From the IMG/VR virus record IMGVR_UViG_3300032086_004844, positions 1-36,016 of that record: 36,016 nt of DNA. One strand, 5' to 3'. Below the pieces are notes generated by a model that saw only the letters and a list, made by a program, of their open reading frames with translations, searched no databases and was not told where the DNA came from. Shown piece by piece: positions 1 through 36,016 of the stretch (positions within the stretch are counted from its first letter, which is position 1; every line of letters begins with the position of its first letter). Made by a program: the position numbers and the translations under genes. The DNA is from a virus.

Positions 1-359
1 ACGGCGGCGATGGTGGTGAAGGTGGTGATGGTGGTGACGGCGGCGATGGAGGTGATGGTGGTGAAGGCGGCGATGACACTGTATGTCAAGGCTGCAATTG
101 CCCCGATGCTGGAAAATGCTGTGACAGCACCGACCCTTGCTGTGTAGAAGATAATGAAACTCCCGATCCGTGCTGCAATGATCCAAACCCTTGCTGCGGT
201 GTAGAGTGTTCACCAGACTCTGAAGGCTGCTCATATACCTGTAGAAATGGAGCTTGTGAAAAATCTGATCCTTGTTGTGGCTTAGATTGCTGCGATCCCG
301 GCGATCCTAATGATGGCGGAGGTTCTGATGATGGCGGAGGTCCTCTTATTCCAAGGTAA
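1..359 (+). CDS. 3' fragment of a Gly-Asp/Cys-rich repetitive protein
   Basis: The reading frame is open from base 3 to the TAA at 357-359; the start lies outside the window. The first 24 visible codons form eight GGD/GGE triplets. Then come about 95 residues rich in Cys, with CC-x-DPC type pairs and the module D-P-C-C-G...C...G-C...C...G-x-C that recurs in the next two genes. The tail is Gly/Asp-rich and ends PLIPR. No transmembrane segment or enzymatic motif is visible. The acidic Gly-rich tract looks like a flexible linker or stalk and the Cys modules like small disulfide- or metal-stabilised knots. The shared modules and same orientation make it the first of three related proteins. A surface or fibre role is inference; the family is not recognised. 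Confidence 0.8.
   Translation, partial: GGDGGEGGDGGDGGDGGDGGEGGDDTVCQGCNCPDAGKCCDSTDPCCVEDNETPDPCCNDPNPCCGVECSPDSEGCSYTCRNGACEKSDPCCGLDCCDPGDPNDGGGSDDGGGPLIPR
3..74 (+). repeat. GGD/GGE codon triplet repeat (8 units of 9 bp)
   Basis: Eight contiguous 9-bp units encode Gly-Gly-Asp (six) or Gly-Gly-Glu (two). Synonymous positions vary (GGC, GGT, GGA; GAT, GAC), so the peptide pattern appears conserved more than the DNA. The tract is markedly more GC-rich than the rest of the window and runs off the left edge, so its true length is unknown. Confidence 0.85.
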
Positions 360-398
360 AATATTTTATGATACAAAATCAAAAAGGATATAATTTAA

Positions 399-3300
399 AT
401 GTCTAATCATCAACCACCAGTTCCTACCAATCCTTGTGGAAACTCATGTACAGCAAAATGTGAGGATGGGAAATGCGTAGATCCTTGCCCAAATGGATGT
501 CCACCGTGTCATAGTTGTGGTGCTGATGGTTGTGATCCAGATTTCGATAGTAGTAAATGTGAAATATGTGATAGTAAAACCTGTCAGATTGTAAGCAGTT
601 GCAAAGAAGCAGATTGTGAAGAGTGTCAAAACGGCAGATGTAAAAGTAAATGCGATAGGTTAAAGTGCGAAGAATGCAAAGACGGTAGTTGTGTAGCTAA
701 AAAAGAGGAATGTAAAATATGCAAGAACGGTCGTTTAGCAGATAAATGTAACAGCGGATTGTGTGAGACTTGTACTGACGATAAATGTGAGAGTCTATGT
801 GATCCAAAGTCTTGCGAAGTGTGCGACAACGGAAGCTGTAAGTCGAGTTGTGATTGGAGATTTTGTCTAGAGTGCGTTGATGGTAAATGTGAGCGTACCT
901 GTGGTGGACCAGGAGATCTATGCAGGCGGTGTAATAAGGGTATCTGTGAGACTATTACTCCCGATCCAAAAAAATGTGAGACTTGCACACCAGACAAGGG
1001 AGTTCATAGTTTATGTGACATTGAAAACGGAGAAACTTGCTGCGATGGAACTTGCTGCGATAATTGTTCAAAATGTTTAGGGGGAAATAGCTCTAATAGT
1101 GCGACATGCTTCCCCAAAGCCTGGCCAGAGCGCTGTGAAACTTGCGATCCAGAAACAGGAGAAATCTCAGCCTGCGATGAGTCAAAATGTGAAGAATGTG
1201 TCCGTACGGGTACTAGAGAATATAGTTGCCAAAACAGGTGTAATAAAACGGTTACCGGCATAGATACTAGCTGTTATGAATGTGAAGACGGAGAGTGTAA
1301 GTTTAAATGCAAAACAGAAGAATGCGAAAGATGTACTGGTGCTACATTCAATGAGAATGGAAGGGCTACCTCGTTTGCATGTAAACAAGCATGTACAGGA
1401 GACTGTGCTCGATGCGTAGATGGGAACTGTCTACGGACAGGGTGTCCTGCGTGTCACACCTGCAATAGTAATGGTTGGGGCTACTCCTGTGACTATAATT
1501 GCAAACCAAAGTGTGAAGTTTGTAATGAGGATGGTCGTTGTGAAGATCCAGCCGCTGAGGCATGCAAGGACTCAGATCCAACAGGTTGTGGCTGCTATGG
1601 GCACAAGTCAGAAGGCGCTGCCTGCTTCTCATACACCCCCAGATGCTCTAATCCAAGATGGACACCTCAATGCATTAACGGCGCCCCTGCAAGTCCAGGA
1701 GAAGTCAACTGCGATACTTGTGAAATTGAACCTAGGGAAGAAAGACCACCACCTCGACCATGCAAATTTGACAACAGTTGTAGCCAATGTGTGGCTGGTA
1801 AATGCGAAGATGTGGCACTAGTTGGGCTTGAAAATTGTGAATCTCATTGTCCACTAGATGGAGCATATAACCCTGTTTTTCGTTGCTGTGACGCATGTTA
1901 TGATAAAGCAAGAGATCATGCAAAAGGCGGTAAAAATTGTAGTTATGAGCTTTTTTCACAAGATGATATTCGCCTCGATCCGTTTTCATGCACAAGATAT
2001 TTGTATCGTAAACGGGTATGTGACAACATAGTTTGTACTCATATACCATATGGTTGCGAAGAGGGAAAAGAGACAGAAGTGGGAGAGAGTGAGTTGGTAC
2101 GTGTTACTGATTGTTCTTGTGAAATAAATCCATGCTGTTCAACAGATCCTGAAACAGGAGAAGATGTAATCACAACACCAACATGCTGTGAAGCAAGCGA
2201 AGAATACGATGAGAAATGTTGCGAGCCATCCAATGTCGTTGATTTCCTATGCTGTCAAGATTCAGAACACGCATGCTGTTCCGACCCAAACAGTCCTGAG
2301 TGTACATGCGATGGAGTCATAGAATTTCAAAGCAATCCTTGTTGTATGTATCAAGATGATGAAACCGCATACAATTGTTGTGAAAACGGTACTAGTCAAA
2401 TATGCTGCGAAGGCTCAGCTTCTTATGATGCTGATTGTTGCGCAGGCAATGAATGCTGTGAATCTAGTCCCAACTATGACCCAAAATGCTGTAGTAAAAC
2501 AGAAGGTTTTAGTCAAGCTTGCTGTGACGATGAAAATTGTTGCAATGGAGGGAATGAATGTTGTGCATCTAGTCCCAACTACAACCCAATTTGTTGCCGA
2601 ACGTCAGATGCTTGGGATCCAATATGCTGTGACGATGCAAATTCTCCCTGTTGCAGGGGTGATGAGTGCTATCGGTACCGTAGTGGTAATTGTACACCAG
2701 TCTCAAATCCTTGCTGTGGTATTACGTGCGAACCAAGTTCAAATGGATGCGCAAGATCATGCTTTGAAGGAACATGTATACAAGACGATCCTTGCTGTGG
2801 AGACGAGGACCCTGCTTGCTGCCAACTGTCGCCCGATGGAAGTAAACCCCCATGCCCTTCAGATCCAGGTTCCGGTTGTAGTTATCAGTGCATAAATGGA
2901 GTATGCATTCCATTCAGCGACCCCTGTTGCCCAGATAGCGAAGACTATGACCCGTCGTGCTGCCCAAGAGATCCGTCTTATGATCCGTGCTGCTTTCTAG
3001 ATTGCGGTAATGATGCAGATGATTGCTCAACCTCTTGTGAAGCTACAGGAAGATTTACTGCTGAATGTGTAAAAGATGATCCTTGTTGCGGTTTTGACTG
3101 TCCAAAAAATGATGCAGACCCTGGCTGTTCAATGCGATGTGTAATCATTAATAATAAACCTTTTTGCGATTATGTCGACGCAGTATGTTGCCCATCTCAT
3201 GCAGACTACGATGAAGCATGTTGCGAACAAGGTCCTTGCTGCGCAGATAATTTTGATGCTACCTGCTGCCCAGATAGTGATACTTACGATAAAGTTTGCT

Positions 3301-4196
3301 GTGATGATCCAGATGACCCATGCTGTTCCTCTAATGACAATGACATATGCTGCCCAACATCACCATCCTACGACAAAGCCTGCTGTGAAGATCCGTCCGG
3401 ACCTTGCTGCATCACTGCTCAAGACTTTGATGCTAGTTGCTGTCCTGACGATCCATCTTATAATGCAGACTGCTGCCCTCCAAATGGTAAATGCTGTGTA
3501 CCAGATTGCGGCACTGACGAAAATGGCTGCTCCACTTCATGCAAAAATAACACTTGCGTAAAAGACGATCTTTGTTGTGGCGTTCCTTGCGATGATGTAG
3601 ATGGTTGTACCAGGTCTTGCGTAGATGGAGTATGTGTATATGACGATGCATGTTGTCAAAAAGAAGGAACATGCTGCACAGAAGATGATCCTATATGTTG
3701 TCAGATCGAAAAAAATGGCGGCTGTCCCAATGACGGCGATTGTCCACAGAGTTGCAAAAATGGATCTTGTAAAAAAGACGACCCTTGTTGCGATAATACA
3801 TGCCGCCAATGCGAAACCTGCATTCCTTCTGGTACCGGTAATTTTTATGATTGCTTTAATGAATGCAATACCTCTCAATGTGACCAAACCTGCTTGAATG
3901 GAGATTGCGTACAGCTTGATCCTTGTTGCGGGATAGATTGTCCTACCTTGTCTGATGGTTGTGCAAGAAGATGTGAAATGGGTGTATGTGTACAAGAAGA
4001 TCCTTGCTGTGCAGGTAATGCTCCAGCATGTTGCAGAAATCCAGGAGACGGTTGCTGTCAAGCAGAGGTACAGACGAAGTTAGCGGGCGGCAAGTGGCCA
4101 CCAACAGACGCCAAGGGTTGTCAGCTCAGATGTATTAGTGTCGGTAACGGTTCAGCTGAATTTGTAAAAGAAGACCCATGTTGTGGTGCAGAATAA
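399..4196 (+). CDS. Giant cysteine-rich repeat protein (1265 aa)
   Basis: The start ATG at 399 follows AAGGA (384-388) with 10-base spacing. By hand count about one residue in five is Cys. Two zones are visible. Residues 1 to about 560 carry repeats of the form C-x2-C-x2-G-x-C-x3-C, mostly with acidic or Lys spacers. From about 570 to the end, CC pairs dominate, in units such as YDxxCC, and in a longer module DPCCG-x-DC...GC-x3-C-x2-G-x-C-x2-DDPCC, shared with both neighbours. No signal peptide, membrane helix or catalytic motif is seen. The regular spacing suggests a string of tiny disulfide- or metal-stabilised domains forming an extended fibre. It is most likely a virion surface or host-contact protein because it sits among other repeat and propeller proteins. 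I cannot name the family. The coding call is secure; the role is inference. Confidence 0.9.
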   Translation: MSNHQPPVPTNPCGNSCTAKCEDGKCVDPCPNGCPPCHSCGADGCDPDFDSSKCEICDSKTCQIVSSCKEADCEECQNGRCKSKCDRLKCEECKDGSCVAKKEECKICKNGRLADKCNSGLCETCTDDKCESLCDPKSCEVCDNGSCKSSCDWRFCLECVDGKCERTCGGPGDLCRRCNKGICETITPDPKKCETCTPDKGVHSLCDIENGETCCDGTCCDNCSKCLGGNSSNSATCFPKAWPERCETCDPETGEISACDESKCEECVRTGTREYSCQNRCNKTVTGIDTSCYECEDGECKFKCKTEECERCTGATFNENGRATSFACKQACTGDCARCVDGNCLRTGCPACHTCNSNGWGYSCDYNCKPKCEVCNEDGRCEDPAAEACKDSDPTGCGCYGHKSEGAACFSYTPRCSNPRWTPQCINGAPASPGEVNCDTCEIEPREERPPPRPCKFDNSCSQCVAGKCEDVALVGLENCESHCPLDGAYNPVFRCCDACYDKARDHAKGGKNCSYELFSQDDIRLDPFSCTRYLYRKRVCDNIVCTHIPYGCEEGKETEVGESELVRVTDCSCEINPCCSTDPETGEDVITTPTCCEASEEYDEKCCEPSNVVDFLCCQDSEHACCSDPNSPECTCDGVIEFQSNPCCMYQDDETAYNCCENGTSQICCEGSASYDADCCAGNECCESSPNYDPKCCSKTEGFSQACCDDENCCNGGNECCASSPNYNPICCRTSDAWDPICCDDANSPCCRGDECYRYRSGNCTPVSNPCCGITCEPSSNGCARSCFEGTCIQDDPCCGDEDPACCQLSPDGSKPPCPSDPGSGCSYQCINGVCIPFSDPCCPDSEDYDPSCCPRDPSYDPCCFLDCGNDADDCSTSCEATGRFTAECVKDDPCCGFDCPKNDADPGCSMRCVIINNKPFCDYVDAVCCPSHADYDEACCEQGPCCADNFDATCCPDSDTYDKVCCDDPDDPCCSSNDNDICCPTSPSYDKACCEDPSGPCCITAQDFDASCCPDDPSYNADCCPPNGKCCVPDCGTDENGCSTSCKNNTCVKDDLCCGVPCDDVDGCTRSCVDGVCVYDDACCQKEGTCCTEDDPICCQIEKNGGCPNDGDCPQSCKNGSCKKDDPCCDNTCRQCETCIPSGTGNFYDCFNECNTSQCDQTCLNGDCVQLDPCCGIDCPTLSDGCARRCEMGVCVQEDPCCAGNAPACCRNPGDGCCQAEVQTKLAGGKWPPTDAKGCQLRCISVGNGSAEFVKEDPCCGAE

Positions 4197-4212
4197 CCAG
4201 GAGTTTTTAAAT

Positions 4213-7200
4213 ATGTCCAACCACTGCTGCGAGAGTGACGATCCAATATGTTGCCAGATAGGTACATGTCCCAATTCAGCTAATGGATGTCCACAAACTT
4301 GCATAGACGGAGCATGTAGGGAGATCTGTACTATAAATAATGCAGCTAATGACTGTACAAAAATGTGTATTAGCGGAAATTGTGTTAATGTAGATCCTTG
4401 CTGTGGTAATGCCGATCCTGAATGCTGTAAAAGTAATGTAAAATGCGATCCAATTACTACTAGAACGGTATTTGGTAATATACTATGTCCCACTCATTGC
4501 GAGAATGGTAAGTGTGTACTAGACGATGAATGTTGTGGTCGTTTTGACTGTTGCACATCCAATTTTTGTGCAGGAATAGAAATAGATGGATGCCCTACAA
4601 TATGCAAGGATAACGTGTGCGTCAAAGAACGTTGCTGCAGTAATGGTGATTTTGATAATTGTTGCGATAGTGTCGATCCTTGTTGTGAAATTGATAATAG
4701 TGGAGGCTGTCCTAGCATAAACGGATGTGCCCAAGAGTGTAAGAACGGGAAATGTGTTGTTAGTAATCCATGTTGTTTAGAAGATTCAGACTTAAAGGAA
4801 TGTTGTGAGGCCACAGACAAGAAATGTTGCCAGTTAGAGAAACTGGGTAGTGGTTGTGCTGGAAAAAATACATCACAGTGTACATACGATTGTGTTGACG
4901 GAGAGTGTATTCCTAACGACGATTGTTGCAATACTACTAATCCCACTTGCTGTTTTATTAATAAGAATTTCGGTGGTTGTGATAAGGGTCTTAAACAAAG
5001 TACTAAATATGACCCTGATATAAATTGTGATGTGTATATTTGCGTACCAGATTGTCCCGCTATCCCTCCGACAGAATGTGAAAAAACCTGTCGCACGATA
5101 ACAAAGGTTTACGAAAATGGCTGTCTTGTAGATATAGTGTGTGAAGATTGTGATTGTCCCGAAGCTCCACCCCCTATTACATGTCCTATTAATTGCACTG
5201 TTGTTCCTATTGATAATGGCTGTGTAATTGGCTATTATTGTGATTGTGATTGTCCTCTACCACCTCCTGTTGACTGTCCAGAGAACACATGCGATATAAT
5301 ACCCGTAAAAGTTAATGGCTGCATTGTTGGATACACATGCGAACCTTGCCCACCAGACGATTGTCCTCCACCACCTCCTGTTGACTGTGCAGAGGACACA
5401 TGCGATATAATACCCGTAAAAGTTAATGGCTGCATTGTTGGATACACATGCGAACCTTGTCCACCAGACGATTGTCCTCCACCACCTCCTGTTGAATGTG
5501 CAGAGGACACATGCAACATAACACCCGTAAAAGTTAATGGCTGCATTGTTGGACACAGATGCGAACCTTGTCCATCAGATTGCCCTCCAGAACCTCTTCC
5601 AATTTCCTGTAGTTCGCAATGCACAACCGAACCCATCAAAGACAGAAAATGCATAATTGGCTGGAAATGTGTCGATTGTAATAAATGTCCACCAGCTCCG
5701 CCAGTGCAATGTGCTCCAAACGCTAATATTTGTGACCACAAGCCAATATTAGATAATGATCAATGTGTCGTTGGCTTTGACTGCATTCCATGCGACGAGG
5801 ACTGCCCACCTGCACCACCTATAAATTGTCAAAATAGTTGTGGTAGTACTCCTAAAACAAACTCTAAAGGATGTATTACTGGTCACATTTGTCTACCGTG
5901 CGATGACCCAAAATGTCCAGAAGCTCCCCCAGTCAAATGTCCAGCAAATTCGTGCGGCTGGACTCCTATTCCAGATGAAAAAGGATGCGTAGTAGACTAT
6001 ACCTGCATACTATGCAAAGAAGACTGTGACCCTGCGCCACCTATAAATTGCCCAAATAGTTGTGGCAGTACACCACTGACCAACGATCAAGGGTGTGTAA
6101 TATCACACAAATGCAAACCTTGCGAGAATGATGATTGTCCACTAGTACCAATGCCTATGTGTCCACCTGACTCATGCGACATGTTGGTAGAATATGACGA
6201 CAAAAAATGTCCAGTTAAATACACATGCGTACCATGTAATAATGATTGTGACGATACCCCAGCAATCGACTGCCCGATTGACACCTGTGACATACAGCAA
6301 GTATTACAAAATGGCTGTGTAGTTGACTATGAGTGCATACCGTGCCAAAAACCCAAAGATTGTCCAAATATTCCAACACCTGTATGTGCCCCTAATTTCT
6401 CTTTTAAAACACTTTATGACAAAGATACAGGTTGTCCAATAGAACATACATGTATTCCTCTAGATACTGATTGTGAAATTGTTAAACAGGCAGATTGTCC
6501 AGAAAATACATGCGACACAATTCCTATTATTACTGATGATGGATGTACAGTAGGATTCGATTGCGTACCATGTGAATGTCCAAATGCTATTATCTCTTGT
6601 CCGGAAAACACTTGTGACATCATTACCGTAAAGGTTAATCATTGTGATACTTTTGTTTGTGAAGAATGCAAGTGTCCACAAACAGCACTACCCGCATGTA
6701 AATCCGATCAAGAATTAGTTACATCTCTAGATTCAGCTGGCTGTCCATACTATTATTGTGAAACTATATCTCCTAAGACTTTAAGTGGAGCTCAAATAAA
6801 TTCGTATCCAAACTATGGCGATAGTTATAGTGTTGGGGAGTCTATAGAAATACAATATTTCTCTGAGATTCCATTTGTTATCAATGATATGCGTATGCCA
6901 TATATAGCCATTATAACAGATAATAATGTTGTACTTAAAGCATATCCAGACTTTAATCACCCGAATAACAGTATAAACACAGAACCAGAATATAATATGA
7001 TAGTAGGAGATGATGGTAATATTATTAAAGCGTATAATACTCTTATCTTTTCTTATGTTATACAAGATGATGATGAGGCCATATCCTCACCATTTTCACT
7101 CTCAAGTTCATTTATAGACTATAATGGCTTTATTTTTGCTAATCTTGAAAATAAACGTATAGACCTTTCAAAGCCTGCCACAGAACCAGTTAGATTATAT

Positions 7201-8559
7201 CTTAGGAGCCCTAATACAAAATATATTAACGATAATACTTTGAGACTAAATGATGTGCTTATTTCTGCCAATAATAAAAAATATAGCACAGGAGAAATAT
7301 TTACGCTATCTATAGCATTAGATCAACCTGTTAGCATATTAACATTAGAAGATAAAAATAATGTTAAGCTTAATATTGAATATGGTAATGATGTTTATAC
7401 TTTTAACTTTGATATGACGCTAGATAGTATTGATAATACAGAAAATTCATCAATACTTACCTTTAAATATACAATTACTGATAAAGACTATTTTGACAGT
7501 AATAATAATTTTGTAGATGGTCATTACATAAGAATTAAAGATGTTTCTGGTTCAAGTTTGGTTACTAATCAAAATATTGTTACAGATACAATAGCGAATC
7601 TAGATATATCTCAATATTTACCTGCAGATAATTTATCATTTAATTCTACATCATATATCTCAAATCCTACAGAAGCTATAACTACAGATAATAACATATT
7701 GATCATTAATGACAATAATACTATTTCAATTATAGACGATGAATCTCTTAGCATGATTGGTCTAATTAATAATATTGATCAAAATATAACAGATGCTGTA
7801 TTTTTAGATAATGGTTTGATAGCCGTATCAACAGATGATAATACTGTTACAATCCTAGATAGCAAAAATGCTTCCAGAATAATAAATACTGTGAACCAAA
7901 TATCTGGTACTATTAATAGTTTAGATTCTAGTGGCGATAATCTAATCATTAATACAGATAAAGATATACTTAGTATAAATACATATGAATTAAAACCAGA
8001 TATTTATACTGTTCAAAAACTTAATCCTACTAGTAATATAGATATTAGTTTTGTAGATAAGCCAAATAATGTACTTTATGTCATTGATAGTGTAGCAAAA
8101 GAAATTGTTGCTATCAATATTAATAATGGATCAGCCGTTAACTCATTTAAAACCAATAATAATATTACTGATATTGTCGTCAAAGATGATACGATCTATG
8201 CGGTAACTGATCAAAATCAATTTATATCATACAACACAGACACTGGAGAAATCTTAGATTCATTATTTATAGATAGAGGAAATAATAGTTTGACTATTGC
8301 TGGAGATGTTATTTTAATAGGCAATGATATAACTAATACGATTAGAAAGTATGATACATCAACAAATACTATAACTGATACTATCGGCAGTGGAGGAATT
8401 AGGCTAATAAAAACTTTATTTATAGGCAATATAATCTATACCGTTAATAAAGATAGTAATACTATTATCAAAATTAATATAAATACTAACCAAGTAGAAA
8501 ATTATTGTCCACCCCCATTCTTTGCTACAGTATTACCACCTATACCGGAAATATCATAA
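4213..8559 (+). CDS. Modular Cys-rich protein with C-terminal beta-propeller (1448 aa)
   Basis: I chose ATG 4213 over the in-frame ATG 4183: CAGGAG (4198-4203) sits 9 bases upstream, and the product then begins MSNH like the preceding gene. Residues 1-270 repeat the CC/DPCC modules of the two upstream genes. Residues about 275-849 hold about 16 units of roughly 35 residues, with Cys-Pro-rich starts (CPxxPPxxC), a central C, then GC-x-V-x-Y-x-C-x-x-C, vaguely antistasin-like in Cys spacing. Cys then stops abruptly at C849. A Cys-free, Asn/Asp/Ile-rich half follows: about 850-1140 beta-rich unknown domains, then about 1150-1440 repeated short blades (for example NTVTILDS, NTIRKYDT) typical of YVTN-like beta-propellers. 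It ends with a CPPPFF tail. Composition shifts sharply at the junction, suggesting a fusion. It is likely a fibre or adhesin with a stalk and a binding head. Confidence 0.9.
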   Translation: MSNHCCESDDPICCQIGTCPNSANGCPQTCIDGACREICTINNAANDCTKMCISGNCVNVDPCCGNADPECCKSNVKCDPITTRTVFGNILCPTHCENGKCVLDDECCGRFDCCTSNFCAGIEIDGCPTICKDNVCVKERCCSNGDFDNCCDSVDPCCEIDNSGGCPSINGCAQECKNGKCVVSNPCCLEDSDLKECCEATDKKCCQLEKLGSGCAGKNTSQCTYDCVDGECIPNDDCCNTTNPTCCFINKNFGGCDKGLKQSTKYDPDINCDVYICVPDCPAIPPTECEKTCRTITKVYENGCLVDIVCEDCDCPEAPPPITCPINCTVVPIDNGCVIGYYCDCDCPLPPPVDCPENTCDIIPVKVNGCIVGYTCEPCPPDDCPPPPPVDCAEDTCDIIPVKVNGCIVGYTCEPCPPDDCPPPPPVECAEDTCNITPVKVNGCIVGHRCEPCPSDCPPEPLPISCSSQCTTEPIKDRKCIIGWKCVDCNKCPPAPPVQCAPNANICDHKPILDNDQCVVGFDCIPCDEDCPPAPPINCQNSCGSTPKTNSKGCITGHICLPCDDPKCPEAPPVKCPANSCGWTPIPDEKGCVVDYTCILCKEDCDPAPPINCPNSCGSTPLTNDQGCVISHKCKPCENDDCPLVPMPMCPPDSCDMLVEYDDKKCPVKYTCVPCNNDCDDTPAIDCPIDTCDIQQVLQNGCVVDYECIPCQKPKDCPNIPTPVCAPNFSFKTLYDKDTGCPIEHTCIPLDTDCEIVKQADCPENTCDTIPIITDDGCTVGFDCVPCECPNAIISCPENTCDIITVKVNHCDTFVCEECKCPQTALPACKSDQELVTSLDSAGCPYYYCETISPKTLSGAQINSYPNYGDSYSVGESIEIQYFSEIPFVINDMRMPYIAIITDNNVVLKAYPDFNHPNNSINTEPEYNMIVGDDGNIIKAYNTLIFSYVIQDDDEAISSPFSLSSSFIDYNGFIFANLENKRIDLSKPATEPVRLYLRSPNTKYINDNTLRLNDVLISANNKKYSTGEIFTLSIALDQPVSILTLEDKNNVKLNIEYGNDVYTFNFDMTLDSIDNTENSSILTFKYTITDKDYFDSNNNFVDGHYIRIKDVSGSSLVTNQNIVTDTIANLDISQYLPADNLSFNSTSYISNPTEAITTDNNILIINDNNTISIIDDESLSMIGLINNIDQNITDAVFLDNGLIAVSTDDNTVTILDSKNASRIINTVNQISGTINSLDSSGDNLIINTDKDILSINTYELKPDIYTVQKLNPTSNIDISFVDKPNNVLYVIDSVAKEIVAININNGSAVNSFKTNNNITDIVVKDDTIYAVTDQNQFISYNTDTGEILDSLFIDRGNNSLTIAGDVILIGNDITNTIRKYDTSTNTITDTIGSGGIRLIKTLFIGNIIYTVNKDSNTIIKININTNQVENYCPPPFFATVLPPIPEIS
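5248..5580 (+). repeat. Three near-identical 111-bp tandem repeats in the Cys-Pro module
   Basis: Copies start at 5248, 5359 and 5470, each 111 bp (37 codons), in frame. Each copy encodes DC-P-x-PPPV-[DE]C ... TC[DN]I ... VKVNGCIVG ... CEPCP. Copies 1 and 2 differ at only a few bases, and copy 3 has a handful more changes. Flanking units of the same module are far more diverged, so this is a recent local duplication. Confidence 0.9.
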
Positions 8560-9434
8560 TGATTAACCCCAACAACGAACAATTACATAAAACCACATTT
8601 AATAATCTAATTGTAAGAGACAAAGAATTTATTGATAAAAAAATGTCTTATTCAAATTATAACAATATCCAATTTATTAATTGCTCTTTTCAAAATTGTG
8701 ATATTAGTAATACCAACTGGAATAATTGTTTAATCTATAACGGTTCAATAGATAGTACTAGTTTTTCTAATAGTTCTTTATCCAAAATCACTATGAATAA
8801 TATGGATTTGACCAATTCCAACCTCAACAACTGTAACATAGATAATTTAAGAATAGACAATAGCACACTAGATGATGTAGATTTTCTTTCTTCACAAATT
8901 AAACAATCTATATTAAATAAAAATGCTCTTAAAATGTGTTCTTTTAATTATGCCAATATATTAGATTTTTATGTAAATGAGTCATCATTATCAGAATGCT
9001 TATTTGAAAGGCTGGTATCATCGAATATCTTCCTTCACATCTGCAACATGGAAAACACAAGCTTTTTGCAATCTGTTTTAAAACAAATCTCCATATGTGA
9101 TTGCAATTTAATGTTAATTGATTTTAATCAAAGTGATTTAAGTAATGGCCTGATCTGTCAATCTAATAATAATTACAATATTGTTGACACCAATTTTTCT
9201 GAGTCGAATATTAGTAATCTAAGACTAGACAGCACCATCATGCAAAACTGTAAACTTAATCATTTAAACTTTAAAAATACATTCATAAATAATATAGATA
9301 TTAGTAATTCTGAAATAAAATATAGTAATTTAGCTACTATTAATATTGATCAATTAAATATGTGTAATAGTGTATCTATAAAAGGAAGCATCCCACCAAC
9401 CGGCAAAACTTTTGGAGACTTGTGTAAAACATAA
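8559..9434 (+). CDS. Pentapeptide-repeat-like beta-helix protein (291 aa)
   Basis: ATG 8559 shares its A with the stop of the preceding gene (TAATG), and I prefer it to the in-frame ATG 8505 buried in that gene. From about residue 15 onward the protein is a continuous series of five-residue steps with a central Leu, Ile, Phe or Met and Asn/Ser/Asp/Cys flanks (for example CSFQN CDISN TNWNN). This is the signature of the right-handed quadrilateral beta-helix of pentapeptide repeats. The Asn content is very high. The last 25 residues break the pattern. No enzymatic motif or signal is visible. Its translational coupling to the propeller protein and its place in the repeat-protein block suggest a fibre or decoration component. 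Fold assignment is fairly safe; function is not known. Confidence 0.85.
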   Translation: MINPNNEQLHKTTFNNLIVRDKEFIDKKMSYSNYNNIQFINCSFQNCDISNTNWNNCLIYNGSIDSTSFSNSSLSKITMNNMDLTNSNLNNCNIDNLRIDNSTLDDVDFLSSQIKQSILNKNALKMCSFNYANILDFYVNESSLSECLFERLVSSNIFLHICNMENTSFLQSVLKQISICDCNLMLIDFNQSDLSNGLICQSNNNYNIVDTNFSESNISNLRLDSTIMQNCKLNHLNFKNTFINNIDISNSEIKYSNLATINIDQLNMCNSVSIKGSIPPTGKTFGDLCKT

Positions 9435-9443
9435 GATAAATAT

Positions 9444-9557
9444 ATGTGTGGATTATTACAGATAATGATCAATCAATGTCCTAAAGATAACCCAGACTGT
9501 GCATCCCTACCGGCAATTGTTACATCGGCCTGTGGTGGAAGTGGAGGATCTACTTGA
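9444..9557 (+). CDS. Possible 37-aa small protein
   Basis: An ORF of 38 codons from ATG 9444 to TGA 9555-9557 fills most of the gap between the pentapeptide-repeat gene and the next gene. The product starts MCGLLQIM, contains CPKDNPDC and ends in a flexible GGSGGST tail. The ribosome site is weak (AAGATAA just upstream). The two Cys in a CPxxxPxC arrangement recall the Cys-rich genes upstream, so it could be a small relative or a decayed remnant. The gap is otherwise unexplained in this tightly packed genome. Coding status is uncertain. Confidence 0.4.
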   Translation: MCGLLQIMINQCPKDNPDCASLPAIVTSACGGSGGST

Positions 9558-9600
9558 ATGTGTTTAATAAAAAACCGTCTTAAATTAAGAATTGAGAAAT

Positions 9601-10467
9601 ATGGTTAATTTTAATGTAAATCCAAGTAAAACTAATAAGACACCAAAGATAATAAAACCAGAAAATGCTATAAGTTGGTCAAATATTGTTTATGGATACT
9701 ATAACACTAATGGGAATGCTAAAGCTGGATATAGTAGTTTATACGATGCCAAAAACGGTCAAAATATTATTATTTCTCAAACTGTGTATGACCCAACTTT
9801 AGGATATTATGTAGAACCTAATAATAGTAATTTAGCATTTCAATTCTATTATACTTTTCCAGAAAAATATGATGGCATTAAACCAGTATCTCTAATAGAC
9901 ATACCTCAAGGAAACTATCACCAATTTCCTGTATGGGACGGAAATGACAAAACATGGCTTTTTAGTAATGTTGTTAGACATTTGATTTTAGTTATAGGTC
10001 CTATCGGGGTCAGTGTGGATCCAAATGCTGAAAATGATATTGTAACAACAACACTAAAATTTTCTGAAGATTTTATACTATTAAATGATCCAGATCTATA
10101 TGCGTCAACAAATACAACACATACACATAATTCTATAACGTCAAATGGTGCTTATGCTATATTGTATTTTCCACAATTAATAAACAGATTAACCATAGAA
10201 AACTCACATCTAGAACCATATGCTGACGAAACCTATACATATCAAATATTAGGTTCTCTTATTCAGTTTGGAACTATAAATGATTTAGCTATATTTGGAT
10301 TAGATACTAACGTTAGAGAATTAAAACAGATTACCTTTAATATAGACAATAATACCTATGACCACGAACTAATAACAAACCCTGTACCGTTCGAAATTCC
10401 AGAATTTAATTACTACGATTACGATAGTAGAAAACTAGTAAAATTCAATATATTTGAAAAAGAATAG
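9601..10467 (+). CDS. Hypothetical protein (288 aa), virion-region
   Basis: The ORF could begin at TTG 9592, but ATG 9601 (MVNFNVNPSK) is the better start; the ribosome site is weak (purine-rich TTGAGAAAT). The product has no signal peptide or membrane helix. It is rich in Asn, Tyr, Thr and Ile, with alternating hydrophobic strands and a THTHNS loop near residue 175, so it is probably a beta-sandwich or similar. It ends 5 bases before the RCC1 protein, which shares the Asn/Tyr-rich style. I do not recognise a family. Context suggests a structural or fibre-associated protein. Confidence 0.75.
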   Translation: MVNFNVNPSKTNKTPKIIKPENAISWSNIVYGYYNTNGNAKAGYSSLYDAKNGQNIIISQTVYDPTLGYYVEPNNSNLAFQFYYTFPEKYDGIKPVSLIDIPQGNYHQFPVWDGNDKTWLFSNVVRHLILVIGPIGVSVDPNAENDIVTTTLKFSEDFILLNDPDLYASTNTTHTHNSITSNGAYAILYFPQLINRLTIENSHLEPYADETYTYQILGSLIQFGTINDLAIFGLDTNVRELKQITFNIDNNTYDHELITNPVPFEIPEFNYYDYDSRKLVKFNIFEKE

Positions 10468-10472
10468 CAATT

Positions 10473-11969
10473 ATGACAATATTCAATCAAAAAGAAAGTC
10501 AATACTCCCATACTAAAAACAAGTATGGAGAAGATATTGTAAAAGTACGAGTAAGAAATCATAAAATACAAGTTGTTTTAAATGGTAACAATCCTCAAAT
10601 AAGCATAAACTGGGGAGATGGCAATACTGACATAGCTAATGAGTCAAAACTATATGAGCATTCATATAAGAATTATGGAGTTTATGGACTCAGGATACAA
10701 GGTTCTTTTGATACGGACGGCTCTATTACAGTTTACAACAATGAATTAGCTGATGATCCTATACAAGCTATAGGCAACCTAAACAAAAAACTATATCACA
10801 CTAGGCCAACAAGCATATCTCATTACCAAGGTATTGTATTTCAGAATATTAAAGATGAATACATAGAACCAGAACCATCAACCGGAACGAACACAGACAC
10901 CGATACCTACAGAAAACTATACTTCTGGGGGAGTAACAGTAACATGCAACTTGGCAACAATACAACACAAGCTGCAAAAATCTGGCAATCAGTAACTGCT
11001 GCACATAGTCATGCCTTAGCGATAGATACTGACGGAAATCTTTACGCTTGGGGGAAAAACACTGTCGGTCAATTAGGCGACGGAACAACAGAAAACCGCA
11101 CTACTCTAACAAGCATATCTCATCCATCCGGCCAGGCCTGGCAATCAGTAACCGCTGGATTTCATCATACATTAGCGATAGACATTGACGGAAATCTTTA
11201 CGCTTGGGGGATTGACCATTACGGACAACCTGGCGCCCGCCCAACAGGCTTATATAGCACTACGCCAACAAGCATATCTCATCCATCCGGCAAAGCCTGG
11301 CAATCAGTAACCGCTGGAGGTGATTATACATTAGCAATAGACACTGACGGCAATCTGTACGGTTGGGGGCGTAACGCTGCCGGTCAAGTAGGCGACGGAA
11401 CAACAGAAGCGCCTGCTACGCTAACAAGAATATCTCATCCACTCGGGAAAACCTGGCAGTCAGTATCAGCTGGGGTATATCGCTATAGCTTGGCCATAGA
11501 CACTGCCGGAAACCTATACTCTTGGGGGCAAGACGTCATAACAAGTTTAAGTCGCACTACGCCAATGCTAATAGATCATCCACTTGGGAAAACCTGGAAG
11601 TCAATAACTGCTGCAACTAATCATGCCTTAGCGATAGATACTGACGATAATCTGTACGGTTGGGGAAGCAACTTCTACGGACAACTTGGCTACCAAAGTA
11701 GCGACACCACAGGAACCAATATATATATACCAAGAAGGATATCTCATCCATCCGGCCAGGCCTGGCAATCAGTAGCCGCTGGATTTTATCATACATTAGC
11801 GATAGATGCTGACGGAAATCTTTACGCTGGGGGGCAAAACACTGTCGGTCAATTAGGCGACGGAACAACAGAAAACCGCACTATGCCAACAAGCATATCT
11901 CATCCATCTAACAAAACCTGGCAGTCAATAACTGCTGCAACTAGTCATTCTATTGCTATAAGTAGTTAA
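10473..11969 (+). CDS. PKD-like plus RCC1 seven-bladed propeller protein (498 aa)
   Basis: Residues about 20-80 resemble a PKD-like/surface beta-sandwich domain: ISINWGDG at 44-50, then an EHSYKNYGVYGLRI strand. Residues about 148-498 are RCC1-type repeats. I count seven WQS[VI]xA-x-HxLAIDxDGNLYxWG-x-N-x-x-GQLGDGT units, and the first strand LYFWGSN would close the ring with the last. RCC1 propellers bind proteins or sugars. In phage structural regions such modules usually occur in fibres or adhesins. Blade 6 has LYAGGQ where the others have the LYxWG tryptophan. Several blades are almost identical at DNA level, so the array is recent or actively recombining. The start is ATG 10473, 5 bases after the previous stop; no strong ribosome site. 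Confidence 0.88.
   Translation: MTIFNQKESQYSHTKNKYGEDIVKVRVRNHKIQVVLNGNNPQISINWGDGNTDIANESKLYEHSYKNYGVYGLRIQGSFDTDGSITVYNNELADDPIQAIGNLNKKLYHTRPTSISHYQGIVFQNIKDEYIEPEPSTGTNTDTDTYRKLYFWGSNSNMQLGNNTTQAAKIWQSVTAAHSHALAIDTDGNLYAWGKNTVGQLGDGTTENRTTLTSISHPSGQAWQSVTAGFHHTLAIDIDGNLYAWGIDHYGQPGARPTGLYSTTPTSISHPSGKAWQSVTAGGDYTLAIDTDGNLYGWGRNAAGQVGDGTTEAPATLTRISHPLGKTWQSVSAGVYRYSLAIDTAGNLYSWGQDVITSLSRTTPMLIDHPLGKTWKSITAATNHALAIDTDDNLYGWGSNFYGQLGYQSSDTTGTNIYIPRRISHPSGQAWQSVAAGFYHTLAIDADGNLYAGGQNTVGQLGDGTTENRTMPTSISHPSNKTWQSITAATSHSIAISS
11041..11883 (+). repeat. Near-identical RCC1 blade DNA copies
   Basis: Bases 11041-11103 and 11821-11883 align over 63 bp with two mismatches, exactly 780 bp (260 codons) apart. 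The stretch just before the second copy (from about 11741) is in turn almost identical to 11121-11210. The segment around 11741-11883 thus looks like a mosaic of two earlier blades, as expected from in-frame unequal exchange or gene conversion. Confidence 0.8.
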
Positions 11970-11975
11970 ATTAAA

Positions 11976-11996
11976 GGTGTATATATATATTAGTAA
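11976..11996 (+). promoter_or_regulatory. Candidate promoter motif GGTGTAT (copy A)
   Basis: GGTGTAT at 11976-11982 is followed by an alternating AT run (ATATATATTAGTA) in the 56-bp gap before the 71-aa gene at 12026. The same heptamer occurs in two other gaps (12597, 27794). It is proposed as a phage promoter element only because of this recurrence. Copy A matches the downstream TATA part least well. Confidence 0.3.
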
Positions 11997-12025
11997 AAGG
12001 AAACAACCAACAAAAAGGAAATATT

Positions 12026-12241
12026 ATGTTAAAACACGCAAAAATTACCATTGATGATAGATGTCTAGATTTGCTATTAACTGAAGAAGAAATCGCTGTA
12101 GCATTTCAAAGAACTTTGGATCCAGAAAACGCTAAGTCTCTAGACTTGGTAGACTGTTGCAAGTGTTGGCCTGTTGAAAAACCTCCCAAATGTAAATTCT
12201 GGTCCAGAATACTAGGTTTGTGTTATGAATGTGATACATAA
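12026..12241 (+). CDS. Hypothetical small protein (71 aa)
   Basis: ATG 12026 has a good ribosome site (AAAGGAAATATT). The product starts MLKHAKITIDD, has an acidic central helix and a C-terminal part with CCKCWP and LCYEC plus Pro/Lys, which could bind a metal through its five Cys. There is no membrane segment. It opens the small-protein run after the RCC1 gene, and its stop is immediately followed by the next ATG, so the two are probably co-translated. The family is not recognised. Confidence 0.7.
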   Translation: MLKHAKITIDDRCLDLLLTEEEIAVAFQRTLDPENAKSLDLVDCCKCWPVEKPPKCKFWSRILGLCYECDT

Positions 12242-12586
12242 ATGAGTGAACCAAATCCAAATACATTAGGTCATTTTTTTGAAAACTTTACCACCTCTAT
12301 GTTTAGTGTGGTAATAGCTCTTATTGGATTCTGGACAACTTTTGTAAAAAATCTAGTCAACAGAAAAGAAGTAGAAGAAATGATAGAGTCCTGTTCACGC
12401 TCTAGTCAATATTCTAAAGATAGACAATTTATTATGGAAAGATTAGATTCTAGTAAAGAATCTCAAATAATTATATCTAAAGCATTAGCTAAAAATACAG
12501 AGGTAATGACGGATCTCAAAATTCATATAGCAACTCTTGCTAAAACACTGGAAAATTTAGAGGCCAGAATAGAGAAAAGTCTATAA
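12242..12586 (+). CDS. Small membrane protein with coiled coil (114 aa)
   Basis: It begins directly after the previous TAA. Residues about 18-37 (SMFSVVIALIGFWTTFV) form one membrane helix. The rest is a charged helix with heptad-like spacing to the C-terminus, ending LENLEARIEKSL. This architecture of one N-terminal helix and a long coiled coil fits phage holin-, spanin- or tail-associated membrane proteins, but none can be assigned from sequence. It is followed by a 54-bp gap with a candidate promoter motif. Coding is likely because of the coupling and composition. Confidence 0.7.
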   Translation: MSEPNPNTLGHFFENFTTSMFSVVIALIGFWTTFVKNLVNRKEVEEMIESCSRSSQYSKDRQFIMERLDSSKESQIIISKALAKNTEVMTDLKIHIATLAKTLENLEARIEKSL

Positions 12587-12596
12587 TTAGCCATAT

Positions 12597-12617
12597 GGTG
12601 TATTATACAATATATTG
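12597..12617 (+). promoter_or_regulatory. Candidate promoter motif GGTGTAT (copy B) with CAATATATTG palindrome
   Basis: GGTGTAT at 12597-12603 is followed, 7 bases later, by TATATT (12611-12616). This places a TATA-like hexamer at the same spacing as copy C (27794). The perfect 10-bp palindrome CAATATATTG spans 12608-12617. It lies in a 54-bp gap upstream of the 65-aa gene, which has a strong ribosome site. A promoter, an operator, or both are possible. Confidence 0.35.
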
Positions 12618-12640
12618 CACTTTTATTAAAAGGAGAAAAT

Positions 12641-12838
12641 ATGGCTGTTGATGTTGCTATTTCAGATGGTGGTCATGTAAGAAATGCCAGAATATTGGTA
12701 ATGTGTCTACCTACCGGCCCTGTAGCTCTCGCAAGAGATGATAGACAAGAAATTGCTGGCCCTACAGATGCAGAATTATTAGCAAAATATGGTGATAGAT
12801 TTGACAATCCTAGATATTACACTGGCGATACAGCATAG
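12641..12838 (+). CDS. Hypothetical small soluble protein (65 aa)
   Basis: ATG 12641 follows a strong ribosome site (AAAAGGAGAAAAT), stronger than those of its neighbours, so the product may be abundant. The sequence begins MAVDVAISDGGH and has a compact beta-like first half and an acidic/polar tail with NPRYYTGD. There are no membrane helices and one Cys. It follows the candidate promoter at 12597 and may be the first gene of a transcript. No family is recognised; a small virion or decoration protein is one possibility. Confidence 0.7.
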   Translation: MAVDVAISDGGHVRNARILVMCLPTGPVALARDDRQEIAGPTDAELLAKYGDRFDNPRYYTGDTA

Positions 12839-12840
12839 TC

Positions 12841-13326
12841 ATGAGAAAACCCGGCTATAAAACAAGCGAATTTTGGTTTACAGTAGTTAGTTTTGTTTTT
12901 AGCGGACTTTTCCTATTGGGAGTAATTAAAGAACCAGATACTAAAGACGATTTGATAGATACATTTACACACGTTACTGAAAGTGTTATTTTGTTGGCTG
13001 GACAAGCGATGGTATTGGCTAGATATATAAGAAAAAGAAAAGAAGAAAAAATAGAATACGAAAAAACAAAACAGAAAGAACAAGACAATATTCGGAAAGA
13101 GCTAGAAGATTATGTTGGTGTAGACAAAACCTATAGTAAGATTAATATAAATAGAGCCAGTATTGGAGAGCTAATACAACTTCCACATATCGGTCCAGTT
13201 ATAGCTGAAAAAATTATACAATACCGGGAACAGCATGGAGAATTTACTTACTCTATAGATCTAATGAAAATTAATGGAATAGGTGAGTCAGTATTCAAAG
13301 ATATAGATAAATACATTGAAATATGA
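12841..13326 (+). CDS. Membrane protein with ComEA-like helix-hairpin-helix domain (161 aa)
   Basis: Residues 11-29 (FWFTVVSFVFSGLFLLGVI) and about 46-63 (ESVILLAGQAMVLARYI) look like two membrane helices, separated by an acidic loop. A Lys/Glu-rich helix (64-90) leads to a ComEA-type HhH domain at 99-161: ININRASIGELIQLPHIGP, then REQHGEF and the second hairpin INGIGES. In ComEA this domain binds double-stranded DNA outside the membrane during competence. Here it would be a membrane-tethered DNA-binding module in a phage-like operon. The start is 2 bases after the previous stop. A role in DNA passage across the envelope or in holin-like function is inference. The domain call is strong. Confidence 0.85.
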   Translation: MRKPGYKTSEFWFTVVSFVFSGLFLLGVIKEPDTKDDLIDTFTHVTESVILLAGQAMVLARYIRKRKEEKIEYEKTKQKEQDNIRKELEDYVGVDKTYSKININRASIGELIQLPHIGPVIAEKIIQYREQHGEFTYSIDLMKINGIGESVFKDIDKYIEI

Positions 13327-13335
13327 GGCAATCAA

Positions 13336-13803
13336 ATGAGTGAATCAACCAAAGACTTAATCAGAAGAGAAATAGAAAACCTAATCAATGAAACCAAAAA
13401 ATCTGTTACAGAGGTTAAGACCTTCGCTCTTGCAGAAGTATGGAAAATATTACAGCTATTAACATCTGCAACTATTCAGCTTATAGAAAATCTTGGCAAT
13501 GATCTTAGTAGCCCAGAGAAAAAAGCGTTAGCTTTAGAGTTAATAGGTAAATTTTATGACGAAATTTTCAAATATGTAGATGTGCCTTGGGTTCCAACGC
13601 CAATAGAAGTTGTATTACATGGCTATCTAAAAAGTGTCTTAATGATGCTTGTTAGTTCAGCAATAGACGCTATGGTAACAACATTTAGACAAATAGGTTT
13701 CTTCAACAAGAAAGAAGAAGCTGTCATAGAAACACAATCTAATCAAAACAAAATCATATCAGATTTCATCAATGACTTTAATAATATAGTGAGGGAAAAA
13801 TGA
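13336..13803 (+). CDS. Hypothetical helical protein (155 aa)
   Basis: ATG 13336 lies 9 bases after the previous stop, with GAGGC just upstream. The protein is nearly all helical: an amphipathic charged N-terminus, then a conspicuous central motif SPEKKALALELIGKFYDEI followed by a hydrophobic stretch around 98-120 that may contact membrane. The C-terminus is polar. It overlaps the next gene by ATGA. The neighbours are membrane proteins, so a membrane-associated partner role is plausible. I do not recognise a named family. Confidence 0.75.
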   Translation: MSESTKDLIRREIENLINETKKSVTEVKTFALAEVWKILQLLTSATIQLIENLGNDLSSPEKKALALELIGKFYDEIFKYVDVPWVPTPIEVVLHGYLKSVLMMLVSSAIDAMVTTFRQIGFFNKKEEAVIETQSNQNKIISDFINDFNNIVREK

Positions 13804-14180
13804 ATTTTACTCAGAGTTTCGAAGAATTTAGTGCTAGTTTGGGACCGATGGATCTTGCTCTATATGCTGGTGCTGGTATTATATTGTGGGTATTATTTAA
13901 GGATAAATTAAGTCCTGTTCAAACGGCAGTTATGGATATCGTCAATAGACTTAAAAGTTCTGTAGGAGGAATTTCTGATACCGTAACTATCAAGGTTCCA
14001 GATGTGGTTAAATCTTCACCAAGAGTACAACAAGATCTATTTTTTGATTTAGTCGTATCATGGAAACAGACCAGAGATCTAGCAGTAAAAAGCGGTTGCT
14101 CAAAAGCTGTAGAAGTTGCTGACCAAATGTTCCCTTATCTAAGTCCAACAGTTTGTGGTGAGGAAAAAGATGCAGAATAA
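13800..14180 (+). CDS. Hypothetical membrane protein (126 aa)
   Basis: The ATG is within the ATGA overlap with the preceding stop, typical of translational coupling. Residues about 17-33 (MDLALYAGAGIILWVLF) form one membrane helix; the remainder is soluble with two Cys (SGCSKAV and PTVCGE). The end overlaps the next gene. No family is recognised. The membrane topology and operon position group it with 12242-14673. Confidence 0.75.
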   Translation: MNFTQSFEEFSASLGPMDLALYAGAGIILWVLFKDKLSPVQTAVMDIVNRLKSSVGGISDTVTIKVPDVVKSSPRVQQDLFFDLVVSWKQTRDLAVKSGCSKAVEVADQMFPYLSPTVCGEEKDAE

Positions 14181-14673
14181 ATTATTACTAACTATCGGAG
14201 TGATTTTATTAGCTATAGGTATATTTAAGCCAGATCTTAGTATGGTTAATAAAATATCACCAACCCCGGCCTGCTCCATTGAAACTTATGTAACAGACGC
14301 CCCTTCTGATACAAATCTATTAGAAAAAGCAAGAACAGTCACAGATATAGTTAAATCTTCTGACGATTCTACAAGATCAAGTGATTGCCTAAAATTATCA
14401 GCACTTTATGCAGACATGGCTACTCTGGTTGAGTTGGATTCAGAGGATAAAGTGATAACCGATACTGCTTCCATAAGAGAGGCTAATAGCATAGCTGGTA
14501 AAATGCTAAGACTTAATATTAAGGATAAGTATGAAGGTCTAGCAGAAGCCGCAAAAGATTTAATGGTTAGCACTATTGGCGATGACGATGTAGTACTTGA
14601 CGAAGAATTAAGAGATAGTTCTGTTGACGCCTTTAGAGCATTAAGCTGGGCTTTTTATGAGGGTAGTAAATAA
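14170..14673 (+). CDS. Hypothetical exported or membrane-anchored protein (167 aa)
   Basis: The frame is open from GTG 14155, but ATG 14170 is preferred: GGTGAGG sits about 7 bases upstream and the product then starts with a clean signal anchor (MQNKLLLTIGVILLAIGIF). The mature part has two Cys (PACSIE and SDCLKL) and is helical and acidic. It overlaps the upstream gene by 11 bases and its stop overlaps the next start (TAATG). It lies directly upstream of a papain-like protease, so it could be a partner or substrate; that is inference only. Confidence 0.75.
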   Translation: MQNKLLLTIGVILLAIGIFKPDLSMVNKISPTPACSIETYVTDAPSDTNLLEKARTVTDIVKSSDDSTRSSDCLKLSALYADMATLVELDSEDKVITDTASIREANSIAGKMLRLNIKDKYEGLAEAAKDLMVSTIGDDDVVLDEELRDSSVDAFRALSWAFYEGSK

Positions 14674-15599
14674 TGCCAAGAATGAGTCCTAATGATCTGT
14701 ACAACGAATACCGCAAAGGATTTAGTGGTTGCCTGTGGGAAGAACACGTTTTTGAAGAACTATTAGCGACTAGTAAATATGCTTATTTTACAGACGGAGC
14801 TAAAAAAATAAAGAATAGTGGAAAAGGTAAATTATCAACACCTTTTAAATCAGTATTGAAATTTGATAAGAATGCTTATATCGAACGACAAACCACAGGC
14901 GATTGTGTGTCCCATGCTACTCGCAACGGCTGCGATGTAACCAGAGCAGTAGAAATTGATATTAAGGGAGATAAAGAAAGTTGGATCGCTAGGGGAGCAA
15001 CAGAAGCAATTTATGGTTGTCGTGGTCATGGCGGTCAAGGAATGAGTTGCAGTCGTGCTGCTACATTTGTTAGTCAAACTGGTGGTATTTTAGTTCGTAA
15101 AAATTATCCCGGTGTTGCAGACTTCAGTAAATATAATGGCAGCATGGGAGCCAAATGGGGCGGTCGTGGATTACCAGATAAAGTAATAGATAAAGCTGAT
15201 GATCATCAAATAAGAACAGTTTCTTTAATACGAACAGTAGAAGAAGCACGAGATGCACTTGCTAATGGATATGGATTAAGTGTGTGTTCTAGTTATGGAT
15301 TTTCTAATAAAAGAGACTCTAAGGGATTTGCTCGTAAATCTGGCAGCTGGGCACATGCGATGGCCTGGACTGCCTGTGATGACACTAATGGGGAACCAGC
15401 ATTTATGGTTCAAAATAGCTGGGGCAAATGGAATGATGGTGGTCATCCAGAATGGGGCCCAATTCCAGATGGAGCATTTTTGATTCATGCAGACGTTGCA
15501 GAAGGTATGTTGAGGCAAAATGGAGCTTATGCCTTTAGTGATTTTAACGGATTTCCACCTCAAAAATTACCAGATTATGGGTTCGGAGAATACCTATGA
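14673..15599 (+). CDS. Papain-like cysteine protease (308 aa)
   Basis: The catalytic signature of the C1A/papain fold is visible: oxyanion Gln and Cys in RQTTGDCVSHA (Q73, C78), the His in GSWAHAMAW (H228), and Asn in QNSWGKWN (N248) followed by the Gly-rich NSWG loop and a FLIHAD strand. There is no signal peptide, although the N-terminal 60 residues could be a propeptide. The start overlaps the preceding stop and GAGGGT upstream gives a good ribosome site. Such proteases in phages may process virion proteins or attack host protein coats; this one is next to a secreted serine protease. The fold assignment is confident; the substrate is unknown. Confidence 0.88.
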   Translation: MPRMSPNDLYNEYRKGFSGCLWEEHVFEELLATSKYAYFTDGAKKIKNSGKGKLSTPFKSVLKFDKNAYIERQTTGDCVSHATRNGCDVTRAVEIDIKGDKESWIARGATEAIYGCRGHGGQGMSCSRAATFVSQTGGILVRKNYPGVADFSKYNGSMGAKWGGRGLPDKVIDKADDHQIRTVSLIRTVEEARDALANGYGLSVCSSYGFSNKRDSKGFARKSGSWAHAMAWTACDDTNGEPAFMVQNSWGKWNDGGHPEWGPIPDGAFLIHADVAEGMLRQNGAYAFSDFNGFPPQKLPDYGFGEYL

Positions 15600-15760
15600 A
15601 ATTATTAGACAGAATTGCGCTCAACAGTTTGATAAAAACTATTACAAATTTTATATTAGCAATACTCAAAATCTTTGCTCCTCAAAAAACAAGCACCATT
15701 GATAAAGGCAAAAGGAAGCGACCAATATTAGATGCCATAAGGAGGTGGACTAAACCATGA
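15596..15760 (+). CDS. 54-aa mini-gene between the two protease genes
   Basis: ATG 15596 overlaps the protease stop (ATGA) and its TGA (15758-15760) overlaps the next ATG (15757). Coupling on both sides is strong evidence of a real gene. The product is basic, with a hydrophobic amphipathic N-terminal half (about 8-28, with IAL, FILAILKIF) and a Lys/Arg-rich C-terminal half (GKRKRP, IRRW). It could be a membrane-active or nucleic-acid-binding peptide. The coding sequence also contains the ribosome site of the serine protease. Confidence 0.65.
   Translation: MKLLDRIALNSLIKTITNFILAILKIFAPQKTSTIDKGKRKRPILDAIRRWTKP
15738..15747 (+). promoter_or_regulatory. Near-perfect Shine-Dalgarno TAAGGAGGTG
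   Basis: Ten consecutive bases complementary to the usual bacterial 16S 3' end, 9 bases before ATG 15757. It is the strongest ribosome site I see in the window and lies inside the 54-aa mini-gene, so the serine protease can be translated independently of coupling. Confidence 0.85.
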
Positions 15761-16608
15761 ATATTAAAACTTTACTATTTACTGTACTAGCATTAATAGT
15801 AGTATCTTTTCAATCAGTATGTGCGGAAGATCCAGTAAATATTAGCACATATTTACAGGATATCAGCGTTACAATAAAAACTGAACGAGGATCTGGTAGT
15901 GGCGTGATTTTTAGTCGAGAAATCAAATCAGATGACGGTAAGAAGAATGTAAATTTTGTATGGACAGCAGCCCATGTTTTAGAGGGTATTCGTAGTGTGA
16001 GAAGTATTCTTGATATAGAAGGCAAAACCCTAAAGCGTCCAGTGTTCAAAGATGTGCAAATTGTAAAAAAATTGATAGAGCAGGGCATTACAGTAGGTGA
16101 ACTTTCTATGGATGCTGTGGTTGTTAAGTATAGTGATGCAACAGACGGCGAAGATCTTGCTTTACTAATGGTTAAGAAATTTAACTTTGTAGATGTATCT
16201 GCTAAATTTCATAAAGACGAAAGCGATACTGGATTGCCTTTAGGTACACAGTTGTATCATGTCGGTTCTTTACTTGGTGAAAGTGGAGCCAATAGTATGA
16301 CAACTGGGATTATGAGTCAAGTTGGTAGAATGCTTGCTTTAAATAGTAGCACCAAGGTATTATTCGATCAAACAACAGTGACTGCATTTCCAGGGTCATC
16401 TGGAGGTGGTGTATTCTTAACTGATGGCCAGTATATTGGTATGCTTGTTCGTGGTGCCGGAGAAACTTTCAATCTAATTGTACCTATTAGACGAATTAAC
16501 AAATGGGCAAAATCAGAAAATATCATGTGGGCGCTTGATCCATCAATAGAAGCTCCGTCACTAGAAGAAATTAATAAATTACCAAAAGAGAAAATGGGCA
16601 AATTATGA
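15757..16608 (+). CDS. Secreted trypsin-like serine protease (283 aa)
   Basis: The N-terminus is a classical signal peptide (MNIKTLLFTVLALIVVSFQS) with probable cleavage after VCA (residue 23). The trypsin-like triad is clear: H73 in WTAAHVLEG, D133 in DGEDLALLMV, S215 in FPGSSGGGVF. The length fits a single protease domain without a PDZ domain, similar to Trypsin_2 or DegP catalytic cores. The protein should act in the periplasm or outside the cell. Translation is driven by the strong ribosome site at 15738. It forms a tight group with the cysteine protease upstream and a small secreted protein downstream (ATGA overlap). Roles could be envelope damage at lysis, processing of surface proteins or anti-host activity; none is shown by the sequence. 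Confidence 0.9.
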   Translation: MNIKTLLFTVLALIVVSFQSVCAEDPVNISTYLQDISVTIKTERGSGSGVIFSREIKSDDGKKNVNFVWTAAHVLEGIRSVRSILDIEGKTLKRPVFKDVQIVKKLIEQGITVGELSMDAVVVKYSDATDGEDLALLMVKKFNFVDVSAKFHKDESDTGLPLGTQLYHVGSLLGESGANSMTTGIMSQVGRMLALNSSTKVLFDQTTVTAFPGSSGGGVFLTDGQYIGMLVRGAGETFNLIVPIRRINKWAKSENIMWALDPSIEAPSLEEINKLPKEKMGKL

Positions 16609-16859
16609 ACAAATTACTATTTAGTAGTATAGTTAGCTTTCCTATATTGTTTGGACATTTCACAGTAGACCACGCCGACACTGCAAAATACAGTACAACA
16701 GCTGTAGTTGCGTTAGTAGGTGCAAAAATTTCTGTATCACAAAAAGATATATCCGTAGAAAAATACAAAAGAAAAGATTGTCCTGTTTGCAAGGGCAAGG
16801 GATGGTATCTTAGTGGTGATGGAATAGCTAAAATCAACTGCCAATATTGTGAGCCATAA
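16605..16859 (+). CDS. Small exported zinc-finger-like protein (84 aa)
   Basis: It overlaps the serine protease by ATGA. A hydrophobic N-terminus (LLFSSIVSFPILFGHF) suggests export or anchoring. The C-terminal third carries CPVCKGKGWYL ... CQYC, the CxxCxGxG ... CxxC pattern of a half DnaJ-type zinc-binding hairpin. The spacing is normal for that fold but only one of the two zinc sites is present. It may bind zinc or interact with the neighbouring protease; I cannot say which. Confidence 0.75.
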   Translation: MNKLLFSSIVSFPILFGHFTVDHADTAKYSTTAVVALVGAKISVSQKDISVEKYKRKDCPVCKGKGWYLSGDGIAKINCQYCEP

Positions 16860-16862
16860 AAT

Positions 16863-18533
16863 ATGACATGTAATAGTGCTAACTATAATAATAATAGTGA
16901 CTGGAATAATATAGACGGAAATCTAACTACTGTTGGTACGAATGGTGCCGCTAGTTACTATGGTACTTATGATCAAAGCGGTCTATTATACGAATTTACT
17001 GATACATTAAGCGGATCTAAAAAGATTATTGTTGGCGGTAGTCGATACTCATCAGATGTCAACGATTTGTCCAAAGATAACTCTCTTAGTCTTACTCCAA
17101 CAATATCCAACACAATGCTTGGATTTAGGATCGCTGCATCAAGCACGACCACTAGCTCACTAATATCTTTGTTAGAGGTAGCAGATACTAGCAATACTGC
17201 GGATACTAGTGGCTATGGATCTGTAAATGATGTATATAAAATAGGAGAATATTTAGTCACAATTGCTCAATATGCACAATTTCTTAATGCTATAGCAAGA
17301 ACTGACTCTTATGGGCTTTATTCTTCTAATATTCCTGGTATAACCAGATCTGGTTTCAGCGGTAGCTATACATACGCAGTCCAAACCAATATGAATAATA
17401 AACCGATTGCTAATATTAATTGGTTTAGGGCTGCAAGATTCGTAAACTGGTTGCATAATGACATGCCAACAACTGGGACGCAAAACGCTTCCACTACAGA
17501 AACAGGATCATATAATCTTAATGGCGCAACAATAGGGCTATACAGCAAAGAGTCCTCGGCTACATTTTGGATACCCACACTTGACGAGTGGTATAAGGCG
17601 GCATTTTATGATGCTGTATCGGTTAAATATTGGCAATATGCTACCCAATACGACTCAGCTCCCCTTGCTGTTACCGCTACGTCTACAGGAGACGGAGAAT
17701 TACCAGCCGTTTGTGTTAGCCCAACCCCAACACCGACACAAACTCCAACCAATACCCCAACGCCTACACCAACACCTACTGTTACACCCACCAATACTCC
17801 AACACCCACTCCAACGAATAGTCCAACACCAACTCCAACACCTACACCCACTATAACTCCAACATCAACCCCAACTCCAACCCCTACTCCCACTCCATCG
17901 AACACGCCAACGCCCACACCCACACCGACTGTTACCCCAACTATTACGCCAACTTCTTCTGTCACGCCAACTCCGACACCTACTCCAACATTAACTCCAA
18001 CAATAACCCCTACCCCTACTCCAACACCAACACCAACATTAACCCCAACACCTTCGCCATGTAATATTACCATGATAGGACAATTATTATATGATGGTAA
18101 TATTTTTACTGCTGACGATATATCAATATTATATCAAAACTACAAATTTGATAATATTATTATAGAGCCTTATATAGATGCCAGGGTGGATGATACTTTC
18201 ACTTCTAAATATCTTGCATTCGATGTATCGGTAAGTGGATCATCATTCGTTATTGACGGCGAAGTAAAACCAACCCTAACGCTAGATACAGATTCTTATA
18301 ATGTATATAGATTTAATCAATCAGATTCTAGTAATACTAATTATATGCTAAAATTATCTTCTAGCTCAGACAATATCAATGGAGATATTTTAACATCTGG
18401 TGTAAGATATTTCGGCACTCCAGGTTTGGCAAATAGTTATACAGAATTAACCGTGATACCGTTAACACCTACTACGATTTATTATTATAGCGATAATGTA
18501 AGTTCTATGGGCTCAAATATTAACATAGAGTAA
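16863..18533 (+). CDS. Surface protein: permuted FGE-sulfatase domain, Pro/Thr stalk, cupredoxin-like domain (556 aa)
   Basis: Residues 10-92 match what is normally the C-terminal half of FGE-sulfatase (PF03781-type, C-type-lectin fold) domains: [20 protein letters not shown], a YEF strand, IIVGGSR, and the terminal LGFRIA signature. Residues about 103-280 match what is normally the N-terminal half: [16 protein letters not shown], the [13 protein letters not shown] helix, [24 protein letters not shown]. The two halves are therefore in reversed order. Residues 287-399 are a Pro/Thr linker bracketed by C284 and C400. Residues about 455-556 resemble the cupredoxin-like domain of marine phage and cyanobacterial proteins ([15 protein letters not shown], then [11 protein letters not shown]), but the usual His and Cys metal ligands are missing. 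It is probably a fibre or receptor-binding protein. The ribosome site is weak. Confidence 0.85.
17721..18059 (+). repeat. Pro/Thr (TP)n tract, 113 codons
   Basis: Uninterrupted TP-type dipeptides broken by single V, I, N, S, L or Q residues, from P287 to P399. Codons vary freely among synonymous Pro and Thr codons, so the amino-acid pattern, not the DNA, is conserved. It forms a rigid extended linker between two folded domains and is delimited by Cys on each side. Confidence 0.9.
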
Positions 18534-18539
18534 ATTATT

Positions 18540-19607
18540 ATGTTAGAACAACTTAGAGGTTCATGCGATAAGCTTGTTAATAAATATGCTTATACCAATA
18601 AATTTCTTACTGGCGATAGTATAACAGACCATCAAGTGATCACACCATCAAATTTGTCTGACGAAGCATACGGTAGTTTCTATGGGGCTATAATGCCATC
18701 ATATGGCAATAATGTAGTATTTATCCCTAAGCAGCATCCACATATAGGTTTGTACAGTTGTGCTACCGATACTTATACAAATGGTCCTCTGCATAGTGCT
18801 GGAGTTAATGCTTTTCATAATGGTGTTGATTTAGGTAATTCAGAAATACTAATGTGTCCCTATCAAAGTTCTAGAATAGGCTTATACAACTATGGAACTA
18901 ATACTTATAGAAATGGACCTATCGTTACTAGCTCTAGTAGAAGTGATGCTACTTTAGGCAGGTTCATAGCCTGCGTCAAGATAGGACAAAAAGTATATTT
19001 AATACCAGCTGGATGCAACAATATAGGTATTTATGACATTCCCACCAACACTTTTCAAATTGGTGCCGAAATCACATCCAGTGAAGGGGATAACAAATTC
19101 GCAAGCGCTGTACAAATATCAGATACAGAAATATTGCTTGTACCATACTCTAATTATAATTTTTATAGGTATAATTTTGTTGCGGATACTATTGTCCAAG
19201 ATATCGAGACTAATCGAACAATCAATTACTTTGGACCAAGTATTAAATACAAAGACGTTGTTATATGTAGCACAAATAATGGTGGATTTTTGGTATATGA
19301 CATCATAACAAAAACCATAGCAAGTTATGTTGGAGACAAAAGCTATGCTTATAATAATCCGTTTAGTGAATTAATTTTATACGGCAAGAAGATTGTATGC
19401 ACACCTAAAAGATCCAGCTATGTCGGAGAATATGAATATGCAACAAATACATATTCTAGAGGCAATAATCGTAATCAAATATTAACAGATGTCAATTATA
19501 AAAATTTTTATGCTGGCGGTTGCTTAGTTGCTAATAGAATTATAATGGCACCATACCATGCAACAAATGTTGGAATATATAAACCAGATAGTTTTTCCGG
19601 TGAATAA
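18540..19607 (+). CDS. Kelch-like seven-bladed propeller protein (355 aa)
   Basis: From about residue 45, seven repeats of the form [AG]-x(8)-I-x-x-x-P-x(5)-IGxY-x-x-x-TNTYxxG are visible (for example IGLYNYGTNTYRNGP, IGIYDIPTNTFQIG, VGEYEYATNTYSRG). These are the four-stranded blades of a kelch or similar beta-propeller. There is no signal peptide or enzyme motif. It is the third propeller protein in the window, after the YVTN-like and RCC1 ones, all in surface-type gene blocks. It starts 6 bases after the FGE-type protein and ends directly at the next ATG. Likely a fibre or adhesin subunit. Confidence 0.85.
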   Translation: MLEQLRGSCDKLVNKYAYTNKFLTGDSITDHQVITPSNLSDEAYGSFYGAIMPSYGNNVVFIPKQHPHIGLYSCATDTYTNGPLHSAGVNAFHNGVDLGNSEILMCPYQSSRIGLYNYGTNTYRNGPIVTSSSRSDATLGRFIACVKIGQKVYLIPAGCNNIGIYDIPTNTFQIGAEITSSEGDNKFASAVQISDTEILLVPYSNYNFYRYNFVADTIVQDIETNRTINYFGPSIKYKDVVICSTNNGGFLVYDIITKTIASYVGDKSYAYNNPFSELILYGKKIVCTPKRSSYVGEYEYATNTYSRGNNRNQILTDVNYKNFYAGGCLVANRIIMAPYHATNVGIYKPDSFSGE

Positions 19608-19994
19608 ATGAAAAATAAAGAACAGATAAAGAAAATAGCTGAAGAAATTATTGAGTCCTCAGATCTACCTAAGGACTATGGTAGTATTATATTAATACTT
19701 GGTGTCGTTAGTATAATACTAAGCACTATCAGAATTATTCAAGAATGCAATAAAAATAAAAAATTCTCTAATCAAGAAGAAGAAATTCAATTTTATAAGA
19801 ACAAAATTAGAGAACTCAGCAACAGGCGCGGATGGTACACTAAAATGAGAATTAAAAAATTACTGAGAAATGAAATGAGTAGAGAAGACTATCAAAAATA
19901 TTCTAATTCTATAGTTAAAGCTATATTAAATTATGGAGAAAAATTAAGCACGGATGAATGCTCTTTCCTTATAGGGGATGAAAAAAATGTTTAG
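19608..19994 (+). CDS. Small membrane protein with basic C-terminal domain (128 aa)
   Basis: It begins directly after the kelch-like stop. A single membrane helix lies at about 25-43 (SIILILGVVSIILSTIRII), followed by a coiled region and a basic domain (RGWYTKMRIKKLLRNEMSREDYQKYSNSIVKAIL). The C-terminus overlaps the start of the next gene. This anchor plus short helical domain is seen in phage membrane proteins of unknown function; I do not recognise a name. Confidence 0.75.
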   Translation: MKNKEQIKKIAEEIIESSDLPKDYGSIILILGVVSIILSTIRIIQECNKNKKFSNQEEEIQFYKNKIRELSNRRGWYTKMRIKKLLRNEMSREDYQKYSNSIVKAILNYGEKLSTDECSFLIGDEKNV

Positions 19995-20235
19995 TATTTT
20001 AGTATGGTGTGTTTATGGTATATTCGTAGGATCAATTGCAAAAAGCATTGTGCCAGGAGAAGAGAATTTTGGTTTTGTGAAAACTGTATGCTTAGGAGTA
20101 TGTGGCTCTTATATCGGTGGAGCCTTATTATATATGCTCGGCCAAGTTTCTACCGTTGAGCCTGCTGGTATATTTATGGGTATTTTAGGATCAGCTTTGT
20201 CGATAGTTCTTTATAACAAGTTAAATAACAAATAA
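19987..20235 (+). CDS. GlsB/YeaQ/YmgE-like small membrane protein (82 aa)
   Basis: I chose ATG 19987 over the in-frame ATG 19978 because AGGGG (19973-19977) has proper 9-base spacing only for the former. The product has three hydrophobic stretches and the family pattern WxxxGxxxGxxAKxxxPG, then LGxxGxxxGGxL, then a Gly-rich third helix (FMGILGSALSIVL), matching the transglycosylase-associated YeaQ/YmgE/GlsB family. Cellular members are stress-induced inner-membrane proteins of poorly known function. In phages such three-helix proteins may act in membrane perturbation. It overlaps the previous gene by 8 bases. Confidence 0.75.
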   Translation: MFSILVWCVYGIFVGSIAKSIVPGEENFGFVKTVCLGVCGSYIGGALLYMLGQVSTVEPAGIFMGILGSALSIVLYNKLNNK

Positions 20236-20245
20236 ATCATAGAAA

Positions 20246-21163
20246 ATGAATAGGATTTTAGTAACTGGTGGAACAGGATTTCTAGGTAAGTCTCTATGTA
20301 CTGATTTACATTCTATCGGTATGGTTCATGCGGTGAATAGCAGCATGTATGATCTTACAGATTATGTAAGTACAGAACAAATGTATAAAGATTTTAATCC
20401 TAATATTGTAGTACACTTGGCAGCAACAGTTGGTGGTATAGGTGCAAATAAAATCAATCCTGGATTATTTATTGATAATAATCTATCTATGGGTTCTAAT
20501 GTCATTAGATTGGCAAAGAAATATAATGTAGATAAATTTGTCATGATTGGTACAGTTTGCTCATACCCTAAAAATTGCCCTGTGCCATTCAAAGAAGAAG
20601 ATATATGGAATGGATATCCAGAAGAAACAAATGCTCCATATGGTATAGCTAAAAAAACTTTAATGCAAATGGTGCAGTCCTATCATCAGCAATATGGGTT
20701 TAATGGGTTGAATCTTATACCTGTGAATATGTATGGCCCTAATGATAATTTCGATCCAAAATCTAGTCACGTAATACCTGCGTTAATACTCAAGTTCCAA
20801 AATGCTATTAATGATCATATTGATAATGTAGAAATATGGGGGACTGGTACTGCTAGTAGGGAATTTTTATATGTTGATGATTGTGCTAACGCAATTAAAT
20901 TAGCCATACAACATTATAATAGTCCTGATTTTATCAATATAGGTACAGGTAGTGAAATTACTATTTATGATCTAGCTTACAAAATTAAACATTTAATGGG
21001 CTATGATGGAGACATAGTATTTAATAAAGATTATCCGGACGGACAACCAAGAAGATGTCTGGATATATCCAGGGCTAAAAATATGTTGTCTTGGACGCCA
21101 AAGGTAACGCTCGACGAAGGCTTAAAGAATACAATAGAATGGTATAGAAAAAACTATGGGTAA
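20246..21163 (+). CDS. GDP-L-fucose synthase-like epimerase/reductase (305 aa)
   Basis: Extended short-chain dehydrogenase with the NAD(P)-binding GGTGFLG (8-14), an active-site region IGTVCSYPKN (101-110) and the catalytic YxxxK (Y132, K136 in PYGIAKK). The sequence VCSYPKNCPVPFKEEDIWNG...NAPYGIAKK is characteristic of GDP-fucose synthase (Fcl/WcaG), which converts GDP-4-keto-6-deoxymannose to GDP-L-fucose. Length matches the family. No GMD dehydratase is seen in the window, so the substrate would come from the host or another phage gene. It opens the sugar cassette and overlaps the next gene by 8 bases. The exact product could also be a related 6-deoxyhexose. Confidence 0.85.
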   Translation: MNRILVTGGTGFLGKSLCTDLHSIGMVHAVNSSMYDLTDYVSTEQMYKDFNPNIVVHLAATVGGIGANKINPGLFIDNNLSMGSNVIRLAKKYNVDKFVMIGTVCSYPKNCPVPFKEEDIWNGYPEETNAPYGIAKKTLMQMVQSYHQQYGFNGLNLIPVNMYGPNDNFDPKSSHVIPALILKFQNAINDHIDNVEIWGTGTASREFLYVDDCANAIKLAIQHYNSPDFINIGTGSEITIYDLAYKIKHLMGYDGDIVFNKDYPDGQPRRCLDISRAKNMLSWTPKVTLDEGLKNTIEWYRKNYG

Positions 21164-22142
21164 AACAATATTAATCACAGGAGCTGCTGGATTTTTAGGA
21201 TCTCATTTTGTTGAAGAGGTTTTAGTAAATACAGATTGGAATATTATTGCATTATGTAGATTAACATACGTTGGTGATATGGAGAGGATTGTTAACAGCC
21301 TTCATGTGAAAACACATGCTAATAGAATCAAAATCATATATCATGATTTAAAATTTGAACTACCTCCACATACTATAGAATCAATAGGAGAAGTGGATTA
21401 TGTAGCACACATTGCCGCAAACAGCCATGTTACTAGAAGCATTGCTCACCCAAGACAATTTGTAGAGGATAATGTCGTAGGAACCCTTAATCTTCTGGAA
21501 TGGTATAGACAATATTCTCCAAAAGCCCTATTTATCAATTATCTAACAGATGAAGTTTTTGGGCCAGCGCGAGAAGGTTATGACTTCAAGGAAGACGATA
21601 GATGGCGACCAAGTAACCCATATAGCGCCAGCAAAGCTGGACAAGGAGCATTAGGCATATCCTATTATAACACCTATAAGCTTCCTATTATTCATACATA
21701 CACAATGAATCTTTTTGGAGAAAGACAGCATAAGGAAAAATTTATAGCACTAGCCATAGATCTTATCAATAGGAACCAGCCTATAAAAATTCATGCCAAA
21801 TTAGATGATCGTGGTAATGTAGAGTATGTTGGGCAGAGACATTGGCTACATGCTCGTAATGCAGCTAATGCGACACTATTTTTATTTAACAACGGAAAGC
21901 CTGGCGAGCATTATAATGTAGTCGGAGATATCGAGCTTTACAATGATGATATGGCTAAAAAAATAGGACAATTAATGGGCAAGGAACCAAGATTAGAATA
22001 TGTTGATCTTGAGAAGAGCAGACCAGGACATGATAGAAGATACAGTCTGGATGGTAGCAAATTAAGAGAAATGGGATGGCAACAACCTATATCGTTTGAT
22101 GAATCTCTACAAAAAACTATACATTGGATGCTAAATGATTAA
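21156..22142 (+). CDS. dTDP-glucose 4,6-dehydratase-like enzyme (328 aa)
   Basis: Extended SDR fold with GAAGFLG (9-15), AANSHVTRSI (88-96) and the 4,6-dehydratase catalytic triplet TDEVFG (T131, D132, E133) plus YSASK (Y156, K160). It lacks about 20 residues compared with cellular RmlB but keeps all catalytic residues, so it should form a 4-keto-6-deoxy sugar nucleotide. Which nucleotide is not shown. Overlaps both neighbours and is followed by an RmlC-like epimerase, mirroring the rhamnose pathway order, although no RmlA or RmlD is visible here. Confidence 0.85.
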   Translation: MGKTILITGAAGFLGSHFVEEVLVNTDWNIIALCRLTYVGDMERIVNSLHVKTHANRIKIIYHDLKFELPPHTIESIGEVDYVAHIAANSHVTRSIAHPRQFVEDNVVGTLNLLEWYRQYSPKALFINYLTDEVFGPAREGYDFKEDDRWRPSNPYSASKAGQGALGISYYNTYKLPIIHTYTMNLFGERQHKEKFIALAIDLINRNQPIKIHAKLDDRGNVEYVGQRHWLHARNAANATLFLFNNGKPGEHYNVVGDIELYNDDMAKKIGQLMGKEPRLEYVDLEKSRPGHDRRYSLDGSKLREMGWQQPISFDESLQKTIHWMLND

Positions 22143-22626
22143 ACATGAAACCCATATAGAAAACTGTTTCTGGACAGAGCCAAAAATATTTGAAGACCAT
22201 AGGGGTATATTTAGTGAAATTTTTAAAAACTCTTCTACAGAGCCTTTATTTAAACCCGTTCAGTCAAATTACAGTTTTTCAAAAAGAGGCACATTAAGAG
22301 GCATACACAGAACTCCATATGCAAAATATGTTACCTGTGTGAAGGGTACTACATATGACGTTTGTGTTGACTTGAGACCCCATAGTAAAACATATAATCA
22401 ATATTTCGGGACATGCTTAAGTGAAGTTGTTTTAAATAGTTTATATATTCCCCCGTTTTGCGGACATGCTTTTTTAGCATTAGAAGATAGTATTTTGATA
22501 TATCAACAAAATCAAGAGCATGATCCTAAATTAGATGAGTCATTTTGTTATAAAAACTATAACATAAACTGGCCAACTGCTGTAGAAATAATTTCTGAAA
22601 AAGATAATAATATATGCGAGGCATAA
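22135..22626 (+). CDS. dTDP-4-dehydrorhamnose 3,5-epimerase-like protein (163 aa)
   Basis: Cupin-fold RmlC family: DHRGIFSEIF (21-30), GTLRGIH with the catalytic His (H58), DLRPHSKTY (79-87), and PPFCGHAFLAL (106-115), where cellular enzymes usually have PxGFAHGF. Slightly shorter than cellular RmlC. It would epimerise the 4-keto-6-deoxy sugar made by the upstream dehydratase. Starts within the previous gene's end. Some relatives of this fold act as 3-epimerases or isomerases, so the exact stereochemistry cannot be read from sequence. Confidence 0.8.
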   Translation: MIKHETHIENCFWTEPKIFEDHRGIFSEIFKNSSTEPLFKPVQSNYSFSKRGTLRGIHRTPYAKYVTCVKGTTYDVCVDLRPHSKTYNQYFGTCLSEVVLNSLYIPPFCGHAFLALEDSILIYQQNQEHDPKLDESFCYKNYNINWPTAVEIISEKDNNICEA

Positions 22627-23271
22627 ATGAATAAATATGAATACGATATAGAAAAATACCCATTTGTATCACTAATACAAAAACTATTTAACAAAACAGA
22701 CTTAGATAATCTGCACGAAATGTCTCCAGAAAAATATAAATTTTTTGATGTTGTTGGTGCCGATTCTGCGACAGTATTTCATGATATGTTTTATACCACC
22801 ATGAGAGAAGGATGGCTTGAATTTGTCGAAACATATGAATCTTTTATGCGTAATTTTATAGCGCCCAAATATTCCGAACCCATCATTTATCAGAAATGGC
22901 CAACTTTTAGGGTGCATCTGCCAAACAACCTTGCCGTAGCAGCATGGCACACGGACTCGGAATTTAATCATCCAGAAGGAGAAATCAACTATATTATTGC
23001 GATTACGAAAATGTTCGAAAGTAATACAGTTATTACAGAGAGCGAGCCAAACAAAAAAGACTTTAGACAAATTGAACTAAATCCAGGAGAAGCATTTACT
23101 TTTAACGGCAACAAATGCACTCATGGTAATTTGCCAAATAGAACAGGTAAAACCAGAATTAGTTTAGATTTTAGAATTATAAAACAGTCAGACTATAATG
23201 CTAGTCAAAATCTTTCTTCAATGACAACGAAAACCAAATTTATTATAGGGGAATATTACAAGACACTATGA
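22627..23271 (+). CDS. 2OG-Fe(II) oxygenase-like protein (214 aa)
   Basis: The iron-binding triad HxD...H is visible: WHTDSEFNHPEG (H108, D110) and KCTHGNLPN (H166), with Arg 172 or 177 as the likely 2-oxoglutarate ligand. The N-terminal third is helical and unassigned. Similar proteins of sugar and streptomycin-type gene clusters (StrG-like) hydroxylate small molecules or sugars. Here its position inside the glycan cassette suggests oxidation of a sugar or lipid intermediate; this is inference. Ribosome site GAGG at 22619; start just after the RmlC-like stop. Confidence 0.75.
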   Translation: MNKYEYDIEKYPFVSLIQKLFNKTDLDNLHEMSPEKYKFFDVVGADSATVFHDMFYTTMREGWLEFVETYESFMRNFIAPKYSEPIIYQKWPTFRVHLPNNLAVAAWHTDSEFNHPEGEINYIIAITKMFESNTVITESEPNKKDFRQIELNPGEAFTFNGNKCTHGNLPNRTGKTRISLDFRIIKQSDYNASQNLSSMTTKTKFIIGEYYKTL

Positions 23272-25028
23272 TAACCTATGACGAGCATAAGCAACTACCA
23301 CAAGATTTCGATTGGCAATTTTATCTAGAACAACATCCGGACCTACAACAAGCGGGACTAAAAACAAAAAAACATGCGGCTGCTCACTATTTATTTTTTG
23401 GAAAAAATGAAGATAGAATATATAGACCTATTACAGGATTTATACATGACCAATATACCAATCAACATAAATATGTTGATACCAATACGATAAACCAATC
23501 TAAAATAGCCCTATTCGTACAATGGTATAATGGGGACAATATTGATAATATTGAAAAATGTATACTAAATAATATAGACAATAAAAATATTAATAAAGTA
23601 CATATATTTTGTGAAAATGACACAGAAAAATATTTGCCAGCAAAAATATTAAATTCTCCAAAATGTGTCACATCAATAATTAATAAAAGACTTTCATATA
23701 GTGATTGGATTTTATATTCAAATAAGCACTATGCTAAATATATCAAAATTTTATCTAATAGCGATATATATTTTGATGATACCATATCGATAATTAAGCA
23801 GAAAAAATTTAGTCACAATATAATGTATGCCATAACGAGAAAAGACTTGGATAAGAATGGAAACATAGTAGATAGTCATGATTACTATGAAGATAGTTCA
23901 TGTCCTACTAACCCTTTGTATTCACATGACGCATGGATATATTATGAGGGACCATATTTGCCTGACGAAGATATACAGGAATATTTTGATTTTGATTTAG
24001 GCAAGGGCAATTGTGATAGATTATTTAAAAAGTTTCTAAATAAACAAAAGATAAAAGTAGAAAATCTATATCCAGAAATCAATGCTATACATATTGACTA
24101 TAGAAAAAAGAAAAACAGAGAATACTATGACTTAGATTTAGATAAAAGAAAAAACACTATTGGAAGCATAAATGATTATATATTAGAGCAAGATTTGATA
24201 GCTCATCAGAATAATCTTGAATGTGTAACTCTATTAGTAACGGCTAATGAAATTGATGATGGGCAATACCAGTCTTTTTTACAAAAACTCAAACAATCTC
24301 TTAGATATAAGAACAATAGCAAGATCGCTAAACAATTACACTTTAGGCTGATTAGAAACAATACAACAGAAGAAAAAATAGACATTTCATATCTAAAAAA
24401 GAAATTTAAGAGTGTTGAAGTATTATATGTAGATATTCCAGAGGAATATAACCATTACAATTCAACAGACCCCACTAAAGATACTACATATGGCAAACAA
24501 TCAGGTCCCCTATATTCTTTTTTTAGCATATTCAAAAAGAGACTATTGCAACAATTTAATACTACATTATTTATAGAATGCGACTGCATATTTCTACCAG
24601 ACTGGCTGCATAATATATATCACTATTGCCAATATTCCGGGCAGTTCTTAATATCTGGATCGACATATGATGGCTATTCTTATATGAATTTCCATCACAT
24701 AAACAGTTACCATATCAATGGAGGCATATGTCTTTATGCAACAGGTTCTGAAATGTTATCAAAATATATGGAATATTGTTTAGATTCAGTGCCTATATAT
24801 GTCAAGAATATATCTACCAATATGCCTTATGACTATACTATCTATCATGTTTTAACAGACAACTATAATTATGATCTTAAAAACAGAAACATAATGAAAT
24901 TTCTCAAAAAGAATTTTATCACAAATAATCTCATAGTAAACTATTGCAACAATATACCTCAAGATATAGAAGTCACAACAGAAGAGATAATAAAAAAACA
25001 TAACCCATCTATTATACATAAAAAATAA
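23268..25028 (+). CDS. Two-domain glycosyltransferase-like protein (586 aa)
   Basis: Residues about 12-51 carry the FDWQFYLEQHPDL...HYLFFGKNEDR motif often found at the start of multi-domain glycosyltransferases. A first GT-like domain spans about 75-270 (KIALFVQWYNG, ILSNSDIYFDDTISII, then a WIYYEGPY loop). A second GT-A-like domain spans about 310-540, with an acidic FIECDCIFLPDW motif near residue 437 that could bind metal, and HINGGICLY. Two catalytic modules in one chain suggest addition of two sugars or of a repeating disaccharide. Overlaps its neighbours by ATGA or TAATG. Donor and acceptor are not known; CAZy family not assigned. Confidence 0.75.
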   Translation: MITYDEHKQLPQDFDWQFYLEQHPDLQQAGLKTKKHAAAHYLFFGKNEDRIYRPITGFIHDQYTNQHKYVDTNTINQSKIALFVQWYNGDNIDNIEKCILNNIDNKNINKVHIFCENDTEKYLPAKILNSPKCVTSIINKRLSYSDWILYSNKHYAKYIKILSNSDIYFDDTISIIKQKKFSHNIMYAITRKDLDKNGNIVDSHDYYEDSSCPTNPLYSHDAWIYYEGPYLPDEDIQEYFDFDLGKGNCDRLFKKFLNKQKIKVENLYPEINAIHIDYRKKKNREYYDLDLDKRKNTIGSINDYILEQDLIAHQNNLECVTLLVTANEIDDGQYQSFLQKLKQSLRYKNNSKIAKQLHFRLIRNNTTEEKIDISYLKKKFKSVEVLYVDIPEEYNHYNSTDPTKDTTYGKQSGPLYSFFSIFKKRLLQQFNTTLFIECDCIFLPDWLHNIYHYCQYSGQFLISGSTYDGYSYMNFHHINSYHINGGICLYATGSEMLSKYMEYCLDSVPIYVKNISTNMPYDYTIYHVLTDNYNYDLKNRNIMKFLKKNFITNNLIVNYCNNIPQDIEVTTEEIIKKHNPSIIHKK

Positions 25029-25858
25029 TGCAAAATATACCAGTTTTTTATCATGTTCCTAAATGTGGCGGAACCTTTTTTTGGGAACATGCTATTGTCT
25101 ATTCAATGTATAGAGATAATCCAAATCCTAATATTTATGATGTATGTTTTTCACAGATCAAAACTAGTGACGATAATTTTTTTGTAGCTGCTTTTTATAT
25201 GCAAAAACAAAAAAAACAAAAATATCTCATACAAACCATAGATCATAAAGCTTTTTTAAGTTTGTGCCAATCAGACATATTGACACCTTATGCATTTTGT
25301 ATTGTTTCAAATAGCAAGTTTAAATATTCTAAAGAATATATAGATAAAATTATAACAGAGTATAATATGAGTTCTGTATATATTACACTATTAAGAAATC
25401 CAATAAGTAGAATACAATCAATTTTCTACTATAAGACTGATTTTGGTTATTGGGATGACTATTATGGTACAATAAAGCAGAATACATTTCATGACTATAT
25501 TTATAGTGACCAACTTGAAAGTAATTGGATAATCCATCACACCAATGAATATCCAGACAGCTCAAGATTAAGTGACAAAGACTTTGAATTTACATTAAAC
25601 GCGCTCAAAAATTTTCATGTGGTAGGAATACTAGAAAATATGAGCAAATTTGAGATAGATATTGCTCAATACAATATAAGATATAGACCGCTGGATAGCC
25701 TGTTCTATAAAAATATGTATCCCATAGAAAAAGCTATGAATAAAAATACCAAATCCAAAAAAAGAGATATTTCTCAAGAAGACACGAGATATCTGCAAGA
25801 ACAGTGTAAATACGACATAGCTTTATATAACTATTTTAAAGAACAAAATGAAATATGA
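25028..25858 (+). CDS. Sulfotransferase family protein (276 aa)
   Basis: PAPS-binding signatures: 5'-phosphosulfate loop FYHVPKCGGTFFWEH (PKCGGT 11-16) at the N-terminus and 3'-phosphate motif TLLRNPISRIQSIFYY (RNPISR 123-128). The spacing fits carbohydrate-type sulfotransferases. The product would transfer sulfate from PAPS to a glycan hydroxyl. It directly follows the glycosyltransferase (stop and start overlap) and overlaps a second sulfotransferase. No PAPS synthesis gene is visible here, so host PAPS would be used. Confidence 0.8.
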   Translation: MQNIPVFYHVPKCGGTFFWEHAIVYSMYRDNPNPNIYDVCFSQIKTSDDNFFVAAFYMQKQKKQKYLIQTIDHKAFLSLCQSDILTPYAFCIVSNSKFKYSKEYIDKIITEYNMSSVYITLLRNPISRIQSIFYYKTDFGYWDDYYGTIKQNTFHDYIYSDQLESNWIIHHTNEYPDSSRLSDKDFEFTLNALKNFHVVGILENMSKFEIDIAQYNIRYRPLDSLFYKNMYPIEKAMNKNTKSKKRDISQEDTRYLQEQCKYDIALYNYFKEQNEI

Positions 25859-26502
25859 TTATATCTCATAGATACAAATTTGCAGTTTTCAATATTCCAA
25901 AAACAGGAACACTGTCACTCATGCTTACATTATCAGAATATTCTGATATAATAAACACAACCAGCCCAGATGATGTAGACTTCTATCAACATGAGTTCGC
26001 ATATACGGCAAAAAGAAAATTTCAACACAATAACTGGGATTGGGATAGATATTACAAATATATAGTAATCAGAAATCCCTGGCACAGATATGCCTCTCTT
26101 TACAATTGGGCAAATGGTATTCTTGAAAGATTCGCACATAGAGATTTTAATAGTCTTTCAGAATTAAACCAAAATACATACAGAAGATTTACTGGTATAT
26201 TCAATAAATTTGACTATAACCAAAAAGAGATATTGAAATTTTTTATCAAGGTCTACGATACTCAAGATAAGTTTTTTTTAATAGATAATCAGAATAGTAT
26301 GGATTATATAGCACAAATAGAAAATTTTCAAGAAGAATATGAGCATTTTTGTAATGTGGTCGGTATGGATAAACCACCAAAATTGCAACATTGCAATCAA
26401 AGCAAACCCTATGACTATAAAAGTATGTATAACCAAGAACTAGTAGATTTAGTAGCTGAAAAAGAAAAATACATTATAGAGCATTTTAATTATCGATATT
26501 AA
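25855..26502 (+). CDS. Second sulfotransferase family protein (215 aa)
   Basis: Again both PAPS motifs: FNIPKTGTLSL (PKTGT 15-19) and VIRNPWHRYASLYNW (RNPWHRY 73-79), as in the Sulfotransfer_2 (HNK-1/heparan type) family. Shorter than its neighbour and not a close paralog. Overlap ATGA with the upstream gene. Two distinct sulfotransferases in tandem suggest two sulfation positions or one branched acceptor. The C-terminus is charged and helical (EKEKYIIEHFNY). Confidence 0.8.
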   Translation: MIISHRYKFAVFNIPKTGTLSLMLTLSEYSDIINTTSPDDVDFYQHEFAYTAKRKFQHNNWDWDRYYKYIVIRNPWHRYASLYNWANGILERFAHRDFNSLSELNQNTYRRFTGIFNKFDYNQKEILKFFIKVYDTQDKFFLIDNQNSMDYIAQIENFQEEYEHFCNVVGMDKPPKLQHCNQSKPYDYKSMYNQELVDLVAEKEKYIIEHFNYRY

Positions 26503-26524
26503 TTATCAAAGCTAAGGAGCAAAT

Positions 26525-27262
26525 ATGTTTATATTACCAAAAAAGGGTCTTAAATTAAAAGATTGTAGATTCTATCATTCCATTCCATTGCCAGATGGAT
26601 CATTAATCAAAGGCGATTGGGATCTTACTAAATGTGCAAATCAATATCTAGGAAATATGGATTACACAGATCAGCGAGTTATAGATGTTGGCGCGGGTTC
26701 TGGTTTTCTATCTTTTATGATGGAAAAACGAGGTGCTTCAGTTGTTTCTTATGATATGCCGGATGGTTCTTATTGGGATGTTCTAAAATATCCGGGATAT
26801 AAACCTGCTGTACATACAAAAGCACATGAAATGTATTATAATGCATACGACTATACACATGAGAAAATGAATTCAAAATGTAAAATATATAGAGCTGATA
26901 TATACCAAGATTTACCTGATGAATTAGGAGATTTTGACGCTGCTATTTTTGGCACAATGCTATCGCACGTAAGAGATCCTATGCTGGTACTAATGAATAT
27001 TTTATATAGAGTCAAGCATTTTGCTGTTCTGATTAATCCTTTTACAGATCGTGGTATTAATGGCTCTACATTTTATCCTGGTAAAAATGAGTTCAGTAGA
27101 GTCTGGTGGAATATAGACTACTCCACAATAGAAAGAATGGTCAATTCTATAGGCTGGCATATATCGGATTCCTACGACGTATTTCCTGTTCAAAACGTAG
27201 GATTAGACGATCCCAAACCCCAGAAATACCGATCTTTGGTTATTAAAAGATATAATAGCTAA
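26525..27262 (+). CDS. SAM-dependent methyltransferase (245 aa)
   Basis: Class I methyltransferase with motif I VIDVGAGSGFLSF (52-64) and an acidic motif II end VVSYDMPDG. Motif IV-like FDAAIFGTMLSHVRDP follows near residue 140-155. The ribosome site AAGGAG is good and a 22-bp gap separates it from the sulfotransferases. It could methylate the sugar made by the cassette, or DNA or protein; the Rossmann core alone does not tell. It lies at the end of the cassette and is followed by the promoter-containing gap at 27263. Confidence 0.8.
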   Translation: MFILPKKGLKLKDCRFYHSIPLPDGSLIKGDWDLTKCANQYLGNMDYTDQRVIDVGAGSGFLSFMMEKRGASVVSYDMPDGSYWDVLKYPGYKPAVHTKAHEMYYNAYDYTHEKMNSKCKIYRADIYQDLPDELGDFDAAIFGTMLSHVRDPMLVLMNILYRVKHFAVLINPFTDRGINGSTFYPGKNEFSRVWWNIDYSTIERMVNSIGWHISDSYDVFPVQNVGLDDPKPQKYRSLVIKRYNS

Positions 27263-27269
27263 ACAGGTA

Positions 27270-27298
27270 TTGACATATGGTTCGGCTTCAGATAGAAT
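27270..27298 (+). promoter_or_regulatory. Sigma70-type promoter TTGACA-17-TAGAAT
   Basis: TTGACA at 27270-27275, a 17-bp spacer, and TAGAAT at 27293-27298 (one mismatch to TATAAT). This is the best sigma70-type promoter I see in the window. The start codon of dCMP deaminase is at 27305, where transcription would be expected to begin, and there is no Shine-Dalgarno. The upstream gap begins at 27263 and is otherwise empty. Confidence 0.7.
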
Positions 27299-27304
27299 AT
27301 ACTC

Positions 27305-27766
27305 ATGAGACCTAACTGGACAGACTATTTTCTCGGACTTGCTAAAGTTGTTTCGCAACGCAGTCATGACGTACACACTCAACACGGATGCGTCATTACA
27401 GATCAAAATCATAGAATTTTAGGTGTTGGCTATAATGGCTTTCCAAAAGGCATGGATGATTCAGCACTTCCAACATCTAGACCAGAAAAATATGACTGGA
27501 TAATTCATGCAGAAAGGAATGCCTTGAGCAATTGCGTAATCCGACCAGATAATGGTATTGCTTATGTTACCGGGCAAAGCTGTAATGATTGTATTATGGC
27601 CCTTTGGCAAGAGGGTGTTACTCAAGTAATTATGGCGAACAGTCATGGGACACACCTATTCGACAAAAAGGCACAAAAGCATTTCGATTTTTTTGTTGAA
27701 CAAACAGGCATTAAAATTGTTAAGCATACACCAAATTTTGATTGGATCAAACAAATAGATTTGTGA
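27305..27766 (+). CDS. Deoxycytidylate deaminase (153 aa)
   Basis: Zinc-dependent cytidine/dCMP deaminase fold: HTQHGCVITDQNH (24-36), GYNGFPKGM (42-50), HAE at 68-70 (zinc His and catalytic Glu) and SCNDC (zinc Cys C93 and C96), where most members have PCxxC. Start matches family starts (WTDYFLGLAKVVSQRS), so the ATG at 27305 is real. It would convert dCMP to dUMP, feeding thymidylate synthesis in the phage nucleotide pool. Follows the sigma70-type promoter with no leader; next gene is the ribonucleotide reductase after a 156-bp gap. Confidence 0.9.
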   Translation: MRPNWTDYFLGLAKVVSQRSHDVHTQHGCVITDQNHRILGVGYNGFPKGMDDSALPTSRPEKYDWIIHAERNALSNCVIRPDNGIAYVTGQSCNDCIMALWQEGVTQVIMANSHGTHLFDKKAQKHFDFFVEQTGIKIVKHTPNFDWIKQIDL

Positions 27767-27922
27767 AAAGCAATTTTAGTAGCTCGTCCAGATGGTGTAT
27801 TCTTTAGTATAAACAATATTTTACCCCGGCCCTTGCATTACTCTAACCAATGATTTATCATATCTTATGACGGAATCAATCTCTTATACGGGCCAAAGAC
27901 TATAGATTTTTAAGGAGTTATT
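27767..27922 (+). promoter_or_regulatory. 156-bp leader region upstream of ribonucleotide reductase
   Basis: GGTGTAT at 27794-27800 is followed 7 bases later by TATAAA (27808-27813), matching copy B at 12597. Further on, GGCCC (27828-27832) can pair with GGGCC (27890-27894) across about 60 bases. ATGATTTATCAT (27850-27861) is a short inverted repeat inside that loop. AAGGAG precedes the ATG. No B12-riboswitch motif is obvious. It is a likely promoter and possible structured leader; both calls are tentative. Confidence 0.4.
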
Positions 27923-30121
27923 ATGTCGGCATTAAACGAGCTTCAAAACTACACATTTGTTAGCAAATATGCACGTTGGATAGAAAGTGAAAACCGTAGA
28001 GAGACGTGGAAAGAAGCCGTAGATAGAGTTAAGGATATGATGCATGAATACTATGCTGAAAAGAATGTATCTGACGATATTGACTGGGCATATGATCTTA
28101 TGTTTAAAAAGAGGGTACTAGGTAGTCAAAGGGCGCTTCAATTCGGCGGAGACCCCATCCTAAAGCGCCATGCGAAGATATACAACTGCACCAGTTCGTA
28201 CTGTGATCGTCTAAGGTTTTTTCAGGAATGTTTTTGGCTGTTGTTGTGCGGCAGTGGTACGGGTTTTAGTGTGCAAAAACATCATGTATCTAGGTTGCCA
28301 AATCTAACATCAGAAAAAAAAGATAAAAGAAAAGGTGTAAAATATAAGATAGAAGATAGTATTGAAGGGTGGGCAGATTCTTTAGGTATATTATTGAGTT
28401 CTTATTTTAATAAGCCTAGCGAACCACGCTTCTCAGAATACAAGGATAAACACATTGTTTTCGATTATTCCAATATTAGAAAAAAGGGAGCTAAGTTATC
28501 CTCTGGCGTAGGCAAGGCTCCCGGCTTCGAACCATTACAAAATGGACTAGAAAAAATTCGTGACCTATTAGATAAGTGCGTAGAAAATGGACAGAAAAAA
28601 CTCAGACCTATTGATGCTTATGACATTATTATGCACAGTAGCGATGCTGTATTATCTGGTGGTGTTCGCAGAAGTGCGTCGTTAGCATTGTTTAGTGCCG
28701 ATGATGAAGAAATGGCTAAAGCCAAGACAGGTAATTGGTATATGGAAAATCCACAAAGAGCCAGAAGTAATAACTCTGCGCTCTTATTAAAAGATAATAC
28801 GTCTTATGAAGAATTTAAAAATCTAATGGAAAGTGTTAAAGAGTTTGGTGAACCAGGATTTATCTGGAGCGATTCAACAGAAATGACTTTCAATCCTTGC
28901 GTTGAAGTTGGAATGTGGCCTGTCGACGAGCAAACAGGTAAGTCTGGCTGGCAGGGTTGTAATCTTTCTACGATCAACTGCTCATCTGTAACTGATGAAA
29001 ATGATTTTTACGAGAGATGTAAAGCGGCTGCTATCATAGGAACACTGCAAGCGGGTTTTACCAATCTTGAGTATCTAGGAGATATTAGTAAAACTATTTT
29101 TGATCGTGAAGCCTTATTAGGTGTTTCTCTTACCGGTATCATGGAAAAGCATGAGTTAGTATTAACTGAGAAGGTACTTAAAGCTGGTGCTAAAATCGCT
29201 GTAGAAACCAATAAAGAACTGTCTAAAAAAATTGGCATCAATCAAGCTGCTAGAGTAACTTGCCTAAAGCCAGAAGGTACAAGTAGTAGCATGCTTGGTA
29301 CAAGTTCAGGCATCCATCCGCATCATGCAAAAAGGTATATCAGACATGTGCAAGCTAATGTATTAGAAGCCCCATATCAACATTTTAAAAGCTACAACCC
29401 CCAAGCTTGCGAAAAATCTGCATGGTCTGCCAATAATACAGACGAAGTTGTGAAATTCCCTATTGAGGTGCCTGATGGTTCTAAATTAAAAAATCAATTA
29501 CCAGCTATAGAGATGTTAAGTGTTGTCAAAGAGACACAAAAAAATTGGGTACAATCTGGTAAAAATAGGTCGCTATGCACTCAAGACTTTTTGAGTCATA
29601 ATGTTAGCAATACGGTTACAGTTCAGCCAGATGAATGGGACGATGTTACCAAATATATTTACGACAACAGAAAATATTTTGCTGGTATTAGCTTAATACC
29701 TCAGAGTGGTGATAAAGATTACCCTCAAGCCCCATTTACTACAGTGTATACAAGTAAAGAAATAGCAAAAGAGTATGGAGACGCATCTCTTTGGTGTTCC
29801 GGATTAATAGAACTTGGACTAAATGCTTTTGATAATAATTTGTGGGCTGCTTGTGATTATATTACGCTCAATCAAGAAGCAGATAAAGATGGTGATGATA
29901 GAAAGTTGTTTTCTCTTAAAATGAGGAGGTTTGCCAAGAAGTATTTTAATGATGATATTAAAAGACTTACATATTGTATGAAAGATGTGTATAATTGGAA
30001 GATTTACACAGATTTATATGATAGTTTCAACAAGGTAGATTATACACAACTATTAGAGACTGAGGACAATACTGTAGGAATAGAGGAAATTAGTTGTGCT
30101 GGTGGCGCATGTCTGATTTGA
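27923..30121 (+). CDS. Adenosylcobalamin-dependent ribonucleoside-triphosphate reductase (class II)
   Basis: 732 residues, close to the 739-residue monomeric Lactobacillus enzyme. Redox Cys candidates: YNCTSSYC (C89), NPCVEV with radical Cys and general base (C326, E328) and QGCNLSTIN (C346). The C-terminal tail ends CAGGACLI (C725, C730), the C-x4-C shuttle pair of monomeric class II enzymes. No second subunit gene is needed or seen. It reduces ribonucleoside triphosphates to deoxy forms using coenzyme B12, without oxygen. Ribosome site AAGGAG. Sits between dCMP deaminase and PhoH-like gene. Cobalamin must come from the host. Confidence 0.93.
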   Translation: MSALNELQNYTFVSKYARWIESENRRETWKEAVDRVKDMMHEYYAEKNVSDDIDWAYDLMFKKRVLGSQRALQFGGDPILKRHAKIYNCTSSYCDRLRFFQECFWLLLCGSGTGFSVQKHHVSRLPNLTSEKKDKRKGVKYKIEDSIEGWADSLGILLSSYFNKPSEPRFSEYKDKHIVFDYSNIRKKGAKLSSGVGKAPGFEPLQNGLEKIRDLLDKCVENGQKKLRPIDAYDIIMHSSDAVLSGGVRRSASLALFSADDEEMAKAKTGNWYMENPQRARSNNSALLLKDNTSYEEFKNLMESVKEFGEPGFIWSDSTEMTFNPCVEVGMWPVDEQTGKSGWQGCNLSTINCSSVTDENDFYERCKAAAIIGTLQAGFTNLEYLGDISKTIFDREALLGVSLTGIMEKHELVLTEKVLKAGAKIAVETNKELSKKIGINQAARVTCLKPEGTSSSMLGTSSGIHPHHAKRYIRHVQANVLEAPYQHFKSYNPQACEKSAWSANNTDEVVKFPIEVPDGSKLKNQLPAIEMLSVVKETQKNWVQSGKNRSLCTQDFLSHNVSNTVTVQPDEWDDVTKYIYDNRKYFAGISLIPQSGDKDYPQAPFTTVYTSKEIAKEYGDASLWCSGLIELGLNAFDNNLWAACDYITLNQEADKDGDDRKLFSLKMRRFAKKYFNDDIKRLTYCMKDVYNWKIYTDLYDSFNKVDYTQLLETEDNTVGIEEISCAGGACLI

Positions 30122-30145
30122 TCTTTATTCCGAAAGGTATACACA

Positions 30146-30868
30146 TTGAGAAAAAGAAAAAATAGAAATAATACCGATAGAAAATTTAGTGTTTTAGATA
30201 ATAAAAAAGATGGTTTTGAAAAACCAGAAGATATTGTTATTGGTTTTAAGAATAGACTAAAGCCTAGATCTATTAATCAAAAAGAATACATAAGAACAGT
30301 TGCTGAAAATACTATTACTTTCTGTCAAGGTGTTCCTGGTAGTGGAAAAACCCACATTGCCATTGGAATGGCTTTGGAGTACTTAATAGACCAAAAGGTT
30401 AAAAAAATTGTTATTACTAGGCCAGTAGTAGAGGCTGGAGAGAAGTTAGGGTTTTTACCTGGCACAGCAGAAGAAAAGCTGCACCCTTATCTGCTACCCC
30501 TTTTTGATGAAATAGATTATTTTTTAAAGCCTCAACATTTTGGTAAATTAAAACATACTAGACAAATAGAGATTGTTCCGCTTGGTCTAATGAGAGGTCG
30601 AAGTTTCCATGAAGCCTTTATAGTTGCTGATGAGTGTCAAAATGCGTCATACGAACAATTGAAAATGTTATTGACAAGAATTGGCATAGACAGTAAAATG
30701 GTTCTAACTGGAGATTTAGATCAATCAGATTTGGCTCACTATCAAAAACAAGGTTTTAGAGATATTATTGATAGACTGAATGGTACTAACAGTATAGGCT
30801 TTTCTCAATTAGAAATTTCCGATATTGTAAGAAATCCAATTATAGCAGATATCGTCGATAGATTATGA
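30146..30868 (+). CDS. PhoH-like ATPase (240 aa)
   Basis: TTG start at 30146: no ATG exists in frame before residue 75, and AAAGG (30133-30137) has 8-base spacing. Walker A GVPGSGKT (62-69) and Walker B FIVADECQNA (D162, E163) with ITRPVVEAGEKLGFLPGT-type motif (90-106) and the sensor TGDLDQSDL identify PhoH. PhoH proteins are frequent in marine phages; their biochemical role is probably RNA- or nucleotide-linked ATPase. Follows RNR by 24 bases and precedes the HNH gene by one base. The N-terminal 40 residues are basic and unstructured. Confidence 0.9.
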   Translation: MRKRKNRNNTDRKFSVLDNKKDGFEKPEDIVIGFKNRLKPRSINQKEYIRTVAENTITFCQGVPGSGKTHIAIGMALEYLIDQKVKKIVITRPVVEAGEKLGFLPGTAEEKLHPYLLPLFDEIDYFLKPQHFGKLKHTRQIEIVPLGLMRGRSFHEAFIVADECQNASYEQLKMLLTRIGIDSKMVLTGDLDQSDLAHYQKQGFRDIIDRLNGTNSIGFSQLEISDIVRNPIIADIVDRL

Positions 30869-30869
30869 T

Positions 30870-31430
30870 ATGAAAAATTTGACTAATCATAAAAACTGTC
30901 TAATTCTTAATGCGGACTATAGACCCATAGGTGTGTTGTCTTGGAAAAAAGCCAGTACACTTTCCTATAGAATTAAAGTAAAAGCTGTAGATGCCCAGGT
31001 TATTAAATATCATGAAAACGATTATATCGTGGGCATCAATAGCAAAATAAAATCTCCTTCTGTCATTAAGATTAATTGCTTTAAAAATCTATATAATAAA
31101 AAGATTAAATTTACTAGACGTAATGTTTTTTGTAGAGATGCATATACATGTCAGTATTGTGGCATTAAATACAATGTTAGTAAATTAACATATGATCATG
31201 TTATTCCTAAATCTAGAATGCGTAACCATTCAAAATTTACTACATGGACAAACATAGTCACAGCCTGCCAGAAATGTAATCGAAAAAAAGCAAATAAAAC
31301 GCCAGAGGAAGCCAATATGGCTCTGATAAAAAAACCAACAGTACCCCAATATAGCACCAAGTTCTTGACACACCACATCATTAATTCTACTATAAGTATG
31401 TATTCCGAGTGGTCAGACTTTTTAGGATAA
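30870..31430 (+). CDS. HNH endonuclease (186 aa)
   Basis: N-terminal domain (1-75) is of the LILNADYRPIGVLSWKKA type found in phage and bacterial HNH proteins. The HNH core spans about 85-140: zinc Cys pairs C94/C97 and C133/C136, catalytic DH (D109, H110) in TYDHVIPKS, and N128 before the second Cys pair. Phage HNH proteins act in packaging, recombination or as homing nucleases; this one has no intron or adjacent interrupted gene, so a normal phage nuclease role is likelier than homing. It starts 2 bases after the PhoH stop. Confidence 0.85.
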   Translation: MKNLTNHKNCLILNADYRPIGVLSWKKASTLSYRIKVKAVDAQVIKYHENDYIVGINSKIKSPSVIKINCFKNLYNKKIKFTRRNVFCRDAYTCQYCGIKYNVSKLTYDHVIPKSRMRNHSKFTTWTNIVTACQKCNRKKANKTPEEANMALIKKPTVPQYSTKFLTHHIINSTISMYSEWSDFLG

Positions 31431-31433
31431 ATA

Positions 31434-31793
31434 ATGGAAGATAAATTTTATTGTGTTGCTGGCACAGAGGATTTTATCGATGAAGATAATTATCCTAGAG
31501 TAGAACAAGAAAACGACCAGAGAATTTTAGCTAAATGTGTTATTTCGGCTAAATCTAAAAATATACTAGAAAGCAAGAATATCTATAGGTATTATATTCT
31601 AGTAAATGAAAATGGAACCCCATACGATCCCGTATTAATCCACTCGACTGTAAAAACAAATAAGAATTATACTGATGCTATATGTAAATCTAAAAGATTT
31701 AAAAAGGTGGATTCTTATGTGTTTAAAAAATATATCAACTTCTTGAAAACCAAAAATAAAAAATTATTAACCTCCATACAAAGAGATATTTGA
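31434..31793 (+). CDS. Hypothetical protein, paralog of 32139-32498 (119 aa)
   Basis: Begins 3 bases after the HNH stop with AGGAT upstream. It shares with the protein at 32139-32498 the landmarks FYC/YYC, DFID, NxPR, RILAK/KVLAK, [PL]YDP, KYxxxL and a terminal R-[DE]-I, at similar spacings and the same length. It is a clear paralog by hand alignment. No fold is recognised, only a mixed polar protein with one to three Cys. Its stop overlaps the start of the FmdB-like gene (TGATG). Confidence 0.8.
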   Translation: MEDKFYCVAGTEDFIDEDNYPRVEQENDQRILAKCVISAKSKNILESKNIYRYYILVNENGTPYDPVLIHSTVKTNKNYTDAICKSKRFKKVDSYVFKKYINFLKTKNKKLLTSIQRDI

Positions 31794-32146
31794 TGCCAGA
31801 GTATTCTTTCGTGTGTGAACAGTGCGACAAAACATTCGAGGTTAAGTGCTCCATATCAGAATATGATAATGGTAATTTTAAATGTGCGCACTGTGGCTCT
31901 AAAAAAATATACAGAAATCTTATGAGCGATATTAGCAATGGTTATTTTGCTATCAGAAAGCACGATTCTGAACTGAAAACGATAGGGGATCTGGCCAATA
32001 GAAACTCTGACAGATTTAGCGAAGATAAAAAGAATCATTTATTCCACAAACATAATGATTACAGGAAAGACAATGAGGGTAAACTACCAGACGGAATGAC
32101 CAGAATAAAGAAAACAAAAAAGGTTAAGTGGAGAAAAGATGGCTAA
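31793..32146 (+). CDS. FmdB-like zinc-ribbon protein (117 aa)
   Basis: ATG 31793 follows the TGA overlap; the TTG 31790 also in frame is less likely. The N-terminus MPEYSFVCEQC...FEV...SISEYD...KCAHCGS is the FmdB-type zinc ribbon, with C8, C11, C31 and C34. The remainder is charged and low complexity (KKTKKVKWRKDG at the end). FmdB family members are short putative regulators, often seen in phages. The gene is inserted between two paralogous genes. Likely DNA or RNA binding; no target can be read. Confidence 0.85.
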   Translation: MPEYSFVCEQCDKTFEVKCSISEYDNGNFKCAHCGSKKIYRNLMSDISNGYFAIRKHDSELKTIGDLANRNSDRFSEDKKNHLFHKHNDYRKDNEGKLPDGMTRIKKTKKVKWRKDG

Positions 32147-32498
32147 ACAAATCAATACCGATACAATATCACACAATGAATATTACTGCTCTCGTCCAGA
32201 TTCTGATTTTATAGATAGTAATAATTGTCCAAGACGTTCCGATGATGATGATAAAGTTTTGGCTAAAAAAATATTAAGAGATGATGGCACAATTAAGTTT
32301 ATGCTAAGGATAGACAGAAATAAGCAATTGTATGATCCAGCCAATCAAATAAATAGAACCAGCAGAAAACCATCTAGCTACAGGGACGATTCTATAAAGT
32401 ACATTACAGTTGGCCATAAGGCATTTTTTCTTTATACTAAATACCTTGAAAATCTCCAGCCATCCTGGCTAAATCTTGCAAAAAGGGAGATAGGATAA
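32139..32498 (+). CDS. Hypothetical protein, paralog of 31434-31793 (119 aa)
   Basis: ATG 32139 overlaps the end of the FmdB-like gene; GGAG lies upstream. See the landmarks listed for 31434-31793: YYC (15-17), DFID (23-26), PRR (31-33), KVLAK (39-43), LYDP (64-67), KYLEN (101-105), KREIG end. The N-terminus is about 10 residues longer and the middle is more polar. No known fold. The duplicate gene pair, separated by the FmdB-like gene, points to old tandem duplication or a small functional complex. Confidence 0.8.
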   Translation: MAKQINTDTISHNEYYCSRPDSDFIDSNNCPRRSDDDDKVLAKKILRDDGTIKFMLRIDRNKQLYDPANQINRTSRKPSSYRDDSIKYITVGHKAFFLYTKYLENLQPSWLNLAKREIG

Positions 32499-32499
32499 T

Positions 32500-32892
32500 A
32501 TGGAAGATAAAGATATAGATGAAAAAGTAAATAAAATATACAATAGTGATATATTTGAGCAATTCAAAAAAGATGTTAAAGATCATGTTTCTAACCAATC
32601 TTCTGGAGATATCTTACAGAGTTCATATATCGACGAGATACAAAATCCCAAGCCCACAATGATGGGGGCCCATGAGATAGTATTTGAGATAAAAACTATC
32701 ATTTTCAAACAAAACGAAAAATTAGAGAATGTTGCTGCTGAAACTATGAATCAAGATAGATTTCATATACCAGTGCCGCTAGAAGTAGATCATGCACAAT
32801 ATGCAGCAAAAATCTTTAAGAAATTTGTAGATAATTTAGTACATATATTAGCAAATGATAATGAGGATAAAGATGAACAGCAAAACAACTAG
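32500..32892 (+). CDS. Hypothetical acidic protein (130 aa)
   Basis: Ribosome site GGAGATAGGA is good; the start follows the previous stop by one base. Mostly helical, with acidic ends (MEDKDIDEKV and NEDKDEQQNN) and a central TMMGAHEIVFEIKTIIF segment. No membrane helix or enzyme motif. The end overlaps the next gene by 20 bases. Family not recognised. Its location just before the HTH and RecA-like genes suggests replication or recombination support. Confidence 0.75.
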   Translation: MEDKDIDEKVNKIYNSDIFEQFKKDVKDHVSNQSSGDILQSSYIDEIQNPKPTMMGAHEIVFEIKTIIFKQNEKLENVAAETMNQDRFHIPVPLEVDHAQYAAKIFKKFVDNLVHILANDNEDKDEQQNN

Positions 32893-33208
32893 ATTGAATA
32901 AGACTCAAAAATATGCAATTAATTGGTTGAATAGCCTGGGTAAAAATTCAGAAGATATAGCCAAAGACTTGAGAATTAATCAGAATATTATACAAAAATA
33001 TATTGATAAGAATCTACAGAAAAATAAAGATCAACCAGCAATATCTTCATCTTCAAAAATAAATAAGAAAGAGTGCGTAGCAAGATTTGGCAAAGATAAA
33101 GAGGATAGCAAAACACTCAATATGATGGTCACTGAGACCGCAGGTAAAAGAACCAAATCTGTATGCATCATGACCAAGGAAGCGTCTTCTCTGTCAGATA
33201 AAAGATGA
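32873..33208 (+). CDS. Small HTH-like protein (111 aa)
   Basis: I chose ATG 32873 (MNSKTTRLNK) because GAGG lies about 7 bases upstream; the ATG at 32855 would need a much longer overlap. Residues about 8-46 look like a helix-turn-helix (INWLNSLGKNSEDIAKDLR, then INQNIIQKYIDK). The C-terminal tail TLNMMVTETAGKRTKSVCIM...TKEAS resembles tails in phage regulatory-type proteins, from general memory only. DNA binding is likely; target unknown. Ends with ATGA overlap into the next gene. Confidence 0.7.
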   Translation: MNSKTTRLNKTQKYAINWLNSLGKNSEDIAKDLRINQNIIQKYIDKNLQKNKDQPAISSSSKINKKECVARFGKDKEDSKTLNMMVTETAGKRTKSVCIMTKEASSLSDKR

Positions 33209-33621
33209 GATACCCATCTAAATATTCTAATGGTAAAACCGTTAGCGCTGCTCAGTATATCACTGAGTTGTTGTGTGAAAATATAGCTAAATCCGAAAAG
33301 AAGGATTTGCATTATAGGTTTTGGACAACAGACTACTGGAAGAATAAATACAAAAACCAGATATATTCTGCTCATAAATTACTTAATACGCATAGCGCAG
33401 AAGCCATATGCTCTGCTCTTAAAGACAAAAGAGCAAGAAACATATACTCCTTTCGCGCTCCTCATCTCAAGCCTATAATAGAAGAACACGAGAAGATATT
33501 ATCCCAGAAAAACAAAGAACTTACTCAAGATTTTGATAGGTCAGATAAAACCAATTTTAGAAAAAACAAAAACAAGAACAATATTATTTCTAGATTAGAG
33601 GACATAGATAATGGGGATTAA
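33205..33621 (+). CDS. Hypothetical basic protein (138 aa)
   Basis: ATGA overlap with the upstream gene. A Lys/Tyr-rich, helical protein: SAAQYITELLCENIAKSEKKDL, then YRFWTTDYWKNKYKNQIYSAHKLL. The C-terminal quarter is low complexity, with RKNKNKNN and an acidic finish. No catalytic motif. Overlaps the RecA-like gene start by 11 bases, so probably translated together with it. The first half may be a small DNA-associated domain. Not recognised. Confidence 0.75.
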   Translation: MRYPSKYSNGKTVSAAQYITELLCENIAKSEKKDLHYRFWTTDYWKNKYKNQIYSAHKLLNTHSAEAICSALKDKRARNIYSFRAPHLKPIIEEHEKILSQKNKELTQDFDRSDKTNFRKNKNKNNIISRLEDIDNGD

Positions 33622-34621
33622 ACAAGATGTTGTTAAAAGTTTTGGTAGCGATATTATATTATCAGCAAATACAATTGTTGATAGGCAATCAGTTATTATT
33701 CCTGTAAGTCCAGCTATTGATACAGTTCTTGGTGGAGGTATTCCAGAAGGCAGTTTCGTAATTTTTACCGGTCAACCAAAGTGCGGGAAAACTACAACCT
33801 CCCTAGACTTTGCTGCTACAGCACAACAAGAAAAATACAAAGGAAACCTAAAGGAACCAAGACATGTGTACTACCTAAATATAGAAGGTAGATTGAAGAA
33901 GCGTGACTTGGAAGGTATAAAAGGTTTAGACTTAGACAGATTTGATGTTATCGGATCTCAACAGGGTAAAATATTACATGCTGAAGAATATCTACAGATT
34001 GCAGAGAGAATTATTAACGAAGAACCAGGATGTGTATTAATCATCGATTCTTATTCTGCTTTATGTACTGAGGCAGAAATTACATCAGATATGTCTAAAA
34101 TGCAAAGAGCAGACGGTGCGAAACTATTGGCAAAGTTTTGTCGTAAAGTGGCTAATGTTATTCCTGTAAATCAATGTATTGTTATAGGTATTACTCATTT
34201 AATGGGCAATCCTGGTTATGGTAATGTAGAATGGAAAGAAAAATCAGGACAATCTGTGGCCTATCAAACAGATATTAAACTAAAAGCCAAAATGTTCAAG
34301 CCTTGGGCCGCTACGGCAGATGGTCCACAAATAGGACAAGAAGTTGACTGGCAGGTTCTATGTTCTGCTTTAGGTCCTCCAGGAGGAGTAATTAAAAGTT
34401 TTATTCGATATGGATATGGTATTGATAAACCAATGGAACTTCTTAATCTATGTATTGATCTTGGTATTATATCCAAGGGTGGATCTTGGTACACTATCAC
34501 AACTGAAGAAGATAAACCCAAAATGCAGGGTACAGAAAAACTCAGACAGTACGTACTTGACAATCCAGAATCTTATGATAGACTATATGCAGAATTCAAA
34601 AACACTATGGGTCTAAAGTAA
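33611..34621 (+). CDS. RecA/UvsX-like recombinase (336 aa)
   Basis: Walker A GQPKCGKTT (54-62), a catalytic Glu candidate E92 in YYLNIEGR, and Walker B CVLIIDSYSAL (D146 within). Further RecA-core signatures: SxAIDxxLGGGIPEG at 33-47, ATAQQ at 69-73, and THLMGNPGYGN near 196, where L2-like loop residues lie. C-terminal domain 270-336 ends with DNPESYDRLYAEF. It forms filaments on single-stranded DNA and drives strand exchange and repair in the phage. GAGG ribosome site. Neighbours are a nuclease and DnaB start, a typical phage recombination-replication set. Confidence 0.9.
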   Translation: MGIKQDVVKSFGSDIILSANTIVDRQSVIIPVSPAIDTVLGGGIPEGSFVIFTGQPKCGKTTTSLDFAATAQQEKYKGNLKEPRHVYYLNIEGRLKKRDLEGIKGLDLDRFDVIGSQQGKILHAEEYLQIAERIINEEPGCVLIIDSYSALCTEAEITSDMSKMQRADGAKLLAKFCRKVANVIPVNQCIVIGITHLMGNPGYGNVEWKEKSGQSVAYQTDIKLKAKMFKPWAATADGPQIGQEVDWQVLCSALGPPGGVIKSFIRYGYGIDKPMELLNLCIDLGIISKGGSWYTITTEEDKPKMQGTEKLRQYVLDNPESYDRLYAEFKNTMGLK

Positions 34622-35037
34622 TGCAAAAAGTGGTGGATCTTGATGGAAATATTGTGAATTGGAATTTAAGTGGAGGTATTTCTAAAGCCAATAGACTAAA
34701 TAAGTCTGAATTGCATTTAAGAGCCAGAAAAATACTTAAAGAACTCTACCCAACTTTTCAAATTTTAGAGGAATTAAGTATACCTCTAAGAAGATCAGAA
34801 AATTTATATTTAGATTTTTATATGCCATTAAATAAAAAATGCATAGAGGTTCACGGAGAACAGCACTATAAATACGTAGCATATTATCACCAAAATGTTA
34901 TGGGTTTTATGAAACATAAGAAGAGAGATCAGGAAAAAATAGAATGGTGTGAACTAAACGATATACAGGTAATAGTACTACCTTTTGATAAAACAGATGA
35001 AGAATGGAAAGATATAATAAATGACAGCAACATCTAA
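34621..35037 (+). CDS. PD-(D/E)XK-like endonuclease (138 aa)
   Basis: The stop of the RecA-like gene overlaps this start (TAATG). The core is LDFYMPLNKKCIEVHGEQHY: D65, then E76 with V77-H78 where the third PD-(D/E)XK position stands, as in VSR/DUF559-type members. An upstream Glu (E30 in NKSELHLRARK) fits the first helix. The C-terminal strand is IQVIVLPF. Likely a small nuclease of recombination or mismatch-type repair; cleavage specificity is unknown. His in place of the usual Lys could weaken or alter catalysis. Confidence 0.75.
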   Translation: MQKVVDLDGNIVNWNLSGGISKANRLNKSELHLRARKILKELYPTFQILEELSIPLRRSENLYLDFYMPLNKKCIEVHGEQHYKYVAYYHQNVMGFMKHKKRDQEKIEWCELNDIQVIVLPFDKTDEEWKDIINDSNI

Positions 35038-35512
35038 AGAAGAAATAGCTAACTGGGATAAAATACTAGACGAGTATGAAAATGGCTTAGGGCTACCAAA
35101 TTATGCTAATAGCAACATACCTGAAGATGAATTACAAAACTATCTAATGATGACCAGAACCGATCTAGAGAAATTAACGCCAGTAGACTGCGCTGAAATA
35201 GGATACAGATTATCCCAATACTCTTTCTATGTTCAAAGATCGTTAAATAGAGAGTTATCCAGACTAAATTGGGTAGAAGAGAATATAAGAATGGTAATAT
35301 CTGAAGATATCAATAATTATAAAGGTTATGGATATGTAGAAAAAGCATATCAAGCAATAAAACACAATTCAAGAGCGACATCATTGCAAAAAGTCAAAAT
35401 GTATGCCAAACAAAGATCAGATAGACTTTCCTATCTAGCTAATAGTATTAAAAACTTGTCAGACAGTATTATTAATGTTCAAAAGGCCAAGGTGAATTAT
35501 GGAAATCAATGA
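35021..35512 (+). CDS. Hypothetical helical protein (163 aa)
   Basis: Overlaps the nuclease gene by 17 bases and the next gene by 14. An all-helical, coiled-coil-rich protein: DLEKLTPVDCAEIGYRLSQYSFYVQRSLNRELSRLNWVEENI, then ATSLQKVKMYAKQRSDRLSYLANSIKNLSDSI. I recall similar helical proteins next to recombinase or helicase genes in phages, but cannot name a family. A recombination mediator or helicase-loader-type role is speculation from location. Confidence 0.75.
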   Translation: MTATSKEEIANWDKILDEYENGLGLPNYANSNIPEDELQNYLMMTRTDLEKLTPVDCAEIGYRLSQYSFYVQRSLNRELSRLNWVEENIRMVISEDINNYKGYGYVEKAYQAIKHNSRATSLQKVKMYAKQRSDRLSYLANSIKNLSDSIINVQKAKVNYGNQ

Positions 35513-35924
35513 CTTATTAAAAGATAAAGATGCTCTGAAGCAATTAATAGGAGCATTGCAAAATCTTGTAGACCAAACTTCAGATGATGAAAGTAGCACA
35601 GACGAAGGGTCTAATGATGAGCGTGAAAATATTATGAATACAAAAACCAGAAAAAAGATATACAGCAATGATAGAAAACCTGGCAAAAAGAATAAAAATT
35701 TTGTTAATAGATTTGATGATATGATGGAAAGAAATATGCATAAAGAAGATGTTGAAATTGATAAGCTATTAAAGAAACATCCAAAGACGCCCAGAAATAG
35801 AAAATCAAATATGATAGATGTGGTATGTAGAGTGTGCGGAGGTAAAGAAACAATTCCATCGTCTCTACTGACGGACACAAAAGATAGATACAAATGCAAC
35901 ACTTGCTCAACGAGGGCCGGTTAA
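35499..35924 (+). CDS. Zinc-ribbon-tailed hypothetical protein (141 aa)
   Basis: AAGGTG gives a good ribosome site. The N-terminal helix (EINDLLKDKDALKQLIGALQNLVDQ) is followed by an acidic stretch (SDDESSTDEGSNDE), a basic middle and a C-terminal CRVCGGKET...CNTC zinc ribbon (about residues 110-136). Could be a DNA- or protein-binding adaptor of the replication complex, as it sits immediately upstream of the DnaB-like start. Not recognised as a named family. Confidence 0.75.
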   Translation: MEINDLLKDKDALKQLIGALQNLVDQTSDDESSTDEGSNDERENIMNTKTRKKIYSNDRKPGKKNKNFVNRFDDMMERNMHKEDVEIDKLLKKHPKTPRNRKSNMIDVVCRVCGGKETIPSSLLTDTKDRYKCNTCSTRAG

Positions 35925-35926
35925 TT

Positions 35927-36016
35927 ATGCCAAGTATACTGTGTGATGTCTCTTCTGAGAGAGCTGTGCTTTCATGTATTTTGAGACAGGGTGAGGACGC
36001 TTATATTGATGTTGCA
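35927..36016 (+). CDS. 5' end of a DnaB-like replicative helicase gene
   Basis: ATG 35927 lies 3 bases after the previous stop and the frame remains open to the window end (30 codons). The visible N-terminus MPSILCDVSSERAVLSCILR and GEDAYIDV resembles the DnaB N-terminal domain pattern (ExxVLxxIL...). A replicative helicase is the expected next gene after the RecA-like block. Only the N-terminal fragment is present, so the helicase core is not seen and the call is provisional. Confidence 0.6.
   Translation, partial: MPSILCDVSSERAVLSCILRQGEDAYIDVA

Follow-up and report, generated by a model that had tools for sequence, protein, structure and literature searches.

Giant cysteine-module proteins, candidate fibres or adhesins, in a variable slot of an uncultured large-phage lineage

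Cysteine-rich genes at the left end of the window

The window, that is the whole stretch of DNA that was analysed, is an IMG/VR virus record of 36,016 bases and represents a linear fragment. As the original prediction had it, three consecutive plus-strand open reading frames, A, B, and C, are present at its left end. They share the window with other genes of the same variable slot, a conserved core, and a second variable slot.

3–359, +: ORF A, 118 aa, 5'-truncated at the contig end; a Gly/Asp-rich stretch, then a Cys-rich region with one DPCCG module
399–4196, +: ORF B, 1265 aa
399–2078, +: residues 1–560 of B, 4-Cys units of the form CxxCx[DN]GxCxxxC
2079–4193, +: residues 561–1265 of B, DPCCG six-Cys modules spaced by CC-x(5-9)-CC ladders
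4213–8559, +: ORF C, 1448 aa from ATG 4213, or 1458 aa from GTG 4183
4213–5052, +: N-terminus of C, five DPCCG-type modules and a CC ladder
5053–6759, +: tandem array of C, ~14 six-Cys modules of the form CPxxPPxxC-x3/4-C-x9/10-GC-x5-C-x2-C
6760–8556, +: C-terminal region of C, Cys-poor, beta-rich, propeller-like by weak matches
8559–9434, +: pentapeptide-repeat protein downstream of C
9592–10467, +: protein without family assignment, in the variable slot of A–C
10473–11969, +: RCC1-type beta-propeller protein in the A–C slot, with a PHROG tail-protein family among its matches
12242–15599, +: conserved core, which bounds the slot and serves as lineage marker; its last gene is 14673–15599
16863–18533, +: second variable slot, FGE-sulfatase-like domain and a (TP)n stretch

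The ATG at 4213 of ORF C is preceded by an AGGAG ribosome site, the GTG at 4183 being a longer alternative start. Cysteines account for 19 of the 118 residues of A, 236 of the 1265 residues of B, and 147 residues within the first 870 of C. Taken over the Cys-rich parts of the three ORFs, this corresponds to 402 Cys per about 2,250 residues (17.8%, ~1 in 5.6), which bears out the claimed span of more than 2,000 residues and falls short of the claimed one Cys in five. The description of three giant Cys-rich proteins is largely right but has to be narrowed for C, which is Cys-rich only up to about residue 870. The C-terminal ~590 residues of C contain a single Cys; C is therefore a chimera and not Cys-rich throughout. 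In agreement with the earlier claim, no signal peptide is apparent at the N-termini of B and C, as judged by reading and not with a predictor.

Four architectures are found in these ORFs: 4-Cys units, DPCCG modules with CC ladders, tandem 6-Cys modules, and a Cys-poor, beta-rich C-terminus. The sharing of a DPCCG...C...GC...C...GxC module by A, B, and C is real. Fourteen copies (one in A, eight in B, and five in C) align with all six Cys invariant, and a profile, built from the same copies that it scores, gives 69, 467, and 265 bits for A, B, and C, far above the maxima of composition-preserving shuffles (39, 125, and 46). The tandem modules of C, each with its six Cys at regular spacing and a first loop rich in Pro, reach 834 bits with their own profile, against a shuffle maximum of 49. 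CC pairs, which had been named as a further common feature, are confined to certain regions: they are enriched in B 560–1265 (46 versus 28 expected; shuffle maximum 41), but not above chance over the whole of B (49 versus 43.6 expected), depleted in B 1–560 (3 versus 16 expected), and absent from C 270–860 (0 versus 15 expected). The units of B 1–560 contain four Cys per about 18 residues, with CxxC, and only three CxC motifs occur in all 1265 residues of B. The modules in the arrays of A, B, and C are small, mostly have an even number of Cys, and contain little besides Cys that could form a hydrophobic core.

For four tandem modules of C, AlphaFold2 run on the single sequence predicts one beta-hairpin in each (mean pLDDT 66, pTM 0.24). 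Foldseek with this model gave no significant match; EGF and TNF-receptor repeats were among the weak hits at the top of its list. The C-terminal region of C is modeled as all-beta at low confidence (pLDDT 49), and its matches are to PQQ_2 (4e-5, under the curated cut-off) and to a designed propeller (E 0.03).

Pfam contains no family for A, for B, or for the Cys-rich portion of C, and none of the three ORFs has a match in PHROGs (fibre families included), in the PDB, or in a phage collection; no known family with another function emerged from these searches. Profiles of the DPCCG and tandem modules found nothing in the PDB. Peptide patterns and tblastn with B and C revealed no direct relatives in IMG/VR or the phage collection, and within the literature available for searching there was no paper on such Cys-module phage proteins. 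The single match of a first DPCCG DNA pattern (L002) was spurious, as it does not share the frame of the ordinary tail gene there. BLAST without composition correction linked B with L013/L015/L017 and C with L038–L048, which we discounted as composition. We left out Cys-rich ORFs that read Pro/Gly repeats in a wrong frame (L097 +, L115 +, L118 +).

The A–C slot and Cys-rich proteins in related phages

With the conserved gene at 14673–15599 as query, we retrieved 396 IMG/VR stretches, the best 80 of them at 77–94% identity. Placed by this gene, the window is a member of an uncultured large-phage lineage, with contigs of up to 238 kb and from many aquatic metagenomes; no cultured phage was found close to it. 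The syntenic core comprises g12242, g12841, g13336, g13800, g14155, the papain-like gene, g16605, g19608, and g19978, after which come genes for dCMP deaminase, class II RNR, PhoH, HNH, and UvsX. The variable parts of the lineage genomes contain sugar genes and the two slots.

A–C occupy the slot upstream of g12841, where the relatives have long variable genes. L054 and L044 have tail-fibre-like genes there (PHROG matches with best E of 2.6e-7 and 8.4e-10). Proteins with GHTH repeats, which are known from tail fibres, occupy 9 of 52 loci, the majority being near-identical copies of one phage. In many relatives the slot neighbours have no assigned function.

When IMG/VR was scanned with a pattern of the 4-Cys unit, seven contigs gave eight stretches, and three of these contigs also have the conserved neighbour gene. 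In one contig of 152 kb (G051), this neighbour gene is 74% identical to that of the window. The slot of G051 holds a 931-aa protein with 194 Cys and a Pro stalk, a 486-aa protein with 82 Cys and a CC ladder, and a 1049-aa protein in which Cys, (PSPP)n, and (TP)n stretches end in BNR-like repeats, a layout like that of ORF C. Part of the 931-aa gene recurs identically in a second contig (G052). Smith–Waterman alignment against shuffles (60 per comparison) identified two homologues of B 1–520, at 94011–96803 of G051 and at 20768–21862 of G053. The first, the 931-aa protein, scores 534, versus a mean of 261 and a maximum of 300 for full shuffles and a mean of 416 and a maximum of 487 for shuffles with the Cys positions fixed. 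At the sequence level, B 1–520 is thus shown to be homologous to this protein beyond the Cys pattern. The second scores 327 (full-shuffle maximum 234, Cys-fixed maximum 302) and is a 365-aa protein with 81 Cys from a different phage of 43.5 kb. Its gene lies on the same strand as the portal, major head protein, and tail-fibre genes of that phage and is followed by large proteins of unknown function. Since neither the DPCCG nor the CPxxPP profile outscores shuffles in the initial set of relatives, we limit the claim of homology to B 1–520. No close orthologue of B was found, and the comparison suggests that A–C are rapidly diversifying.

Other relatives encode different Cys-rich proteins. Those of G015 (83909–84850 and 86500–87342) lie in a late or variable region, those of G011 (18327–25220) precede a terminase-like gene as well as a putative tape measure, and an FGE-like and Cys protein of G007 directly adjoins a 4753-aa putative tape measure, both tape measures being labelled from length and position. 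Giant Cys-rich proteins with 207 and 100 Cys are also seen in large phages that lack the marker gene (G054, L170/L176; G055, L174). In L097 (5806–10824, −) and L115 (11795–13072, −), huge PPPP/TTTP stalks are followed by a granulin-like CCxGxCC ladder.

In the Cys-rich orthologues of L013/L015/L017, 88–97% of the Cys columns are kept at 40–71% identity, with many synonymous TGT/TGC switches and dN < dS. This pattern of substitutions shows that selection keeps the Cys in that family, B being outside the measurement. A C-terminal [LIVFYM][LIV]P-stop signature occurs in 7 of 22 Cys-rich ORFs compared with 15 of 2169 others (Fisher p about 6e-10, for a pattern set after inspection and ORFs that are not all independent). 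It is common to Cys-rich and some tail-module proteins in G011, G015, G006, G003, G023, and G014; its exact form is absent from A, B, and C.

The product of the second variable slot of the window is likely another fibre protein. The corresponding region of L013/L015/L017 also holds a 1000-aa Cys-rich protein. Between the two slots, the gene at 14673–15599 is weakly papain-like and that at 15757–16608 is trypsin-like, and both adjoin small membrane-type genes; they are possible lysis proteins fitting a protein-rich wall. Lookalikes of the papain-like gene with an inserted CGCCPP..DPCC..ECCG module are found in L035 (9480–11525), L044 (13753–15861), and L077 (12184–13785).

Redox genes and host

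The original prediction also stated that no disulfide-isomerase gene is visible. This is correct for the window, where no thioredoxin-type gene is recognised among the annotated genes, but not for the lineage: 14 of 30 relatives encode thioredoxin-fold proteins (PF00085), and Thioredoxin_7 is present in 12 of 18, nine of them above the curated cut-off. The proteins inspected begin with a hydrophobic stretch, mostly contain CxxC, and are apparently exported. Examples are found at G014 16878–17345 (L083), G011 167992–168462, G001 20–298, and in L127–L137. In G001, which shares 94% identity with the window in the conserved gene, the thioredoxin-fold protein lies at the contig edge. The missing gene in the window may be an effect of the 36-kb fragment size. 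A search for Erv/ALR oxidases gave no match, and neither did its control searches.

DUF1559 (PF07596) is present in 8 of 30 relatives and was not found in the window. Prepilin-like phage genes of this family are located at G014 20815–21771 and G011 163891–164853, with two copies in G030. DUF1559 is apparently restricted to Planctomycetes (PMC10632474), and its plasmid matches were all planctomycete. MAG contigs that contain the conserved neighbour gene are labelled as other than planctomycete. DUF1559 gives a hint that the lineage, and perhaps the window phage with it, infects planctomycete bacteria; if so, it offers a route to phages of planctomycetes. One planctomycete envelope is described as consisting of Pro/Cys-rich, disulfide-stabilised protein (PMC3035269). 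A highly speculative extension would have the Pro/Cys-rich phage proteins engage such a disulfide-bonded envelope by mimicry or by thiol–disulfide exchange, that is, by covalent attachment, with the exported thioredoxin-fold protein of the phage acting on the same wall at lysis.

Candidate function and comparison with known systems

We consider it probable, at roughly 0.6, that A, B, and C are virion-associated fibre or adhesin (or decoration) proteins from a hypervariable tail-fibre slot of an uncultured large-phage lineage. Late-oxidised fibres or adhesins, as originally proposed, are the best-supported class, through slot synteny, the G053 operon, and the Cys-rich genes in late modules of relatives. 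A–C lie in the slot that relatives use for tail-fibre genes, and a homologue of B is found within a structural operon; PHROG, on the other side, gives A–C no match to a known fibre family. From this context we infer virion presence, a disulfide-bonded state, and receptor binding. A–C would be synthesised in reduced form inside the host and assembled onto the phage particle before oxidation, and disulfides would form within modules upon lysis into oxic water. The oxidised arrays could then act as stiff, protease-resistant stalks, with ORF C carrying a Cys-poor, beta-propeller-like head.

A point against the fibre reading is that 236 Cys in one protein of the cytoplasm may lead to misfolding or metal binding. 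Metal binding, also among the original proposals, is the main rival, though an unlikely one. The Cys would hold Zn, Fe, or Cu, the 4-Cys units would be Zn(Cys)4 sites, and the fibre would be stabilised without oxidation, or metal carried. The dense CxxC units of B 1–560 with their few hydrophobic residues fit this proposal, which is compatible with a reducing cytoplasm. The scarcity of CxC in B does not, and the six-Cys modules, CC ladders, and 14-fold predicted-hairpin array resemble disulfide-rich extracellular repeats, EGF and TNF-receptor repeats appearing among the weak, non-significant top fold matches. That A–C are instead non-virion proteins, released or shown on the infected cell for anti-defence, inhibition, or envelope mimicry, is distinctly unlikely. 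Their modules would be protease-inhibitor or growth-factor-like minidomains, as antistasin- and granulin-like spacings and the Pro/Cys-rich disulfide-bonded protein envelope of a planctomycete (PMC3035269) could suggest, but the inhibitor families have no Pfam match, no signal peptide is apparent by reading in B or C (the start of A is missing), and the slot and operon provide a structural context.

Within the particle, A–C could be internal scaffold or ejected proteins, as the large proteins of unknown function after the Cys gene of G053 might indicate. We regard this as quite improbable, because Pro-rich stalks, propeller-like domains, pentapeptide and RCC1 neighbours, and hypervariability are more typical of surface fibres. 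It is scarcely credible that the ORFs lack biological importance, as hypermutable low-complexity sequence or a contig-end assembly chimera. The fragment is linear, A is cut, and misassembly is possible at repeats, but the ORFs of 1265 and 1448 aa are unbroken, G051 has the same slot and a B-like protein, and one orthologous set of the lineage shows purifying selection on Cys.

The usual picture of phage fibres is one of trimeric coils, helices, and beta folds that assemble in the reducing cytoplasm. Fibre-slot proteins with hundreds of cysteines raise the question of how and when they are oxidised or metallated. If the fibre reading is true, disulfide-rich modular architecture would reach phage particles too, and the modules could serve as stable binding scaffolds.

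Among known Cys-rich systems, metallothioneins share with A–C a high Cys and low hydrophobic content; they are short and dominated by CxC, whereas A–C are much larger, have few CxC, and give no match. The CXCXC repeat (PF03128) is matched in the relative G011 (24075–25220; score 17.5 against a cut-off of 15), but has no match in A–C. Antistasin/TIL domains have a similar C-x3/4-C-x9/10-GC-x3/5-C spacing and a hairpin per module, a hairpin that in C is a prediction of moderate confidence with no significant fold match; a Pfam or PDB profile match is absent, the C modules have an extra Pro-rich first loop, and about 14 of them stand in tandem, in a phage. Granulin/epithelin (PF00396) is resembled by the CC ladders of B, spaced by 5–9 residues, and to a clearer degree by those of L097, L115, and the 486-aa protein of G051, but the ladder spacing is irregular and there is no PF00396 match. 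Phage tail-fibre cassettes resemble the locus in the variable slot beside conserved genes, in the fibre-type N-termini in the slot of relatives, and in the stalk and head layout of C and the 1049-aa protein of G051; they differ in that the body of A–C consists of Cys minidomains and not of the usual fibre folds. The slot logic is already known, and what is new is the building material and the lineage.
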